Origin: Chitinophagaceae bacterium | GTDB lineage: Bacteria; Bacteroidota; Bacteroidia; Chitinophagales; Chitinophagaceae | Length of the DNA stretch: 64,000 nucleotides | NCBI GenBank assembly: GCA_019638615.1 | Contig: JAHBTL010000015.1 | Span: forward strand, 62,001 to 126,000 | Reading direction: 5' to 3' | Shown: in pieces, positions 1 through 64,000 of the stretch | Layout: every line of letters starts with the position of its first letter | Position numbering within the stretch: the first letter of the stretch is position 1 | Notes under the pieces: generated by a model | The model's database searches: none | Seen by the model: only the letters and a program-made list of their open reading frames with translations | Told to the model about the DNA's origin: nothing | Program-made: the position numbers and the translations under genes

Positions 1-205
1 TATACAAAATGCCTTCAGCCGCCAGTTTGTCCATGTAAGGTGTTTGGATGATCTTATTTCCTGCAGCCCCCAGCGCGTCCGCCCTGTGATCGTCGGTAAC
101 AATAACGATAATATTGGGCTTGGATCGAGTCGCGTTTTTTTGCTGCGCAAAAGCGAATACAGATATACAGGTACATGCAGCTATTAAAATAATTTTCTTT
201 TGCAT
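1..205 (-). CDS. Sulfatase family protein, N-terminal part (cut by window edge)
   Basis: Only the first 68 codons lie in the window and the frame runs off the left edge. The product begins with a signal peptide (MQKKIILIAACTCISVFAFA, cleavage before QQ). It then shows the typical sulfatase opening, KPNIIVIVTDDHRADALG, in which the two Asp residues are the usual first metal ligands of the formylglycine-dependent sulfatase fold. The C-x-P/S-x-R formylglycine site would lie beyond the window, so activity cannot be judged. It starts 27 bp after the stop of the esterase gene on the same strand and is probably the last visible gene of the lutABC-esterase-sulfatase operon. An exported sulfatase suggests sulfated polysaccharide or glycan as substrate. 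Confidence 0.85.
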   Translation of the reverse strand, partial: MQKKIILIAACTCISVFAFAQQKNATRSKPNIIVIVTDDHRADALGAAGNKIIQTPYMDKLAAEGILY

Positions 206-232
206 TTTGTTGCTTTTGCCCGGCAAATAACA

Positions 233-1129
233 CTACGGCAGATAACCGCTGCTTTTCATCCATTTCAAACAAAGTCCCAGCCATTCGTCGTGTGGCCATT
301 GCAAAATAAATCCATGATCGCCTTTGGGGTAAATATGCATTTCGGCGGGAACTTTATGATGACGAAGCGCTTCATACAACATAATACTGTTATCTACATC
401 CACTACTTTATCATCTCCCGCATGAATTAAAAAAGCGGGCGATGTTTTTGAAGTTACCTGCAGCTCATTGGAAAACAATTTTATTTTTTCCGTGGAAGGG
501 TTTTTACCCAAGAGGTTTCGCCTGGATCCTCCATGCCCTAATTTGTCTGTCATGCTTACAACGGGATATACGAGTATCATAAAGTTGGGGCGCAGGCTGG
601 TATGTTGCGGATTGCTGATAACGGGATAATCAAAATGTGTACCTGCTGTAGATGCAAGATGCCCGCCGGCCGAAAAACCCATGATCCCTATCCTGGCTGT
701 ATCAATATTCCATTCACCGGCTCTTTGCCTTACCAGTTGTATGGCACGCTGCGCGTCCTGCAGGGGCGCTATACTTTTATCTTTCATTTGTTTTTCATCG
801 GGCAAACGGTATTTGAGTGCAAATGCGGCTACTCCATGGTCAGCAAAATATTGTGCAATTGCATGTCCTTCGGTACCCATTACCAGCATACCATAACCAC
901 CACCCGGGCAAACAATAACGGCTGCGCCGGTGGCTTTTTCCTTTGCAGGTAAATAAATGGTAAGTGAAGGATTGGTTACTTTAAAAGCATGCTGCTTCAC
1001 ACTGTCGTATTTCTCTTCAGAAGGTACAGGCAGCATACCCGGTGCCTGTGTTTTATATAACGGTATGATTTGTTGCGCATACAACCCCGGTATATACAGT
1101 ATCAGGAAAAACAAAAAAAAGGATCGCAT
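233..1129 (-). CDS. Secreted alpha/beta hydrolase, acetyl-esterase type
   Basis: A 298-residue secreted esterase/lipase-like alpha/beta hydrolase. The chosen ATG gives a clear signal peptide (MRSFFLFFLILYIPGLYAQQ); a longer frame reaches further upstream but would overlap lutC. An oxyanion-region motif CPGGGYGML is followed by the nucleophile elbow GFSAGG (catalytic Ser), then by HAGDDKVV (Asp) and GDHGF (His), so the triad is complete. Relatives in Bacteroidota are carbohydrate acetyl-esterases of hemicellulose and pectin degradation, but the substrate here is not visible. The gene starts 4 bp after the lutC stop and is followed at 27 bp by a sulfatase, which suggests polysaccharide de-esterification and desulfation tied to lactate oxidation. 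Confidence 0.85.
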   Translation of the reverse strand: MRSFFLFFLILYIPGLYAQQIIPLYKTQAPGMLPVPSEEKYDSVKQHAFKVTNPSLTIYLPAKEKATGAAVIVCPGGGYGMLVMGTEGHAIAQYFADHGVAAFALKYRLPDEKQMKDKSIAPLQDAQRAIQLVRQRAGEWNIDTARIGIMGFSAGGHLASTAGTHFDYPVISNPQHTSLRPNFMILVYPVVSMTDKLGHGGSRRNLLGKNPSTEKIKLFSNELQVTSKTSPAFLIHAGDDKVVDVDNSIMLYEALRHHKVPAEMHIYPKGDHGFILQWPHDEWLGLCLKWMKSSGYLP

Positions 1130-1133
1130 AAGT

Positions 1134-1721
1134 TTATGATTGAAGAATGAATATCCGCATGGTTCTGGATCCGTGCGCGCCCAGCACCAGCGACTGCTCA
1201 ATATCTGCTGTCTTGGACGGACCGGCGATAAAAACCCCGAATCCATAATCTCTGCCACCTATCCGCTCATATGCCTGGTGCATCAACTGCAGAATATCGC
1301 GCCGGTGCAGTACTACAGCAAGGTTTTGCGTAATAAAAGACAATACTCTTTCCGGCAGCATATCATCTGTTATCCATACCGCTGCGTTTTCAGCAACGCC
1401 AAATTGGGCTTTTATCACAGCAAGATCAACATCTTCAAGCAGGTGAGGGTTAGTACCAGGTTCAAAATATTGTCCACGTGATTCTATTTCCGGCACCAGT
1501 GAAATAATCCTTGCAGCATCATTATACTCCCGGTTAATAAGCAACTGTATTTCATCATAACTACCAACCGTATGCGCTGCTCCCCCTATTGAACTCAATA
1601 CTGCTATAAATTTTTCCTGCGCATCCATGTCATCCGGCAGGGGGAAATCAAGAACAGGTAATTCCCTGGGGGCGGGCTGACTTTTTTTAATGGCGGCAAG
1701 GATTTTTTCTCTGCTGTTCAT
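1134..1721 (-). CDS. lutC: Lactate utilization protein C (LUD domain)
   Basis: A 195-residue LUD-domain protein of the LutC/YkgG type, a subunit of the iron-sulfur L-lactate dehydrogenase complex that oxidises lactate to pyruvate in the cytoplasm. Typical segments are the N-terminal SREKILAAIK helix, the central FGVAENAAVWI strand and the C-terminal GPSKTADIEQSLVLGAHG loop. The ATG at 1721 was chosen because the longer frame would overlap the end of lutB and the family begins near this point. It is third in the lutA-lutB-lutC order on the minus strand, 31 bp after lutB, and 4 bp ahead of the esterase gene. Confidence 0.9.
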   Translation of the reverse strand: MNSREKILAAIKKSQPAPRELPVLDFPLPDDMDAQEKFIAVLSSIGGAAHTVGSYDEIQLLINREYNDAARIISLVPEIESRGQYFEPGTNPHLLEDVDLAVIKAQFGVAENAAVWITDDMLPERVLSFITQNLAVVLHRRDILQLMHQAYERIGGRDYGFGVFIAGPSKTADIEQSLVLGAHGSRTMRIFILQS

Positions 1722-1752
1722 ATAATAATATATGTCCCGTAGCTGATCCGTA

Positions 1753-3132
1753 TTAATCAGCCTTCCGGTTTTTTTTATACCATTCATTAAACGACTGAGC
1801 TGGCGGCTCAGGCATTTCTCTTTGCTTATACCAGGGATTCAATTTGTTGTTCACGATAAACGGCATTTTGCCCATCACCCACCTGCCGGTCTTCCCGGCA
1901 AATCTGTATACACCGGGATTCGACAGCGTAAATGTCATTCCTTTCATCGCGAGTTTTTTTGCTGCCGGCCCGTACCCCTCCTTCATTAGTACCTGCCGCC
2001 ACTTATACAACTGATCGTGGATATCAATTTTTACAGGGCATACATTGCTGCATGAACCGCACAGGGTGGAAGCAAAAGGAAGATCGGCATATTTCCGCAT
2101 ATCCAGGTTGGGCGCCAGTATAGAGCCGATGGGACCTGCAACCGCCGTGTGATAGCTATGTCCGCCGCTTCTTCTGTATACCGGGCAGGTGTTCATGCAG
2201 GCGCCACAGCGGATGCATTTTAATGAATTTCTAAAATCTTCTCTTCCCAATTGCACACTGCGACCATTATCTACCAGCACGATGTGCATTTCCTGCCCTT
2301 TGCGCGGCTTTTTAAAATGACTGGAATAAGTAGTGATCGGCTGACCGGTAGCGCTTCTTGCCAGTAATCTTAAAAAAACGCCCAGGTGTTTACGCTGGGG
2401 AAGTAGTTTTTCAAACCCCATACAGGCAATGTGAACATCTGCTAAATGCGCCCCCATATCGGCATTGCCTTCATTGGTGCAAACCACAAACTCACCCGTT
2501 TCGGCAATGGCAAAATTTACTCCTGTTAATGCAGCCCTGCGTGTAAGAAATTTTTCGCGCAGATGCAGCCTTGCCGCATGGGTTAAAAATTGCGGATCGG
2601 CATTGCCTTCGGGTGTGCCCAGGTGCTCATGAAACAACTCGCCGATCTCTTCCTTTTTTTTATGAATGCAGGGAAGCACAATATGGCTGGGTGGCTCCTT
2701 TGCCAGTTGTACAATTCTTTCGCCCAGGTCAGTATCAATTACTTCAATACCGTTTTGCTGGAGATAATCGTTGAGGTGGCATTCTTCAGTGAGCATGGAT
2801 TTACTTTTCACCATTTTGTTGATGCCATGTTTTTGAAGTATGCCACAAACAATTTCATTGTGTTCCCCGGCATCGGCGGCCCAATGTACTATTACCCCGT
2901 TCTTACGGGCATTCTCTTCAAATTGCTGCAGGTAACCGTACATGTTACTCAGCACGTTGTTTTTGATACGTGAGGCGGTTTCGCGCAAATGCTCCCAGCC
3001 GGGTATCGTATGCGCCGCCTTATCGCGCTTGGCGCGTACCCACCACAATGTTTCATCGTGCCAGTTCACACGTGGTTCATCCCTGTTAAATTGCTGCGCA
3101 AGCGCTGCATGATCTTTATCTCCGTTATTCAT
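1753..3132 (-). CDS. lutB: Lactate utilization protein B, 4Fe-4S/LUD domain
   Basis: A 459-residue iron-sulfur subunit of the LutABC lactate oxidase system. The N-terminal two thirds form the LUD domain (for example TGVNFAIAETGEFVVCTNEG). The C-terminal part carries two 4Fe-4S motifs, CIRCGACMNTCPVYRR and CGSCSNVCPVKIDIHDQ. Length and domain order match the LutB/YkgF family. It lies 31 bp downstream of lutA and 31 bp upstream of lutC. The complex passes electrons from L-lactate to the respiratory chain. In Bacteroidota such trios are often found with rhamnose or fucose breakdown, which yields lactaldehyde and lactate; that link is only inferred here. Confidence 0.93.
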   Translation of the reverse strand: MNNGDKDHAALAQQFNRDEPRVNWHDETLWWVRAKRDKAAHTIPGWEHLRETASRIKNNVLSNMYGYLQQFEENARKNGVIVHWAADAGEHNEIVCGILQKHGINKMVKSKSMLTEECHLNDYLQQNGIEVIDTDLGERIVQLAKEPPSHIVLPCIHKKKEEIGELFHEHLGTPEGNADPQFLTHAARLHLREKFLTRRAALTGVNFAIAETGEFVVCTNEGNADMGAHLADVHIACMGFEKLLPQRKHLGVFLRLLARSATGQPITTYSSHFKKPRKGQEMHIVLVDNGRSVQLGREDFRNSLKCIRCGACMNTCPVYRRSGGHSYHTAVAGPIGSILAPNLDMRKYADLPFASTLCGSCSNVCPVKIDIHDQLYKWRQVLMKEGYGPAAKKLAMKGMTFTLSNPGVYRFAGKTGRWVMGKMPFIVNNKLNPWYKQREMPEPPAQSFNEWYKKNRKAD

Positions 3133-3163
3133 CTGCTTATTTTAAGTCCTCCATCATTACCAG

Positions 3164-3901
3164 CTATTGTTTGCTGTTTAATATCTCCGCAATGTGTTTT
3201 ACCTGCACCTTGCTGTTCTGACGCCTTAAAATCCCTTCAAGATGCATCAGGCAGCTCATATCTCCACCGGTTATATACTCCGCTCCATGCTCTACATGGT
3301 CTTTAACCCGGTCTTTGCCCATTTTTACACTCACCGCTTCTTCCGCCACGCAAAATGTTCCGCCAAAGCCACAGCATTCGTCAACCCGGTTTAACTCTAT
3401 CAATTCAAGCCCTTCCACCATTTTCAATAAATGACCCGGTTTGGAAAATGGTTCTGCTACCAGCTCACTCATCTGCGATAATTGTAAGCCACGCTGCCCG
3501 TGGCAGCTCTGGTGTACGCCCACCTTGTGAGGAAAGCGCGCATCAAGCGCTTCAACTTTCAGCACATCCGTAAGAAATTCCGTAAGCTCATATACCCGTT
3601 TCCTGATCTGCCCGGCTTTTTCTTCTTCTTTCTCATGGTGAAGATGGTCTTTAATATGCAAGGTGCAACTGCCGGAAGGGCAAACGATATAATCGAAGCC
3701 TGCAAAATTCTTAATAAATAACTCGTTACAGCTATGCGTAAGATGCTCAAATCCTGAATTTGCCATCGGTTGTCCGCAACAGGTTTGATCGGGGGGATAA
3801 ACCACTTTCACACCAAACTTTTCAAGCAATTCCAATGTAGCAATGGCGACCTGCGGGTAAAACTGGTCTATATAGCATGGCACAAATAATGCAACAGTCA
3901 T
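3164..3901 (-). CDS. lutA: Lactate utilization protein A, CCG-domain Fe-S protein
   Basis: A 245-residue (Fe-S)-binding protein with two cysteine-rich CCG domains: the first around TCCGQPMANSG with an upstream PCY motif, the second around CCGFGGTF. This is the LutA/YkgE family, homologous to the GlpC and heterodisulfide reductase C-terminal domains. The ATG at 3901 yields MTVALFVPCYID, the usual family N-terminus; five codons of extra frame lie upstream. It is the first gene of the minus-strand operon. The 227-bp spacer to the divergent gene at 4129 should contain its promoter, and a TAnnTTTG-like box with one mismatch (TAATTTCG) lies upstream. Confidence 0.92.
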   Translation of the reverse strand: MTVALFVPCYIDQFYPQVAIATLELLEKFGVKVVYPPDQTCCGQPMANSGFEHLTHSCNELFIKNFAGFDYIVCPSGSCTLHIKDHLHHEKEEEKAGQIRKRVYELTEFLTDVLKVEALDARFPHKVGVHQSCHGQRGLQLSQMSELVAEPFSKPGHLLKMVEGLELIELNRVDECCGFGGTFCVAEEAVSVKMGKDRVKDHVEHGAEYITGGDMSCLMHLEGILRRQNSKVQVKHIAEILNSKQ

Positions 3902-4128
3902 CTGTAAAAATTTCAATCAATCAACCGGTAACATTATCGAAATTAACACAATTTCAGCATGTGCCGACCTGTACCCTCCTGATGGATCGGGCAACATATT
4001 TGAACAGGGCATCATTTACACAATGTGCATCCTGACCCCGAAAACAATAATCTGGCACGGAAATTTTATGCTATTTTTTAACAAATAACATACTAATAGC
4101 TAAGGCAATAAACGTTATTATTACAATT

Positions 4129-5037
4129 ATGGGAGAAGGTGAAAATAAAAGCTTTTTTGCAAAGAACCTGGTGCTGAACTTCATCGGGCTTCTTACCATT
4201 CTTCCGATGGCGCCTCTTATCAACCGCTTCATTCCGCCTGTTATTGTGGGCTACTGGAACATTGACCTGTTCCTGTCCATCCTTATTGCATTTGTTCTTG
4301 TCAGGATAATATTATGGATATTCCGTCCCCTGATGATCCCGGCCTTTATACTGGTATGCGGGATTATTATTTATAACCAGTTTGCCGAAGGATATAACCT
4401 GAAAAACATGATCCTTGATTACAAAAACATGGTAACGAAAAGCTGGGATATACGTGACGTTAAGGAAAAAGACCTTTACCTTGTTAAGCCGGATTTATTC
4501 GATACGGGAGTAGAAAAAGCCGTAAAGGGTTTAAAATCGAAAATGATGCCCAAGGATTCTGTTGTCAGAAATTTTTCGGTCAGGCATTCTATCGAATATT
4601 TTGATGATTATCATTCGAAATATGGGCCGATTGTCCGTTATCTTTCTCTGTTTAAACATATCAACAGCACTTTCAAGTATGTAGGCGATCCTGAAAGGGA
4701 TGAATACTATGCATCGCCAAAAGAAACCATTGAAAACGGGCTGGGGGGAGATTGCGATGATCACACCATACTGATGATCTCCTGCATGAAAGCAATAGGC
4801 GCCAAATGCAGAATGGTGCTTACCGAAAATCATGTGTACCCTGAGCTTTTTTGCGGCGATAAAAAGAAATTCATGCAAATACAGGAAGCGATAACACACC
4901 TGTTTTCTACCGAAAATTTTTCGGGATTGTATTATAGGGAAGAAAACGGGAATTACTGGATCAACCTTGATTATACGGCGCATCACCCGGGCGGCCCCTA
5001 CGTTGACAATAAGGCATATGCCATTGTTGAGTTTTAG
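4129..5037 (+). CDS. Membrane-anchored transglutaminase-like (papain-fold) protein
   Basis: A 302-residue protein with two or three N-terminal hydrophobic segments (about residues 13-85) and a C-terminal transglutaminase-like domain. The conserved triad can be read: Cys209 in GGDCDDHT, His235 in ENHVYPE, and Asp281 in WINLDYTAHH. Members of this superfamily in bacteria act as peptidases or amidases more often than as cross-linkers; the substrate is not visible. A single gene divergent from lutA and convergent with the JmjC gene, so no operon partner helps. A gene of similar size with a core domain and no further modules suggests a small envelope hydrolase. Confidence 0.75.
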   Translation: MGEGENKSFFAKNLVLNFIGLLTILPMAPLINRFIPPVIVGYWNIDLFLSILIAFVLVRIILWIFRPLMIPAFILVCGIIIYNQFAEGYNLKNMILDYKNMVTKSWDIRDVKEKDLYLVKPDLFDTGVEKAVKGLKSKMMPKDSVVRNFSVRHSIEYFDDYHSKYGPIVRYLSLFKHINSTFKYVGDPERDEYYASPKETIENGLGGDCDDHTILMISCMKAIGAKCRMVLTENHVYPELFCGDKKKFMQIQEAITHLFSTENFSGLYYREENGNYWINLDYTAHHPGGPYVDNKAYAIVEF

Positions 5038-5084
5038 ATTTTTGATTCAATCAGATCCCGGCCAAACTCATTCTGCCTTCACTT

Positions 5085-5960
5085 TTACAGGTGCTTATTA
5101 CCGTGGGATTCAAGTTTTTGAATGGCTTTGTCAGCCCTGTTAAAAGCTGTTTTTACTTTGTAGTTATACCATTTATCCTTTAGCAGCTTACGCATGGCAT
5201 TATCGAAATTACGCGTAAACACCAGGTTGCTGAAGCCGGTAACCCTGTCTTTGGCGGAGGATAAAGCGCGTACACTTACAGAGTATCCACCGGTAACATA
5301 TTGTATATAATGCCAATAGCCTGCGGGCATAAACAAGGTTTCGCCAAACCGGATCGTGCAATCCCAGCCCTCAGCATATTTGAGCCCGGGAAATTTTTCG
5401 AAATCCATGTTCTTCATATCGCCTATACCATGGAAGTTATAAGGCAGTTTGTATAAAAGCGAGGAAGTATCATTGGGGAATAATGTCACTCGTTTTTCTC
5501 CATGAAACTGGGAAAGAAATACATGCGACATATCAATATCATAATGGTTCCTGGTACTGGATCCGCCGCCGCCAAAAAACATCAATGGCAACCAGGTGAG
5601 TATATTATCTGCTATTTTATTAAATACAAGCTGCTTACGAATCTCGGGCTTTTCAATCAACAGATTGAACAAAAACAATCTCGACTCAGTCGGCTCACGT
5701 TGTATCAGGTCAAGATATTCACTGAATTTCATTTTGGCCATCGGAGCACTTTTTACCATATCCGGATGCGCATTTTCACTGCCATGTACCGGCACTATCA
5801 AGTCGCCTGCTACTTCTTTAAAATATTCATAGCTCCATTTTTCAAGTGCGGGCCCCTGTACAAAATCTTTCAGGATTACAGGCGTTTTCGTTTTAATATA
5901 TTTTTCCGTAAACTCCTGTTTGGTTAATCCTTCTACTTTTTGAATGGGTTGTAGTTTCAT
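5085..5960 (-). CDS. Cupin-like / JmjC-domain protein (putative 2-oxoglutarate Fe(II) oxygenase)
   Basis: A 291-residue protein of the cupin-8/JmjC family. The Fe(II)-binding triad is present: His139 and Asp141 in NHYDID, and His217 in PAGYWHY. The N-terminus (TKTPVILKDFV) and the sequence FHGEKRVTLFPND are typical of bacterial JmjC hydroxylases, which hydroxylate amino-acid side chains or small molecules. No signal peptide is seen, so it is probably cytoplasmic. It stands alone between convergent and same-strand neighbours; no target protein can be named from context. Confidence 0.8.
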   Translation of the reverse strand: MKLQPIQKVEGLTKQEFTEKYIKTKTPVILKDFVQGPALEKWSYEYFKEVAGDLIVPVHGSENAHPDMVKSAPMAKMKFSEYLDLIQREPTESRLFLFNLLIEKPEIRKQLVFNKIADNILTWLPLMFFGGGGSSTRNHYDIDMSHVFLSQFHGEKRVTLFPNDTSSLLYKLPYNFHGIGDMKNMDFEKFPGLKYAEGWDCTIRFGETLFMPAGYWHYIQYVTGGYSVSVRALSSAKDRVTGFSNLVFTRNFDNAMRKLLKDKWYNYKVKTAFNRADKAIQKLESHGNKHL

Positions 5961-6027
5961 ATGCTGACATCTAATTTAATATGCCCGGGGCAAATAAGTT
6001 AATATCATTTTTGTTCCATCATACAAG

Positions 6028-6048
6028 CTGTATTACATTACAATACAG
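6028..6048. other. Short inverted repeat in the spacer upstream of the JmjC gene
   Basis: A 7-bp perfect inverted repeat, CTGTATT / AATACAG, with a 7-nt spacer. It lies about 70 bp upstream of the JmjC start and downstream of the antiporter gene, both on the minus strand. There is no U-tract, so it is more like an operator than a terminator. Weak evidence. Confidence 0.25.
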
Positions 6049-6166
6049 GCATTGATATAATAAAATATTTACATGTAAATTAAGATAATCCTTTGCAAAT
6101 TCCAAAATATACTGCACTGAACCAAATTTCTGTCCCTTCTTATTTGCACCTGATTTTTGTCAGGTA

Positions 6167-8317
6167 TCAGCCTCTGCGCTTAAATATCTTTTTAACTGCC
6201 TTGCTTAATCTTGTAATGTTATCAATCTGTTCCTGGATGGGTGTAAGCACGAGATCCTCCTGTTGCATGCCGGCCTCCAGGAATTCTGCCTGCGTTTGCT
6301 CCGGGTAAAGTAAAATGAAGTTGCTTTTTGGAAAATTTTTCACCAGCCGGGCAGCCATGGATTCCATATAGGAATGGTACGATATGGTACCTTTTCTTGC
6401 ACTAACGGCAACTATAAGATCACTGCTGCTGATATCGCGCGATAACTGCTGGAAATCTTCCAGGATTTCAAAACGTTTAAAACTTATTTCCACACTTGAC
6501 CTGGCTTTCTGCACTTCCTTTTCAAAAGCTTTTTGAGTGGCTGCGGAGCAGCAAAGTACCATACGCAAACCTGCCTGTTTCGATAAAGACACCATACGCT
6601 TTACCCAATGCGCAAACCCTATTTCATATTCGGCATTCCTTGTTAACAACAAAACCATTCTTTTGGTAGTGTTTATCGGAAAGCCGAGCCGGCAAATGAA
6701 TAGAGTCTCCCAAACACTATCAAGAACATTTTGAGTGGTTGTACCAAACAACGAATTAAACAAAAAGCCGGTGGTTGTATTGCTTTTTTCCGGCCACTCC
6801 ATCACCACATCCGAAATCAACATCTCTTTTACAGCCCTTGCAATACCGTTCGCCATATTTAAGTCTACCCTCGTTACCACCTGCACTTTTGTTTCGGTTT
6901 CAGCGCCATGTTTAACAGCCCTTTCCATGTTTTTGTTATTCAGTACTACTTTTTCCTTCAGCCTCTCTTCGTCCTGCATTACCGTAAGCATGTATACAGG
7001 CGACTTTTGCGGAGGCATATTGATCATAACTGCAAAATCGAGCAAGCGGTCCGTCATTTCAGAACTATTAACGGGTATCAGTATGCGCTCCTGTATGTTT
7101 ACTACATCAGGCATTCTGTTAGATTCAACAATCGCCAGCTTTTTACCTGCATTGGCAGTAACGAACGATCCTATCATACAGGTCATTAAAATAAGAATAA
7201 TGGTACCGTTCAATACATTTTCATCAATGATCTTCATATTGTATCCAATAAGAATAACCGCAATGGTTGCTGCAGCGTGCGATGCGCTCAATCCAAACAT
7301 CACATTTCGCTGTACATTGGTATACCCGAATATTTTTTGGGTAATAAATGCCGCCAGCCATTTGGTAGAAAGCGCCATAACGGTAAGTGTGCCTGCTATC
7401 AGCAAAGCCATATTACCTTTAAGCAACACCCGCAGGTCAACCAGCATCCCTACACTGATCAGAAAGAAAGGGATGAATATAGCATTTCCGGCAAACTCAA
7501 TCCTGTTCATAAGCGGTGATGTATGCGGTATTAACTGGTTGAGCGCAAGCCCGGCCAAAAAAGCGCCGATGATCCCTTCTACCCCTGCCAGCTCTGCCAG
7601 CAATGCCGCTAAAAATACCATAGCCAGCACAAATACAAAATGCGTCGTCTGGTCGTCTTTTATCTTTTTAAAAAACCATCTGCCAACCAGCGGAAAGGCA
7701 AATAAAATAGCGCCTGCAAACAATAAAAACGAAATGGAGAGCTTTAGCCAGAACTGCTGGTTTAATTCTCCCTCGAAAGAACCGGTAATTATTGCAAGGA
7801 TAAGCAGCACCGCCGTATCGGTAATAATGGTTCCTCCAACAGTAATGGTAACCGCCTCGTTTTTTGTAATACCCATACGGCTCGCCAGGGGATACGCTAC
7901 CAATGTATGGGTAGCGAACATGCTTGATACGAGCAAAGCGGCCATCGTATTGAACTGCAGTACATAGGAGCACAAGGCATAGCCCAACCCCATAGGAATA
8001 ATGAAAGTAAAAAAACCAAAGACAAGGCTCTTATACCTGTTCTTTTTAAACTCCTCCATATCCAGCTCCAGGCCGGCAAGAAACATAATATATAATAATC
8101 CCGCTTTACCAAAAAGGTCGATGCTTCCTTTGGCTACCAGGTTAAATCCATGATCTCCTATTGCCATACCGGCCAGTATCAACCCGATAATACTCGGTAT
8201 CCTTAATTTACGAAGCAGGATGGGCGCTAAAAGAATGATGAATAAAACGATAACAAAAATGGGTACAGGGTCCTGGAGCGGAAAAGTTAATCCATTTAAT
8301 AATATCATAATTTGCAC
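6167..8317 (-). CDS. KefB/CPA2-type cation:proton antiporter with C-terminal USP-like region
   Basis: A 716-residue membrane protein. Residues about 15-385 form the multi-span Na+/H+ exchanger fold of the CPA2 family (for example LLAPILLRKLRIPSIIGLIL and GVEGIIGAFLAGLALNQ). The last about 300 residues are soluble and resemble two universal-stress-protein-like units (one begins ILIPVNSSEMTDRLLDFAV) instead of an RCK/TrkA-N domain. It probably exchanges protons for K+ or Na+ across the inner membrane. Start may be the ATG at 8317 or the one three codons later. A -7 type box (TAATTTTG) lies about 31 bp upstream. Confidence 0.88.
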   Translation of the reverse strand: MQIMILLNGLTFPLQDPVPIFVIVLFIILLAPILLRKLRIPSIIGLILAGMAIGDHGFNLVAKGSIDLFGKAGLLYIMFLAGLELDMEEFKKNRYKSLVFGFFTFIIPMGLGYALCSYVLQFNTMAALLVSSMFATHTLVAYPLASRMGITKNEAVTITVGGTIITDTAVLLILAIITGSFEGELNQQFWLKLSISFLLFAGAILFAFPLVGRWFFKKIKDDQTTHFVFVLAMVFLAALLAELAGVEGIIGAFLAGLALNQLIPHTSPLMNRIEFAGNAIFIPFFLISVGMLVDLRVLLKGNMALLIAGTLTVMALSTKWLAAFITQKIFGYTNVQRNVMFGLSASHAAATIAVILIGYNMKIIDENVLNGTIILILMTCMIGSFVTANAGKKLAIVESNRMPDVVNIQERILIPVNSSEMTDRLLDFAVMINMPPQKSPVYMLTVMQDEERLKEKVVLNNKNMERAVKHGAETETKVQVVTRVDLNMANGIARAVKEMLISDVVMEWPEKSNTTTGFLFNSLFGTTTQNVLDSVWETLFICRLGFPINTTKRMVLLLTRNAEYEIGFAHWVKRMVSLSKQAGLRMVLCCSAATQKAFEKEVQKARSSVEISFKRFEILEDFQQLSRDISSSDLIVAVSARKGTISYHSYMESMAARLVKNFPKSNFILLYPEQTQAEFLEAGMQQEDLVLTPIQEQIDNITRLSKAVKKIFKRRG

Positions 8318-8348
8318 CGGTTATCTGTTATTTCCTTGAGAATCATTC

Positions 8349-8356
8349 CAAAATTA
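8349..8356 (-). promoter_or_regulatory. Putative -7 promoter box of the antiporter gene
   Basis: On the minus strand the sequence reads TAATTTTG, a match to the Bacteroidota sigma-ABfr -7 consensus TAnnTTTG, about 31 bp before the antiporter start. No clear TTG at -33 was found. Motif match only. Confidence 0.4.
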
Positions 8357-8476
8357 GCAAAATGTTAGCCAGCCACATCTATCACTGCCGTTATTAATTA
8401 TTATTAATATTTGTTTAAAACAATTGCGGTCTGTATATTATTTGTTCCTGTACTGTAAGAATTGAATGCGTTACAT

Positions 8477-8484
8477 TAATTTTG
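8477..8484 (+). promoter_or_regulatory. Putative -7 promoter box of clpS
   Basis: TAATTTTG matches TAnnTTTG, 20 bp before the clpS ATG, giving an expected leader of roughly a dozen nucleotides. The -33 element is not convincing. Confidence 0.4.
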
Positions 8485-8504
8485 AGGAATGTAAATAAAG
8501 CTAT

Positions 8505-8795
8505 ATGGCATCCGGACAAACATTCATGCAGGAAGAGCTTGATACACTTGTAACAACCGACAAACCATTTCAACTGGTTGTTTGGAATGATGAAGTCAAT
8601 ACTTTTGAATGGGTAATTGAAACATTACAGGAAGTATGCGGGCATAGCCATGAACAGGCTGAACAATGTGCCTACATTATACATTTTAAAGGTAAGTACG
8701 CCGTTAAGCACGGTCAATACGAAGAATTAAAGCCTCAATGCGATGCCATCACCGAAAGAGGGATCGGTGCAACAATAGAAATTCTTGCCGATTGA
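8505..8795 (+). CDS. clpS: ATP-dependent Clp protease adaptor ClpS
   Basis: A 96-residue ClpS homologue. ClpS binds the N-domain of ClpA/ClpC and delivers N-degron substrates to ClpP. The core is clear: FQLVVWNDEVNTFEWVI (the Asn-Asp pair near the N-degron pocket) and CAYIIHFKGKYAVKHG, followed by the short C-terminal strand GATIEIL. The N-terminal tail (MASGQTFMQEELDTLVTT) is the flexible extension. The gene is monocistronic and convergent with the EcsC-family gene, 3 bp apart. Confidence 0.93.
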   Translation: MASGQTFMQEELDTLVTTDKPFQLVVWNDEVNTFEWVIETLQEVCGHSHEQAEQCAYIIHFKGKYAVKHGQYEELKPQCDAITERGIGATIEILAD

Positions 8796-8798
8796 TTT

Positions 8799-9539
8799 TT
8801 ACCGAAGCAGCTTTTGCCGCTCATTTTCCCACCGCATTCTGTAGGCGTTCATAGCTGTAATGCCTAATTTTTTAATGAGCCTGTAATTTACAATAGCGCC
8901 CACCGGAGCGCCAATAACAGGGATCAACTGCGCCATTTTTGCTATATCTATATAATCCCTGTATTCCTGCTGAAAGCTGCGCCAGTCGAACTGATGAATA
9001 TCTTCCGGTAACTCATTTTGAAAGGTTTCCCATTCTGCTATTTTCAGGTAAATTCTTTTTCGATGCTGCGGACTGGAAAATGCAAGTTGAAAAATATACA
9101 GAATGTAAAGGCGCTCTTTGTAATCCGTAGTATTGTAGCCGTAAATGTTAGCAAGCTCAAACAAAAGCTTTAATTTTATTCCTATCAGGATAGGGAAGTC
9201 TGCAAGTCCAAGCAATAAACCGCCTGCGCCTGTTATTCCACCTTCCACCGCGGCAGTTTTTTGGTACAGAGCGATTTTCTCTTTGCTTAATGCATCGCGT
9301 ACTTCTAAAGAAACATTTTTTTCGAATTTGGAGGTAGTGGCTTGTGCACCAAATAATACTCCTCTTATCATTTGCTTAATGGTAACTGTAATAGCCTGAT
9401 GAACTTTTTCGGGTATTATCCTGTTCATCCTGCTTTGTATGTGCTTCGACAGCCTGTCAAACAAAGAAGGGTTACGCAGCATGGCAATCTGCCAGGCGTT
9501 GAGCTCCTGTTTCACCCGTTGTTCATAACGACCTGGCAT
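8799..9539 (-). CDS. EcsC family protein
   Basis: A 246-residue protein with EcsC-family features: a Gly-rich central helix pair (GGITGAGGLLLGLADFPILIG), then KLLFELANIYGYN and a glycine-rich segment near VIGAPVGAIVNYRLIKKLG. EcsC proteins are membrane-associated with poorly known roles; in Bacillus the ecsC gene sits with an ABC transporter, which is not the case here. It starts 33 bp after the priA stop on the same strand, so the two may be co-transcribed. Confidence 0.8.
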   Translation of the reverse strand: MPGRYEQRVKQELNAWQIAMLRNPSLFDRLSKHIQSRMNRIIPEKVHQAITVTIKQMIRGVLFGAQATTSKFEKNVSLEVRDALSKEKIALYQKTAAVEGGITGAGGLLLGLADFPILIGIKLKLLFELANIYGYNTTDYKERLYILYIFQLAFSSPQHRKRIYLKIAEWETFQNELPEDIHQFDWRSFQQEYRDYIDIAKMAQLIPVIGAPVGAIVNYRLIKKLGITAMNAYRMRWENERQKLLR

Positions 9540-9571
9540 ATGCGTTTAAAATAATAATGATCCCGGATATC

Positions 9572-12067
9572 TTATACTACATCCACATCTGGCACTACTA
9601 CCACACTCTTAAATTTTTTTTGTTGATGAAACACCGCAACCTGCTCTTTGATAAAGTTTTTACATTCTTTTATTAAAGCGCCATCTTTGGGTAACTTAAT
9701 CAGTATTTCCATGAGGTACTGGTTCCTTACCCGGTTAACCACGGGCTCTGCTGGTCCTGCAATATATTTTCCAAGATCCTTTTTCAAAACAAATGCGAAA
9801 TATCCCGCAGCTTCTGCAACCACCTCTTTTAATTTATGCCTGAAAGTGAGCAGTATTATTCTCGAAAAAGGAGGATAAAAAAACTTTTCTCTTCCCTCAA
9901 TCTCATATTTAAAGAAAGCATCATAGTCGTGTTGCTGCACAAAATATAATACGGGATGCCGGGTATTGGCTACCTGTATCAATACTTTGCCTTCACCATC
10001 CTTACGCCCTGCCCTGCCACTTACCTGCTCCATCAATTGAAAGGCTCTTTCGTTCACCCGGAAATCCGCGAAACTCAGAATACTGTCTGCATCCAGTATA
10101 CCCACTAGGTTTACATGCTCAAAGTCCAGCCCTTTTACAACCATTTGCGTTCCTACCAGTATGTCAATGCGCTTTTGTTCGAACAACTGTATTAAACTAT
10201 CATGCGCCTGCTTGCCACGGATACTGTCGATGTCCATCCTGGCAATTTTCGCTTTAGGAAAATCTTCCTCCAGCTGTTCTTCAATTCTTTCAGTTCCAAA
10301 ATTCCGTTGCACAAAGTCGTGATTGCCACAGGCCATACAGGTTGTTACCTGCGGATATACAGTACCACAGTAATGACAAACCAGCTTATTGCTAAGCTTA
10401 TGATAGGTTAAGCTAACGTCGCAATGTTTGCATTGGGGAATCCAACCGCAAACAGCACATACCTGGTAAGGAGAATATCCCCTGCGATTCTGAAAGAGTA
10501 TTACCTGCTTTTGCTGACTGAGCGAATGTTGTATGGCTTCTTTTAACTGGGGCGAAAGAATGATCTTCGATTTTTCTTTGCTGACAATCTTTTTGGTGTC
10601 TACAATTTGAATGTCAGGCAATTTAACGGCTCCGAACCGCTCAGTAAGTTGGACGAACCCATATTTACCCAGCATGGCATTATAATAACTTTCTACCGAA
10701 GGAGTGGCACTGCCTAACAATACTTTTGCTCCAAAAAAGCCGGCATAATAGATCGCGCAATCCCTTGCATGGTAGCGGGGTGCAGGATCTTGTTGTTTAA
10801 ACGAAGCATCGTGTTCTTCATCTACAATAATAAGTCCTACATCACTGAAAGGAAGAAATAGTGCCGACCTGGCTCCTAATATGATTTTAAGCTCGCCGGA
10901 TTTAATCTTATTCCATATCTCAATTCTTTCGTTTTGGCTGAACTTGCTGTGATAAATCCCTATGTATCCGCCAAAATGTTTCTGCAGCCTGCGTATTACC
11001 TGTGATGTCAGGGCAATTTCCGGCAACAGGTATAACACCTGCCTGCCCTGCCGTATATATTCTTCTATCAGCCTGATATATAGCTGCGTTTTACCGCTTG
11101 ATGTAATGCCGTGCAGCAGGCAAACACTTTTTTGTTCAAATATTTCTTTTAACTCGTTGTATGTTTCATGTTGAGCGGGAGTAAGCTCAAAATCAATGTG
11201 TATGTTCCGGGGCAAATACTGTAGTCTGTCAACTGTTCTCTTTTCAAGCCAGAGAACATTCTTTTCCATCAGCCCTTTCAACTGGGCGTCGGAAGCCGCT
11301 GATTTTTTAAGCAATGCGGATCTGGTTACCTCTCCTTCTGTTTTGATGAGATGCAGGTAACTCAGCAACAGTTCCAATTGTTTTGGCGCCCTGCTCCAGT
11401 TATTCATCAATGCCGCAAGTTTTGTTTCATCATTATACTCCTGATTTAAAACCACATATGTTTCCTTTTTGGCAGAATAAGATTCTTTTAATGCCTCCCA
11501 TACAAAGCAGGTCTTTTTTTCCAGCAGTCTTTTAATTACCGGATACACATGCGAAGAGTCCAGCAATTGCTGCACTTCTGTAAGTCTCAATTCTTTTTTA
11601 ATGTGAAGTGCTTCTGCCACAGTATACTCGTCATTGTCAAGATGCGAAAAATCATCTCCATATTCTTCATTATAAATTAAAACAGTTTCACTGCTTAGTT
11701 TAAAGTACGATGGAAGCGCAGCGGTCATTACCTCTCCTTCACTGCACATGTAGTATTCGGCAATCCATTGCCAAAGTAAAAGCTCTTTTTTATATACAAT
11801 GGGTTCAGTATCTAATACATTAAGGATGTATTTAGGTTCGAAAGCCGCAGGTTTATCGGGATGCAACCTTTTAATAATACCCGCATATTTTTTTTGGCGC
11901 CCCAGCACCACTTCTACACGGCAACCTTCCGCCACCCTGTTAATTAAATGAGGAGGAATTTGCCATGTATAGTTCCTGGGCAAAGCCAGCGGAATAATTA
12001 CCTCTGCAAATAAAGCTTTGTCAAGAGGAAAGATACGGTGGTCATTATCCGGGAGGAAAGTTTCCAT
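9572..12067 (-). CDS. priA: Primosomal protein N' (PriA helicase)
   Basis: An 831-residue PriA, the 3'-5' helicase that restarts stalled replication forks. The N-terminal DNA-binding region (FAEVIIPLALPRNYTW) is followed by Walker A GITSSGKTQLY, the DEAH-type box VDEEHDASF, eight zinc-binding Cys in the CxxC pairs CAVC, CKHC, CHYC and CMAC, and the helicase motif QVSGRAGRKDGEGKV. The ATG at 12067 was chosen over one 54 bp upstream because PriA proteins begin shortly before the FAEV segment. It is followed at 33 bp by the EcsC-family gene. Confidence 0.95.
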   Translation of the reverse strand: METFLPDNDHRIFPLDKALFAEVIIPLALPRNYTWQIPPHLINRVAEGCRVEVVLGRQKKYAGIIKRLHPDKPAAFEPKYILNVLDTEPIVYKKELLLWQWIAEYYMCSEGEVMTAALPSYFKLSSETVLIYNEEYGDDFSHLDNDEYTVAEALHIKKELRLTEVQQLLDSSHVYPVIKRLLEKKTCFVWEALKESYSAKKETYVVLNQEYNDETKLAALMNNWSRAPKQLELLLSYLHLIKTEGEVTRSALLKKSAASDAQLKGLMEKNVLWLEKRTVDRLQYLPRNIHIDFELTPAQHETYNELKEIFEQKSVCLLHGITSSGKTQLYIRLIEEYIRQGRQVLYLLPEIALTSQVIRRLQKHFGGYIGIYHSKFSQNERIEIWNKIKSGELKIILGARSALFLPFSDVGLIIVDEEHDASFKQQDPAPRYHARDCAIYYAGFFGAKVLLGSATPSVESYYNAMLGKYGFVQLTERFGAVKLPDIQIVDTKKIVSKEKSKIILSPQLKEAIQHSLSQQKQVILFQNRRGYSPYQVCAVCGWIPQCKHCDVSLTYHKLSNKLVCHYCGTVYPQVTTCMACGNHDFVQRNFGTERIEEQLEEDFPKAKIARMDIDSIRGKQAHDSLIQLFEQKRIDILVGTQMVVKGLDFEHVNLVGILDADSILSFADFRVNERAFQLMEQVSGRAGRKDGEGKVLIQVANTRHPVLYFVQQHDYDAFFKYEIEGREKFFYPPFSRIILLTFRHKLKEVVAEAAGYFAFVLKKDLGKYIAGPAEPVVNRVRNQYLMEILIKLPKDGALIKECKNFIKEQVAVFHQQKKFKSVVVVPDVDVV

Positions 12068-12128
12068 TGGATAAAGATAAGTTTGAAAAACATGCAGCTC
12101 ATAAATGATTTCTACATACAATAGTTAT

Positions 12129-12584
12129 TTATGAAACCGTATCCAACTCGGGGTAAAATGTATCTGAAAAGGGATTAGAACAGGGGATTAAATAAGGATC
12201 GTATAATGCTGTAAACTTTACGGGAATACTTTCATTCATCCTATTCTGGAAAAAATCGGTAGACAACAGGAATGCACCTACAATCTTACTCCGGTAAGCA
12301 GTATAATTAGCTGTATAAGGCAGCTTAAATAAGCCGTTATCAATATAATAATGCCATTTTAGCAACTGTTTATGAGCCTGGGGAAACATCCCGTTCCATA
12401 ATTTTCTTTCTGCCACAGCTTTAAAAAACTTATCATATTCTTCCGGCGCTATCTTTAAAGCGGCAGTATCTTTTCTTATTATCTTTTTTGCAAAAGAATC
12501 AAAATTTTCCAGGTAAATATATCCACCTGCTGCAATACCGGCAGTTCCTATTGCCAATAGCCCGATAAAATTTCGTCTTTTCAT
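12129..12584 (-). CDS. Tat-signal small subunit, gluconate 2-dehydrogenase subunit 3-like
   Basis: A 151-residue exported protein. Its N-terminus MKRRNFIGLLAIGTAGIAAG has a twin-arginine motif (RRNFIG) and a hydrophobic stretch. The body is helical and without Cys-rich motifs, similar in size and position to the small subunit of membrane-bound GMC dehydrogenases (gluconate 2-dehydrogenase subunit 3 family). It directly follows the GMC oxidoreductase gene by 37 bp on the same strand. I infer that it escorts the folded FAD subunit through the Tat pore, because the large subunit has no signal peptide of its own. Family assignment rests mainly on context. Confidence 0.6.
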   Translation of the reverse strand: MKRRNFIGLLAIGTAGIAAGGYIYLENFDSFAKKIIRKDTAALKIAPEEYDKFFKAVAERKLWNGMFPQAHKQLLKWHYYIDNGLFKLPYTANYTAYRSKIVGAFLLSTDFFQNRMNESIPVKFTALYDPYLIPCSNPFSDTFYPELDTVS

Positions 12585-12621
12585 ACAACTACGTTTTCAA
12601 ACAAATATTTGCTGTTATTTA

Positions 12622-14058
12622 TTAAAAAGAATTATTAGCAGCCATTAATGACAAGGCTGATAATGCAATAGTAGGGTTAGCCGGAGTAATAGTAGGGAAA
12701 GCGCCGCTACCCAATACGAACAAATTTCTGTATTGATGATGTACCAGGTTTTTGTCAACAACACTATCTTCAGCGCTTTTACCCATGCGGGTTGTTGAGC
12801 ATATATGATACTCGGTTTTTTGAAAATAATTGTCCATCTCGATTTTTTCAATAGGCAAAAACGAAAAAATCTTCTCAATATCCGAGCCCAGGTTTTTCAT
12901 TGCTTTGTCCACAAATTCATGGTGCCCTTTAAATTCCAGCCTGGGCTTTAAAGGATCATCGCTTAACATTACCCTGTTATCATCTTTCGGAATATCTTCA
13001 AAAATGAATTTAAACTTGGCAAGCTTGCGCCATTTACCAGCCTCGTTCCTTATGATAGGTTCATTAAAGCTTTCAATAATGCAGGCCGACCTCTCTTTTC
13101 TATGCACCCCGTCATATAACATATACCCATTAGCAGTTATACTTGAGCTTCCTCCCAGGTTATCCAGCTTATCAAAATACATAGTTGCAAAAGTTCCGCG
13201 CTGATCAGAAAGGCCCCGGCCTGTATAATAGCTTCTATCACCAGCGGACAATAGAATATGAGCATTAAAGATAGCATTACTTCCTAATGCTATCACTTCT
13301 CCAATACTTTCAACATCTTTACCATTTTCCTTGTAAGCAACTCCTTTTACCTTATCATTTTCGGTAATCATATTATAAACCTGACAACCATATTTTACCG
13401 TAACCCTTTCATCTTTATAAACAGGAGTAAGCGTGTTTTCGATCGTAAACTTGCTGTTTACCGGGCACAAATTACACACCAAACTGGAGCAACATCCATT
13501 TCTGTTTCCAACTGGTTTTGTGGCACGTGCTGTTGGCTGGCTTATATAAAGTTCATTGTATTTTTGCTGTAGCAGTTTGTCTACTGTCGAGAGCTTTTGT
13601 GGTGGCAACGGATAAGGCTTGCTTTTGGGATAAGGAGTAACAGCGGGGCCCCCGATCATCATAATCTCCTCCACTTCGCAGTAATAGGGCTCTATATCAT
13701 CATAAGTGATGGGCCAATCCTGGGCCACCCCATACAAGGTTTTTATTTTAAAATCATTGGGCATAAAGCGCGGCGTACACCCTGTCCAGCAATTGGAGCT
13801 TCCCCCGAAATTGGGATCAAACACCCATGATTTTTCAGTATTATTATATTGATAAGTTTCCCTGAAGCCTTCCAGATGTTGGTATGCGGCTGCTACTTCT
13901 TCTTGCCTGGCTTTTTTCAGACGTTCCTGATGTGGATATAAAATTCCTCTTTCCAGTACCAGAACACGTTTTTCCGCTCCGGATTTTTCGAGGTATTTTT
14001 TTAAAAAAAAACTTGAAGCAAAACCGCTTCCAACAATTATTAGATCATACTTTTCCAT
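12622..14058 (-). CDS. GMC family oxidoreductase (FAD dehydrogenase large subunit)
   Basis: A 478-residue FAD enzyme. The dinucleotide-binding motif is at the N-terminus (YDLIIVGSGFASSFF) and the GMC C-terminal signature is present (YHICSTTRMGKS, then VLGSGAFPTITPANPTIALS). A Cys-rich stretch GCCSSLVCNLCPVNSK, about residues 187-203, is typical of the gluconate/sorbitol-dehydrogenase-like GMC proteins and could bind a metal cluster or form disulfides. The substrate is probably a sugar or sugar alcohol. No signal peptide is seen; the Tat-bearing gene just downstream is the likely partner. The spacer upstream (14059-14372) is AT-rich. Confidence 0.85.
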   Translation of the reverse strand: MEKYDLIIVGSGFASSFFLKKYLEKSGAEKRVLVLERGILYPHQERLKKARQEEVAAAYQHLEGFRETYQYNNTEKSWVFDPNFGGSSNCWTGCTPRFMPNDFKIKTLYGVAQDWPITYDDIEPYYCEVEEIMMIGGPAVTPYPKSKPYPLPPQKLSTVDKLLQQKYNELYISQPTARATKPVGNRNGCCSSLVCNLCPVNSKFTIENTLTPVYKDERVTVKYGCQVYNMITENDKVKGVAYKENGKDVESIGEVIALGSNAIFNAHILLSAGDRSYYTGRGLSDQRGTFATMYFDKLDNLGGSSSITANGYMLYDGVHRKERSACIIESFNEPIIRNEAGKWRKLAKFKFIFEDIPKDDNRVMLSDDPLKPRLEFKGHHEFVDKAMKNLGSDIEKIFSFLPIEKIEMDNYFQKTEYHICSTTRMGKSAEDSVVDKNLVHHQYRNLFVLGSGAFPTITPANPTIALSALSLMAANNSF

Positions 14059-14372
14059 GAAACATACTATTTGTATAAAATTCCAGCCTGTTATACCTGA
14101 TGTAATAAAATTCCGATTTTTTTTACATCCTGCAAATAATATAAACCAGTAAAGGGAGTTTATTATTGCATGGTGAAATTTGTTTAAAAGCCTGTTTCCT
14201 TACTAACGAATTAAACAGGGAAGACACATTTATCCTGGTTTATATCTATTGAAAACCAATGAATTAAAAAAACTCAATTCACTTGAAAATATTCATTTTT
14301 TAACGTTCATTTGTGGTACTATTTTAAATTGAATGATGTCCGGAACGTTTTAATTACCCAAATCCCTTTTTG
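14059..14372. other. AT-rich divergent spacer between GMC and acyltransferase genes
   Basis: A 314-bp stretch without a credible gene. It separates divergently transcribed genes and so should contain both promoters. No TAnnTTTG box is in a good position. The only structure noticed is a 7-bp inverted repeat CCTGTTT / AAACAGG at 14191-14219 with a 15-nt spacer. Confidence 0.5.
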
Positions 14373-15443
14373 ATGCAAGCCGACAACAAACAAATGCCTT
14401 TTTTAGACGGGTTCAGAGCATATGCAATTTTACTGGTTATTTGGGGACACCTCTTTTCCAAGTATGTATTGGCTGCGCAATTTGGAGTTACCTTGTTTTT
14501 CTTTGTCAGTGGCTTTTTAATTACCAAATTATTAATTGCTGAGTATCAGAAAAGCGGTACCATTGATCTCAAAAAATTTTACATAAGAAGATTTCTTCGG
14601 TTATACCCCGCTTTGACCTTCATGCTAATTGTTACCAGCCTTATCATCGTTACATACGGTTATAAAATAGTCTACCAGGAAATACTGGCAGGTTTTTTTT
14701 ACTATACAAATTATTATCGAATCTATTTCCCTTCTGAACTTCCTGCTTCTAATTATCCCAGCCCGGGTTTATTGTGGTCGCTGGCTGTAGAAGAACACTA
14801 TTACCTGGTATTTCCGCTCCTGTTTTTATTGTGCTTCTCTTTTAAAAATAACCGCTTTATTTATTTGCTGGCAATATTGCTTGTTGTCTTTCCGGGTATG
14901 CGAATCTACACTTATCTGACCGCAACAGATATGAAGTTAGCGATCCGAAAAATTTATATGCTCACACATTACAGAACAGATTCAATACTGTACGGCTGCC
15001 TTTCTGCGCTACTAATATATGGAATGAATCATGCATTTTACTTAAAAATAATTCGCTCTAAACTTTGCTTACCCTTTGGTTTGGCATTCCTGGTGTTCAT
15101 CCAAATTATTCCGGGCAATTTTTTTCAAAATACACTTCGCTTTTCTTTTCAGGGAATTGTATTGGCATTCATAATACCCTGCTTCCTTTTTGCTAATAAG
15201 AATAATTTTGGTTTAAAATTACTGGAAAACAAGCTGTCTGTTTTTATCGGGCGTCTAAGCTATTCATTATACCTTTTTCATTGGGTAGCAATGGCTTTTT
15301 TAAATTTATACTATCCAGATAAAAATCTTAAATGGTATCTTTTATTTTTCGCACTTACCATACTCCTTTCCTTTACTTCATACTTTTTAATAGAAAAACC
15401 ATTTCTCAGACTGAGGAAAAAATTTGGATCAAATGCAAGCTAA
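14373..15443 (+). CDS. Acyltransferase 3 (OafA/YrhL-type membrane O-acyltransferase)
   Basis: A 356-residue integral membrane protein of the acyltransferase-3 family. It starts with the hallmark motif FLDGFRAYAILLVIWGHLF (the conserved His in the first helix), shows the RRFLRLYP signature, and has about ten hydrophobic segments. Such enzymes move acetyl or other acyl groups onto surface polysaccharide, O-antigen or peptidoglycan. The ATG at 14373 directly follows an in-frame TTG. It is transcribed toward the giant secreted esterase gene, with a strong bidirectional terminator between them. Confidence 0.9.
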   Translation: MQADNKQMPFLDGFRAYAILLVIWGHLFSKYVLAAQFGVTLFFFVSGFLITKLLIAEYQKSGTIDLKKFYIRRFLRLYPALTFMLIVTSLIIVTYGYKIVYQEILAGFFYYTNYYRIYFPSELPASNYPSPGLLWSLAVEEHYYLVFPLLFLLCFSFKNNRFIYLLAILLVVFPGMRIYTYLTATDMKLAIRKIYMLTHYRTDSILYGCLSALLIYGMNHAFYLKIIRSKLCLPFGLAFLVFIQIIPGNFFQNTLRFSFQGIVLAFIIPCFLFANKNNFGLKLLENKLSVFIGRLSYSLYLFHWVAMAFLNLYYPDKNLKWYLLFFALTILLSFTSYFLIEKPFLRLRKKFGSNAS

Positions 15444-15650
15444 CCTGCTATGCTTGCAACAAAGCTTTTACCATCGTTGGGCTCACCAACAGCTACTTTG
15501 TACCTTTATATACCAACGGAATCAAGCAGCTTAACTCTCTTTTGTAGTTGATAGATAATGCCCTGCGCCATTAGCCATTGCACGAACAGCCTGCCAAGCA
15601 AAGGTATACCAGCCAGGCGGCGCTAAAGAGCTACAACGTATGCATTACAC

Positions 15651-15692
15651 AAAAAAGAGGCTGCCTCAAAATTTTGAGACAGCCTCTTTTTT
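15651..15692. terminator. Bidirectional Rho-independent terminator
   Basis: A 21-bp inverted repeat (15651-15671 and 15672-15692) with one mismatch. Its core is GAGGCTGCCTC / GAGACAGCCTC with A-tract and T-tract ends, so it forms a hairpin with a U-tail on either strand. It lies between the convergent acyltransferase (+) and giant esterase (-) genes, exactly where a shared terminator is expected. Confidence 0.9.
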
Positions 15693-15700
15693 TAGTTCAA

Positions 15701-18700
15701 TTATCTTGTTTTAAGAACTTTGAGTGGTCTAAAGTTTAGCCCTAGGCCCTGTACCTGAATGAAATACACTCCCTGAGGCAAATACCCCTTGTTATTTAGT
15801 CCGAGCGTATACTGCCAGGTTCCTTTAGGAACGTTGCCTATGTCTTTTACCATTACCACTTTCCCATTCATATCTAATACTTTAATAATTGCTTTTGCCT
15901 CCTGCTTTAAGGATAGCTTAATGGTAACATCATCAACAAAGGGATTAGGATATGCCGCTATTGTGTTATTCCCTGATTCGGGGGCGACAATCATTTCTTC
16001 CTGAGCCTTTGGAGCGTCATTACGCCCTGTACGGAAAGCTGCGCCTCCCCCTTCAACCGGGTTGGATGAACGCTTAGCGCCCGATATAACCAAACCTCCG
16101 ATATAACCAAATGATCCTGTTTCACCGTAAATGATAATTAATACTTCACCATTGGAGTCAGCATACACTTCGTCTATAGTAATTGTTTCTGAAGTATTCT
16201 GATTGGCTTTCAGCTTTGCAATTCTTCCATTAATAGAATAATTTACAATTCGGGTGGTTGTACCCGTTCTGCTGGCAAAAAACAGGAAGCGGTATGACAT
16301 ATTCTGAGAAAGCCCGCTGACTTTTAATTGTGCTACTTGTCCAATATCTACCCACCAGGTTGATCTCATCACATTATCAGGAACAACTCCGCTATTATTA
16401 CCTGTATTCTCACCACTGTTGTTTACAGCGCTAAAACCAGCTCCAACCGTTATATCAACACCCGAATAATTACCCTCGTCATTTCTCAGGTCTGCAAGAA
16501 CATCATCCTCTACCGGGTCTCCGTTTGTATTATTCCATGGCCAGGAAGCCGGGTTATCGCGGTTAAAGTTAATATAAACGGAATAAGCGAAGGTCGATAC
16601 AACCGCTATATTGCTGTAATCCGAAGTATTGATACCCACTACAGACCTAACCTTGTAAAAATATTCCTTATTTTTCAAAAGCCCCCCGTCAGTAAATGTA
16701 TTACTTGTAGCCGTTCCTGCCAATGAATAGGAACCGCCTGATGATTCGGCTCTATATATTTCATAAGTCCCCCCATCTGTTCTGTTATCCCATGTAAGCA
16801 TGATAGAATCTTTAGCTACAGCTTTTCCTCTAAGGTTTACGGGGGAAAGCAATGTGGCAGATACAGTATATTCCTGAATAACCAGTGTGTTAATGTAGGA
16901 GTTAGAAGAACCGGATCCGCGCCCTACGGTGAACTCAATCACTCCTGCAGCAGGCACCAGGTCGTTGATCTGAACTGATCGATCTGTATTATTTGCCGCA
17001 TTGAGCGTAACGCTTTTACCACCAGCAGTAAATAAGGTATTCCTGTTGCCAACTGCATCAACGCTCGCCACAAATACCAGGCTATATCTCTTATTTGGAT
17101 CTGTTGAAAGCCCGGTAATTCTAACACGGTTCGTATTTCCACGCCCTTCATAAAATACCGTTCTGAGCACGCTGTCACGATAAATTCCGGAATTATTGCC
17201 ACTGATCGCGCCCGTAACATTTCCTCCCTGCCATGCATCCAACAGCGTAACTCCTGCTCCCGTGATTGTACCTATATCATTTTTCAAATCAGATATAGCA
17301 GCATTAGCAGTTGGTGCCTTATTAAAATTGTTCCAAATACCATCAACAGGATTGCTGGCATTAAAATTAACATATATCGAAGAAGTATTTTTATCAGTTA
17401 CATTAATACTGATGTTATTAACTGTTGAAGCACCATAATTATCTGTTGCCGTTAACAAAATATTTCTAAAGGCCCCGATATTAGCCTGAGCCGGGCTTAT
17501 TTGAAGTGTTCCCAGCCCTCCGCCATTATCCGTAAATGTTACAAAAGAAGGCAGGTTTGCAGCGGATAAGGTTACTATATCTGCAATATCATCGGTAGTA
17601 GTGATGCTTACGCTCACTGTTTGGTCTGTCTTTACAAAAAACTCATTCGTTCCTGTGAATACAGGAGCTTTATTAGGTGTTATTACTTTTACTACCTGAG
17701 AGGTTGAGCCTCCAAAATTATTTCTGCAGCGAACCATATAGTAGTATGTCTTACTACCCACAACAGTTTCATCAGTATAAGATTGAAGGGTGTCGCTAAT
17801 AACTCCGGGATTTAATAATACATAAGGGCCCATTAAGGAGGTTGCTCTGTACACTTCATACGCAATCGCATTGTATGCCACATTCGTCCAGGTAAGCTTT
17901 ATTACATCGTCCTCAAAATTAGCTACCAAGTTCTTGACCCTGGCCGGAGCAGTTGAATCCTCAAACACGGTTTCAATTACCATGGCATTCAGGTAACCAT
18001 AGGGTGCAACGGAGGAGCTTCGGGCAACATTAAGATTCAATATACCCCCGGCATCGGGAGCTATATTTACAATACTTACTGTATTCTGTGAATTGGCACG
18101 TGCATTTAAAGAAACGCTTTGCCCTTTCATTGTATATACAGTAATATAATCTCTATCGTTTGCGTTATGGCTTCCAAAGAATGTAAAGCTATACCTCCTG
18201 TTAACGTCCAGCCCCGAAATACGCATATTTTTAGCATTCGCTCCAACCCGGTATTGAGATCTAATGACACTATCGGGGTAGATACCTGAATTATTTCCCG
18301 TATTCATCCCTGTATTGCTGGAAGAAAAGCCGGCATCAAGAATCTTAATACTAACAGACGAAATAGCTCCTGCATCTGTTTTCAATGACGAAAACGTAGC
18401 ATTCTGCGAGGGAGCACTATTCGTATTATTCCATTTACTGCCTGCTCCCGGACCGGCAAAAGATCCATTTCCATCTGTAAAATTCACAAATATCCTTTCA
18501 GGCACAATTGGCGTTGGATTTACTTTAATTAAAAAAGACACTGTATCCTTACCGTTCCGTCCATCTTCTATACGAACCAATGGCTTATATGTTCCTGCAT
18601 GCGAATAATTGGGAGCTATTGTAAAAGTGAGGGAACGGTTGTTTATTGCAACATTTACAAAATCAGGTAAGTTCAGGAATGACCATAAAAGCTGATCTCC

Positions 18701-21700
18701 TTCATCTGTATCTGTAGCGCTAATATTTACAACAACAGTATCCCTTTCATTCAACGTAACATTGGCAATGGGAGGTATAACAGGTAAATAGTTATTATTA
18801 ACAACAAGGTTAAACGTTACTGTTGCCGTATCGTTTTGCGGATTGACCGCTTTTACAATAATATTAGTATAAACACCCTGCTGAACCTCGGTTGGATTAA
18901 AAGTAATAACCCCTTCACCATTTCCCGTTGTTGAGAATGAACCAAAAACAGGGAGGTTATCGACAAAAATACTTATTGCATCTGCAGTACCATTTACAGC
19001 CTTAACAGGCACCTGTAACTGGCTGTTAAACCTCATGTATTGATTTTCTATCACATCCAGTACCGGTATCGCGCCGGAAGTGCGGGCGCTATCCTCATTA
19101 CTGTATGCCGATTCTCCTCCTATTCCAACAGCCTTAACCTTATAGTAGAACAATGAATTGGGATACAGCGCTGTATCAGTATACGATGCACTATTACCTG
19201 GCAAAACAGTATATAACAGAAAGTTCTCATTATCGCCGTAGGAACGATAAAGCTCATACCTCGTAGCCGCTCCTGCAGCATTGTCTACCCAAACCAGCTT
19301 TATTATAGAAGAACTGTATCCAAATGCATCTAAACCTGTAGGGGCTTCAGGGGCAGGTGGTGTAGCCATGGTTGTGGCGCTTGCAGGCTCTTCACCTAAA
19401 ATATTAGTTGGTATAACCTGTTTATTAATACCTGAGCCGTTAGGTCCTTTATAACTTACAGAAAGAACCTCGCTTGCTTCATTCGCTTCAAAATATGTTA
19501 CTGTAATCGGCACTGTAATCGGATACGGCCCTGCTGATGCATTAAATGTTTTGGTGCCGGATTTTTCATTGGTACTATGTATACCATCATAGTTTACTAC
19601 AAGATTTGTTTCACTGAACCCACCAATATATAATTTAGCTCCTTCATTGCTTGTTATATAAAAGGTGTACTGTCCGGCAGCGGGTATAGTTATCTTTCCA
19701 TCAAACTTCATTGCAAAATTATCGTTCCTGTCTTCCATGCCCAGCGAAAAAGTACCGACTCTACCCGTTTTAACAGGCATCAATGAATTAAAGTTAGGCA
19801 AAGCCGTCAGTGTATTTGTTTCATAATAACTATAGTCAACGCCTCTTCCGCTTTTATCAAATGCCGACTGACCATACTGGTTAATGGCTCTGATCTTATA
19901 ATAATACTTGGTTAATGACAGTACGGTTGTATCAGGATAGCTTGTTGTATTTGGTCCAAGCACTGCAATAGTTTGGAAGCCATCAATTGCATTTTCAGAC
20001 CGGAACAATTCAAAAGCAGTTTCATTGTTGCTATTATCCGTCCATGATAAATTAATCCTGTTATAAGATTGCGCTACTGCACTCAAGGCTGTAGGAGCAT
20101 TGGGTGCTACCCCTCCGCCCGGAGCAGCAGGGTCAACAAAAACGCTATCAGGCAGGTTTACATAAGAGCTCGTTTGTGGTGTTTTCCACAATACATTCAT
20201 TACAGCCCCTCCTGTTTTCTGGAAATAAGTGATTGTTATGGGATAAATACCCGCTGATAAATTTATTGTATCTTCAGCACTTACAGTACCATGTAATCCA
20301 TCATTATTTACCAAAGCTGCCGCCCCGGCACTATATGGAGCGCCAATGTAGAGCTTACTTCCATCATCAGAGGACGTTCTGAAGATGTAATCTCCGCTTA
20401 CCGGTATACGAATATGCCCTTCCCATAGAAAAGCAAAATATTCAGCCTGAGTTTTCGGAGCAAGCGTTACATTCGGTACAAATCCTGTTTTGGTAGGGAC
20501 TAAAGCATTAAAATCAGGAAGTAGATCCCAGGTTCCCAGATAATATTTATATCTTATTCCTTTTAAAATGGTTTGTGCAGTTATCTGATTGCTCGCGGGA
20601 GACTCATTGCCTGCAAAATCTCTTGCCTTTACCGAAAATGTATATTGGGTATTCGCCTCAAGATTGTAGATGGTATATTCAGCGTTTGTAGATGTGTAGG
20701 ATTTTACCCCATTGATATAAATGTCGTACTTCTCAACACCTACTTCATCATCAGACTCTGTCCATTGAAGCGAAACCGAATTCCTGGTAGTACCCACCAG
20801 TACCAGATCAGTGGGTGCCGTAGGCGGTTCTTTATCGATATCTGTTGTGGCGCTTGCCTCATTAGACAATGCAGCAGCTCCATTGTTATTAACAGCCCGA
20901 ACCACGAAATAATACTTAACTCCGGGAGTTAACCCATCTTTAGTAAATGTAAGCACACTGGCATCAGTAATTCCAACAAACTTATATGGACCTCCGGCCT
21001 TTTGAGCCTGATAAATTTCAAAATTAATAGGGGGATGCAAGGGAGACGGATTGGTAGTCCAATTTAAACGCAAAGAGGTTTTTGATTCTTTACTTAGAAC
21101 CAGCCCTGCTGCAGGATCGGGACTATTTGCACCATCGGAATTTACCACTTTAAACGGAGTAGAAAACGGACTGTTACATCCCACAGCCTCTGAAACCCTG
21201 GCTTTATATGTTCCGGGAGCAGCTTCATATGTATTTGTTGTGCTTACAGCTCCTGTAGCTCCAACGGCTTCCCACCTGTAACTCATATATCCCTCGGGAA
21301 GTGCCAGTTTAATGGTTGTTCTCCCATCCGGAGAAGGAAGTACTTTACTCGAAAATTCCCCTAACTCAATCTCGGGCGCTATTACAGCCGATTTATATTT
21401 TATTTCAACGGGTATCGGAGACCAGGGAGACCAGGTGCTTCCTTTTCTAATACGACAATCATATTTTCCTACTGAAGTGGCAACAATTGTATTAGAAGTG
21501 GCCCCGATTATAATTTCATCATTTTTCCTCCACTCATATGCATCAAAACCGGCAGTCACACCGATGGTAACATTTATGGTTTCTTCAGTACAAAATTCAG
21601 TACGACCAAACAAGGCCCAGGGATTTGCCTTGTGGGCCCTCTTCAAAAAAGGGAAATAATCAGCCTGACCCCAGGACTGATTCCAGCAGTCATGCCCTCT

Positions 21701-22486
21701 GTCGGGAAATTCAGTATATTTAAAATTGTTGCCTGCTGCTTTGGCGGCATTGTTCATACCGCGGGCATTGACTGGAGGCGGTTTAGTATCCAATGCTCCC
21801 TGAAACAGCCATATGGGGGTAAACGACTGTTGCACCAGCTGTGCATTCCCCGTAATGCTTGCGGCGCTGATAGGAGCAGCGGCTGCTACCAATGTAGGAT
21901 TTTCGAACAAAAAATTCCAGGTAGCTCCACCACCGCCTGACAGTCCATTAACAACTACCCGGAACGGATCAACCTGCACCTGGGGGACAAGGAAGTTCTC
22001 AATAAGATCACGGATAGCATTTCTTTGGTTTAAAGAAAACACTTTTGAATTCCAGGACACCTGCGGATATAACAAAAACCCGTCGAATGTGCCGTTATCC
22101 ACTGCATTCATGTGCTTTTGCCCTCCATGATACAACTGGAACTCGTTATCATATAATGTACCCGTTTCACCTCCTCCATGGAAAAAGAGATAAAGCGGAT
22201 ATGTTTTACCATTACCCGGAACATACGTTTTAGGATATTTTAACCTGAATGCCACCCCTTTGTATATGTAACACTTGAAGCTGGTAGTATTCCAGGTCAC
22301 CTTATTTGTTTTTACCCACTTGCCCGGCTGACCAGATGGCGGCTGAGCCGGAGGATGAGCCGGATCATATACCACGATCGGGTCATTGGGGTTAAATACT
22401 GTTTGACCCTTTACCAACGAAACCCCAAAAAATAATAAAAAGAGTGAAAACACCCCTCCCAACAATTTGTGTACGAATTGATTCAT
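15701..22486 (-). CDS. Giant secreted esterase with FN3, PA14 and triplicated module, T9SS type A tail
   Basis: A 2261-residue secreted protein. Signal peptide at 1-27. An alpha/beta hydrolase of the PHB-depolymerase/feruloyl-esterase kind at about 70-290 has Ser183 in NGLSGGGG, Asp233 in GALDTK and His265 in DRGHDCW. Then come two Ig-like segments (295-450), FN3 at about 455-550 and 553-640, PA14 at 643-787, FN3 at 795-880, PA14 at 881-1032, FN3 at 1045-1138, and two cadherin/Ig-like units (1140-1325). A module of about 165 residues occurs three times (1330-1507, 1703-1873, 1969-2136), separated by FN3 and cadherin-like units. The end (AAYPNPFVDDVTIKLSL...) is a type A sorting domain for the type IX secretion system. 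It probably acts at the cell surface on acylated polysaccharide, with PA14 domains as carbohydrate binders. Monocistronic. Confidence 0.88.
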   Translation of the reverse strand: MNQFVHKLLGGVFSLFLLFFGVSLVKGQTVFNPNDPIVVYDPAHPPAQPPSGQPGKWVKTNKVTWNTTSFKCYIYKGVAFRLKYPKTYVPGNGKTYPLYLFFHGGGETGTLYDNEFQLYHGGQKHMNAVDNGTFDGFLLYPQVSWNSKVFSLNQRNAIRDLIENFLVPQVQVDPFRVVVNGLSGGGGATWNFLFENPTLVAAAAPISAASITGNAQLVQQSFTPIWLFQGALDTKPPPVNARGMNNAAKAAGNNFKYTEFPDRGHDCWNQSWGQADYFPFLKRAHKANPWALFGRTEFCTEETINVTIGVTAGFDAYEWRKNDEIIIGATSNTIVATSVGKYDCRIRKGSTWSPWSPIPVEIKYKSAVIAPEIELGEFSSKVLPSPDGRTTIKLALPEGYMSYRWEAVGATGAVSTTNTYEAAPGTYKARVSEAVGCNSPFSTPFKVVNSDGANSPDPAAGLVLSKESKTSLRLNWTTNPSPLHPPINFEIYQAQKAGGPYKFVGITDASVLTFTKDGLTPGVKYYFVVRAVNNNGAAALSNEASATTDIDKEPPTAPTDLVLVGTTRNSVSLQWTESDDEVGVEKYDIYINGVKSYTSTNAEYTIYNLEANTQYTFSVKARDFAGNESPASNQITAQTILKGIRYKYYLGTWDLLPDFNALVPTKTGFVPNVTLAPKTQAEYFAFLWEGHIRIPVSGDYIFRTSSDDGSKLYIGAPYSAGAAALVNNDGLHGTVSAEDTINLSAGIYPITITYFQKTGGAVMNVLWKTPQTSSYVNLPDSVFVDPAAPGGGVAPNAPTALSAVAQSYNRINLSWTDNSNNETAFELFRSENAIDGFQTIAVLGPNTTSYPDTTVLSLTKYYYKIRAINQYGQSAFDKSGRGVDYSYYETNTLTALPNFNSLMPVKTGRVGTFSLGMEDRNDNFAMKFDGKITIPAAGQYTFYITSNEGAKLYIGGFSETNLVVNYDGIHSTNEKSGTKTFNASAGPYPITVPITVTYFEANEASEVLSVSYKGPNGSGINKQVIPTNILGEEPASATTMATPPAPEAPTGLDAFGYSSSIIKLVWVDNAAGAATRYELYRSYGDNENFLLYTVLPGNSASYTDTALYPNSLFYYKVKAVGIGGESAYSNEDSARTSGAIPVLDVIENQYMRFNSQLQVPVKAVNGTADAISIFVDNLPVFGSFSTTGNGEGVITFNPTEVQQGVYTNIIVKAVNPQNDTATVTFNLVVNNNYLPVIPPIANVTLNERDTVVVNISATDTDEGDQLLWSFLNLPDFVNVAINNRSLTFTIAPNYSHAGTYKPLVRIEDGRNGKDTVSFLIKVNPTPIVPERIFVNFTDGNGSFAGPGAGSKWNNTNSAPSQNATFSSLKTDAGAISSVSIKILDAGFSSSNTGMNTGNNSGIYPDSVIRSQYRVGANAKNMRISGLDVNRRYSFTFFGSHNANDRDYITVYTMKGQSVSLNARANSQNTVSIVNIAPDAGGILNLNVARSSSVAPYGYLNAMVIETVFEDSTAPARVKNLVANFEDDVIKLTWTNVAYNAIAYEVYRATSLMGPYVLLNPGVISDTLQSYTDETVVGSKTYYYMVRCRNNFGGSTSQVVKVITPNKAPVFTGTNEFFVKTDQTVSVSITTTDDIADIVTLSAANLPSFVTFTDNGGGLGTLQISPAQANIGAFRNILLTATDNYGASTVNNISINVTDKNTSSIYVNFNASNPVDGIWNNFNKAPTANAAISDLKNDIGTITGAGVTLLDAWQGGNVTGAISGNNSGIYRDSVLRTVFYEGRGNTNRVRITGLSTDPNKRYSLVFVASVDAVGNRNTLFTAGGKSVTLNAANNTDRSVQINDLVPAAGVIEFTVGRGSGSSNSYINTLVIQEYTVSATLLSPVNLRGKAVAKDSIMLTWDNRTDGGTYEIYRAESSGGSYSLAGTATSNTFTDGGLLKNKEYFYKVRSVVGINTSDYSNIAVVSTFAYSVYINFNRDNPASWPWNNTNGDPVEDDVLADLRNDEGNYSGVDITVGAGFSAVNNSGENTGNNSGVVPDNVMRSTWWVDIGQVAQLKVSGLSQNMSYRFLFFASRTGTTTRIVNYSINGRIAKLKANQNTSETITIDEVYADSNGEVLIIIYGETGSFGYIGGLVISGAKRSSNPVEGGGAAFRTGRNDAPKAQEEMIVAPESGNNTIAAYPNPFVDDVTIKLSLKQEAKAIIKVLDMNGKVVMVKDIGNVPKGTWQYTLGLNNKGYLPQGVYFIQVQGLGLNFRPLKVLKTR

Positions 22487-22770
22487 AATAGTATGTATTT
22501 CAATAAAACCTTGCAGGTTTCAGGAAGGAATTTGGCTTAGAATCAGGCGTTTGGACACTTAGCACCAAATAAAATTACATTGGCGAAGTAGTCATACAAT
22601 AATAAACAGGATTGTAAATCTTTAGGTTTGACAGAAGAAAATTGGAAATACGGGCTTATAGAAATATATGTAATAAATAGCTTCTAAAGACGATGCAAGG
22701 TATAAAAGTATTTTTAATTATACAACACCGTATTTTCAACATATATCACTTTTTAGCTTCCTATTGATAA
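22487..22770. other. AT-rich spacer upstream of the giant esterase
   Basis: A 284-bp non-coding stretch between two minus-strand genes. It should hold the promoter of the giant esterase and the end of the acyltransferase transcript. No clear terminator hairpin or TAnnTTTG box was found. Confidence 0.4.
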
Positions 22771-23934
22771 TCAATGATTTACCTTTTTCCTTTCTCCATG
22801 TAACACCTTTCCGATAATAGTATATCTGACAAACCACTGGTATGTTACCAGGGATATGATAGTAGGTATGATTAAAGCAATGGGGAATCGCAACCAGCCA
22901 GGCACAGAACTGTTTAAAAAAACTGTCTGCAGTCCTATCACGAAACCTAAATGAATAAGATAAATCCAATAAGATGCATCGGATATATACTTCCAGAAGC
23001 GGCTTTCCAAATTAAAATACCGAAGAAAAAAACCAATAAACCCCAGTGACAAAAAAACCACCTGGAAAGCTGCCAGCATTTTAAGCATAAGCAAAACACC
23101 ATAGGATTTATTTTGCAAGTTTGTCCACTGTGCATAAAACAAACCAATTACAATTAATAATCCTATTGACAACAACATCTTAAAATTTTTAATTAATAAA
23201 TTGAATACATCCGGACGTACATGAATCAACCATCCTAATGCAAAAAAATAGCCATAAAAAACGATATAAGAAACATGCCTGGGAATAATAAGCGGATCGG
23301 AAAGTACAAACAACTCTTTTTCACGAAATAGTATCATCCATACCGGAATGCTTAAGATAAAAGGCCAGTAGATGGCATCAAAAGACCTTGTTTTCCACCA
23401 TCTGATAACTTTTTCAGCATACTTTTCAAACACAGCATATTTTTTCATTCTCATCAAAATCACGGTGACAACGTAAAACATCATCAAGTCATATAAAAAC
23501 CATAAATGGCCTACCCCACTGGTTCCGGGAATTTTAAATAAGCTTTTTAATATAGCCGTATTTAACGGTAAATGCTGTATATGGTAATAGTTGTAAATAC
23601 TATAAGGTATCGTTGCCATTGGAACAATGATAAGCATGCCTATAACAAAAGGGATGCCTACCCTGACCCATCGCCTTCTTATAAACTCTTTCTCGCCAAC
23701 TCTTTTAAACAAAAGCCTGCAGAAATATCCGGCTATAATAAAAAACAGAGGCATCCTGAAAGAATGTATAAAAAAATAGGTAAAATCAAAAATCCAGTTA
23801 GTAAACCCATCATCATGTACCCAATTTTTCTTGGGCATCACCCTGTAGGCAATGGTAGCATGAAGCAGAACTCCCAATAACATAGCAACAGCCCGCAATG
23901 CGTCAATGCCATGAATCCTTGTTTGATTATTCAT
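22771..23934 (-). CDS. Acyltransferase 3 / OpgC (MdoC)-like membrane protein
   Basis: A 387-residue polytopic membrane protein of the acyltransferase-3 superfamily, nearest in look to the OpgC/MdoC glucan succinyl-transferase branch. N-terminal motif GIDALRAVAMLLGVLLHATI carries the conserved His. FRMPLFFIIAGYFCRLLF and GVGHLWFLYDLMMFYVV are typical of this branch. About ten membrane segments and a basic C-terminal tail (HGERKKVNH). With the acyltransferase at 14373 and the giant esterase between them, it suggests acyl decoration and removal on surface glycans, which is an inference. It is divergent from the CHU_C protein gene. Confidence 0.82.
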   Translation of the reverse strand: MNNQTRIHGIDALRAVAMLLGVLLHATIAYRVMPKKNWVHDDGFTNWIFDFTYFFIHSFRMPLFFIIAGYFCRLLFKRVGEKEFIRRRWVRVGIPFVIGMLIIVPMATIPYSIYNYYHIQHLPLNTAILKSLFKIPGTSGVGHLWFLYDLMMFYVVTVILMRMKKYAVFEKYAEKVIRWWKTRSFDAIYWPFILSIPVWMILFREKELFVLSDPLIIPRHVSYIVFYGYFFALGWLIHVRPDVFNLLIKNFKMLLSIGLLIVIGLFYAQWTNLQNKSYGVLLMLKMLAAFQVVFLSLGFIGFFLRYFNLESRFWKYISDASYWIYLIHLGFVIGLQTVFLNSSVPGWLRFPIALIIPTIISLVTYQWFVRYTIIGKVLHGERKKVNH

Positions 23935-24243
23935 TCACTTTATTTGAATATTTAAACCAGTCAGTTACTACTTATCATAACACTAACCGATAAAAATACA
24001 AACCGAAGCTTAACATTCAAATAATTTCTATTATTGAGTTATCTCCTGTTGGTTGTCCAACCCGTCAATAAGTCAACGCAAATACTGTATTGTTACCTGT
24101 ATTCCTTTGATTTATGGAAGGGATCATGCAACGTTTTGCTCAAAAGCATTCTCATATTCCTTGTAACGTTACATTTTTTGATTTAGATCAATTCCGAATA
24201 AAAGGTTTTCTTTACATCATATTGTCCGTAACTCGCTATTGAA
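23935..24243. other. Divergent spacer between OpgC-like and CHU_C genes
   Basis: A 309-bp AT-rich stretch with no credible gene. It should contain two divergent promoters; I see no clear -7 box and no strong hairpin. Confidence 0.4.
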
Positions 24244-26259
24244 ATGTACTGGTTAAAAATTTTATTACTTTTTTCGGGGCTGGTGTGTAGTATAAATATA
24301 TCCGCGCAAAACTGTTCTACCCTGGGTCAAACACCTTCAACAGCGTTTCCCGTGTGCGGCACCTCGGTTTTTACACAACAAACTGTTCCTGCCTGTGGAG
24401 GCAGAGTCATCCCGGTCCCTGGTTGTAATGATGGCGCGGACTATGGCGATCTGAATCCCTTCTGGTATAAATTCACCTGTTTCGCAACCGGTACATTGGG
24501 TTTTACCATTACGCCCATTACCAATTCTGACGATTACGACTGGCAATTATTTGATATTACGGGCAAAGACCCGAACGATGTATTCACAAACAGCTCATTG
24601 TATGTAACCAGCAACTGGTCTGCCAACCCCGGCGCCACCGGAACCGCAGCCAGCGCTACAGCCGTAACCAACTGTGCCGGCTTTACCTACCCTAATAAAA
24701 GTAAAATGCCGGTACTGACAGAGGGACATCAATACCTGCTGCTTGTAAGTCATTTCACAATCACCAATCAAAGCGGATACAAATTAAGTTTTGGAGGAGG
24801 CACCGCTAATATTACAGATCCCAAGGAACCTCATTTAGATAAGGCCAGGGCTTATTGTGACGGGTCGAGCATCATTGTGAAGCTCAATAAAAAAATGAGG
24901 TGCAATACACTTGCATCCGATGGCAGCGATTTTTCTCTTTCTACCACCTTGGCCGCCATAACAGGGGCCAATGCAGACAATTGCGTCAGGGGGTTCGATA
25001 TGGATTCATTGACCGTCAGTTTGAGCAACCCGCTTCCGCCCGGTACTTATTCAATTAGTGTGAAAAACGGATCCGACGGAAATGCCATACTTGATAACTG
25101 TGATCGCAATATCCCGGCAGGAGAAAGCATCAGCTTTATGGTGGAACCTATTCATCCTACCCCTATGGACAGTATTGCCGCTATCCAATGCGCACCCGAT
25201 GTGCTGGAGCTTGTATTCAAAAAACCAATACAATGCAATTCCATTGCCGGCAATGGCAGCGATTTTATGGTTACAGGTTCCGCACCTGTTTCTGTAGTAG
25301 CCGCCTCCTGCAATTGTGATAACGGAGGAATTACCAGCAGTATCTACGTAAAATTATCTGCACCCATTGTTACCAAAGGCAGCTTTACCATCACATTAAG
25401 AACCGGAGGCGATGGCAACACAATAGTGGATGAATGCGGCCAGGAAACACCTTCCGGGGAAGCTCTCTCTTTTCAAACAGCAGATACCGTGTCAGCTGCA
25501 TTCAGCTATCTGGCTTTACTCGGGTGCCGGTTTGATACCATTGCCTATTCTCACCCGGGGAGAAATGATATAAATACCTGGCGCTGGCTGTTCGAAGACA
25601 ATACTACAAGCTCCCTGCAACATCCTCAAAAGGTCTATCAGGCATTTGGTTTAAAAAATGCAACACTCATAGTATCCAATGGCGTTTGCTACGATACCGC
25701 TTCCGCAGAGGTCAACCTGGATAATGAGCTGAAAGCAGCTTTTGAAGCGCCTGAATTTATTTGTCCTGAAGATACGACGCTTTATAAGGACATTAGCATT
25801 GGCAGGATCGTACAATGGAACTGGAGTTTTGGAAACGGGGCTGTAAGCGTGGTACAGGTGCCATCTGCCCAACGGTATACCCCACCGATGGTGGATCAGA
25901 AATATACGGTTCGGCTGGAAGTAACGGATGACCTGGGATGTAAGGACGCGTTTCAAAAAGAAGTAACGGTGGTAAGCAGCTGTTACATTGCCATACCTAC
26001 CGCCTTTACACCTAATAACGACGGGCTGAATGATTACCTGTACCCGCTGAATGCCTACAAAGCCGATAACCTGGTATTCCGGGTTTTTAACGTATACGGG
26101 CAAAAAGTGTTTGAATCAAATGACCGTTTACAAAAATGGGATGGAACGATCAACGGTCATCCCCAGCGTTCCGGAACATATGTGTGGACGCTCGAATACA
26201 GGCATCGGGACATGGGACGCCTTTTCGGGCTAAAAGGAACTACCACGCTGATCAGGTAA
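24244..26259 (+). CDS. Secreted protein with PKD domain and CHU_C (T9SS type B) sorting domain
   Basis: A 671-residue secreted or surface protein. Signal peptide MYWLKILLLFSGLVCSINISAQ. The N-terminal half holds Cys-rich segments and two similar Ig-like repeats (each with 'C-N-(S/T)-(L/I)-A-(S/G)-(D/N)-G-S-D-F' near its start and 'SGEA/AGES-SF' at its end). A PKD-like domain follows around FSYLALLGC...WRWLFEDN and QWNWSFGNGAVS. The C-terminus is a gliding-motility-associated CHU_C domain (IPTAFTPNNDGLNDYL ... KWDGTINGHPQRSGTYVWT), the type B sorting signal of the type IX secretion system. Function is likely adhesive; no enzyme motif is seen. Monocistronic. Confidence 0.88.
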   Translation: MYWLKILLLFSGLVCSINISAQNCSTLGQTPSTAFPVCGTSVFTQQTVPACGGRVIPVPGCNDGADYGDLNPFWYKFTCFATGTLGFTITPITNSDDYDWQLFDITGKDPNDVFTNSSLYVTSNWSANPGATGTAASATAVTNCAGFTYPNKSKMPVLTEGHQYLLLVSHFTITNQSGYKLSFGGGTANITDPKEPHLDKARAYCDGSSIIVKLNKKMRCNTLASDGSDFSLSTTLAAITGANADNCVRGFDMDSLTVSLSNPLPPGTYSISVKNGSDGNAILDNCDRNIPAGESISFMVEPIHPTPMDSIAAIQCAPDVLELVFKKPIQCNSIAGNGSDFMVTGSAPVSVVAASCNCDNGGITSSIYVKLSAPIVTKGSFTITLRTGGDGNTIVDECGQETPSGEALSFQTADTVSAAFSYLALLGCRFDTIAYSHPGRNDINTWRWLFEDNTTSSLQHPQKVYQAFGLKNATLIVSNGVCYDTASAEVNLDNELKAAFEAPEFICPEDTTLYKDISIGRIVQWNWSFGNGAVSVVQVPSAQRYTPPMVDQKYTVRLEVTDDLGCKDAFQKEVTVVSSCYIAIPTAFTPNNDGLNDYLYPLNAYKADNLVFRVFNVYGQKVFESNDRLQKWDGTINGHPQRSGTYVWTLEYRHRDMGRLFGLKGTTTLIR

Positions 26260-26403
26260 ATACAGTATAATTTTCATTTGAATATTCCCGCGCTTATCTT
26301 ACAACAACATCCCGGAAATGCACAATAAAAAACAGTTGGTCAAAACAACAATATATTTTATTCTCCCGTTTATACTGCAATCATCCTAATTCAATTTCTC
26401 TTT

Positions 26404-26487
26404 ATGAAAAATGCAGATAAACTTTTTTTTGCGGTCGTTGTTATCGGCTACTTCGTACTTTACAGTTTTATGGCGCTGCTGAGCTGA
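26404..26487 (+). CDS. Possible 27-residue single-span membrane peptide
   Basis: A small frame starts with ATG and ends TGA. It encodes MKNADKLF followed by a continuous hydrophobic run (FAVVVIGYFVLYSFMALLS) long enough to span a membrane, as in many small membrane proteins. It lies in the 288-bp spacer between the CHU_C gene and a lipoprotein gene, on the same strand. The ribosome-binding site is weak, as is common in this phylum. The composition is not decisive, and the frame could be chance. Confidence 0.4.
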   Translation: MKNADKLFFAVVVIGYFVLYSFMALLS

Positions 26488-26495
26488 TCATTCGT

Positions 26496-26503
26496 TATAT
26501 TTG
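26496..26503 (+). promoter_or_regulatory. Putative -7 promoter box of the lipoprotein gene
   Basis: TATATTTG matches TAnnTTTG exactly, 44 bp before the lipoprotein ATG, just after the end of the small membrane frame. Confidence 0.45.
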
Positions 26504-26547
26504 CAGCCGGGATTATCTATCAGAACCTTATCATAAAACCTCTTAAT

Positions 26548-27021
26548 ATGAACCTACAGGCATTAAACAAACCACTTCTGTTATTGATAATGATATCAGG
26601 AATAGTTATTAGTTCCTGTAAAAAAGAAAAGGAAGATCCCGAGCCGGAGCCTACGCGTAAAGAATTATTGTCTCATGCCTGGAAGGTGGTGGACGTAAGA
26701 CAAGGCAGTGAAACCGGTACCAGTGTATTTAATTTACCCTTTCCACAAGTACAGTGTTTAAAAGATAATATACTCACACTGGTAAATGACAACAGCTTTA
26801 CTTTTGATGAGGGTGCCATTGTATGCGACCCTCCAATGGAAGCCGAAGGCACCTGGAGCCTGATAGAGAGCGATACCAAGCTGAAGCTTTCATCGCCCGG
26901 CGAGGACGATATAATCATTACTCTCGTTAGTGTCAGCGAAGGTAAATTCAGTTTTGAGTATAAAATTACCGAAGGTATCGGCGAAGGCACTTATATTGTG
27001 ATCATGCAGCACAAATCATAA
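26548..27021 (+). CDS. Lipocalin-like lipoprotein
   Basis: A 157-residue lipoprotein. The signal sequence ends in the lipobox ISSC with Cys24, followed by the charged KKEKEDPEPEPTRKELLSH. The rest is beta-rich and fits the small lipocalin-like family common in Chitinophagaceae (W-K-V-V-D-V start, 'EGTWSLIESDTKLKLSS' mid-strand). It resembles the lipoprotein at 52413 ('TRKE-L-SH-W' motif shared). Its role is unknown; probably outer-membrane or periplasmic facing. It is convergent with the SprT-like gene. Confidence 0.75.
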   Translation: MNLQALNKPLLLLIMISGIVISSCKKEKEDPEPEPTRKELLSHAWKVVDVRQGSETGTSVFNLPFPQVQCLKDNILTLVNDNSFTFDEGAIVCDPPMEAEGTWSLIESDTKLKLSSPGEDDIIITLVSVSEGKFSFEYKITEGIGEGTYIVIMQHKS

Positions 27022-27050
27022 AATAAAAGAGCTTCACCAAAAGCCGGAGT

Positions 27051-27674
27051 CTAAATAACTTCTTTTACTTCATACACCGGGCTGAACAGGTATACTTTCC
27101 CTGTTTTTACTTCCAGGCAGCGAATGCGTTTTCGCAGCTGTTCTCCCCGCCTGAATATTCTCCCGTCATCGGTAGCAAACAGGTTTCCGGGTTCAATCTC
27201 CTCTACAAGTTGCCTGCTGTCTTTTTGCTGATCGTATTTTCTCAGCACCCTCAATAAACCGTCTTCGGCGCAGCTACCTGCAGCGGGGCGTTGCATGGTC
27301 ATCTTTACTTCGTGCGCTACATCGGCAGGAAAAATATTTAGCTGCAGGAATTGATAGAGTATTTCTCCATAAGTAAGCTTCCATTCTTTTCCATGTGACG
27401 CAATCCGGTTTCCAAATCTCACAAAAGCTACCAGGTGCGCCAGCTCATGCAGCAGGGTTATTAAAAAAGCGTAAGGGTTCAGATTGCCGTTCACGCTGAT
27501 CCTGTGATTCTTTCCGTTTACCGCAAAACGGTAATCGCCCAGCACGCTTTTTCGTTCGCGCGTAATGGTAAGATGTACCTTAAACTGCAGGAGGTACTGC
27601 ATAACCGTATCGTACGATCCCGGTGGCAAAAACGAATTCAAAGCATTCAGGGGTGCTTCTTGTTTCCTTCCCAT
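27051..27674 (-). CDS. SprT-like zinc metallopeptidase-domain protein
   Basis: A 207-residue protein with the zinc-binding motif HELAHL (HExxH) and a third ligand candidate in SHGKEWK, the pattern of the SprT-like/DUF45 family. A zinc-ribbon pair, typical of longer SprT proteins, is not visible; only a single Cys is seen (GSCAEDG), so this looks like the short bacterial form. Substrate unknown; eukaryotic relatives (Spartan) cleave DNA-protein crosslinks. One base separates it from the membrane-protein gene upstream on the same strand, so they form an operon. Confidence 0.82.
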   Translation of the reverse strand: MGRKQEAPLNALNSFLPPGSYDTVMQYLLQFKVHLTITRERKSVLGDYRFAVNGKNHRISVNGNLNPYAFLITLLHELAHLVAFVRFGNRIASHGKEWKLTYGEILYQFLQLNIFPADVAHEVKMTMQRPAAGSCAEDGLLRVLRKYDQQKDSRQLVEEIEPGNLFATDDGRIFRRGEQLRKRIRCLEVKTGKVYLFSPVYEVKEVI

Positions 27675-27675
27675 T

Positions 27676-28059
27676 TTATTTTTTGCCGGCTTTAAGCAGT
27701 ATACTCATTTCAATAAAAGTATACACAATATACAGCGCCATACAGGCTATGATAGAAGCACGGTTGATATGACTGACCAGTCGCCCGTATAAGAGAGCTG
27801 CTATTGCCACTAAAAAAAACTTTGAAATAAACGATATGTAAAAATACCTCACAAAGGCCTGGGGCGATGCTGCACTGATCCCTTTTTGTAAAAACACAAA
27901 AGAGAGTACGGACAACAAAAACAGGAAAATGTTCCCCCCAAATAAAGTTAAGCTGTTAAAGCCCAGCGCAGCCAGCTTTACATCAAACACGGCAATCAGG
28001 ATTGAAAGAATAATAAAGAGGATTATAAGCGGTAAAAACTTCCTTAAGCTTTTATTCAT
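27676..28059 (-). CDS. Small four-span membrane protein, unknown
   Basis: A 127-residue protein made of about four hydrophobic helices (LPLIILFIILSILIAVF, LFGGNIFLFLLSVLSFVFL, FYISFISKFFLVAIAALLY, ASIIACMALYIVYTFI) with a basic C-terminus. I recognise no family motif. AtpI/ATP-synthase-I-like proteins have a similar layout, but there is no atp operon here. It starts the two-gene minus-strand unit with the SprT-like gene. Confidence 0.65.
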   Translation of the reverse strand: MNKSLRKFLPLIILFIILSILIAVFDVKLAALGFNSLTLFGGNIFLFLLSVLSFVFLQKGISAASPQAFVRYFYISFISKFFLVAIAALLYGRLVSHINRASIIACMALYIVYTFIEMSILLKAGKK

Positions 28060-28265
28060 TGAGCTTTATTTACAAACCAGCAAAGGTACTGTAACCCCCT
28101 GTTTCCGCAAGAAGTTCTGTTTTAAAACAGCTCTTCCTGCAGCCCGCCTGCAGTTGCAGTAATATCTAATATATCATTAACTCGTTGTTTTTCAATATAT
28201 AATGTCTAATTCCGGGTTTTTTGCCTGATCGTGTATTTTCTTCTTCCGGTTTAACCATATTTACC

Positions 28266-28273
28266 TACCTTTG
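28266..28273 (+). promoter_or_regulatory. Putative -7 promoter box of the DUF177-rpmF-plsX operon
   Basis: TACCTTTG matches TAnnTTTG and lies 20 bp before the DUF177 ATG. It would drive the operon of DUF177, rpmF and plsX. Confidence 0.45.
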
Positions 28274-28293
28274 CAAGCCTTAAAACAAAAGGC

Positions 28294-28833
28294 ATGGCGC
28301 ACCGGCACGAATATGAGATTGCTTTTGTAGGGCTAAAGCCGGGTAAACATGAGTTTGTTTACGAGATAGACGATAAGTTCTTTGCAGATTATCAACCACA
28401 GGATTTTACAGACGCGCATGTTTCGGTTAAGCTGATCCTTGATAAGAAAACTTCGTTTTTGATGCTGAAGTTTGAAGTAGGAGGCACTGTTAACCTCCAA
28501 TGCGATTTGTGCGGAAACACGATTGTAAAAAACCTTTGGGACGATTTTGAAGTATTAGTGAAGATGGTGGATAACCCTGACGAAATGAATGCAGAGGAGG
28601 AAGACCCGGATGTATACTATATTTCAAGAACAGAAAGTCACATTGATGTTGCAGGATGGATCTATGAATTCATCAACCTGAGCATTCCGCTGCAACGTAC
28701 CTGTCCCGATAAGCCGGATGGCAGTTCGGGCTGTAACCAGGAAGCGCTGGACATGCTCAAAAAATTGAATCAGCCAAATTCAGATAGTGAAAACCCCATC
28801 TGGAAGGGTTTGGATAAATTTAGGAACAATTAA
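28294..28833 (+). CDS. DUF177 / YceD family protein
   Basis: A 179-residue YceD-family (DUF177) protein. It has the conserved Cys pair CDLCGNTI about residue 70-77 and a later ...C-P-D-K-P-D-G-S-S-G-C pair, a pattern of a likely metal-binding or structural site. The family is almost always next to rpmF and has been linked to 23S rRNA accumulation and ribosome assembly. Here it precedes rpmF by 12 bp, the usual order. Length is normal. Confidence 0.88.
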   Translation: MAHRHEYEIAFVGLKPGKHEFVYEIDDKFFADYQPQDFTDAHVSVKLILDKKTSFLMLKFEVGGTVNLQCDLCGNTIVKNLWDDFEVLVKMVDNPDEMNAEEEDPDVYYISRTESHIDVAGWIYEFINLSIPLQRTCPDKPDGSSGCNQEALDMLKKLNQPNSDSENPIWKGLDKFRNN

Positions 28834-28845
28834 AAATTTAGTGTT

Positions 28846-29037
28846 ATGCCCAATCCAAAACGCAGGCACTCTCAGCAACGCAGCGCCAAAAGAAGGACGC
28901 ATTATATAGCTGAGACCGTGACGTTAAGCAAGGACAGTGTTACAGGTGAAACACATGTACGTCACCGCGCACATGTAAGCGAAGGAAAATTATATTACAA
29001 AGGGAAGGTAGTAGCTGAGAAATCGCCTATTAAATAA
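28846..29037 (+). CDS. rpmF: 50S ribosomal protein L32 (bL32)
   Basis: A 63-residue bL32. The N-terminus MPNPKRRHSQQRSAKRRTH is highly typical (basic, 'K-R-R-x-S'). No zinc-binding Cys pairs are present, so this is the zinc-independent form of the protein. It sits between DUF177 and plsX in the widely conserved order. Confidence 0.95.
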   Translation: MPNPKRRHSQQRSAKRRTHYIAETVTLSKDSVTGETHVRHRAHVSEGKLYYKGKVVAEKSPIK

Positions 29038-29132
29038 AAACTTTGCCCCTTTAATGCATTCCCAACTCCGGATAAATTAATTTTATTTGGATTGGGGATT
29101 TGTATTTTTCAGATTTTCACCAAATTTGTTGC

Positions 29133-30080
29133 ATGAAGATCGCCCTGGACATGATGGGTGGAGATTATGCTCCCCTCGAAGCTATAAAAGGAGTTTGTGA
29201 TTATTTGTCCACAACTCCGAATCCCGCACATATACTCATGATAGGCGACGAAGCTCAACTGCTACCGCTTATTGAACAATATCAGCCGGCTCCCGGAATA
29301 TTTACTGTTGTACATGCCTCCCAGGTAATTGGGATGCACGAGCATCCGACAAAGGCATTGAAAGAAAAGCAGCAATCTTCCATTGCTACAGGATTTCACC
29401 TGCTGGCAACGGGCAAAGCCGATGCTTTTATAAGTGCCGGTAATACCGGCGCCATGCTGGTAGGCGCATTGTACAGCATAAAACCCATAGAAGGTGTCAC
29501 CCGTCCCACCATCGGCGCCTATATGCCGCGCGAAAACGGTGAGCTGGGCTTATTGCTGGACGCCGGTATCAATGCCGATTGCAAGCCGGAAAACCTGGAA
29601 CAATTTGCCATCCTGGGCTCATTATTTGTTCAAAAAGTATGGAATCGTCCCCATCCAAGGGTTGGATTGCTGAATATCGGGGAAGAAGAGGGCAAAGGAA
29701 ACCTGCTTGCACAGGCCACATACCCCCTGCTGAAGGAAAACAGGCTGATCAACTTTATAGGCAACGTGGAAGGCAGAGACGTATTCCTTGATAAGGCGGA
29801 TGTAATTGTATGTGAAGGATTTACCGGTAATGTAATGCTGAAGATGGCGGAAAGCATTCACGACATTGTTAAACGCCGTAATATACGCGACGAATATTTT
29901 GACCTGTTTGAATTTGAGAAATACGGCGGCGTACCTGTATTGGGCGTAAACAAGCCTGTCATTATAGGGCATGGCATCTCTACGGCGCCCGCTTTTAAAA
30001 ATATGATCCTGCTTTCCCAGAAAATAATAGACATTGATCTTATCGCTTCTATTAAAAGCAGTTTCAAGAAAGAAGCCTGA
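29133..30080 (+). CDS. plsX: Phosphate acyltransferase PlsX
   Basis: A 315-residue PlsX, which makes acyl-phosphate from acyl-ACP for phosphatidic acid synthesis in the cytoplasm. The start MKIALDMMGGDYAP is the family hallmark; the upstream TTG frame was rejected. Further marks are SAGNTGAMLVGAL, YMPRENGELGLLLDAGINADC and CEGFTGNVMLK. It follows rpmF by 95 bp. fabH, often next, is missing: the next gene is on the opposite strand. Confidence 0.95.
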   Translation: MKIALDMMGGDYAPLEAIKGVCDYLSTTPNPAHILMIGDEAQLLPLIEQYQPAPGIFTVVHASQVIGMHEHPTKALKEKQQSSIATGFHLLATGKADAFISAGNTGAMLVGALYSIKPIEGVTRPTIGAYMPRENGELGLLLDAGINADCKPENLEQFAILGSLFVQKVWNRPHPRVGLLNIGEEEGKGNLLAQATYPLLKENRLINFIGNVEGRDVFLDKADVIVCEGFTGNVMLKMAESIHDIVKRRNIRDEYFDLFEFEKYGGVPVLGVNKPVIIGHGISTAPAFKNMILLSQKIIDIDLIASIKSSFKKEA

Positions 30081-30087
30081 TTACTCT

Positions 30088-31677
30088 CTAAGAAGCTTTA
30101 TTTAATACCTTTTGTTTCAGGAGCAACGAACTGCGCCTGCTTTCCTGATGTTTGTTTTTTATAATAACAGAAAGCGGCTGGTTGTATACTTTGCTTTCAA
30201 CCCACGAAATAACATCGAGGTAAGCAAAGGCCCGGGTTTCGAACCTGTTTTTTTCAAGGTGCTTGATTTTTTCGAGGAATTTTTCCAGCTCGGGTTTCAA
30301 GAGACGGGGTGACACGTTGAATGACCGACGCAAAAACCTGAACATTTCTTCTTCCACCACGGTAAGGTTCTTCATTTTAGCCATGAACCGGTACACCGAT
30401 TTTATCAGCGATTCCATTAGTTCATAATTACCCAGCTCATAATGCGCCATCAGGTTCAGGAGGCGTGCATAACACTGAAGATCGTGCCTGAGGTCAAGCG
30501 GACCATTGATAATCTTCATCAGGTAATCAATAGACTCTTCGTACTTCCCGGCGCCAAAATAAAGAGTGGCAAATTTGTAGTTAAACACAAGGATCCTGTG
30601 CCTGTCTACATACAACGCATATTCCTTGAGCTTCTCTTCTATATCCGGAACAATAGCCAGCCCCTCCTTAAAAGTGCCCGTCATAAGGTGCCAGTTAATA
30701 CGCGCTACATTAATATAGATTGAAGTATGTGTTCTGAAGTTATCGTGATGCTGGGCGGTGGGTGTTTTTGCAAATGCCTCGAACTTGCGCAATGTACCCT
30801 GGAACTTGCGGAAGTTTCTCAAATCAAAATGCGCGTTCAGCAGGTTATGCATTCCTTTGATAAAATGCCCGGTTTCCACGGCAATCATTGCAGGATGCTC
30901 ATCGAAAAGCTGCATCCATTTTTCGCTGTAGCGATAGTACATTAAAAAGTCCTGCCGTATGAACGCATACCAGCAATAGCTCTGGTACAGGTAAAGATTT
31001 TCGTAAAAACCGTTAATAGCACTGATGTCCCTGGGAATATTACTTTTAAAAAAGGCTTTGATGTCTTTTTCGTCTTCTTCGTTACGGGCATGCCCATATT
31101 TAACATACCACCTGTACAGCAATAACGCCAGGTTCGACAGGCGGGTCACCCTGTCGATGTGCCCGCTGATTTCCAGTGCCTCTTCCGAAAGCTGTTCCGT
31201 TTTTTCAAGTGTACTGCGGGTAATATGCAGGGTCTCGATCTTCTTTTCAAGCGAAATGACCTGGGCAAGGAAGTTAAACTTCTGGTTGCTTTTGGCAAGC
31301 TCTTTCGCTTTTTCCAGTATTTTAAGGCTTTGGATCTTCAAACCCTTGTTGTACAGGAGCCGGGCATAATCCAGATGCTCGCTCAATTGGAGATCAGTAT
31401 TGTCGGTAGTTCTTAATAAACGGAGGCTGGCCAAAAGCTGTTTGTACAGGTGTGTTTTTAAATTGGCCAATTGAGGCTTGGTAACGCCCGGCAACTTTTT
31501 CAGGAGTATTTTTTCATCGTATTCGGGCAGCTTATCCAGGGCATCAAATAACTGGATGATCTTCAGATCCTCTTTACCCGAGCTCCTCTTTATATATAGT
31601 TTAAAATGCCTTTTTTCTGATTTCTCCAGCGAGCGAACCAGTTGAAATAATGCATCTGTAAAACTGTTGGGCGTCAT
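30088..31677 (-). CDS. Helical-repeat (TPR-like) protein of unknown function
   Basis: A 529-residue protein that is almost wholly alpha-helical, with repeated short helices such as LDYARLLYNKGLKIQSLKIL, RLSNLALLLYRWYVKYGH and LLNLMAHYELGNYELMESL, consistent with TPR-like repeats. No signal peptide or membrane span. The N-terminus (TDALFQLVRSLEKSEKRHFK) recalls proteins I know only as conserved hypotheticals in Chitinophagaceae. The start at 31677 was chosen because the upstream 27 codons of open frame look unlike the family. The long spacer upstream holds possible regulatory structures. It is convergent with plsX. Confidence 0.6.
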   Translation of the reverse strand: MTPNSFTDALFQLVRSLEKSEKRHFKLYIKRSSGKEDLKIIQLFDALDKLPEYDEKILLKKLPGVTKPQLANLKTHLYKQLLASLRLLRTTDNTDLQLSEHLDYARLLYNKGLKIQSLKILEKAKELAKSNQKFNFLAQVISLEKKIETLHITRSTLEKTEQLSEEALEISGHIDRVTRLSNLALLLYRWYVKYGHARNEEDEKDIKAFFKSNIPRDISAINGFYENLYLYQSYCWYAFIRQDFLMYYRYSEKWMQLFDEHPAMIAVETGHFIKGMHNLLNAHFDLRNFRKFQGTLRKFEAFAKTPTAQHHDNFRTHTSIYINVARINWHLMTGTFKEGLAIVPDIEEKLKEYALYVDRHRILVFNYKFATLYFGAGKYEESIDYLMKIINGPLDLRHDLQCYARLLNLMAHYELGNYELMESLIKSVYRFMAKMKNLTVVEEEMFRFLRRSFNVSPRLLKPELEKFLEKIKHLEKNRFETRAFAYLDVISWVESKVYNQPLSVIIKNKHQESRRSSLLLKQKVLNKAS

Positions 31678-31763
31678 AATGTTTTTTTCCTGAAACTCAA
31701 TACCACAAAGGGTTTCACGTACCCGATCCCCTTTTTGGCGTAATAAAAATACGAACAACTTGG

Positions 31764-31975
31764 TTTGTACAGGCTATTTTCCCGTACTACTTTTACATCG
31801 TGAAAGGGAATAAGGGAAAAAGCAAGCAATCGTGAAGAAAGAAATTGGCAAGTGTTAGAGGCATCGAAAACTACAGCTAAACTGTAAAAAAGACCAAAAA
31901 ACCAGATTTTTCAAGATTTTTCATATGGCAAGCAATCGTTAGAGGTCATCTGTGTCTACAGAAGACCTTTTTTTA
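31764..31975 (+). ncRNA. Candidate small RNA with intrinsic terminator
   Basis: A TTTG (31764-31767) and a near-consensus -7 box TACTTTTA (31788-31795) with 20-bp spacing suggest a start near 31800. About 140 bp further an imperfect hairpin AGGTCATCTGT / ACAGAAGACCT (31943-31968, loop GTCT, one A-A mismatch) is followed by a run of T. A transcript of about 175 nt without a long frame would result. It contains another hairpin TACAG/CTGTA near 31872-31886, and the exact 12-mer GCAAGCAATCGT occurs twice (31822 and 31928). No known RNA family was recognised; it could also be a leader. Confidence 0.35.
31943..31974 (+). terminator. Rho-independent terminator-like hairpin
   Basis: Stem AGGTC-A-TCTGT / ACAGA-A-GACCT, loop GTCT, then six T. 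It is oriented for plus-strand transcription although no plus-strand gene lies just upstream, which is the main reason for proposing a small RNA here. Confidence 0.55.
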
Positions 31976-32653
31976 TTTGTGCCGTCAAATCTACAGTATT
32001 TTTTTAAAAAATTAATTTTTTCTTAATTTTTCAGGAAAAATTTTTCTATCCTCAATTTTTTGGCTGATATGCAAGGCATTTTTGTAGATTTATTCAATCA
32101 GAAAGCCATCTCCACTGTTCAGCAGGTACAACTGCCGCTACTGAGCGAATAAAAGCAAAATATTTTTGGGTGTGCTAGGGCTCATTTCAAATTTTCGCAG
32201 GGAGCTATTTTATCAGTTCATTCATTAATATTACGTTTTAACCCTGCCCGTCCCCGTCCGAATGGCTCGTCCGGGCGGGCGGTTAGGTTGGCTTATGACC
32301 TTAGTAAGAAAAGCCACTTGTTAACTCAACCCTGCCCCCGCCCGAACGATGTTCAGTCGGGCGGGCGAGTGCGTCATTCAGGCGGGCTTATTACATTATT
32401 TGCATCGGCATTGAAGGAAATAAGGTAGGATGTGTCTGGTACAGACCTGTTACTTAGGTAATAAGCTTGCCTACCGGCAGGTAGGGTTCTTAAACTTTAC
32501 GATAAATCTTAAAGAGCTAACATTATTTGTATTCCTGTTTTGAAACGAAAATTTGAACTCTTTTCACCGAAGGTAAATGCACCCGTATGCTAAAACAAAC
32601 CCGGCTTCTGAAGCCTTTCCATTAATCACACCCTGTTTTTTATAACACTGACT
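31976..32653. other. Long non-coding spacer with GC-rich palindromes upstream of rlmD
   Basis: About 680 bp with no convincing gene. It contains an AT-rich stretch (31990-32060), a possible 27-residue frame (32069-32152, starting MQGIFVDLF), and two related GC-rich palindromes (32242-32282; 32337-32365 with stem CCCGCCCGA/TCGGGCGGG and 11-nt loop). A third palindrome is at 32470-32485 (CCTACC GGCA GGTAGG). The palindromes look like REP-type repeats. They stand out by base composition against the AT-rich surroundings. Confidence 0.6.
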
Positions 32654-32661
32654 TACTTTTG
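32654..32661 (+). promoter_or_regulatory. Putative -7 promoter box of rlmD
   Basis: TACTTTTG matches TAnnTTTG and ends only 6 bp before the ATG, so the transcript would be nearly leaderless if this box is used. Confidence 0.4.
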
Positions 32662-32667
32662 CAGTTT

Positions 32668-34086
32668 ATGGCAAGAAAAAACCAAAAGAACCAGGTACTT
32701 GAAAAGGTGCTGATACAGGATTATGCTGCCGAAGGACGCTCATTAAGCAGAATAGAGGGGAAGGTAGTATTTATTGAAGGAGCGGTACCGGGTGATATTG
32801 TGGACATACGGGTAAATAAAAGCAAAAAAGACTGGGCGGAAGGCTATGCCACTACCTTTCATCATTATTCTGCCGACCGGGTAGAACCTTTTTGCGGACA
32901 TTTTGGTATTTGCGGCGGCTGCAAGTGGCAAATGCTACCTTATGAAAAGCAGCTACAGTACAAGCAAAACGAAGTGGAACAAAACCTCCGGAGGCTGGGG
33001 CGGATACAACTGCCTCCGTTGCTGCCTATACTGGGCTGTGAAAAAAGCATCCGGTATCGCAATAAGCTCGAATTCACTTTCAGCAATCGCAGGTATAGAA
33101 CCTGGGATGAAATGCGGCAAACGGATAACGAAAGCGAAAAAAGGGAAGAAAACGCCCTTGGCTTTCATGTGCCCCGCCTGTTCGATAAGATCATAGACAT
33201 TCATACGTGCCACCTGATGGAAGAGCCTGCCAATCTTATTAAAAACACAATCAGGCAGTTTGCGCTGGAACAGGGTCACGAATTTTATGATATCAAAAAT
33301 CACACAGGCTGGCTCAGAAATCTCATTATCCGGGTATGCACTACCGGTGAAGTAATGGTAAACCTATGCTTTGGTCACGACAATGCAGACGAAAGAAAAA
33401 AACTATTCGATCACCTGCTGGAAAAAGTGCCGGCCATTACCACGCTTTTATATACCATCAACCCCAAGAAAAACGATACGATATACGACCTGGAACCTGT
33501 TGTGTATTACGGCAAAGGTTATATAACAGAACAACTGGAACACTTCAAATATAAAATAGGCCCCAAATCTTTTTTTCAAACCAATAGCCGCCAGGGCGAA
33601 AAACTGTACCAGGTTACAAGGTCCTTTGCTGAACTAACGGGAAATGAAACAGTATACGACCTGTATTGCGGCACGGGCAGCATTGGCATCTTTGTAAGCG
33701 AAAAGTCTAAAAAAATAATAGGAGTAGAAGCAATAGCGGAGGCCATAGCCGATGCCAAAGAAAATGCCGCATTGAATCATATACAACACGCTTCCTTTTT
33801 TGCAGGCGATGTAATTGAGGTATGCAATAATGCTTTTTTTGAAACCCACGGCAAGCCGGATGTGATCATTACCGATCCGCCACGTGCCGGTATGCACGAA
33901 AAGCTGGTTCGCAAAATACTGGAGATGCAGGCCCCTACGGTGGTATACGTAAGCTGTAACAGCGCCACACAGGCAAGAGACCTGCAGTGGCTGGATGAAA
34001 GATACCGCGTAACCAAAGTACAGCCCGTAGATATGTTTCCGCACACCCACCATATAGAAAATGTTGTACAGCTGAAGCTAAAATAA
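32668..34086 (+). CDS. rlmD: 23S rRNA (uracil(1939)-C(5))-methyltransferase RlmD
   Basis: A 472-residue RumA/TrmA-type class I methyltransferase. N-terminal TRAM-like domain (ARKNQKNQVLEKVLIQDYAA...GRSLSRIEG), then four Cys for a 4Fe-4S cluster, three of which are in CGHFGICGGCKW. The SAM-binding segment is YDLYCGTGSIGIFVS and the catalytic region reads DPPRAGMHEKL and VSCNSATQARDL. It methylates U1939 of 23S rRNA in the usual member; related paralogs act on other positions, so the exact site is inferred. The ATG at 32668 is preferred over an in-frame TTG three codons upstream. Confidence 0.9.
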   Translation: MARKNQKNQVLEKVLIQDYAAEGRSLSRIEGKVVFIEGAVPGDIVDIRVNKSKKDWAEGYATTFHHYSADRVEPFCGHFGICGGCKWQMLPYEKQLQYKQNEVEQNLRRLGRIQLPPLLPILGCEKSIRYRNKLEFTFSNRRYRTWDEMRQTDNESEKREENALGFHVPRLFDKIIDIHTCHLMEEPANLIKNTIRQFALEQGHEFYDIKNHTGWLRNLIIRVCTTGEVMVNLCFGHDNADERKKLFDHLLEKVPAITTLLYTINPKKNDTIYDLEPVVYYGKGYITEQLEHFKYKIGPKSFFQTNSRQGEKLYQVTRSFAELTGNETVYDLYCGTGSIGIFVSEKSKKIIGVEAIAEAIADAKENAALNHIQHASFFAGDVIEVCNNAFFETHGKPDVIITDPPRAGMHEKLVRKILEMQAPTVVYVSCNSATQARDLQWLDERYRVTKVQPVDMFPHTHHIENVVQLKLK

Positions 34087-34168
34087 ATGACAGCATACTA
34101 ACATTTTCCTGTATGGGAACATATTATCCTGAGCATGGGTTATTTTCGTGATTGATTAATTGATTCTT

Positions 34169-34882
34169 ATGACAGAAATTCGTCCGGGAAGGTTTGAGAT
34201 TATTCCTCTGGTTATTAAAAACCTGCTTATCATCAATGGTTTGGTATTCCTGGCCCAGGTTGTGTTACATAACAACAGCGGCTTTTCTATCGAAAATTAT
34301 TTTGCTTTGCATGATATCCGTTCTGTATACTTTAAACCCCACCAGTTAGTAAGCTATCTTTTCCTGCACGGAGGGTTCGAGCACTTATTGATGAATATGT
34401 TTGCACTGTGGATATTTGGAAGCAAACTGGAAAATTACTGGGGATCCAAAAGATTTTTAATATTTTATCTGTTGTGTGGAATAGGCGCCGGATTGCTACA
34501 CCTGGGGGTACTTTATTTTGAGCAGGCACCCATCGTTGAGCTGGTTAGAAATTTACCTATACAGCAGCAGGAAGAATTATTATATGACCCAAGGTATAAG
34601 CTAAACATACCTACCGTAGGCGCCTCCGGCTCTATTTTCGGGTGTTTGTTTGCTTTTGGTTATTTATTTCCAAACACAACTGTATGGGTTCCATTGTTAA
34701 TGTTACCCATACCACTGCCGGCAAAATGGCTCGTTATTATTTACGGTGCTATGGAATTATACCTTGGAGTAAAAAACTCCGCAGGCGATAATGTGGCACA
34801 TTGGGCGCATCTTGGCGGCGCCCTGATCGGGTTCTTATTGGTGTTCTACTGGAATAAAACCAACCGCAGAAGATTTTATTAA
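34169..34882 (+). CDS. Rhomboid intramembrane serine protease (complete dyad)
   Basis: A 237-residue rhomboid with about six membrane spans. The helix 2 motif HGGFEHLLMNMFALWIF, the catalytic serine Ser153 in GASGSIFG, and His214 in AHWAHLGGALIGF make the complete Ser-His dyad. A loop insertion between spans (EQAPIVELVRNLPIQQQEE) is longer than usual. Substrate unknown; these proteases cut membrane-spanning signals. It starts a plus-strand string: second rhomboid (41 bp later), EEP protein (11 bp later), cysS. Confidence 0.92.
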   Translation: MTEIRPGRFEIIPLVIKNLLIINGLVFLAQVVLHNNSGFSIENYFALHDIRSVYFKPHQLVSYLFLHGGFEHLLMNMFALWIFGSKLENYWGSKRFLIFYLLCGIGAGLLHLGVLYFEQAPIVELVRNLPIQQQEELLYDPRYKLNIPTVGASGSIFGCLFAFGYLFPNTTVWVPLLMLPIPLPAKWLVIIYGAMELYLGVKNSAGDNVAHWAHLGGALIGFLLVFYWNKTNRRRFY

Positions 34883-34923
34883 GTAATTTTAGCCTTCAAT
34901 AATGTACCCGTAAAAAACTACTC

Positions 34924-35838
34924 ATGGGTGTGCTGGAACAAACAAAAAGCAGGAAAATTTTTCTGGGGGCTGACCACGACCCCCTGGTAAGGATCATTGT
35001 GATCAATGTGCTGATTACCACTATTTTGTTTTTTATCAGGGGAGTCTACCAGATTTCCAGGATCAACATTGCTGATTACCAGGCGAATGTCGTAGACTGG
35101 CTGATCTTACCTGCCGCTTTTAACAAGACTATTGGAAAACCCTGGACACTGATCACATACATGTTTACCCATGCAGATATATGGAAGCTGATTGCCAATA
35201 TGCTTTGGCTATGGGCTTTTGGCTTTATAATGCAAAGCATGTATGGCGGGCGTAAACTTGTTCCCCTGTATATATACGGGGGGATAGCAGGCAGTTTATT
35301 TTTTGTAGTTACCAACCTGTTGCTCAACGGTGGCAGCGGCAATATTCCTATGTACGGCGCCAATGCTTCTGTAATGGCTATTGCTACCTGTATAACCATT
35401 GCGGTGCCGGGTTACCGGATATTTCCAATGCTTAACGGCGGCATTCCTTTATGGGTACTAATGCTTATTTATGCAGTTATCAATCTTACCGGGCTGGGCA
35501 ATAACGATACTGCGTTGTATGCCGCACAGGTAGGTGGCGCAGGAATGGGCTTTTTATACATTACGCTTTTAAACAGGGGCAGGGATATAGGCGGGTGGAT
35601 GAATAATGCATACGACTGGTTCTTTAACCTGTTTAACCCCGACAACCAGCCCCCTAAAAGCAAAGTAAAAGAAAACATATTTTATGACACCCAGGGAAAG
35701 CAGCCTTTTAAAAAGAAACCTAACTTAAACCAGCAACGTATAGACGAGATCCTGGATAAGATCAACCAGGCAGGATTTAACAGCCTCTCGTCTGAAGAAA
35801 AAGAATTGCTCCGGCGGGCTGGTGAAGAAGATATATAA
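34924..35838 (+). CDS. Rhomboid-family protein lacking the catalytic histidine (pseudo-rhomboid)
   Basis: A 304-residue rhomboid-fold protein. Helix 2 reads FTHADIWKLIANMLWLWAFG and the serine is kept (Ser149 in GANASVMA), but where the active enzyme next door reads AHLGG this one reads AQVGG. The histidine is Gln202 (codon CAG at 35527-35529). It is therefore predicted to be proteolytically inactive unless another residue serves. The C-terminal tail (about 230-304) is soluble and ends in a helical NQQRIDEILDKINQAGFNSL motif seen in other Bacteroidota rhomboids. It is co-transcribed with the active rhomboid just upstream. Confidence 0.85.
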   Translation: MGVLEQTKSRKIFLGADHDPLVRIIVINVLITTILFFIRGVYQISRINIADYQANVVDWLILPAAFNKTIGKPWTLITYMFTHADIWKLIANMLWLWAFGFIMQSMYGGRKLVPLYIYGGIAGSLFFVVTNLLLNGGSGNIPMYGANASVMAIATCITIAVPGYRIFPMLNGGIPLWVLMLIYAVINLTGLGNNDTALYAAQVGGAGMGFLYITLLNRGRDIGGWMNNAYDWFFNLFNPDNQPPKSKVKENIFYDTQGKQPFKKKPNLNQQRIDEILDKINQAGFNSLSSEEKELLRRAGEEDI

Positions 35839-35849
35839 CATAACCGGAC

Positions 35850-37001
35850 ATGCTCAAAAAATTCGCAAAGGGCTTATTTAAATTTTCTTATATCACGGTT
35901 GTGATCCTTTTCCTGATTGCCTGTCTTTCCCCGTTCCTGAACCCTTCATCATGGTGGTTTTTTGGTTTTTTAGGGCTTCTGTTTCCTTACCTTCTCATGT
36001 TGCTGCTCGTATTCCTGGTTATTTTCATTTTATCAAGATCAAAATGGAGCATACCGGCTTTATTGTGCCTGATAATAGGCTGGAAGAGCATATACGCTAC
36101 GTTCGCATTAAACATAGGTAGCCCTTTTAATAAAGAAAAAAAGGAAAACGCATTGCGTATTATGACATGGAATGTACGGAGTTTTATTGCCAGCAGCGAT
36201 AAAGTGAAAAAACCGGGCATTACAGACCATCAAATGAAAATGCACGAAGTAATCAAAGAATACAATCCCGATATTTTAACCTTCCAGGAATTCTTTTCTG
36301 CCGATTCGGGAAAATATGCAAACAATATCCGCTATTTTACCCAAAACATGGGGTATCCCTATGTTTATTTTTCCAGTATATCCAAGCGGCGAAAACACGA
36401 GCATTCCGGCACTGTTATTTTCTCCCGTTTCCCTATTGCAGACACGGCAAGGATTTCTTTGCCCAGGGAGCTTACCAGTACCATTGAAAATATTATTTAC
36501 GCAGATATTGTATATAGAAAAGATACGGTAAGGATCTTTACGGGGCATCTGCAGTCGTTTGGCTTCAGGCAACGGGAATACAGCGATATCTCCAAAATAA
36601 AGAACGACCCCGACGAAAGGCTGGATGCTTCCAAAAATATCTTTAAAAAAATGCGCACAGCTTTTGAACGAAGGGGATCACAGGCGGCCATTATACGCAC
36701 GCAACTGGACGAAAGCAAGTACCCCGAAATATTTTGCGGGGACCTGAACGACGTTCCTAATTCCTACACTTATTTTGCTATTAAAGGCGACAAAAAAGAC
36801 GCCTTTATAAAAAAAGGGTTTGGATTTGGCAAAACCTTTTACAGCTTCTTTTCAGGCTTCATGCGCAAACTGCCTACACTGCGTATAGACTATATTTTTA
36901 CCGATCCCCGGTTCAGCATACAACAGGTAAAGGCGGTGCCTGAAATATTGAGCGATCACATACCGGTGGTAACCGATGTGGTACTGGAACCAAACAGGTG
37001 A
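35850..37001 (+). CDS. Membrane-anchored endonuclease/exonuclease/phosphatase (EEP) family protein
   Basis: A 383-residue protein with three N-terminal hydrophobic helices (about 10-95) and a C-terminal EEP domain. Motifs in order are RIMTWNVRSF, ILTFQEFFS (Glu metal ligand), IFTGHLQSF, FCGDLNDVPNSY (GDxN) and LSDHIPVV (SDHxP). The active site is complete. The family covers DNases, sphingomyelinases and phosphoinositide phosphatases; membrane-anchored members in Bacteroidota have no known substrate. It follows the second rhomboid by 11 bp. Confidence 0.86.
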   Translation: MLKKFAKGLFKFSYITVVILFLIACLSPFLNPSSWWFFGFLGLLFPYLLMLLLVFLVIFILSRSKWSIPALLCLIIGWKSIYATFALNIGSPFNKEKKENALRIMTWNVRSFIASSDKVKKPGITDHQMKMHEVIKEYNPDILTFQEFFSADSGKYANNIRYFTQNMGYPYVYFSSISKRRKHEHSGTVIFSRFPIADTARISLPRELTSTIENIIYADIVYRKDTVRIFTGHLQSFGFRQREYSDISKIKNDPDERLDASKNIFKKMRTAFERRGSQAAIIRTQLDESKYPEIFCGDLNDVPNSYTYFAIKGDKKDAFIKKGFGFGKTFYSFFSGFMRKLPTLRIDYIFTDPRFSIQQVKAVPEILSDHIPVVTDVVLEPNR

Positions 37002-37045
37002 GTTGTTTAACAATGGTACTTAACGACAGCCTGATATATTACTTT

Positions 37046-37053
37046 TATATTTG
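37046..37053 (+). promoter_or_regulatory. Putative -7 promoter box of cysS
   Basis: TATATTTG matches TAnnTTTG, 27 bp before the cysS ATG. It suggests that cysS has its own promoter besides reading through from the rhomboid string. Confidence 0.4.
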
Positions 37054-37080
37054 CAAAAACATACAGCATACCTTACGTTT

Positions 37081-38577
37081 ATGGAAGAGCTAAAAATTTA
37101 CAACTCCCTGAGCAGGCAAAAAGAAGTATTCAAACCTATTACACCGGGATATGTTGGTATGTATGTATGCGGGCCAACTGTTTACAGCGACGTGCACCTG
37201 GGCAATTGCCGCACATTTATATCGTTTGACATTATCTACCGTTACCTCAAATACCTGGGGTATAAAGTAAGATACGTCCGCAATATTACAGATGCAGGTC
37301 ACCTGGAGGGCGACAGGGATGAGGGTGACGATAAGTTCTCAAAAAAAGCAAGGCTTGAGCAACTGGAACCAATGGAAATCGTTCAAAAATATACATTGGG
37401 ATTTCATAAGGTAATGGAACTGTTCAACAACCTGCCTCCTACTATTGAGCCCACTGCCACCGGGCATATTTCGGAGCAGATTGAAATGATAAAACAAATA
37501 CTGGCTAACGGATACGCTTACGAGGTGAACGGAACAGTATACTTTGACGTTGAAAAATACAACAAAGAAAAACCCTACGGTATTTTAACCAACAGAAAGC
37601 TCGAAGACCTGCTGGAAGGCACCCGTGAATTAGGCGGGCAGGATGAGAAGAAAGGACGGCTTGATTTTGCTTTATGGATCAAAGCCAAACCGGAACACCT
37701 GATGCAATGGCCTTCACCCTGGGGAATGGGCTTCCCCGGCTGGCATATTGAATGTTCTGCAATGAGCGGTAAATATCTTGGAAAGCAGTTTGATATACAC
37801 GGAGGAGGCATGGACCTTGCCGCCACGCATCACACCAACGAAATTGCCCAGTCGGAGGCATGTTACCACGAAAGCCCGGTTAATTACTGGATACATACCA
37901 ATATGCTTACCGTAAACGGCGCCCGCATGAGTAAAACTGCCGGCAACGGCTTTTTGCCCCACCAGTTGTTTACAGGCGATCACCCGTTGCTGGAAAAGGC
38001 ATATAGCCCTATGACGGTTCGTTTCTTTATGCTGCAAACACATTATCGCAGCACACTTGATTTCAGCAACGAGGCATTACAGGCAGCCGAAAAAGGGTTA
38101 AAAAGGCTGTGGGATGCCTACGAAATACTTGAAAATCTCCCTGCCGGCAGCGGATCAAAAGAGGCACAGGACAAAGAACTGGATAAGCGTTGCATGAACC
38201 TGCTGAATGAATTTGACGCAAGTATGAATGATGATTTCAATACTGCGAAGGTACTGGCAGCCATGTTTGAACTGGTACCTGTTATTAATTCACTTAAAAG
38301 CAAACAAATTGCCTTGAGCAGCCTTGCTACTGACACGCTTGAGCAGCTCAAAACAAAATTCAGCGTATATCTTACTGACATCTTCGGATTAAGAAACGAT
38401 AAAGAAGCAGATAGCGGCCGGCTGGAAGGGGTCTTGCAATTGCTTATTCACATCCGGAAAGAAGCCCGGGCGAAAAAGGATTTTGCAACCTCCGATAAAA
38501 TAAGGAATGAGCTTCAGCAGCAAGGCATCGTTTTAAAAGACGAAAAAGACGGAAACGTGAGCTGGAGCATTCAATAA
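37081..38577 (+). CDS. cysS: Cysteinyl-tRNA synthetase
   Basis: A 498-residue class I aminoacyl-tRNA synthetase. The HIGH-type motif is HLGN in YVCGPTVYSDVHLGNCRTF, the zinc ligands lie in CSAMSG and the HGGGMDLAATHHTNEIAQSE stretch, and the KMSKS-type loop reads ARMSKTAGN. The C-terminal part has the anticodon-binding helices (LIHIRKEARAKKDFATSDKI). Length is normal. It is followed at 12 bp by the HhH-GPD glycosylase gene, suggesting co-transcription. Confidence 0.96.
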   Translation: MEELKIYNSLSRQKEVFKPITPGYVGMYVCGPTVYSDVHLGNCRTFISFDIIYRYLKYLGYKVRYVRNITDAGHLEGDRDEGDDKFSKKARLEQLEPMEIVQKYTLGFHKVMELFNNLPPTIEPTATGHISEQIEMIKQILANGYAYEVNGTVYFDVEKYNKEKPYGILTNRKLEDLLEGTRELGGQDEKKGRLDFALWIKAKPEHLMQWPSPWGMGFPGWHIECSAMSGKYLGKQFDIHGGGMDLAATHHTNEIAQSEACYHESPVNYWIHTNMLTVNGARMSKTAGNGFLPHQLFTGDHPLLEKAYSPMTVRFFMLQTHYRSTLDFSNEALQAAEKGLKRLWDAYEILENLPAGSGSKEAQDKELDKRCMNLLNEFDASMNDDFNTAKVLAAMFELVPVINSLKSKQIALSSLATDTLEQLKTKFSVYLTDIFGLRNDKEADSGRLEGVLQLLIHIRKEARAKKDFATSDKIRNELQQQGIVLKDEKDGNVSWSIQ

Positions 38578-38589
38578 TTCGCCGATACA

Positions 38590-39189
38590 ATGCATTATGT
38601 AGCACATCTCAAAAAAGACAGGCGGCTGAAAAAAATTATAGACAATGCCGTACCATTCACCTTAAAGAAAAGGAACAATATTCCATTGTATCTCAGCGCT
38701 TCTATTATAAGCCAGCAGCTTTCGGTTAAAGTGGCCAATGTAATTTTCAAGCGATTTTTAGCACTGTACGGAGGCAAAACTCCCCTGCCGGCACAGGTGC
38801 TGGATACTCCCTTCGATACACTTCGTTCAGCAGGACTTTCGAACGCTAAAGCCGGTTATGTTCAGAATGTATACCGGTTTGCAGTTGAGCAGGGGCTGGA
38901 AATGAAAAAGCTTCGGCAAATGACCGACGAAGAGGTAATAGCATACATTACCCGGATAAAAGGAGTAGGCCGCTGGACAGCCGAAATGCTGCTGATGTTT
39001 GCCTTGCAGAGAGAAGATGTTTTTTCGGTGGATGACCTGGGTTTACAAACGGCTATACGGACTATCTATCAGCTTGATCACACCAATAAGAAACAGTTCA
39101 GGGAAGACCTGCTGAAGATCTCGCGGCGGTGGGCGCCCTACCGTACCTATGCCTGTATGCACCTATGGGCATGGAAGGATATAAATTAA
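38590..39189 (+). CDS. HhH-GPD DNA glycosylase, AlkA-type
   Basis: A 199-residue base-excision repair enzyme. The helix-hairpin-helix is ITRIKGVGRWTAEMLLMFA, followed by the catalytic Asp in FSVDDLGLQ, as in 3-methyladenine glycosylase II. SIISQQLSVKVANVI is the family's conserved helix. Compared with E. coli AlkA it lacks the N-terminal beta domain, as is common for the short form. No 4Fe-4S cluster loop is seen at the C-terminus, which argues against MutY/Nth. It follows cysS by 12 bp. Confidence 0.9.
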   Translation: MHYVAHLKKDRRLKKIIDNAVPFTLKKRNNIPLYLSASIISQQLSVKVANVIFKRFLALYGGKTPLPAQVLDTPFDTLRSAGLSNAKAGYVQNVYRFAVEQGLEMKKLRQMTDEEVIAYITRIKGVGRWTAEMLLMFALQREDVFSVDDLGLQTAIRTIYQLDHTNKKQFREDLLKISRRWAPYRTYACMHLWAWKDIN

Positions 39190-39287
39190 CGGAAAAGAGT
39201 ATGACAAACTCTTAAAAATCTCATGCAAATAGGTATTTTTAACATGGTAAGCACCTCAGCACATCGCCCGAGCTCAAAAAAACACAT

Positions 39288-39878
39288 ATGCCTGCAATTA
39301 AAACCAACCGGAACAGTACCAAAAAAGAAGTGATCATTACAAAGGCAGCGAAATTGTTCCGGGAAAAAGGTTTTGCCGCCAGTTCAATGCGCGATCTGGC
39401 CGAGCACGTAGGTGTTGAAGCAGCCAGCCTGTACAATCATATACAATCGAAAGCCGAAATTTTACAGGACATCTGCTTCAGGGTTGCCAACCTGCTTACC
39501 GCCCATCTTGAAAAAATAGAGACCAGCAATCAAAATGCCATTGAAAAAACAAAAGCCATCCTTCGCTTTCATATACAGCAAATGATACACAACCATGAAG
39601 AAGCACATGTGGCTGACAGGGAATGGAAGCATCTTACCGAACCGTATTTATCTAATTTTAAAACACAACGAAGGGCATATCGTCAACGTTTGGCCGACAT
39701 CATAGAGGACGGTATCCGGAAAAAAGAAATAAAACCAATAGACGCGCCTACTGCCGTTCTTTTAATGTTACACGCTATCAGCGGAATCGAGTCGTGGCAC
39801 CGCTCCCAGCAAAAAATATCTGCCGAGCAGTTGGAAGACAATATGATTATTATACTGGTGGAAGGCTTACAATTGTAA
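39288..39878 (+). CDS. TetR/AcrR family transcriptional regulator
   Basis: A 196-residue regulator. The N-terminal helix-turn-helix is clear: ITKAAKLFREKGFAASSMRDLAEHVG and then VEAASLYNHIQSKAEIL. The C-terminal ligand-binding part (about 70-196) is helical, with no ligand family recognised. No metabolic gene next to it identifies the regulon. The 98-bp upstream spacer may hold its own operator, but I see no clear palindrome. Confidence 0.9.
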   Translation: MPAIKTNRNSTKKEVIITKAAKLFREKGFAASSMRDLAEHVGVEAASLYNHIQSKAEILQDICFRVANLLTAHLEKIETSNQNAIEKTKAILRFHIQQMIHNHEEAHVADREWKHLTEPYLSNFKTQRRAYRQRLADIIEDGIRKKEIKPIDAPTAVLLMLHAISGIESWHRSQQKISAEQLEDNMIIILVEGLQL

Positions 39879-40098
39879 CCCAACCCTATTTAATTTTTAC
39901 CCGTTTTTATTTTTATATTAGAATAATTATCATGATATTTGATACTGTTGTTGTAACTTCATACCTTACGCTGCAACTTATGTAACACATCCTTTTCAAT
40001 TTCCCAGCTAATAGCACCCTCAGGGATACACCCAATACGTTAACCTGGAAATCATTGTACCTATCCTGTGGAGTATTCATCACATAAAAAATTGAATA

Positions 40099-40683
40099 AT
40101 GGCAATCAGGCAATCTGTAAAAATGCTTCCGAATGAAGTCTGGAAAGATCTTCCTAATCATGAGTCCAGGGGCTCGGTTTGGTACAAGTACGCCATTTCC
40201 AGCCACGGAAGAATTGTTAAATACAACAAACGTATATCCGATGGGTTTATCCTTAAGTTAAGCAGGCAGGCAAATTATCCTATCTGGCGAAAAAAATTAA
40301 ACGGGGAATATTTTACGGCACTGGTACATCGTCTTGTTGCAAAATATTTTCTTCCCAAGCCCAAGGCAAACCAAAAGTTCATCATACATCTCGATCACAA
40401 TTACGAAAACAACAAGTATACCAACCTGAAGTGGGCCACCCAGGATGAGGTAACTGTTCACAATCGCAAAAACCCCAGGGTTAAAGCCGCCATCAAAAGA
40501 AGAAAAGACAACCCCACGCAAAAAGGTGCCAAGCTTACCATAGCCAAGGTTAAAAACATAAAGAAACTGCTCAAGCAAAAGAAAACATTAAAAGAGATCG
40601 CCAATAAGTTTGGAGTGTCGGACATGCAGATCCACCGCATCAAGACCAAAGAAAACTGGGCACACGTTAAATTAGATAAATAG
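40099..40683 (+). CDS. NUMOD4/HNH-type endonuclease-like protein with C-terminal HTH
   Basis: A 194-residue basic protein. Residues 12-42 are a NUMOD4 motif (EVWKDLPNHESRG...YAISSHGRIVKY). Residues 94-125 follow the HNH pattern: IIHLDHNYENNKYTNLKWAT then VHN, giving His97/His100, Asn109 and His121 as candidate ligands. Residues 145-185 form a helix-turn-helix (TLKEIANKFGVSDMQIHRI). This is the layout of homing endonucleases, but no intron or intein is seen, and such free-standing genes occur in Bacteroidota chromosomes. It could be a regulator with a decayed nuclease. It converges on the kinase gene, 16 bp away. Confidence 0.75.
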   Translation: MAIRQSVKMLPNEVWKDLPNHESRGSVWYKYAISSHGRIVKYNKRISDGFILKLSRQANYPIWRKKLNGEYFTALVHRLVAKYFLPKPKANQKFIIHLDHNYENNKYTNLKWATQDEVTVHNRKNPRVKAAIKRRKDNPTQKGAKLTIAKVKNIKKLLKQKKTLKEIANKFGVSDMQIHRIKTKENWAHVKLDK

Positions 40684-40699
40684 TATCGCTTTGCTATTT

Positions 40700-42475
40700 T
40701 CAGTTTACCAGTCCTTTTCCTAACTCCACGCTAAACAAGCTTCCTGACCTGAACACGGCAGGATCGTGGTCGTTTTGTGCTTTTAAACGAAACCGATCGG
40801 AACGTACCCGTATGTTGCTGCCATCTCGTGCCTGCACACTATGGATAACAAACCCTATCAAGGCTTTTCTCTTTCCCGTAGAAGGCACTACATCCACTAT
40901 TTTCCCTGTAACGGCAGCTCCCCTTTTTATTATTACAATGCCATTCACCGAAACCTCTTCATCGCTGTAAAGTTTTACCATCCCGCCATCTCTCGACTTT
41001 TCTTCGGAGCTAATGTCCTCATTAAGAACAACGGTAATGCGCCGGCCGGCAGGAACGCTAACGGGACCACGTGGTTCAGTTTTCTGTACCGGGGGGGGAG
41101 AGGCGGGATCTTCCGCTACGACTTCAACCGTTTCATTGCCCCCTTTTACGGGCGGCTGGATATCTTTTTTCTCCCTGGGCTTTTGTTTAGGTTTTTCCTT
41201 TACTTCTCCTGAACCTGTTCCTTCTGCAGGAAGCTGTTCCCGTACAGGAGTTAGAGGAGCCGGAATAAACGCCGGCTCAATTACAGGCGTTTGCCTGGCA
41301 GCCGTTTTTACCTGCGATACCGGCTGCTGCTGTACCACATTTTCGGGCTCCTGGCCATCCTGTAAGGTGATAGCCTTATCATTGCCTTTGAAATGATTCC
41401 AGGTTAACAGCAGGGCACACACAACTACAACAGCCACCAATAGCTTTACCGGCTTATCGGCGCCCCATTTCCTCCAATACCTGATGGGTTGTGCAACATT
41501 TATTTTTTTGAGCGACGAAGCAACCCCGACTGGTACAGCAGGAATGATTTTTTTTATTTTCTCTACAACAGGCGCTGCTGTTTTTTGAGGCGTTGCCAGT
41601 AACATTTCTTCATCGTAACCGGATAAGGCTTCTGTAAGCGCACTTTCTTTTAGCAGCGGGAAAGTGACACTTTTTAATATTGCATCCTTAAACTGCCTTA
41701 CATTTTCGTACCGCTTTGCCGGGTTCCGTTCAAGCGCTTTAAAAATAACCTGCTGCAGGGCATTCGATACTTTATTGGAGAGTACCGGGTTAAGAGGAGC
41801 TTTTTCTTCCAGCTTAGCCTTCATCAAATGATAGTCGGTATCTCCCCTGAACGGCGGCTGACCACTCAGCAATTCGTATAAAATATTGCCTACGGCATAT
41901 ATATCTGTCAGCTCATCTCCTTCCTTCCCCTGTATTTGCTCGGGCGCCATGTATTCAAGCGTACCTACCGATTTGCCATGCTGCGTGAGCCTTTGCGAAT
42001 TTCGTATCCTGGCAATACCAAAATCCATGATCTTTACTTCGCCTTCGGCCGATATCATTACATTGGCGGGCTTAAGGTCGCGATGGATGATGCCCTTACG
42101 ATGAGCATGTTCCAGTCCGTCCAGTATTTGGGCGATTATACTGCAGGCAAGCCGGGCGCCAACGGTTTCCCTTAAGCGAAGCAGGTCTTCCAGCGTTTGT
42201 CCATCTACGTATTCCATCACCATCCAATAGGTATCCTGGCGCGGAACAAATGAATAGAGATGGGTAATATTGGGATGATTCAGCCGTGCTAATGCCAAAG
42301 CTTCCTGTTGAAACCGGGAATCAAGCGACTCCGCTGACGGAGAGGAAGGTTTATTCAGTGATTTGATGGCTACTTTTCTTTCCAGCATGGTATCTTCAGC
42401 AAGGTACACCGTACCCATGCCCCCTTCTCCGATTTTATGAAGTATTACATATTGATCATTGTTACCCTGGTTCAT
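40700..42475 (-). CDS. Membrane Ser/Thr protein kinase (PknB-type)
   Basis: A 591-residue Hanks-type kinase. P-loop GEGGMGTV (about 16-23), Lys38 in VAIKSL, HRDLKPANV (Asp133, Asn138), DFG at 151-153 and APE near 177-179 are all present, so the kinase is predicted active. After the catalytic domain there is a basic linker (about 300-340), one membrane span (about 343-361), a Pro-rich linker and a C-terminal beta-rich domain outside the membrane (IVIIKRGAAVTGKIVDVVPS...). PASTA repeats are absent. Its start overlaps the PP2C stop by 4 bp, so kinase and phosphatase are translationally coupled. Confidence 0.92.
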   Translation of the reverse strand: MNQGNNDQYVILHKIGEGGMGTVYLAEDTMLERKVAIKSLNKPSSPSAESLDSRFQQEALALARLNHPNITHLYSFVPRQDTYWMVMEYVDGQTLEDLLRLRETVGARLACSIIAQILDGLEHAHRKGIIHRDLKPANVMISAEGEVKIMDFGIARIRNSQRLTQHGKSVGTLEYMAPEQIQGKEGDELTDIYAVGNILYELLSGQPPFRGDTDYHLMKAKLEEKAPLNPVLSNKVSNALQQVIFKALERNPAKRYENVRQFKDAILKSVTFPLLKESALTEALSGYDEEMLLATPQKTAAPVVEKIKKIIPAVPVGVASSLKKINVAQPIRYWRKWGADKPVKLLVAVVVVCALLLTWNHFKGNDKAITLQDGQEPENVVQQQPVSQVKTAARQTPVIEPAFIPAPLTPVREQLPAEGTGSGEVKEKPKQKPREKKDIQPPVKGGNETVEVVAEDPASPPPVQKTEPRGPVSVPAGRRITVVLNEDISSEEKSRDGGMVKLYSDEEVSVNGIVIIKRGAAVTGKIVDVVPSTGKRKALIGFVIHSVQARDGSNIRVRSDRFRLKAQNDHDPAVFRSGSLFSVELGKGLVN

Positions 42476-43329
42476 AACATTGTGTTTTGTTCCCTGGTTA
42501 CGGTATTATTTGTTACGCCGGCATTGTCTGCTATTTCTATCAGCAGCGCCGATACGTTATCACTCGCATTGCGCCTGTAGCATAATGCTTTAATACATTC
42601 CATTATCAATACAGGCTGCCGCATGGCAAACAGCGATTGCAGCTCATTGTGATCAAGCACATCGTATATACCATCTGAGCACAAAAAATAATATTCGCCG
42701 CTTTGAACTGCGCGGGCAGCCGATATTTCAGGCTCAATTTTATCCACTGTACCCAATGCCTGCAGCAGCACATGTTTCATATCGTGCGTAGCTGCTTCAC
42801 ATGGCTCAATTTTTCCTTCGGCTACCATTTGGTTCACCAATGTTTGATCGGTAGTAAGCTGCCGAAGCGTATTATTGTGTAAGTGATATAAACGGCTGTC
42901 TCCCACATGTCCGAACACAAAATGCTCATCTTGTATAAACACCATGGTAGCAGTAGTACCCATGCCTTTGTAAGCATCATTATTATCGGCAGTATTCCTT
43001 ATTGCATAATGCATGGCATGCAGCAGGCTCTCCAGCATAAATGCAGGATCGGAATGCTGGTATTCCTGTATAACAAACTCGTCGGCCACCTGGCAGGCGA
43101 TATGGCTGGCTACTTCACCGGCATTATGCCCCCCCATGCCATCGGCCACCATGGCAAACAATGTTTGTTTTGCATTACCGGGAAAAAAATAAATGATACT
43201 GTCTTCGTTTGAGCTGCGTGTAGGGCCCGTTTCTGAAAAACCATATACTCTGTAAGCATATTGCCGGTGGCTGGCAACGGCTCCATTATTCGAAACCGGA
43301 CCGGTTTTCTTTTTCCAGGGAAATTTCAT
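42472..43329 (-). CDS. PP2C-type Ser/Thr protein phosphatase
   Basis: A 285-residue PPM/PP2C phosphatase that should reverse the action of the neighbouring kinase. Metal-binding motifs are all visible: SNEDSIIYF, VADGMGGHNAGEVAS, GHVGDSRLY, CSDGIYDVLD and DNVSALLIEI. The N-terminus (MKFPWKKKTGP) is a short basic tail without a signal peptide. The ATG at 43329 was chosen over a longer frame that runs into palindromic DNA. The stop overlaps the kinase start (ATGA). Confidence 0.93.
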   Translation of the reverse strand: MKFPWKKKTGPVSNNGAVASHRQYAYRVYGFSETGPTRSSNEDSIIYFFPGNAKQTLFAMVADGMGGHNAGEVASHIACQVADEFVIQEYQHSDPAFMLESLLHAMHYAIRNTADNNDAYKGMGTTATMVFIQDEHFVFGHVGDSRLYHLHNNTLRQLTTDQTLVNQMVAEGKIEPCEAATHDMKHVLLQALGTVDKIEPEISAARAVQSGEYYFLCSDGIYDVLDHNELQSLFAMRQPVLIMECIKALCYRRNASDNVSALLIEIADNAGVTNNTVTREQNTML

Positions 43330-43365
43330 AAAAATAATTTGTGTTGAGGAATTACTGCTGCCATA

Positions 43366-43396
43366 CCGCGACCCCCGGTACGGCGGGGGTCTGCGG
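43366..43396. repeat. GC-rich palindrome between PP2C and FHA-protease genes
   Basis: An inverted repeat with inner arms ACCCCCG (43371-43377) and CGGGGGT (43384-43390) around a 6-nt loop, and outer arms CCGC / GCGG (43366-43369, 43393-43396). There is no T-run, so it looks more like a REP-type element or a processing hairpin than a terminator. Confidence 0.55.
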
Positions 43397-43473
43397 CTCC
43401 TGGAGGCAGTGCCCGTCAAAAAAAGGAGCAAGGAGTATACAATACATTACATTTCCACATTCCCGCATTTTCA

Positions 43474-43489
43474 TCCCGCAGTTGCGGGA
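43474..43489. repeat. Short perfect palindrome
   Basis: TCCCGCA, 2-nt spacer, TGCGGGA. It lies 17 bp after the stop of the FHA-protease gene, in the same 177-bp spacer as the larger GC-rich palindrome. Either could modulate read-through from the FHA-protease gene into the PP2C-kinase pair. Confidence 0.5.
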
Positions 43490-43506
43490 CTCAAATTTTC
43501 ACATTA

Positions 43507-45195
43507 TCAATTAATCACCTCCTGGCGTCCCATCAGTTCCATGGCATATTTAATGGGGATAGAATAACTCATTTTCTGACTTCCCACCGAATAAATACCT
43601 GTAACCCTTCCCATATCATCGAACATGGGGCCGCCGCTGTTGCCCGGCCCTGTGGAGTTAATAGTGAGCTGATAATAATCTCCCATAGTGCTCAGGTATA
43701 GATCTACCTTATCGCTGCTGGTACTGCCTTTTACAAGCCGGCCTATATTGCCGGTGCTTACAGTTGGCACTGGTACTTTAACAATATTGGGGTTGCGGTT
43801 AAACTCGTCCTGCGAACGATTGGCAACGTATTGATCGGGCGACATGCCGGGATAGCCCATTACAACCACCGGGCTTCCGGGTTCAATTTCATTATAGCTA
43901 TCGTACATTTCCACTTTGGTTAAAGCTTCCGGTAATTCTATTTTAATCATTGCCACATCGTGCACATTGGATATGCGTACTGTTTTCGCAGGAGTGCGTA
44001 AAGAATTATTGGCAAAAGTCACATCCAGGTAAGAAGATCGTCCGTCAATCAATTTTACACCAGACTGAAGCAATTGCTTGTTATAATTCATGGCTTCTGC
44101 GGGTACCCACCTGCTTACTTCAGCAAAACCAATGGTTACGCCGGGTACTATATCTAAATTTCCCTGTTGATTGATGCCAATTAATACGCCCGGAAAAGCA
44201 TCCTCGGGAAACTGGTAAGAAGTAAGCCAGCTTGCAGCCACATGACGATTGGTAATAATAAAACCTCTTTCATCCACTACGAACCCGGTTCCACTGCCAA
44301 AGCCGCCAATGGGTACAAGATTAACCCCTACAGGAGCAGCGGCCTTGGTTGACAAAAGAGGTTCGGTTGCACCCACATTGTTTTTAACATAAGCGGCAAA
44401 GTAACCGGTCACTCCGTTTGTTACAACAGGAACGTATACATGATACAGTTGCTCGCCGGTTGAAGTAAGCTCCAGCTTCCAACCTTCTTCAATAAAAACA
44501 ACTTTGTTTTCATTGACTTTGTTGATTTGTGAAGGTGTAAGGGTTTTAACCGAATCTTTTTTCTCCGTAATGATATTTACTATTTTGGGTTCGGGACGAT
44601 TGGAATAGATCAGCCAGCCTGCTGTAGAAAAAAGTATGAGCAGGGCCGCCGCGGAGATCAACAATCCCTTCTTGCTTTTTTTCTCCGATTGCTGCAACAT
44701 ATGCTGCATGGTTTGCTTGCCTATCGTTTCTTTGGGAGCAATTGTATTGGCGGCAGTCATTCCTTTTGCATCTGTATTGTGTACCTTGGTTTCTTTAGCG
44801 GGGGTTTTGCCAATATCCAGCACACGTGTTTTTTTAATGTGAGAAACAGGTTTGGGGTCAAGGTCGAATTCTAAAGAGGGCCCTTCTTTACCAAGGCGAA
44901 CCACATCGCCCGCCATCAGCACCGTTTTTTCGGTAATGGTTTTGCCATTTACATACGTGCCGTTTTTACTTTGCAAATCGGTAATTTCATAAGTATCCGG
45001 CAATAGTGGATTTACCTTAATGCGGCAATGCTCGCGGCTGATGGTATCATCGGCCAGGTCAAAGGCAATGGTATTGGCGTCTCCTCTGCCAATACGGATT
45101 TCCAGTGTACTGGTCACAGGAAATTTTTCTGTCTGTCCCTTTTTGGGGCCTTCCGTGTGACGAATGAGAATGATGGAAGGGTTTTGATTGCTCAT
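43507..45195 (-). CDS. FHA-domain, membrane-anchored trypsin/DegP-like serine protease
   Basis: A 562-residue protein. The N-terminal FHA domain (about 30-110) keeps GR at 36-37, SREH (53-56) and NGT (78-80), the phosphothreonine-binding residues. A Lys-rich linker and one membrane span (about 177-197) follow, and then a trypsin-like protease with His318 (NRHVAAS), Asp413 (HDVAMIKI) and Ser520 (GPGNSGGPMF), so the triad is complete. The FHA domain would be cytoplasmic and the protease periplasmic. It lies 177 bp upstream of the PP2C-kinase pair on the same strand, which suggests that Thr phosphorylation by the kinase regulates it. Confidence 0.92.
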   Translation of the reverse strand: MSNQNPSIILIRHTEGPKKGQTEKFPVTSTLEIRIGRGDANTIAFDLADDTISREHCRIKVNPLLPDTYEITDLQSKNGTYVNGKTITEKTVLMAGDVVRLGKEGPSLEFDLDPKPVSHIKKTRVLDIGKTPAKETKVHNTDAKGMTAANTIAPKETIGKQTMQHMLQQSEKKSKKGLLISAAALLILFSTAGWLIYSNRPEPKIVNIITEKKDSVKTLTPSQINKVNENKVVFIEEGWKLELTSTGEQLYHVYVPVVTNGVTGYFAAYVKNNVGATEPLLSTKAAAPVGVNLVPIGGFGSGTGFVVDERGFIITNRHVAASWLTSYQFPEDAFPGVLIGINQQGNLDIVPGVTIGFAEVSRWVPAEAMNYNKQLLQSGVKLIDGRSSYLDVTFANNSLRTPAKTVRISNVHDVAMIKIELPEALTKVEMYDSYNEIEPGSPVVVMGYPGMSPDQYVANRSQDEFNRNPNIVKVPVPTVSTGNIGRLVKGSTSSDKVDLYLSTMGDYYQLTINSTGPGNSGGPMFDDMGRVTGIYSVGSQKMSYSIPIKYAMELMGRQEVIN

Positions 45196-45532
45196 AACGC
45201 TTTGTTTTTTGACGGTGATAAAATTTCAGGATGGTTTGATGTAGTTTACAGGCTTTGGTCCGGAACACAGGATTTGATAATGCAATTTTATTTCAGGCCC
45301 GGCACAGGGGCAATACCTAATTTGTAGTACCTGAATGCAACGCTGCAAAAGCTACAGGCTGAAAATAAACTGCATACCCTTATATCGGGGATGCTGCTGA
45401 AAGGTTATCAAAAAAATAAATTTTTTCTTTCGGACGCCTGTTGAGACCTGTTACGGGATGGGGCAGCCGGCGCTGGCGGCTTCTATTGCAAAGCTGAAAT
45501 CAGAAGCATGCTGTACGGAGTGCAACTTTCTG
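45196..45532. other. Spacer between FHA-protease and arfB, no gene seen
   Basis: A 337-bp stretch upstream of the FHA-protease gene and downstream of arfB, both on the minus strand. It probably holds the protease-gene promoter. An A/T run at 45410-45435 is the only feature noticed. Confidence 0.4.
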
Positions 45533-45940
45533 TTAATCAGGAAACTTAATTCTTTTTCTTCCCTCTTTAACCTGCGATTTTTGTTTCTTTTGTTCCAGTC
45601 TTTTTTCTTTTGAAGCTTTGGTGGGTTTGCTGGCTATCCGCCTGACAGGTTTTATTAAAGATCGGTTAATCAGCTCGTTCATCTTCTTTATCACAAGCTG
45701 CTTATTGCCCAGTTGCGTTCTTTCAGCCTGCGATTTAACCAGGAGCTTACCCTCCGCGTTAATTTTATTGGCAAGCTTGTTCCGCACAAGCTGTTTTTGC
45801 TCTTCATTTAATAAGGCGGAAGCCGCTATATCAAAATATCCTTCCACCATTGTTTCCACCTTGTTCACATTCTGCCCGCCCTTACCGCCGCTCCGGGCTG
45901 TTTTAAAGGTAATTTCCGGAGTTACATTTATTGCATTCAT
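45533..45940 (-). CDS. arfB: Peptidyl-tRNA hydrolase ArfB (ribosome rescue)
   Basis: A 135-residue release-factor-like protein with the catalytic GGQ in SGGKGGQNVNKVET, close to the N-terminus, and a basic C-terminal tail (KASKEKRLEQKKQKSQ...) that enters the mRNA channel. No stop-codon recognition domain is present, so it is ArfB/YaeJ, not RF1 or RF2. It hydrolyses peptidyl-tRNA on stalled ribosomes. Monocistronic on the minus strand. Confidence 0.93.
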   Translation of the reverse strand: MNAINVTPEITFKTARSGGKGGQNVNKVETMVEGYFDIAASALLNEEQKQLVRNKLANKINAEGKLLVKSQAERTQLGNKQLVIKKMNELINRSLIKPVRRIASKPTKASKEKRLEQKKQKSQVKEGRKRIKFPD

Positions 45941-46177
45941 TTGCTATAATCAGTTTCCTACGTTAAGAATATCACTTATTTCTTTAAAATAAAGAGGGTA
46001 TTCCAATTGTCGCTGCATATTTAGTTGCCTCACCCTTTTTATTCCCACTCCGCGCAGCAGCGAGGGAAAAGTAGTGCAACAATTTGGAATGCGCCCAATA
46101 AAGGTTCCTGCTCCTCCGTATTCATAACAAAAGTATATTGCAAAGGTAAATATGCTATTTCATCCACAGCTTTAACA

Positions 46178-47206
46178 ATGAAGAAACCGGTTGTAAAAAT
46201 ATCCCGCAGCTATGCTGCTGTAAGGTTTATCCTCATTTTTATCTTCCTCTCTGCAAGCAGGTGCTTTGCCGGAACACCCGGCTCACTGGGGCTGAAGGGA
46301 GATGCAGGGGATGTGCATACCAAACATCAGCCAGGCATTGTATTGATAGGCGGTGGCGGCAATGTTACAGGCGCTTTTGAGTGGATGATCAAAAGAAGCG
46401 GCGGCGGGGATGTAATCGTATTGACCGCTTCGGGCAATGCCGGCTATAATGATGATATATTCGCTTTGGGAGGAATAAACTCAGTTGAAACGCTTAACAT
46501 TGCTTCAAGAGAACTGGCGGACAATGATACGGTAGCCCAAACCGTAAGGAATGCTGAAATGCTGTTTATAGCCGGGGGTGATCAAAGCCGTTATATGCGC
46601 TGCTGGAAAAACACAAAGCTCAATGCAGCGATCAATTACCTCCTCAACGAAAAGAAAGTACCGGTAGGTGGAACAAGCGCCGGCTGCGCCATATTGACCG
46701 GTTTTTATTACAGCGGCGAAAACGGAAGCGCCGTTTCCGATTCGGTGCTAAACAACCCTTTTCACCCGACAGTAACGATTTATAACAACGATTTTCTTCA
46801 CGCTCCCTGGCTAAAAACCGTATTAAGCGATCAGCATTACAGTGAGCGCACACGCGAGGGAAGGCATGTGGCTTTTATGGCGCGGATCATCGCAGATCAT
46901 TCAGTATTTCCGAAGGGAATTGCCCCCGATGAAAGAACCGCGGTTTGTATAAATGGAAACGGTATGGCTACGGTGATCGGCGAAGGAAAGGCTTATTTTA
47001 TCCTCTCGCGCTCCAAACCTGAGCAATGCATTGCAGGAAAGCCCCTAGAATGGAATATGTATAAAAAAGCGTTGCAGGTGTATGAAATACCTGGAACGCC
47101 TGCAGGCAGCGGGCATTTTTCAATCGTTGATTTTGATGAAAAAAAAGCAACGGGAGGAAGCTGGCACTGGTGGTGGGTGGAAAAAGGGATATTATTCAGG
47201 AGGTGA
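46178..47206 (+). CDS. Secreted cyanophycinase-like S51 peptidase
   Basis: A 342-residue S51 family peptidase. The ATG at 46178 gives a basic start, hydrophobic core and SASRCFAG cleavage region; the Cys could make a lipoprotein but lacks a perfect lipobox. Nucleophile Ser167 lies in GGTSAGCAIL, with IAGGDQSRYM ahead and DQHYSERTREGRH behind, as in cyanophycinase. The natural substrate may be cyanophycin (Asp-Arg polymer) or other isoaspartyl peptides. It ends 13 bp before the left copy of the 24-bp direct repeat. Confidence 0.85.
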   Translation: MKKPVVKISRSYAAVRFILIFIFLSASRCFAGTPGSLGLKGDAGDVHTKHQPGIVLIGGGGNVTGAFEWMIKRSGGGDVIVLTASGNAGYNDDIFALGGINSVETLNIASRELADNDTVAQTVRNAEMLFIAGGDQSRYMRCWKNTKLNAAINYLLNEKKVPVGGTSAGCAILTGFYYSGENGSAVSDSVLNNPFHPTVTIYNNDFLHAPWLKTVLSDQHYSERTREGRHVAFMARIIADHSVFPKGIAPDERTAVCINGNGMATVIGEGKAYFILSRSKPEQCIAGKPLEWNMYKKALQVYEIPGTPAGSGHFSIVDFDEKKATGGSWHWWWVEKGILFRR

Positions 47207-47218
47207 TGGTCTTATAAA

Positions 47219-47242
47219 AATTACACTGATTAACTTTATTAC
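47219..47242 (+). repeat. 24-bp direct repeat, left copy
   Basis: The 24-bp sequence beginning AATTACACTG and ending CTTTATTAC occurs here and again at 53404-53427, identical and in the same orientation. It lies 13 bp after the stop of the cyanophycinase-like gene. Flanking bases differ between the two copies. Confidence 0.85.
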
Positions 47243-47287
47243 TACAACCAGTAACAGCAAAGAAATGCAGCCGAAACGAGAAGCAGC

Positions 47288-49069
47288 CTAACTACCAAAT
47301 TGCAGTTCAATTTTGGTTCCTTTTTGGGTCTCCGCCAGCCTGATCCGGCAACCGATCGCTTCGGCCAGGTCGCGCACAATATATAATCCCAGTCCATGCC
47401 GGGAATCTTCTACCGCTGCGCCTTTCAAAAAAGCTTTGGCCTGCTCTCGGGGCAGGCCGGGACCATTATCGGTAACGGCCAATACTATGTTACCGCCTTC
47501 CTGTTTGGCCGACCATTCAACAGCGGCGTTATCTATATTGCGAACCGCTTTCACTGCATTCGAAGTAAGGTTTTGCAGGATCGTCTTCACATAATTTTCA
47601 TCGGTATTCAACACCAGCCTCTCAGCGCCTGAAAAAGAAAATTCAACATCACCCGTAGTAGCAAAAAAGTTTCTCAGATAATCGAACAACGATTGCACCG
47701 GCACTTCCCTGGTCACAGGTTTGAAATGTTCCATTTGTCTTTTGCTCCATAGCAGCATACCTTCCATGGTTTCCAGCAGGGATTGCGCATTGCCGGTGAT
47801 CTTCGTTTCGTGTTCTTTTATTTTTTCCGCACTCAGCAAACCCGGTTTTGTTCGCTGCAATTGCAAAAAGCTTACGAGGTTGGCAATAGGACTGCGCAGG
47901 TCATGACTCAGTATAGCGAATAAACGCGCCTTTACCCGATTGGCTTCGGCCAGCTCATCATTTAATTGCTGCAATGTTTCATTGGTCTTTTTACGCAATG
48001 CACTTTGACGGTATAATAAAACCCCGATCAACAGCAACAACAAAACACCGCCACTCAACGCCAGCATACGCGAACGCTGGTTCCTGATCTCTCCTTCACT
48101 GGTGGCCAGCGCTGCATTTTTCCGGTCCATTTCCTGCTTGTTATGGAGATCTGCGATCTGGTTTTTATTGGCCTGCGAATGAATGGAATCATTCCTGTCG
48201 TAATAAAAGCGGATGTTCTTATACGCGCTTTTAAAATCACCTTTTGCTTCCTGCAGTTCTGCCAGCACACCGGTGAAGTACGCTTCATTTTCCACATCAC
48301 CTTTTGCCTGTGCCAGGGCAATGGCTTTGCGCAGGTATTTTTCGGACATTGCGAGCCTGCCTTCACCCGTAGCAGGTATAAGGGCGCCCGGCTTTAAGTT
48401 AAGCCCCTTTCCATATCGTACCATATCGAGATAAGCAACGCCGATGTTGCCGGCGTTCACAGCAGGAATGGGGTTGTCTGTTTGCACGGTATCTAAAATT
48501 TCCTGCGCCTGCAAAGCCATTTTCAGTTTTTCCTCGTAATTTTTGCGGAATAACAGAGACATATTCGATAACACCATCGCCTCTCCCAGCCTGTCATTGG
48601 CACGTCGATACACTGCCAGCGCCCTGCGGTAATACTGATCTGCCATAGCAGAATCATCCTGCCTGAGATAGTTATCGCCGATTTGCTTGAGTGCGCCCCC
48701 GGTTCGCAAACTATCTTTTCTTATCTCATAAATGGCCAGGGATTTCAGCAGGTAATCCATCTGTCTTTTATAGTCCGACTGGGATGCCGCCAGTACACCC
48801 ATGTTGCGATAGATCAGCGCTATCAGCAAACTATCTTTCAGCTTGTTCGCTATCGTCAGCGACCTGGCATAATTAGAGGCTGCGTCCACATAATTGGTAA
48901 CATGCATGTATTGCGTGGCGAGCTCATGAAAGGCAATAGCTTTCCGTCTTTCTTCTTTTGCCGGTATTAACGGAATGGCTGCGCGCATGGAATCTATCAT
49001 CTCGTAAGTACGCTGCGCGTTTGAAAACAACGATACCGGGAGCAGGAAAAAAAATGCACCACGTTTCAT
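47288..49069 (-). CDS. TPR-containing sensor histidine kinase
   Basis: A 593-residue sensor. A signal peptide (MKRGAFFFLLPVSLFSNAQ) is followed by a periplasmic TPR-type helical region (about 40-310), a coiled segment, one span (about 336-353) and the kinase core. The phospho-acceptor is His389 in SHDLRSPIANL; the ATPase has NLTSNAVKAV, DNGPGLP and HGLGLYIV. All catalytic boxes are present. Its start overlaps the regulator stop by 4 bp (ATGA). It belongs to the TPR/LytTR systems common in Bacteroidota. Confidence 0.93.
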   Translation of the reverse strand: MKRGAFFFLLPVSLFSNAQRTYEMIDSMRAAIPLIPAKEERRKAIAFHELATQYMHVTNYVDAASNYARSLTIANKLKDSLLIALIYRNMGVLAASQSDYKRQMDYLLKSLAIYEIRKDSLRTGGALKQIGDNYLRQDDSAMADQYYRRALAVYRRANDRLGEAMVLSNMSLLFRKNYEEKLKMALQAQEILDTVQTDNPIPAVNAGNIGVAYLDMVRYGKGLNLKPGALIPATGEGRLAMSEKYLRKAIALAQAKGDVENEAYFTGVLAELQEAKGDFKSAYKNIRFYYDRNDSIHSQANKNQIADLHNKQEMDRKNAALATSEGEIRNQRSRMLALSGGVLLLLLIGVLLYRQSALRKKTNETLQQLNDELAEANRVKARLFAILSHDLRSPIANLVSFLQLQRTKPGLLSAEKIKEHETKITGNAQSLLETMEGMLLWSKRQMEHFKPVTREVPVQSLFDYLRNFFATTGDVEFSFSGAERLVLNTDENYVKTILQNLTSNAVKAVRNIDNAAVEWSAKQEGGNIVLAVTDNGPGLPREQAKAFLKGAAVEDSRHGLGLYIVRDLAEAIGCRIRLAETQKGTKIELQFGS

Positions 49070-49800
49070 AGATCGGTTTTTAATCCGGTCAACGCCTCTT
49101 TGTATGTTCGGCCTACGGGCAGCCTGATGGCATTTTCCAATTCCAGTTCGTCGCCGCTCATGCGACGTATAAAATGTTTGGGAACGGCATAGCTGCGATG
49201 AATGCGGATGAACTGTTCAAAAGGTTTGGCCTGTATCAAACTGCCCATAGGTGTAGCCACCATGTATTTCCTTTCAGCCGTCATCACCGCGGTATAATCT
49301 TTCATTGCTTCGAGATATAAAATATCATGCAGTTGCAATTTGATCTCTCCATGACCTTCCCTGATAAAAATGGTATCAGCACCTATGGTATGATGCAGGA
49401 GACTGGCCTTTTTGCGCAGCAACAAATATTCTTCCAGTCTTTGAATGGTTTTTGCAAAACGTGTGGCAGTCACCGGTTTAACAATAAAATCCAACACCTG
49501 TTTTTCAAAACTCTCTACAGCATAATCGGGGTAAGACGTAATAAACACACAGGCCGGTACATCCATAAGTTTTTCGCGCAGTTGCAGCCCGTTCATACCG
49601 GGCATGTCCACGTCAAGGAACAGCGCATCGGGTTGGGTGGCAGTAATTGTTTCCAGCGCTTTGGCAGGCGAATCGAAAAAACCGGTGACTTTGATATGCG
49701 GGTATTCCGACAAAAAGGCCAGCACCGTGAGAAGATCGATTTCATCATCGTCCACCACAATACAGGAAAAATGCTGGTTGATTTGCCCGGGTTGTTGCAT
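49066..49800 (-). CDS. LytTR-family response regulator
   Basis: A 244-residue regulator (start could be six codons upstream at 49818). Receiver domain: DDDE near 17-20, phospho-acceptor Asp63 in LFLDVDMPGMNG, then ITSYPDYA and VKPVTATRF. The LytTR DNA-binding domain follows, with IFIREGHGEIKLQLHDILYLEA and FIRIHRSYAVP. Coupled to the histidine kinase by the ATGA overlap. The divergent spacer in front of it is duplicated further along, which suggests the regulator acts on both copies. Confidence 0.93.
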   Translation of the reverse strand: MQQPGQINQHFSCIVVDDDEIDLLTVLAFLSEYPHIKVTGFFDSPAKALETITATQPDALFLDVDMPGMNGLQLREKLMDVPACVFITSYPDYAVESFEKQVLDFIVKPVTATRFAKTIQRLEEYLLLRKKASLLHHTIGADTIFIREGHGEIKLQLHDILYLEAMKDYTAVMTAERKYMVATPMGSLIQAKPFEQFIRIHRSYAVPKHFIRRMSGDELELENAIRLPVGRTYKEALTGLKTDL

Positions 49801-49879
49801 AGTATAAATATACTGCATTCGGCGGTTAAAGCTGTTGTTGGGAGAATAGCGCTTTCCACAGCGCTTGCAGGTAAGTAGG
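49788..49879. repeat. Divergent leader block, copy A
   Basis: A 92-bp block between the LytTR gene (-) and the secreted-protein gene (+), including the regulator's first codons. It matches 51830-51920 with about 12 differences, one of them a 1-nt gap. The best conserved part includes AGCGCTTTCCACAG and TTGCAGGTAAGTAGG. Probable shared operator or promoter region. Confidence 0.75.
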
Positions 49880-49883
49880 TTTG
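49876..49883 (+). promoter_or_regulatory. Putative -7 box overlapping the edge of the repeated leader
   Basis: TAGGTTTG matches TAnnTTTG in copy A, 18 bp before the ATG at 49902. In copy B the same position reads TAGGCATA, so the box is not conserved. Confidence 0.35.
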
Positions 49884-49901
49884 TAGTTATAAAAAACAGG
49901 C

Positions 49902-50441
49902 ATGAAAAAGAAACAGCTTATTGCAGCAGAGTTACCGGTAGCAGCGCCCGCGGGCATATCCATTCCCCAAAATCTCATCTTTATAGTTACACACCTGAAA
50001 ATCATGTTGTTATTTCTCTTCGTGATGTCGCTGACTTCTTTTGCGATGGCCCAAAGTCCGGCAGGTAAATGGAAAATAACCGGTTGGTACACTGAAAGCA
50101 TGACCGGAAAAAAAACGAATGTATTTGAGGAGTTTGCTAAAAGCGATCCCTGTTTCGCAAAAATTATATTGAGTTTTACCGCTAATGGAAAGATTACAGG
50201 GCAGGGAGCGGAAAAATGTCCCCGGACTGTAACGGAGCGAAGCCCCGGCACCCGTTGGGAAATGCCCGCCAAAAATAAGATCAGGGTGTTCGCCAGCGAC
50301 ACTGATAGAGAGCCCGAAACATTTGATCTCGAAATTAAAGGAAACAAAATGCACTGGATAAGGACGTGGCCGAACGACCTTGATATAGGTGATGGCGACA
50401 AGGAAATCCGGCGTTTTATCCTGGAATTTATCCGGGCCTGA
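49902..50441 (+). CDS. Secreted lipocalin-like protein
   Basis: A 179-residue frame. If translation starts at the ATG at 50004 instead, the product has a clean signal peptide (MLLFLFVMSLTSFAMAQ); the 34 codons before that (MKKKQLIAAELPV...) look odd and the true start is open. The mature part is beta-rich and fits a small lipocalin-like fold (GKWKITGWYTES ... LSFTANGKITGQG...KCP). It is divergent from the LytTR regulator and 35 bp upstream of the OmpA-domain gene. Probable target of the two-component system. Confidence 0.65.
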   Translation: MKKKQLIAAELPVAAPAGISIPQNLIFIVTHLKIMLLFLFVMSLTSFAMAQSPAGKWKITGWYTESMTGKKTNVFEEFAKSDPCFAKIILSFTANGKITGQGAEKCPRTVTERSPGTRWEMPAKNKIRVFASDTDREPETFDLEIKGNKMHWIRTWPNDLDIGDGDKEIRRFILEFIRA

Positions 50442-50476
50442 TCGTTTTTTTAATTGCTATTTAAACTTTACAAATC

Positions 50477-51778
50477 ATGCCAATCATTTCAAAATTCCTG
50501 GCCTGCCTGACCGTCCTGAGCTTTATTTCGTATCAGGGCAACAGCCAGGTGCTTAAAAATATTGCGAAGCGTATAGAACAAAAAGTCAATCAGAGAGTCA
50601 ATCAGAAAACCGACCAGGCCATTGACAAGGTGCTGGATAAAGCGGAGAGCGCCGGGAAAAAGCCGGAGAAAGATATTGAAACATCTGCGGGCAATCCATC
50701 ATCACCATCTGGCAAAACTGACACCTCCTCTGACCGCGACACAGCAGGCTCAAAAGAACAACCTTTTCAACTGTATTCGAAATTTGATTTTATTCCCGGA
50801 GACAAAGTGATTGCGTATGATGATTTCGAAAAAGATGCCGTAGGAGATTTTCCCGGCAGTTGGACAACCGACGCTTCGGGCGAACTGGTTTCAGTGGATA
50901 ATCGCCCCGGTAAATGGCTGAATGTTTCAAAGCAGGGGTTCTACCTGCCTCAATTTATTGAGTCGCTGCCCGAAAATTTTACGTTGGAATACGATGTGCT
51001 TTTTATTAACCCGGAGAAAAGGGAGGGGCCGAATACGGCAGGTTTAGGGTTGCAATTGATTGTGAAAACCGGGAAAAGTTATTTCGACTATGCGCCGGAC
51101 CGCGCGTATTTCGAGGTGAACCCCTACATGGGTAATATCAATATTGCCAGCTATACCAAAACAGGTGAGAAAATCCTGGAGAATGCATTCCAGGTGGCCG
51201 GTATTGACAGGAATAAAACATTTACCTGTCATGTATCGGTATGGAGGCAGAAAAACCGGCTTCGTGTATACCTCAACGAAACCAAGGTGGTGGATGCCCC
51301 TTCGCTGCTCGACCCGCAGGCAAAATATAATACCATTCGTTTTGCCACTTCGCTGAACAACGACGGAAGCAAATGGCTGGTGAGCAATTTCAAATTTGCT
51401 TCGGGATTACCGGATACCCGGAATAAACTTATTACTGAAGGCAAATTCGTTACGCGGGGTATTTTGTTTGATGTGAACAGCGATAAAATAAAAGCATCTT
51501 CGTATGGCGTGCTGAAAGAAATAGCCGGCGTGTTGCTGGAGCATATGTCAGTAAAAGTAAAGATCACCGGGCATACCGACACTGATGGAAGTGATGCCGA
51601 TAACCTTGTGCTGTCACAAAGAAGGGCGCTGGCTGTAAAAAATATGCTCGTGAATGATTTTCACATTGATGCATCACGGCTTGAAACAGACGGAAAAGGA
51701 GAATCCCAGCCGGTAGACAAAAGTATGACCCCTGAAGCCAAAGCCAATAACAGGCGGGTGGAATTTACCAGGTTATAA
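50477..51778 (+). CDS. OmpA-domain secreted protein with jelly-roll-like middle region
   Basis: A 433-residue exported protein. Signal peptide (MPIISKFLACLTVLSFISY...), a charged helical stretch rich in Gln and Lys (RIEQKVNQRVNQKTDQ), a beta-rich middle part (about 110-310, LamG/concanavalin-like by eye) and a C-terminal OmpA domain (ILFDVNSDKI...GHTDTDGSDADNLVLSQRRA...NRRVEFTRL) that binds peptidoglycan. It probably links an outer layer or glycan to the wall. It follows the lipocalin-like gene by 35 bp, in the same plus-strand string. Confidence 0.85.
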   Translation: MPIISKFLACLTVLSFISYQGNSQVLKNIAKRIEQKVNQRVNQKTDQAIDKVLDKAESAGKKPEKDIETSAGNPSSPSGKTDTSSDRDTAGSKEQPFQLYSKFDFIPGDKVIAYDDFEKDAVGDFPGSWTTDASGELVSVDNRPGKWLNVSKQGFYLPQFIESLPENFTLEYDVLFINPEKREGPNTAGLGLQLIVKTGKSYFDYAPDRAYFEVNPYMGNINIASYTKTGEKILENAFQVAGIDRNKTFTCHVSVWRQKNRLRVYLNETKVVDAPSLLDPQAKYNTIRFATSLNNDGSKWLVSNFKFASGLPDTRNKLITEGKFVTRGILFDVNSDKIKASSYGVLKEIAGVLLEHMSVKVKITGHTDTDGSDADNLVLSQRRALAVKNMLVNDFHIDASRLETDGKGESQPVDKSMTPEAKANNRRVEFTRL

Positions 51779-51829
51779 CCGGCTCTTCGTTCCCGGGTAA
51801 CCTGTATTTCTTTTGCTGTTTCGTTTGAA

Positions 51830-51920
51830 CGGGGTGTTGTATAGCATAATATACTGCATTCGGCGATTAACCCTGTTATTCGGAAAATAGCGCTTTCCAC
51901 AGTGTTTGCAGGTAAGTAGG
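51830..51920. repeat. Divergent leader block, copy B
   Basis: A 91-bp block with about 87 percent identity to 49788-49879. On the minus strand it still carries a start like that of the regulator (MQYI...), which diverges after a few codons. It lies directly in front of the first lipoprotein gene (51937), so this gene may have captured the regulator's target promoter. Confidence 0.75.
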
Positions 51921-51936
51921 CATAAAAGCAGTCAGC

Positions 51937-52374
51937 ATGAATCGTATCATCTTTTTCGGGCTTTCTATCCTCACCGCCGGCTTGTTTTCCTGCAAAAAAG
52001 AAACTGCCGGGGCCACAGATCCTTTTACATTGCTGACAAAGGATGTTTGGATCATAACAGCCAATACGTATCAAAAGGATTCAGATGCCTCAACTACAGA
52101 TTATTTCACGGGAATGCCGGACTGTTCAAAGGATGACGAATACCAATTCCTTACCGACGGAAAGTATTATCAAACCAATGGCGCTACCCCATGCCCGGGC
52201 GAAGCGGCAATATTAGTCACAGGTAGTTGGCAGTTGTCGGCCAATGAAAAATCCATATTTCTCACCACCGGCGGTACAACGGAACAGTATGAGATAGTTG
52301 AACTAACACAAAATAAGCTGGTCACGCGCCTGCGTATGGACCGGGGCTCCCTGACAAGCACTTATACGCATTGA
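51937..52374 (+). CDS. Lipocalin-like lipoprotein 1
   Basis: A 145-residue lipoprotein. Signal sequence with lipobox ending in Cys19 (TAGLFSCKKE). The mature part is beta-rich and lipocalin-like (LLTKDVWIITANTYQKD ... DEYQFLTDGKYYQTNG ... GSWQLSANEKSIFL), as in the other small lipoproteins here. It is preceded by the duplicated leader block and ends 39 bp before the next lipoprotein start. Role unknown. Confidence 0.78.
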   Translation: MNRIIFFGLSILTAGLFSCKKETAGATDPFTLLTKDVWIITANTYQKDSDASTTDYFTGMPDCSKDDEYQFLTDGKYYQTNGATPCPGEAAILVTGSWQLSANEKSIFLTTGGTTEQYEIVELTQNKLVTRLRMDRGSLTSTYTH

Positions 52375-52412
52375 GCCATGCAATAAATAACAGCATCAAA
52401 AAGCCATCACTC

Positions 52413-52847
52413 ATGAAACAATACATCACCTATCTCGCTTTAGCCGGCATCATCGCGGGCTTTGCAGCCTGCAAAAAAGAAAGCGGGCCTACACGCAAAG
52501 AAATTTTGATATCGCATTCATGGAGACAAACCAATGTAACTTCCCTGCAATCGAATGGGGCCATTCATGAAAACTGGTTGTATATGAAGGCCTGCGATAA
52601 AGACGATCAATTCATTTTTGCTCCTGATAGTGTGTTGCTCCAACTGGAAGGCCCCACACGCTGCAATCCCGGCGATCCTGACGTCAAGAGCGGCAGTGCA
52701 GGAAGATGGCATTTGTCTGCTGATGAACAAACGCTTCTCATTGGTTCTATTGAAAATAAAATTCAAAAACTTACAACAGATAGTCTTGTTATTGATCGCA
52801 CTCTTTCAGGCGGCAGCATTGCCACTTACCGGTTGTCGCATTATTAA
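52413..52847 (+). CDS. Lipocalin-like lipoprotein 2
   Basis: A 144-residue lipoprotein. The ATG at 52413 was chosen because it begins the signal sequence; lipobox Cys20 (GFAACKKES). The segment GPTRKEILISHSWR closely matches PTRKELLSHAWK of the lipoprotein at 26548, and GRWHLSADEQTLLI matches GSWQLSANEKSIFL of its neighbour. So the three belong to one paralogous family. It is followed at 12 bp by a broken gene. Confidence 0.78.
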   Translation: MKQYITYLALAGIIAGFAACKKESGPTRKEILISHSWRQTNVTSLQSNGAIHENWLYMKACDKDDQFIFAPDSVLLQLEGPTRCNPGDPDVKSGSAGRWHLSADEQTLLIGSIENKIQKLTTDSLVIDRTLSGGSIATYRLSHY

Positions 52848-52858
52848 TATCAGATTTT

Positions 52859-53110
52859 ATGAAACAGTTATCACTGATACTGCTGTTGGCAGCAGTGATT
52901 TCGCTTTTAGCAAAAAGATCAGTGGCGATCGTATCAGCTTTGAGTGCTGCAATAGTAATAAAACACGCTTGCCGTCATTCCGATGCCGCCCAAATGTGTG
53001 TTGAACCAAAGGAATATTGCGGCGGGAGAGGACTCTGCCAGGCATTTGTACTAATGCTCAACATCTGCACTACTGCCAGGCAGATTCCTCCTTCGCGAAA
53101 GAGCGATTAA
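52859..53110 (+). pseudogene. Truncated small exported-protein gene, interrupted by palindromic element
   Basis: The frame begins MKQLSLILLLAAVISLLA, a plausible signal sequence, 12 bp after the lipoprotein 2 stop. After about 38 codons it enters the 174-bp palindromic element and continues for 45 codons encoded by the repeat before stopping. The last gene of the string therefore seems to have lost its body. An alternative reading is that the frame is chance; a small frameshift in the first part cannot be excluded. Confidence 0.4.
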
Positions 53111-53145
53111 CTACCATATTCGTGTTGGCTCAATCGGAATGACGG
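52972..53145. repeat. 174-bp MITE-like palindromic element
   Basis: Perfect 13-bp terminal inverted repeats CCGTCATTCCGAT (52972-52984) and ATCGGAATGACGG (53133-53145). An inner imperfect palindrome GGACTCTGCCAGGCA / TGCCAGGCAGATTCC (53030-53044 / 53074-53088) has two mismatches and a 29-nt loop. There is no transposase. The outer motif GTCATTCCGA is, from memory, common as dispersed repeats in Bacteroidota. No target-site duplication was recognised. Confidence 0.7.
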
Positions 53146-53175
53146 AAAAGCAACCATTTAAAGGCATATTCCTGC

Positions 53176-53225
53176 ATAAATAGCACCTGCTATGGCTTTT
53201 TCTCCTGTCACTTCATGCTATTTAT
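53176..53225. other. Spacer to dtd with a weak inverted repeat
   Basis: Within the roughly 300 bp between the palindromic element and dtd, ATAAATAGCA (53176-53185) and TGCTATTTAT (53216-53225) form a 10-bp inverted repeat with a 30-nt loop. No gene is seen in this stretch. Confidence 0.3.
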
Positions 53226-53403
53226 TGATGGGTAACAAAGGATTTAAATATTTTAGCACTAACTTTTATATCGTTTTAAGAAGAATCCCGTATAACGCTA
53301 TATATTCTTAGCTTAGCTCAAGCTGTTATAAATGGCGAAATGCAAGTAGCGGGCAAAACTGTTATACATACTGCCGGGAAAACATACAGCTGAACGCGCT
53401 ATG

Positions 53404-53427
53404 AATTACACTGATTAACTTTATTAC
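53404..53427 (+). repeat. 24-bp direct repeat, right copy
   Basis: Identical to 47219-47242 and ending 19 bp before the dtd ATG. Together the two copies enclose 6.16 kb of DNA. Confidence 0.85.
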
Positions 53428-53446
53428 CATAATAAATACAGAACGA

Positions 53447-53899
53447 ATGAAAGTGGTATTGCAGCGTGTTTCGCAGGCATCGGTTAAGGTTGACGGGACA
53501 ATTACAGGGGCTATTGAAAACGGGTTACTTGTTTTATTAGGCATTGAGGATAGCGATACGGATGAAGATATACAATGGCTGAGCAATAAAATAACAGGAT
53601 TGCGGATCTTCAACGACGAAAACGGGGTAATGAATCTTTCCGTTAAAGACACAGAAGGCGATATACTGCTGGTGAGCCAGTTTACGCTGCATGCTTCCAC
53701 CAAAAAAGGCAACAGACCCTCCTATATAAGAGCCAGTAAAAGTGAAATAGCCATTCCTGTGTATGAAAAAATGATCCGGCAATTAAGCGCCGATCTGGGG
53801 AAAAATATCCAAACCGGTATCTTTGGTGCAGATATGAAAGTATCGCTTTTAAATGATGGTCCGGTTACGATTGTAATAGATACTAAAAATAAAGAATAG
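53447..53899 (+). CDS. dtd: D-aminoacyl-tRNA deacylase
   Basis: A 150-residue DTD. Start MKVVLQRVSQASVKVDG, conserved SQFTLHA near residues 77-83 and LNDGPVTIVID near the C-terminus (the GP motif) are the family marks. It removes D-amino acids from tRNA. It sits just to the right of the 24-bp repeat. In a map without the intervening cassette it would follow the cyanophycinase-like gene. Confidence 0.94.
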   Translation: MKVVLQRVSQASVKVDGTITGAIENGLLVLLGIEDSDTDEDIQWLSNKITGLRIFNDENGVMNLSVKDTEGDILLVSQFTLHASTKKGNRPSYIRASKSEIAIPVYEKMIRQLSADLGKNIQTGIFGADMKVSLLNDGPVTIVIDTKNKE

Positions 53900-54001
53900 C
53901 CGTTGTCGTATTTTTGGCAAAGGCTTTGCAACTTCAGGCGTATTATTGCATTCCGGATATTATTTGCAATTGATTACCATCTAAAAACAGTTGATACATT
54001 T

Positions 54002-55003
54002 ATGCTACAAACTGCTGAAGACATCCGTCAGTTAAATGAAAGAATACAAACTGCGGCATCCTTTGTCGACCGCCTCGAAGCAGAGATATCTAAAGTAATT
54101 GTTGGCCAACATTATATGGTAAGCCGGCTACTGATTGGATTGCTCAGCAATGGGCATGTACTGCTGGAGGGCGTACCGGGGCTGGCAAAAACATTGTCTA
54201 TCAAATCGCTGGCTCAGGCAGTAAATGCTAAGTTCAGCCGCATACAGTTTACCCCCGACCTGCTGCCCGCCGACGTGATAGGTACGATGATCTTTAACCA
54301 GCAAAAGCATGAATTTGTAGTACGCAGGGGGCCTATTTTCGCCAATTTTATATTGGCGGATGAAATAAACCGCGCCCCGGCCAAAGTACAAAGCGCGCTG
54401 CTGGAAGCCATGCAGGAACGTCAGATCACGATAGGCGAAACTACTTATAAGCTGGATGAGCCATTCCTGGTACTGGCAACACAAAACCCAATTGACCAGG
54501 AAGGCACTTACCCGTTGCCCGAGGCCCAGATAGACAGGTTTATGTTAAAAGTAATGATTGACTACCCGGGCAGGGAAGAGGAATTGCAGATAGTAAGACG
54601 AAATCTGCAGGGCGTAAAAACGCCTAAGGTAGAGCAGGTAGTAAGTACCATGGAAATATTACAGGCACGCGATCTGGTACGGCAGATTTACATGGACGAA
54701 AAGATTGAAAACTATATACTCGATATTGTATTTGCCACCCGCAATCCTTCGCAATTCAGGCTCGACAAACTTACCCATCTTATTGCATATGGAGGTTCTC
54801 CCCGTGCATCTATTAACCTTGCCCTTGCAGCTAAAGCGCATGCTTTTTTAAACAAAAGAGGATATGTAATACCTGAAGATGTAAGAAGTATTGCCAGGGA
54901 TGTGATCCGCCATCGCATTGGTCTTACATATGAAGCAGAAGCGGAAAATATAAACGCGGAAAATGTAGTAGACGAAATACTGAGAGCGATTAACGTACCA
55001 TAA
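54002..55003 (+). CDS. moxR: MoxR-type AAA+ ATPase
   Basis: A 333-residue AAA+ chaperone. Walker A is GVPGLAKT, Walker B with sensor residues is ILADEINRAPAKVQSALLEA, and the C-terminal lid follows. MoxR proteins work with VWA-domain partners, which occur three genes later. The ATG at 54002 was chosen because the upstream frame (MSYFWQRL...) is unlike the family. First gene of the Bat-type operon. Confidence 0.93.
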   Translation: MLQTAEDIRQLNERIQTAASFVDRLEAEISKVIVGQHYMVSRLLIGLLSNGHVLLEGVPGLAKTLSIKSLAQAVNAKFSRIQFTPDLLPADVIGTMIFNQQKHEFVVRRGPIFANFILADEINRAPAKVQSALLEAMQERQITIGETTYKLDEPFLVLATQNPIDQEGTYPLPEAQIDRFMLKVMIDYPGREEELQIVRRNLQGVKTPKVEQVVSTMEILQARDLVRQIYMDEKIENYILDIVFATRNPSQFRLDKLTHLIAYGGSPRASINLALAAKAHAFLNKRGYVIPEDVRSIARDVIRHRIGLTYEAEAENINAENVVDEILRAINVP

Positions 55004-55057
55004 CGAAAATATTTGTGGTTTGTGGTCTGTTGTTTATTGTTAATACCCCAAGACTTT

Positions 55058-55120
55058 AAACTATAAACGATAAACCTCAAACTATAAACTATAAATCCCA
55101 AACTATAAACCTTATACCAG
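55058..55120 (+). repeat. Three 21-bp tandem repeats between moxR and DUF58
   Basis: Three units of 21 bp begin at 55058, 55079 and 55100. Each opens with the exact 11-mer AAACTATAAAC, while the remaining ten bases are only partly conserved. The run ends 3 bp before the TTG start of the DUF58 gene. Two helical turns per unit would suit phased protein binding. Confidence 0.75.
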
Positions 55121-55123
55121 GAT

Positions 55124-56047
55124 TTGAAAGCAAAAAAGAAAAACCACACCAGGAGCGGAGACGACGCTTTAAGTGTGGCGGACATATTAAAAAAGGTAAA
55201 AGAGCTGGAAATAAGGAGCAAGAAGCTTACGACCAATCTTTTTAGCGGCGAGTACCACACGGCATTCAAGGGAAAAGGCATGTCGTTTAAAGAAGTAAGG
55301 GAATACAGCGCCGGCGATGATATACGTTTTATTGACTGGAATGTATCTGCCCGTATGGGAGCTCCCTTCAGCAAACTGTTCGAAGAAGAACGGGAACTGA
55401 CCATGATGCTGCTGGTAGACATCAGCGCAAGCTCGCTGTTCGGCACCGTGCACCAGCGTAAAAAAGATCTTATTACCGAAATATGTGCGGTACTGGCTTT
55501 TTCGGCAGTAAACAACAATGATAAAGTAGGAGTTATTTTTTTCAGCGATAAAATTGAATTTTTCATTCCTCCCAAAAAAGGAAAAGAGCATGTGCTGTAT
55601 ATAGTAAGGGAGCTGCTGACCGTACAACCCAAAAGCAAAGGAACCAACCTGAATGAAGCGGTTCGTTTTTTCAACAATGCCGTAAAACAAAAAAGCATTG
55701 TTTTTATTTTGAGTGATTTTATGGTTGAGCAGTACGACGACGCTTTGCGCATAGCGGGAAGCCGGCACGATGTAATTGGTATAAAAGTGTACGACAAAAT
55801 GGACATGGATCTTCCAGAAATAGGGATGATGCAGATTGAAGACGCGGAAACAGGTAAAACGCGATGGATTGATACCAATGATAAGATGGTGCAATACAAT
55901 TATCACAAACAGTTTGTTGACAATGAAGAGGCATGTAAGCTTTCTTTCCTGAAATCGGGCGCCGACCTGTTGTATATGCGTACTGATGAAGACTATGTAA
56001 AGATCCTTCAGAAATTTTTTATTAAACGAATGAAATCAGCCCGGTAA
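55124..56047 (+). CDS. DUF58 / VWA-like protein of the Bat operon
   Basis: A 307-residue DUF58 protein. Core motifs: FKGKGMSFKEVREYSAGDD followed by IRFIDWNVSARMG, then a VWA-like domain starting MMLLVDISASS. No membrane segment. A TTG at 55124 is the only start fitting the N-terminus, since a TAA stop at 55106-55108 precedes it in frame; ATG alternatives would cut off family residues. It acts with the MoxR ATPase upstream and the VWA protein downstream. Confidence 0.9.
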   Translation: MKAKKKNHTRSGDDALSVADILKKVKELEIRSKKLTTNLFSGEYHTAFKGKGMSFKEVREYSAGDDIRFIDWNVSARMGAPFSKLFEEERELTMMLLVDISASSLFGTVHQRKKDLITEICAVLAFSAVNNNDKVGVIFFSDKIEFFIPPKKGKEHVLYIVRELLTVQPKSKGTNLNEAVRFFNNAVKQKSIVFILSDFMVEQYDDALRIAGSRHDVIGIKVYDKMDMDLPEIGMMQIEDAETGKTRWIDTNDKMVQYNYHKQFVDNEEACKLSFLKSGADLLYMRTDEDYVKILQKFFIKRMKSAR

Positions 56048-56064
56048 TAACTACTCACGTATCA

Positions 56065-56988
56065 ATGATCAACCGAAAGCACATACCGATTTTCTTATTA
56101 TGGCTGGTGAGTTATGGTATATCCGGCAATGCTGCACAAGCCCAGGAAACACAGGTTTCGGTAAATGCAGACGTAGACCGCAGCCAGGTATTGCTGGGTG
56201 AACAAATCAGGCTGAAATTAGAAATCAATGCTTCCTCCGCACAAAGCGTAACACAATGGTTTAACGTACCGGACAGCTTTAATCACCTTGAGATCATTGA
56301 AAAAACCCCGGTTGATTCATCGCTGGAGGGTGGCATAAAAAAATATATACAGCAATTCACCATCACGGGCTTCGACTCCGGTGTATGGAATATTCCTCCT
56401 TTTCCTGTGGCAGTAGCCGGCAAAACTTACCATACGCAACCTGTAACAATTACGGTTGTTCCTGTTCAACTGCAAGACAGCACTTACCACGATATACGGG
56501 AAATTATAAATGTTCCGGAAGAAAAAACGCCCTGGTGGTATTGGGTCGCAGGCATCCTTTCACTGGCATTGATCGCCGTGTTGGTATGGCTTTGGATGAG
56601 ATCCGGGAAAAAGCAACCTGTAGCAGCTGCCCCCACCATCGAAAAACGTTCAGCCTTACAGGAAGCGCTCGAAAAACTGCTGCAGCTACAGCAGGAAAAT
56701 TTACCTGCAAAAGGAGAATGGAAAAAATATTATTCAGTCTTATCTGAAATTGTAAAAACATACAGCAGTAAAAGGTTTACACTTCCTGCCCTGCAGTATA
56801 CTACCGATGAATTGCTCGTGAATCTGACTGCCGGAGCCTCAAGGGAAACACTCGGGAAACTGGCTGAAAGTTTACGCATAGCCGATGCCGTTAAGTTTGC
56901 AAAATATCAACCTGGAACAGAGCAGGCAACAAAAGATATCCATACGATTGAGGTGACTTTACAGGAACTGGATCGTTTAAAACATTAA
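56065..56988 (+). CDS. BatD-like single-span membrane protein
   Basis: A 307-residue exported protein. Signal peptide (IFLLWLVSYGISGNAAQAQ), a beta-rich periplasmic domain (about 25-155; VDRSQVLLGEQIRLKLEINAS), one span (WYWVAGILSLALIAVLVWLW) and a cytoplasmic helical tail of about 120 residues. It resembles the BatD N-terminal domain but is shorter than BatD (about 590 in Bacteroides, from memory). It lies 17 bp after DUF58 and ends 2 bp before the BatA-like gene. Confidence 0.7.
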   Translation: MINRKHIPIFLLWLVSYGISGNAAQAQETQVSVNADVDRSQVLLGEQIRLKLEINASSAQSVTQWFNVPDSFNHLEIIEKTPVDSSLEGGIKKYIQQFTITGFDSGVWNIPPFPVAVAGKTYHTQPVTITVVPVQLQDSTYHDIREIINVPEEKTPWWYWVAGILSLALIAVLVWLWMRSGKKQPVAAAPTIEKRSALQEALEKLLQLQQENLPAKGEWKKYYSVLSEIVKTYSSKRFTLPALQYTTDELLVNLTAGASRETLGKLAESLRIADAVKFAKYQPGTEQATKDIHTIEVTLQELDRLKH

Positions 56989-56990
56989 AC

Positions 56991-57998
56991 TTGCTGAAAG
57001 AATATTTTGACCATATTGAATTCGCATATCCACGGGTTTTGTTCCTGCTGCTCATTATTCCAGTGCTGGCAGGCTGGTATATCAGTTATGCCGACAGGAT
57101 GAAAGCCACCATGAGGGTATCGTCTGTTAAAAGTTTCCGCAACACACATTCTTTAAAAAGCAAACTGCGTCATATTCCTTTTGTATGCCGGTTACTTGCC
57201 ATTGCCTGTATCATTCTTGCATTAGCGCGCCCCCAGTCGCACAACGACGAAAGAAATGTGGAAGGAGAAGGCGTTGATATTGTATTATGCCTGGATGTAA
57301 GCGGCAGCATGCTGGCACAGGATTTTAAACCCAATCGCCTGACAGCTGCTAAAAGAGTGGCAGCAGATTTTGTGAAGGCGCGACCTGCCGACAGGATCGG
57401 GCTGGTAATTTTTGCGGGTGAAAGCTTTACACAATGCCCTGTTACCAGCGATCATACGGTAGTAGAAAATCAAATCGCGCAAATAGATGGAGGATTCCTG
57501 ATAGATGGAACGGCTATTGGCTCGGGACTGGCCACCAGCGTTGACCGCTTAAAAAGCAGTGAGGCAAAAAGCAAGGTGGTGATCCTGCTTACAGATGGAG
57601 AAAACAACGGCGGGCTGATTGACCCTAAAACCGCGAAAGAAATAGCCAAATCACTGGGAGTAAAAGTGTATACTATTGGAATAGGATCAGAGGGCTATGC
57701 AACCACACCGGTATCGGGCCCGGGAGGACAGGTAATTATGCAGCAGGAAAAGGTGAACATCGATGAAACCCTGCTGAAAGAAATAGCAGCCGAAACCGGC
57801 GGCAAATATTTTCGTGCCAAAGATAACCAGGCGCTATCCGCCATATACCAGGAAATAGACCAGCTTGAAAAAACAAAGCTCACCATTACGATCAACAGGC
57901 GTTTTACCGAACGCTTTCACCCCCTGGCGCTAATAGCCGCAGGATTCATTTTCCTGGAGCTATTGCTCCGACTGACCCTGTTTAAGCAATTCCCTTAA
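56991..57998 (+). CDS. batA: BatA-type VWA membrane protein
   Basis: A 335-residue Bat (Bacteroides aerotolerance) VWA protein. Two N-terminal membrane helices, a VWA domain with the MIDAS motif DVSGSM, Thr/Asp metal ligands (TDGEN), and a C-terminal helix (LALIAAGFIFLELLLRL). The only start that fits is TTG at 56991, two bases after the previous stop. It works with MoxR as a putative chaperone/metal-insertion complex. No batB, batC or batE follows here. Confidence 0.88.
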   Translation: MLKEYFDHIEFAYPRVLFLLLIIPVLAGWYISYADRMKATMRVSSVKSFRNTHSLKSKLRHIPFVCRLLAIACIILALARPQSHNDERNVEGEGVDIVLCLDVSGSMLAQDFKPNRLTAAKRVAADFVKARPADRIGLVIFAGESFTQCPVTSDHTVVENQIAQIDGGFLIDGTAIGSGLATSVDRLKSSEAKSKVVILLTDGENNGGLIDPKTAKEIAKSLGVKVYTIGIGSEGYATTPVSGPGGQVIMQQEKVNIDETLLKEIAAETGGKYFRAKDNQALSAIYQEIDQLEKTKLTITINRRFTERFHPLALIAAGFIFLELLLRLTLFKQFP

Positions 57999-58246
57999 AC
58001 CGGCAATTCCTGCTGGTAATCATTTCCATTAAAGCTGTGATCACAAATTCATCTTCGGACCCGCCTGCAGAACCCACAATCGGCTGACACCATAGCCCCA
58101 AACCTACCTGCCGCAGGCACGGTTCAAGCTCGCTCATACCGGTACGGACGGGCCCTCCGGGCTTAAGTGGATACGCTGGCTAAATCTGCGCATCTGCGGC
58201 GAACAGCTTTCTGCCACCCGAATTTTCCGTAGGTTTGCGCTGAATT
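57999..58246. other. Spacer with GC-rich palindromic remnants
   Basis: A 248-bp stretch with no gene. A CCTGC-C-GCAGG palindrome near 58107-58117 and GGACGGGCCCTCC near 58146-58158 stand out by base composition. They recall the REP-like palindromes at 32.2-32.5 kb. A -7 box of the following gene lies near its end. Confidence 0.45.
58230..58237 (+). promoter_or_regulatory. Putative -7 promoter box of the ABC transporter gene
   Basis: TAGGTTTG matches TAnnTTTG and ends 9 bp before the ATG, which would give a near-leaderless transcript. Confidence 0.4.
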
Positions 58247-60004
58247 ATGTCAGAACAAGCTCCGGTAAAAAGGGTTTTTGATTTCAGTTTGCTCAAAAGG
58301 GTTTTCAGTTATGCCGCCCCGTACAGGAATAAAATGATCATTTCTGTTGTATTGGCTGTTGTACTGGCAGTGGTCTCTCCTGTTCGTCCCTGGCTGATAC
58401 AATTAACCGTTGACAAATACATACGGGGCGGTTGGGTAAATGCTGTAATTATCGTGACCTGCATCCAGATCGGACTGTTACTGGTTGAAACCGCCATGCG
58501 GTTCTATTTTTCTTTCTTAACCGCCTGGCTGGGACAAACCGTGGTAAAAGATCTGCGCACTGCCGTTTATAAAAAAATCGTACATCTCAATCTTTCACAA
58601 TTCGATAAAACGCCCATCGGCACGCTTACAACACGCACCATCAACGATATTGAAGCCATCAATGATATTTTTTCGGAAGGACTGATCCCCATTATAGCAG
58701 ACCTGTTAGCCATCATAGCTATACTGGGCGTAATGTTTGTTACCGACTGGAAGCTCACGCTTATCTGTATGACCATTCTTCCCGTATTGATAGTGGTAAC
58801 AAGGTGGTTCAAAAACAGCGTGAATATTTCATTTCAACGGGTACGCAATGCAGTGGCCCAATTGAACGCTTTTGTGCAGGAACACATAACCGGTATGCCT
58901 ATTGTACAGGCTTTTGCTGCCGAAGACAGGGAATTTGCCAAATTCAAAAAAATCAATAATGAACACCGCAACGCAAATATCAGGGCCATCTTTGCCTATT
59001 CTGTTTTTTTCCCTTTCGTGGAAATTATGCTGGCAGTTGCTATGGGGTTGATGATATGGTGGAGCGCGCAGGGCGCTGTGCAGGGGGAAGCAACCCTGGG
59101 AACCATGATCGCCTTCCTGCTGTACCTTAATCTTTTATTCAGACCGCTAAGGGTTATAGCAGACAAATTCAATGTATTACAGATGGGAGTGGTAGCAAGC
59201 GAAAGAATATTTAAAGTGCTCGATAACCCGGATTTTATTGTGAAAGAAGGAACCTACGCTCCCGCTGCCATCAAAGGGAAAGTTGATTTTAAAGATGTAT
59301 GGTTTGCTTATGTAAAGGATCATTATGTATTAAAAGATATTTCATTCAGCATACGCCCGGGCGAAACGCTCGCTATTGTAGGACATACGGGCAGCGGTAA
59401 GACATCTATCATCAGCCTCATTAACCGCTTGTATCATATACAAAAAGGAAGCATTGAAATAGACGATGTAAATGTTGAGCAGTACAGGCTGGAAGCATTG
59501 AGAAGCCGGATCGGTATCGTATTGCAGGATGTATTTCTTTTTTCGGGCTCCATTATGGAAAATGTAACGCTCCGCAATAAAGACATCAGTAAAGAATCGG
59601 TAGTACACGCCGCCAAACTGATCGGCATGCACGATTTTATTATGCAGTTACCGGGTGGTTACGATTACAATGTAATGGAAAGAGGCGGCACCCTGTCGCT
59701 AGGGCAAAGGCAGCTCTTATCTTTCATCCGCGCTTTATTATACAATCCTGCTATTCTCATACTGGATGAAGCTACTTCGTCGGTAGATACGGAAAGTGAG
59801 CAGCTCATACAGCATGCTATTGATACACTCATAGAAGGCAGGACTTCCATTATCATTGCCCACAGGCTTTCCACTATCCGCAAGGCAGATACCATCATGG
59901 TACTGGATAAGGGGGAGATAAAAGAAATGGGAACACACAATGAATTGCTTGAAATGCAGGGCTTCTATTCGAAGTTGTATGAAATGCAATTCGCAAAGCC
60001 TTAG
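58247..60004 (+). CDS. MsbA-like ABC exporter (fused permease and ATPase)
   Basis: A 585-residue half-transporter. Six membrane helices (about 20-320), then the nucleotide-binding domain: Walker A GHTGSGKTSI, Q-loop VLQDVFLFSG, signature LSLGQRQLLSFIRAL (a variant of LSGGQ), and Walker B ILILDEATSSVDTES. It would act as a homodimer or pair with a partner elsewhere, exporting lipid or drug-like substrates. Monocistronic. It is followed by a strong hairpin at 60019. Confidence 0.93.
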   Translation: MSEQAPVKRVFDFSLLKRVFSYAAPYRNKMIISVVLAVVLAVVSPVRPWLIQLTVDKYIRGGWVNAVIIVTCIQIGLLLVETAMRFYFSFLTAWLGQTVVKDLRTAVYKKIVHLNLSQFDKTPIGTLTTRTINDIEAINDIFSEGLIPIIADLLAIIAILGVMFVTDWKLTLICMTILPVLIVVTRWFKNSVNISFQRVRNAVAQLNAFVQEHITGMPIVQAFAAEDREFAKFKKINNEHRNANIRAIFAYSVFFPFVEIMLAVAMGLMIWWSAQGAVQGEATLGTMIAFLLYLNLLFRPLRVIADKFNVLQMGVVASERIFKVLDNPDFIVKEGTYAPAAIKGKVDFKDVWFAYVKDHYVLKDISFSIRPGETLAIVGHTGSGKTSIISLINRLYHIQKGSIEIDDVNVEQYRLEALRSRIGIVLQDVFLFSGSIMENVTLRNKDISKESVVHAAKLIGMHDFIMQLPGGYDYNVMERGGTLSLGQRQLLSFIRALLYNPAILILDEATSSVDTESEQLIQHAIDTLIEGRTSIIIAHRLSTIRKADTIMVLDKGEIKEMGTHNELLEMQGFYSKLYEMQFAKP

Positions 60005-60018
60005 GAGAGTAATGTCTA

Positions 60019-60053
60019 CAGGGTTCAGAACCTTTCCAAGGTTCTGAACCCTG
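60019..60053. repeat. 16-bp perfect inverted repeat
   Basis: Arms CAGGGTTCAGAACCTT (60019-60034) and AAGGTTCTGAACCCTG (60038-60053) with a 3-nt loop, 15 bp after the ABC exporter stop. No T-run follows, so it is more like a REP-type palindrome than a terminator, though it may protect the mRNA end. Confidence 0.75.
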
Positions 60054-60125
60054 CTTATCGAAAAGTCTTAAAAATAATTTACCTTCCATCTGATATTCTC
60101 ATTTGCTTAATTAAAATGTATTGTT

Positions 60126-60326
60126 ATGCCTATTGTAAAAGTTATTGAAGTAATTGCTTCTTCAGAAAAAGGAATTGATGATGCGATACAGCAAGCTGTC
60201 GCAGAAGCCTCAAAAACGATCAGGAATATTGACTCCGTTTATGTAAAAGATATAAAAGCTCATGTAAAAGACGGGAAAGTTGCTTCCTACGGATGTATAT
60301 GCAAAATTTCCTTCCGGGTTGATTAA
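60126..60326 (+). CDS. Dodecin
   Basis: A 66-residue dodecin, a small beta-alpha-beta-beta protein that builds a hollow dodecamer and stores flavin or CoA. The sequence VKVIEVIASSEKGIDDAIQQ and SYGCICKISFRV match the family. A trailing Cys pair (CIC) near the C-terminus replaces the usual aromatic residue. The gene is monocistronic, with hairpins downstream. Confidence 0.92.
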   Translation: MPIVKVIEVIASSEKGIDDAIQQAVAEASKTIRNIDSVYVKDIKAHVKDGKVASYGCICKISFRVD

Positions 60327-60351
60327 AAATTTTTCTTCATGCCTGGAAAAC

Positions 60352-60387
60352 AAAGCAGGAAGAAACCCTTCACTCTCTTCCTGCTTT
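60352..60387 (+). terminator. Hairpin downstream of dodecin
   Basis: Stem AAAGCAGGAAGA / TCTTCCTGCTTT (60352-60363 / 60376-60387) with a 12-nt loop. A second, weaker hairpin (GAAGGCG / CGCCTTTC) follows near 60431-60454. The T-run is short, so termination is likely but not certain. Confidence 0.6.
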
Positions 60388-60531
60388 ATACAAGCCGCTA
60401 CCGCAAACTCACATCTCTTTCCTGTAAATGGGAAGGCGCCCCTTTCGAGACGCCTTTCAACCAGTGATATCTTTGTTTGAAGAATACTTAACCTGATCTG
60501 ATGATACAACAAGTGGGCCTGTTATCATTTA

Positions 60532-61020
60532 TTAATTCATCTTGCTTCCTTTGTTCGGCCTGGTAGAAGCGACCGCTTTCTTGGCAGAAGTATCTTCTGA
60601 TTTATTTACCAGGTCTTTATAAGCAATGGTTACCTTGCTTGCTTCATCGGTATAGCTTACTTCGTCCAGCACTCCATCAATGAACCAGAAAGCTACTTTT
60701 ACATTGTTACCATTTTTATCTTCTTTACCGGTCATGGTAAAGCTGTTTTTATTTTCAAGAGCATTTAAATCATTCCCTGTTAAATTCACTTTAGTTGCCT
60801 CAAAAGCAGTTCCTTCAGTAGATATAAAATAAACAGCATTGTCCTGTATACGTATTTTGGAAACACTATTCACTTCTGAGTCAATAAAGTAAGCCTTATT
60901 TACCGTATCATATTTCACCTGCTGGTGTTGCTGGGAAATAAAACTGTAATTGTTCTGGGCTTTTGAAGCGGCGGTTGAAGCGATGATCGCGATCAGTGTA
61001 AGGGTAAGTATTCTTTTCAT
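60532..61020 (-). CDS. Small secreted protein, unknown
   Basis: A 162-residue exported protein. Signal peptide MKRILTLTLIAIIASTAASKA with cleavage near AQ. The mature part is beta-rich with charged residues (KVNLTGNDLNALENKNSF, VKVAFWFIDGVLDEVSY) and a basic, low-complexity C-terminus (STRPNKGSKMN). No domain recognised. It is convergent with dodecin, with the hairpins between them, and divergent from the Gfo/Idh/MocA gene. Its upstream sequence shows no clear -7 box. Confidence 0.65.
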   Translation of the reverse strand: MKRILTLTLIAIIASTAASKAQNNYSFISQQHQQVKYDTVNKAYFIDSEVNSVSKIRIQDNAVYFISTEGTAFEATKVNLTGNDLNALENKNSFTMTGKEDKNGNNVKVAFWFIDGVLDEVSYTDEASKVTIAYKDLVNKSEDTSAKKAVASTRPNKGSKMN

Positions 61021-61236
61021 AAAATGTTTTTACGTATATAAAACGGGGTATCCCCTTAAATATGATAAGTGTATACACTCATTTCGACAAACAGGAACAA
61101 TTGTAAGATGAATATCATCCATCGAAGAAAAAGGAAGCCAATCCCTGCATAATATATTGTCTAATACAAAGCAACTACGGGAAAAGAGGTAAATTTAGGG
61201 GAGGAAATTCTCTGTTTACTAAATAAAACATGTAGT

Positions 61237-62325
61237 ATGAGCAATCGCAGGATTTTTATAAAGAATACTTTAGGCAGCTTTGCGGCTGTTACCCTGTTTA
61301 ACCGGGCATTTCCTATAACAGGATCATCCGGGCAAAAGCAAAACCTGGGCGTAGCGCTTGTAGGACTGGGCTATTACAGCACTGATCTGCTGGCTCCTGC
61401 CCTGCAGCTTACCAAATATTGCAGCCTGCAGGGTATTGTTACAGGCTCGTCAGAAAAGGCTAAAAAATGGCAGCAACAATATAATATACCCGAAAGGAAT
61501 TCCTACCATTATGACAGGTTTAAAGATATTGCCAATAACCCCGATATAGACATAATATATATTGTACTACCTCCTTCTATGCATGCCGAATATGTTATAA
61601 AGGCTGCCGAAGCGGGAAAACATGTGTGGTGCGAGAAACCCATGGCAATGACAGTTGATGAATGTCAACGGATGATAGATGCCTGTAAAAAGAATAAAGT
61701 AAAACTAAGCATTGGCTACCGTATGCAGCATGAACCCAATACGCAGAAGATCATTCAGTTCCGGAAAGATAAACCCTATGGAAACATTACAAAGATCTCC
61801 GCTGCTGCAGGTTATTTCGACAGCCGTACCCATCACTGGAAGCAAATTAAAGCTTTGGGAGGAGGATCCATGTACGATATGGGCGTTTATCCATTGAACG
61901 CTACCCGCTATGTTACCGGAGAAGAACCTGTAGCAGTAACTGCCAAACAAAGTACTACACGCCCGGAAATTTATAAGGAAGTGGATGAAACCATGCAGTT
62001 TACGCTTGAATTTCCCGGAGGAGCCATTGCGGAATGTGAAACCAGCTTTGGTAAGAACATGAATGCGTTGCAGGTTACCTGTACCAAAGGATGGTATAAG
62101 CTGGAACCGTTCCAATCATACAGCGGGATCAAAGGCGCTACCAGCGACGGGAGAATGCTCAATGCTGTGATACCCAATCAGCAGGCAAAGCAAATGGACG
62201 ATGATGCATTGTCCATTATACAAAACAAACCGGTATTAGTGCCTGGTGAAGAAGGCTTGAAAGACATCAGGGTGGTGGAAGCCATTTACCGGTCGGTGAA
62301 ACAGGGTGGAAGAGTGGTGATATAA
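61237..62325 (+). CDS. Tat-exported Gfo/Idh/MocA family oxidoreductase
   Basis: A 362-residue NAD(P)-dependent oxidoreductase. The N-terminus SNRRIFIKNTLGSF has the twin-arginine motif RRIFIK, so the enzyme is probably exported folded with its cofactor, as for glucose-fructose oxidoreductase. Nucleotide-binding segment LGVALVGLGYYSTDL; catalytic motif WCEKPMAMTVDE; later conserved GGGSMYDMGVYPLNATRYVTG. Substrate likely a sugar or sugar acid. Monocistronic. Confidence 0.88.
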   Translation: MSNRRIFIKNTLGSFAAVTLFNRAFPITGSSGQKQNLGVALVGLGYYSTDLLAPALQLTKYCSLQGIVTGSSEKAKKWQQQYNIPERNSYHYDRFKDIANNPDIDIIYIVLPPSMHAEYVIKAAEAGKHVWCEKPMAMTVDECQRMIDACKKNKVKLSIGYRMQHEPNTQKIIQFRKDKPYGNITKISAAAGYFDSRTHHWKQIKALGGGSMYDMGVYPLNATRYVTGEEPVAVTAKQSTTRPEIYKEVDETMQFTLEFPGGAIAECETSFGKNMNALQVTCTKGWYKLEPFQSYSGIKGATSDGRMLNAVIPNQQAKQMDDDALSIIQNKPVLVPGEEGLKDIRVVEAIYRSVKQGGRVVI

Positions 62326-62467
62326 GCTCCTTTAGCATAAATCAATAAAATACAGGTTCAATTGAGCATTGTATTGCGGACTCTGCATATTTCTGATCCG
62401 ACATTAGCATATATCAATTAGCAGAAGCAGAAAAATGGATGTAGGTTTGACTATTAACCAACCTACC

Positions 62468-63301
62468 ATGCCTTACGAAAAATTATTGGTTTCAATCAAC
62501 ACCATTGCTCTTGTATCAACTGCTTCTATCTTTTTTTCATCCTGTATTGAAACTAAATCTGTATTCCACTATGCATATGCCCCCTTAACAGCCAACGCAC
62601 CTTTTTTGAAGGAGAAGGATGAACTTCAGTTTACTACACATGTAATGACCGGTGAGAGAAACGATGACGCCGACAAGGGTGGCATTATTGGAGTGAACAT
62701 AAAAGGCGCCTATGCTTTATCAAACCATATTGGTGTGATGGCATCTTATTCAGCTGCCAACGAAAAAGAAGTATACAATTTTAGTAACGGAGCCACAACG
62801 CTTAAACACAAAAGAAAATTCGCAGAAGCCGCAATAGGCTATTTTATAGCAGCTGACCAGAGAAAAAGACTGTACTTTGATATATATGCCGGTTATGGAA
62901 CAGGCAGCAACAATATTTATTATGTTGGGTATAATAATTTTCACAGGAGTGATGTGGGCAGGTTCTTTATTCAATCGGGGATATCGCTTGTAAAAAACGA
63001 ATTCAGGCTCACCGGTTTTTTGCGTACCTCTTTTCTTTCTTTCAAAAACATTGAAACGAACTATACTGAAGAGGAGCTAAGGCATTATGATGTACGTTTA
63101 TATGGACTGGAGAAGGAAAAAATCACCTCCCTGGAGCCTACTTTTGCTTTGCAGTTCCCGGTATCTAAATTAAAATGGTTGCGCGGTCACGCGCAGGTAG
63201 GTGCGGCTATTTTGCTTAACGCTCCCGACTTGCATTACCGGGAGGTTTTAGGTGGCATTGGAATTACAATAGTACCACCTGTTGCTTCCAAAAAGAAGTG
63301 A
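62468..63301 (+). CDS. Lipoprotein with outer-membrane beta-barrel-like sequence
   Basis: A 277-residue lipoprotein. The ATG at 62468 gives a signal sequence with lipobox FSSC. The mature part has alternating hydrophobic and polar strands (GIIGVNIKGAYALSNHIGVM, RLYFDIYAGYGTGSNNIYYV, FFIQSGISLVKNEFRLTG) like a small beta-barrel. The 33-bp longer frame adds no recognisable residues. Function unknown; probably an outer-membrane protein. It is convergent with the gene at the right edge. Confidence 0.68.
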   Translation: MPYEKLLVSINTIALVSTASIFFSSCIETKSVFHYAYAPLTANAPFLKEKDELQFTTHVMTGERNDDADKGGIIGVNIKGAYALSNHIGVMASYSAANEKEVYNFSNGATTLKHKRKFAEAAIGYFIAADQRKRLYFDIYAGYGTGSNNIYYVGYNNFHRSDVGRFFIQSGISLVKNEFRLTGFLRTSFLSFKNIETNYTEEELRHYDVRLYGLEKEKITSLEPTFALQFPVSKLKWLRGHAQVGAAILLNAPDLHYREVLGGIGITIVPPVASKKK

Positions 63302-63322
63302 CCTTTACTGGATCGTCCCGGA

Positions 63323-64000
63323 TTATCCAATTTTAAGTGCGGTTACTTTGGTCCTGAACTGGTTAAAAAATTTACTCCGCTCTTTTTCTCCTGTGCGGCT
63401 AATAAGTGCAGAGCGGGTAAGCAGGTTGTTGTACGCATGAAACGTTTTTGTTACAAACTTTTCATTATTGCAAATTAGATAACTCAGTATGTTGTATGTT
63501 ATCATGGCTATCTTTTCATCATCCAGCTCCAGGAGAATAGTGTTGTTTCCCAAAATCAATTCATTCACATAAAAATCAATACGGCCCTGTTTGACTTCTG
63601 AACCGGGCATGTATTTTAATCCTTGTTCTGCCTGCAACTGGAGATGATCTATCATCTTCAAAAAAGAATCGGTTACGGCACTAAAGTCAGACTGCGTTTT
63701 AAAAATGCCCGCATCTCTGTAATAAGACAATTGATTGATTGTACTGTGTATGCTCTCCAGGTTCCATAATTCTACCGAGTGCATTTCATTGTGCATCTGT
63801 AATATCTTTTGCCCAAGGTCAAAACACTCTTCAAAATGATGGCATTCTATTGAAAACTGTTGATTGGCAAAAGATGATAAATTATTAATTGTTCTCGACC
63901 AGAAGAAAACCTTGAATGCAGCAATTTCAGGAAACAGGAAAAAATACCAGAACGGAACATCTTTACATAAATAGAAAATATCTCGTTTCTTAAACCTGCC
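63323..64000 (-). CDS. Unknown protein, 3' part (runs off right edge)
   Basis: The frame stays open from the stop at 63323 to the window edge, at least 225 codons. The N-terminus is missing. The visible start region contains CKDVPFWYFFLFPEIAAF and is hydrophobic; the remainder is helical and without recognised motif, ending FFNQFRTKVTALKIG. It is not a known family to me. An internal Met at 63796 should not be taken as the start. Confidence 0.55.
   Translation of the reverse strand, partial: GRFKKRDIFYLCKDVPFWYFFLFPEIAAFKVFFWSRTINNLSSFANQQFSIECHHFEECFDLGQKILQMHNEMHSVELWNLESIHSTINQLSYYRDAGIFKTQSDFSAVTDSFLKMIDHLQLQAEQGLKYMPGSEVKQGRIDFYVNELILGNNTILLELDDEKIAMITYNILSYLICNNEKFVTKTFHAYNNLLTRSALISRTGEKERSKFFNQFRTKVTALKIG

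Follow-up and report, generated by a model that had tools for sequence, protein, structure and literature searches.

How did a block of about 6 kb come to lie between two identical 24-bp sequences, in the space that separates a cyanophycinase-like peptidase S51 gene from dtd? The block is found in a 64,000-nucleotide stretch of a Chitinophagaceae bacterium genome (the window). The explanation we favour, at a probability of roughly 0.6, is a laterally acquired gene islet that was inserted with a 24-bp target duplication.

A perfect direct repeat at both ends of the block

The repeat, AATTACACTGATTAACTTTATTAC, starts 12 bases past the S51 stop codon and recurs without a change, on the same strand, ending 19 bases ahead of the dtd ATG (Table 1); the match extends weakly beyond its exact part (29 nt at 93 per cent). 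No exact direct repeat of the window is longer; two pairs of 18 bp come next. In 60 simulated 64-kb sequences (third-order Markov model), the longest repeat measured 21 bp (mean 16.4), and the 24-mer was absent from 100 shuffles searched with up to three mismatches. These results agree with the first-pass annotation, which had reported the same 24 bp at both places and called such a repeat by chance extremely unlikely.

That annotation had also left room for a common promoter element, to be recognized at many unrelated loci in a genome-wide search. The 7.18-Mb genome holds only the two sites at up to three mismatches, which rules out a common promoter or repeat element, and there is no site at up to two mismatches in 393 other family genomes (394 with the window's own, a sample that takes in 9 of the genus's 12 genomes). 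A 16-base core with up to two mismatches has six genomic sites, both copies included, vs two for a reversed control.

The same short exact word at both junctions would also be expected if a separate molecule with a common 24-mer had been merged into the contig, and the assembly consists of 87 contigs. Assemblers, however, usually work with words longer than 24, G+C content is similar in the block genes (45–48 per cent) and in the neighbouring genes (41–48 per cent), and the closest relative of the core of the block (see below) belongs to the same genus. We consider such an artefact highly improbable.

Gene content of the block

Pfam matches and open reading frames (ORFs) bear out the gene list drawn up earlier: a tetratricopeptide repeat (TPR) histidine kinase, a LytTR regulator, a lipocalin-like protein, an OmpA protein, two lipoproteins, and a broken gene (Table 1). 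A receiver and a LytTR domain in the regulator, with the histidine kinase gene adjacent, identify a two-component system.

Table 1. Features of the block and its neighbours (window coordinates).
Feature	Position	Strand	Evidence or remark
Cyanophycinase-like peptidase S51 gene, left neighbour	46025..47206	+	Pfam PF03575
24-bp direct repeat, copy 1	47219..47242	+	Exact repeat search
TPR-type sensor histidine kinase	47288..49069	-	TPR_12 and HATPase_c above cut-off, HisKA just under
LytTR response regulator	49066..49818	-	Response_reg and LytTR above cut-off
Promoter region duplication, copy 1	49790..49900 (approximate)	+	Holds LytTR start codon; single copy in G006
Lipocalin-like secreted protein	49902..50441	+	Lipocalin_4, 18.9 bits, below 22.4 cut-off
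OmpA C-terminal domain protein	50477..51778	+	PF00691
Promoter region duplication, copy 2	51830..51935 (approximate)	+	Repeat search
Lipoprotein 1 (Lipocalin_4 domain)	51937..52374	+	PF13648, 31.2 bits, above cut-off
Lipoprotein 2	52413..52847	+	No Pfam match
Broken lipoprotein-like ORF, runs into repeated element	52859..53110	+	No Pfam match
Hairpin-forming repeated element	52914..53160		Terminal inverted repeats 52969-52984 / 53133-53148
AT-rich non-coding tail	53161..53403		37 per cent G+C; no clear relatives
24-bp direct repeat, copy 2	53404..53427	+	Exact repeat search
dtd, right neighbour	53447..53899	+	PF02580

The closest relatives of the OmpA protein (57–64 per cent identity) are in other genera. 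At the 11 OmpA loci examined, out of many matches, neither the kinase nor the lipocalin-like gene adjoins OmpA as it does in the window. Weak regulator matches (24–27 per cent) lie kilobases from OmpA in L119, L121, and L124, the last of which also has a 21 per cent kinase match, and OmpA is close to a contig end in L122, L123, and L124. Since the arrangement of the window recurs at none of these 11 loci, we rejected OmpA as a marker of the cassette in other genera. A paralogous locus of the same genome was rejected as the source of the kinase, the next best match reaching 24 per cent over part of the protein. Carrier searches were likewise negative: LytTR matches in 291 plasmid records all fall below 60 per cent identity (29–34 per cent in the eight listed), and none of 17 phage records covers 80 per cent of the kinase (about 27 per cent identity in the five listed).

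The same site in other genomes of the genus

The cassette is missing beside dtd in all 11 same-genus genomes, none of which has it there with both repeats, and S51 lies directly ahead of dtd in three of them (L017, L018, and L019). One genome of the genus, G006, shows the empty arrangement, its S51 alignment stopping 16 bases short of dtd. The first-pass annotation had predicted a single copy of the repeat in an empty site; the 24-mer was found within six substitutions in none of the 11 dtd regions, but their leaders are too diverged to align. Alignments of the dtd leader were equalled by 391 (G005), 947 (L017), 993 (L018), and 656 (L019) of 1,000 shuffles, and the alignment of the copy-1 side with G005 by 253 of 1,000; the dtd leader is thus unsupported as the source of the repeat. 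Because of this divergence, the native copy of the two cannot be told from the other. The lack of a single-copy empty site and of a significant dtd leader alignment counts against our favoured explanation, in which the duplication of host sequence is an inference.

The nearest relative, G005, has neither S51 nor the block beside dtd, and the lack of S51 there also weighs against the favoured explanation, since the ancestral arrangement may have been a different one. The block might predate the split from G005 and have been deleted there along with S51; a single deletion would suffice if the insertion postdates the split from the lineages in which S51 and dtd are adjacent. The kinase and regulator are, however, less diverged from their G006 relatives than six genes are between the window and G005, although the same result would follow if G006 had received them from the window's lineage. 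An islet of that age, which would alter the date of the insertion and not the insertion itself, is a minority possibility.

Lateral transfer of the core

G006 carries a kinase-LytTR-lipoprotein core without the full cassette, on a different contig and close to an rRNA operon, so that its chromosomal location differs between the two same-genus genomes in which it was found. Amino-acid identity between the window and G006 is 84 per cent for the kinase and 90 per cent for the regulator; lipoprotein 1 has two 64 per cent relatives there, and lipoprotein 2 matches two G006 lipoproteins at 32–34 per cent. Identity at four-fold degenerate sites is 0.73 for the kinase (206 sites), 0.72 for the regulator (89 sites), and 0.64 for the lipoprotein (39 sites), vs 0.33 for S51, 0.34 for dtd, 0.46 for MoxR, 0.43 for DUF58, 0.31 for BatD, and 0.38 for DUF7133. 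The kinase and regulator values also exceed those of all six genes compared between the window and G005 (0.30–0.63). With 0.72–0.73 set against 0.31–0.46, the core must have moved laterally, and it has been exchanged between lineages of the genus.

Together with the 11 sites that lack the cassette and the three in which S51 adjoins dtd, this transfer makes the insertion proposed in the first-pass annotation, between two older neighbours, well supported.

Two other origins for the repeats

Site-specific integration would make the 24-bp copies attL and attR of a cis-mobilizable or decayed integrative element that used a recombinase from elsewhere. A block that has a laterally acquired core and an exact repeat at either end would suit such an element, as would the AT-rich non-coding tail at one end and a 6-of-6 inverted pair that appears when copy 2 is taken together with its flanks, although 52 of 500 shuffles reach the same score. 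A Pfam scan of 52 window ORFs, made up of 49 with 130 codons or more and three others, revealed no integrase, transposase, or recombinase; the window also has no tRNA, as had been noted before, and nothing in it matches Rfam at gathering score. There is thus neither a tyrosine or serine recombinase gene in or beside the block, as in integrative elements, nor a pair of transposase-bearing insertion sequences at its ends, as in a composite transposon. The inverted arms of a tyrosine recombinase (Xer/dif) core site are also missing: those inside the 24-mer are matched by 477 of 500 shuffles (95 per cent in a separate run), and those of copy 1 with its flanks by 169 of 500. An attachment site common to the family was rejected at the sensitivity used, the 394 genomes yielding only the two sites of the window, and no direct repeat of at least 18 nt flanks the G006 core on both sides in the 6 kb searched. 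Integration of this kind is unlikely.

In a Campbell-type homologous recombination, the 24-bp sequence would instead have been present beforehand on a circle or fragment, which then crossed over at the S51-dtd gap. A single crossover of a circle would yield exactly two direct copies, and inside the block a duplicated promoter region brackets two genes in the same manner (see below). Against this, the 24-mer is in no other genome searched, the core-bearing G006 included, and 24 bp is close to the lower length limit of RecA-dependent exchange. We regard this route, too, as improbable. Because the 24-mer is absent everywhere else searched, we favour a duplication over pre-existing identity.

A mosaic block

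The block is a mosaic. Within it, a promoter region of about 110 bp occurs twice, once on either side of the lipocalin-like and OmpA genes; the two copies share an ungapped repeat of 73 nt (49807-49879 vs 51848-51920, 89 per cent identity), and copy 2 lacks eight bases (TTTGTAGT) that are present in copy 1 and in G006. A paralogous locus of the same genome was rejected as the origin of this region, as there is no convincing third copy and other matches have E-values of 0.59 or worse.

Most of the broken ORF consists of the hairpin element (fold z -4.84), which has at least 55 matches at E ≤ 0.01 in its own genome, a figure that includes the element itself and one match that is the 24-mer and for which 40 of 65 candidates were scored. 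The search of 384 family genomes gave just four short matches beyond the window's own genome, of which two involve the AT-rich tail. Copy 2 and the dtd leader share a short similarity with a gene of G047 and G201, which we take to be the 3′ end of isocitrate dehydrogenase; we put it down to chance (expectation near 0.01 over 384 genomes).

G006 has the core only; the lipocalin-OmpA pair and the hairpin repeat were apparently added separately. The earlier picture of the cassette as an inserted unit is supported as to the insertion and fails as to the single unit.

Discussion

Islet acquisition is an ordinary kind of event, and the block resembles horizontally acquired genomic islets in its patchy presence, differing chromosomal places, divergence below that of its neighbours, and direct repeats at the ends. 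It differs from them in that no recombinase or tRNA was found and the repeat is unique and without inverted arms. Cis-mobilizable and integrative mobilizable elements also have direct repeats around cargo without an integrase of its own; here, however, we found no conserved attachment site and no inverted-arm core in the 24-mer, and saw no related element with such repeats elsewhere. The titles and abstract openings met in literature searches mention no such islet.

Under insertion with target duplication, an islet bearing the core would have entered the S51-dtd gap, where a staggered break filled in around the captured DNA could have duplicated 24 bp of target. Target duplications of insertion sequences are usually shorter, which counts against this explanation, as does the lack of a direct repeat of at least 18 nt on both sides of the G006 core in the 6 kb searched. 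A later duplication of the promoter region would have enclosed the lipocalin-like and OmpA genes between its two copies, and the hairpin repeat would have broken the last lipoprotein gene.

The sensor-regulator pair probably controls the envelope proteins of the block, in that the kinase and regulator would act on the divergently oriented envelope genes by way of the intervening promoter region, of which the position and conservation were observed. The pair is like other Bacteroidota LytTR regulator-sensor kinase pairs in its Pfam domains, adjoining genes, and divergently oriented gene for a secreted protein or lipoprotein (next to LytTR in five of the six relatives examined), and unlike them in its duplicated promoter region with the lipocalin-OmpA pair between the copies. 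A bolder and quite doubtful idea is that the kinase-LytTR pair and its divergent promoter form a passively mobile module, which would pass from one neighbourhood to another with no recombinase of its own, make long target duplications, and gather envelope cargo behind promoter copies.

The block offers an example of a promoter duplicated around newly gained cargo. It is also a well-bounded case of a two-component system that moves between species with its likely target genes, circuit and output together.

The direct repeat and the dtd site in relatives

A 24-bp direct repeat brackets the block of kinase, LytTR regulator, lipocalin-like, OmpA and two lipoprotein genes plus a broken ORF (hereafter, the islet). 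Copy 1 starts 12 bases past the stop codon of S51, the cyanophycinase-like peptidase gene, and copy 2 ends 19 bases ahead of dtd, an arrangement that the first-pass annotation had reported correctly. It had also judged such a repeat improbable by chance; indeed, the 24-mer is the longest exact direct repeat in the window, and in 60 third-order Markov simulations the longest repeat reached 21 bases at most. The second-longest is an 18-bp pair, tied with one in a promoter duplication.

Coordinates of features in the window
Feature	Position	Strand	Remark
Open frame	15704–22486		2261 codons; fn3, PA14 and Por_Secre_tail domains
18-bp exact repeat	28749 and 35846		GGACATGCTCAAAAAATT
ORF	40099–40680		HNH_3 endonuclease match
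Protein kinase, PP2C phosphatase and FHA-trypsin genes	40703–45195		Consecutive
S51	46025–47206	+	Left neighbour of islet
24-bp repeat, copy 1	47219–47242	Same as copy 2	AATTACACTGATTAACTTTATTAC
Promoter region, copy 1	49790–49900
Promoter region, copy 2	51830–51935
Broken ORF	52859–53110
Hairpin-forming non-coding repeat	~52914–53160		Inverted ends GTCATTCCGAT / ATCGGAATGAC
24-bp repeat, copy 2	53404–53427	Same as copy 1	AATTACACTGATTAACTTTATTAC
dtd	53447–53899	+	Right neighbour of islet

At up to three mismatches, the 24-mer has only these two sites in its genome (7.18 Mb, 87 contigs), and a sample of 394 family genomes adds none at up to two mismatches. Its 16-base core, with up to two mismatches, has six sites including both copies, versus two for a reversed control. 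Because the sites are so few, the repeat is not a common promoter element, the alternative raised in the first-pass annotation, and the sampled family genomes do not show it as an attachment site either. About 30 bases (53412–53441) are 90–94 per cent similar to a coding gene, presumably for isocitrate dehydrogenase, in genomes G047 and G201; this similarity is probably due to chance.

All 11 other genomes analysed from the genus have dtd, and we searched a stretch of 9–20 kb around it in each with the window's proteins. The islet's genes adjoin dtd in none of the 11 (faint matches to the kinase [24 per cent, L020] and part of the regulator [30 per cent, L026] were judged not to be the block), and S51 lies directly before dtd in three (L017, L018 and L019, with 104, 87 and 16 bases, respectively, from the end of the S51 alignment to dtd), which supports the proposed insertion between two older neighbours. 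S51 was not found in the stretches from the other eight, including that of the nearest relative, G005 (L016; dtd 87 per cent identical to the window's); there, the nearest matched gene before dtd is release-factor-like. Subtracting the islet and one repeat copy from the window leaves 55 bases between S51 and dtd, which is an ordinary spacing. A single repeat copy, predicted for the empty site, is missing from all 11 dtd regions at up to six substitutions. The dtd leaders of four relatives tested aligned to the window's no better than shuffles did; because these leaders have diverged too far, the missing copy speaks neither for nor against duplication. The window's FHA-trypsin gene has a counterpart close to dtd in G005, G002 and G011.

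Mosaic composition of the islet

The islet is a mosaic. G006, a congeneric genome that shares the core of the islet (kinase, regulator and lipoprotein part), has one promoter region, which separates the regulator from the first of the lipoprotein genes. In the window this region is duplicated, and its copies flank the lipocalin-like and OmpA genes. The copies are 89 per cent identical over a 73-base ungapped stretch, with similarity reaching about 110 bases that in copy 1 includes the regulator start codon. Copy 2 lacks eight bases common to copy 1 and G006; the stretch holding them resembles the Bacteroidota −7 box (TAnnTTTG). The closest relatives of the OmpA protein (57–64 per cent identical) are in six genomes of other genera, and no kinase was found beside them at the loci read.

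The broken ORF has a lipoprotein-like start and then enters the hairpin-forming element (single-strand fold z −4.84). With 40 of 65 candidates scored, the genome yields 55 matches to this element at E ≤ 0.01 (the element itself and one match corresponding to the 24-mer included), the best of them 95–96 per cent identical; we found no literature on this repeat family. The 243 bases after it have no convincing relative in 384 family genomes: queried together with the repeat and dtd leader, they gave four short matches (≤56 bases) outside the window's genome, two of them on the part spanning repeat and leader. Of the 6.2-kb cassette originally proposed, the repeat-bracketed block stands, but not its unity: G006 has the core alone, and the lipocalin–OmpA pair and the hairpin element seem to have been added separately. 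Elsewhere in the window, the 2261-codon frame probably encodes a large exported protein, given its fn3, PA14 and Por_Secre_tail sorting domains.

Lateral transfer of the core

In G006, the dtd region is of the empty S51–dtd type, and the kinase and regulator (84 and 90 per cent identical to the window's) are on another contig. Contig JAHBTK010000007.1 (Chitinophagaceae MAG ACE_BAC12; L154) includes this 4.8-kb stretch of G006 without a single difference. An rRNA operon is about 2 kb away from the core there, and the core carries a tandem array of three lipoprotein genes (L154:8331–9915), of which two are close duplicates (repeats of 75–86 per cent).

We measured divergence as agreement at four-fold degenerate sites. 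Between the window and G006, agreement is 0.73 for the kinase (206 sites), 0.72 for the regulator (89 sites) and 0.64 for lipoprotein 1 (39 sites), exceeding that of the chromosomal genes (S51, 0.33; dtd, 0.34; MoxR, 0.46; DUF58, 0.43; BatD, 0.31; DUF7133, 0.38). Between the window and G005, it is 0.54–0.63 for the dtd, MoxR, DUF58, release factor and FHA-trypsin genes and 0.30 for BatD. These sequence comparisons show that the core moved laterally: the copies in the window and in G006 share an ancestor that postdates the separation of the two species and probably also the split between the window's genome and G005. Kinase relatives (E ≤ 1e-70) occur in 29 of 394 family genomes, the window's own counted, and in two of the nine genomes of the genus listed in that search (G007, G008 and G010 are not in the list).

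The kinase–regulator pair recurs in other genera. At six loci taken from 32 other kinase matches listed, the outer neighbours differ; the regulator has a divergent secreted- or lipoprotein-like gene, with signal sequences judged by eye, in five (L258–L262) and none in L263. Of three more distant regulator loci listed, L155 and L156 also have divergent frames, and in L157, the one judged for start type, the start of the divergent gene looks secretion-like. The regulator likely acts on the promoter region between itself and the envelope genes.

Mechanism of insertion

We favour insertion of the islet, perhaps unaided, with duplication of its target, because the 24-mer was found at no other place and this reading requires no second source for it. 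Integration at a specific site, by an enzyme encoded elsewhere, is less likely: a Pfam scan of 52 window ORFs found no recombinase and the window has no tRNA, in agreement with the first-pass annotation; additionally, inverted arms in the 24-mer are not beyond chance (equalled in 477 of 500 shuffles or, with flanks, in 169 for copy 1 and 52 for copy 2). The sole mobile-gene-type domain among the ORFs scanned is the HNH_3 match. A single crossover of a circle is likewise a less likely alternative. Around the G006 core, no direct repeat of at least 18 nt occurs on both sides in the stretch searched. The case for transfer of the core is clean, and the islet is, in the ordinary sense, laterally acquired.
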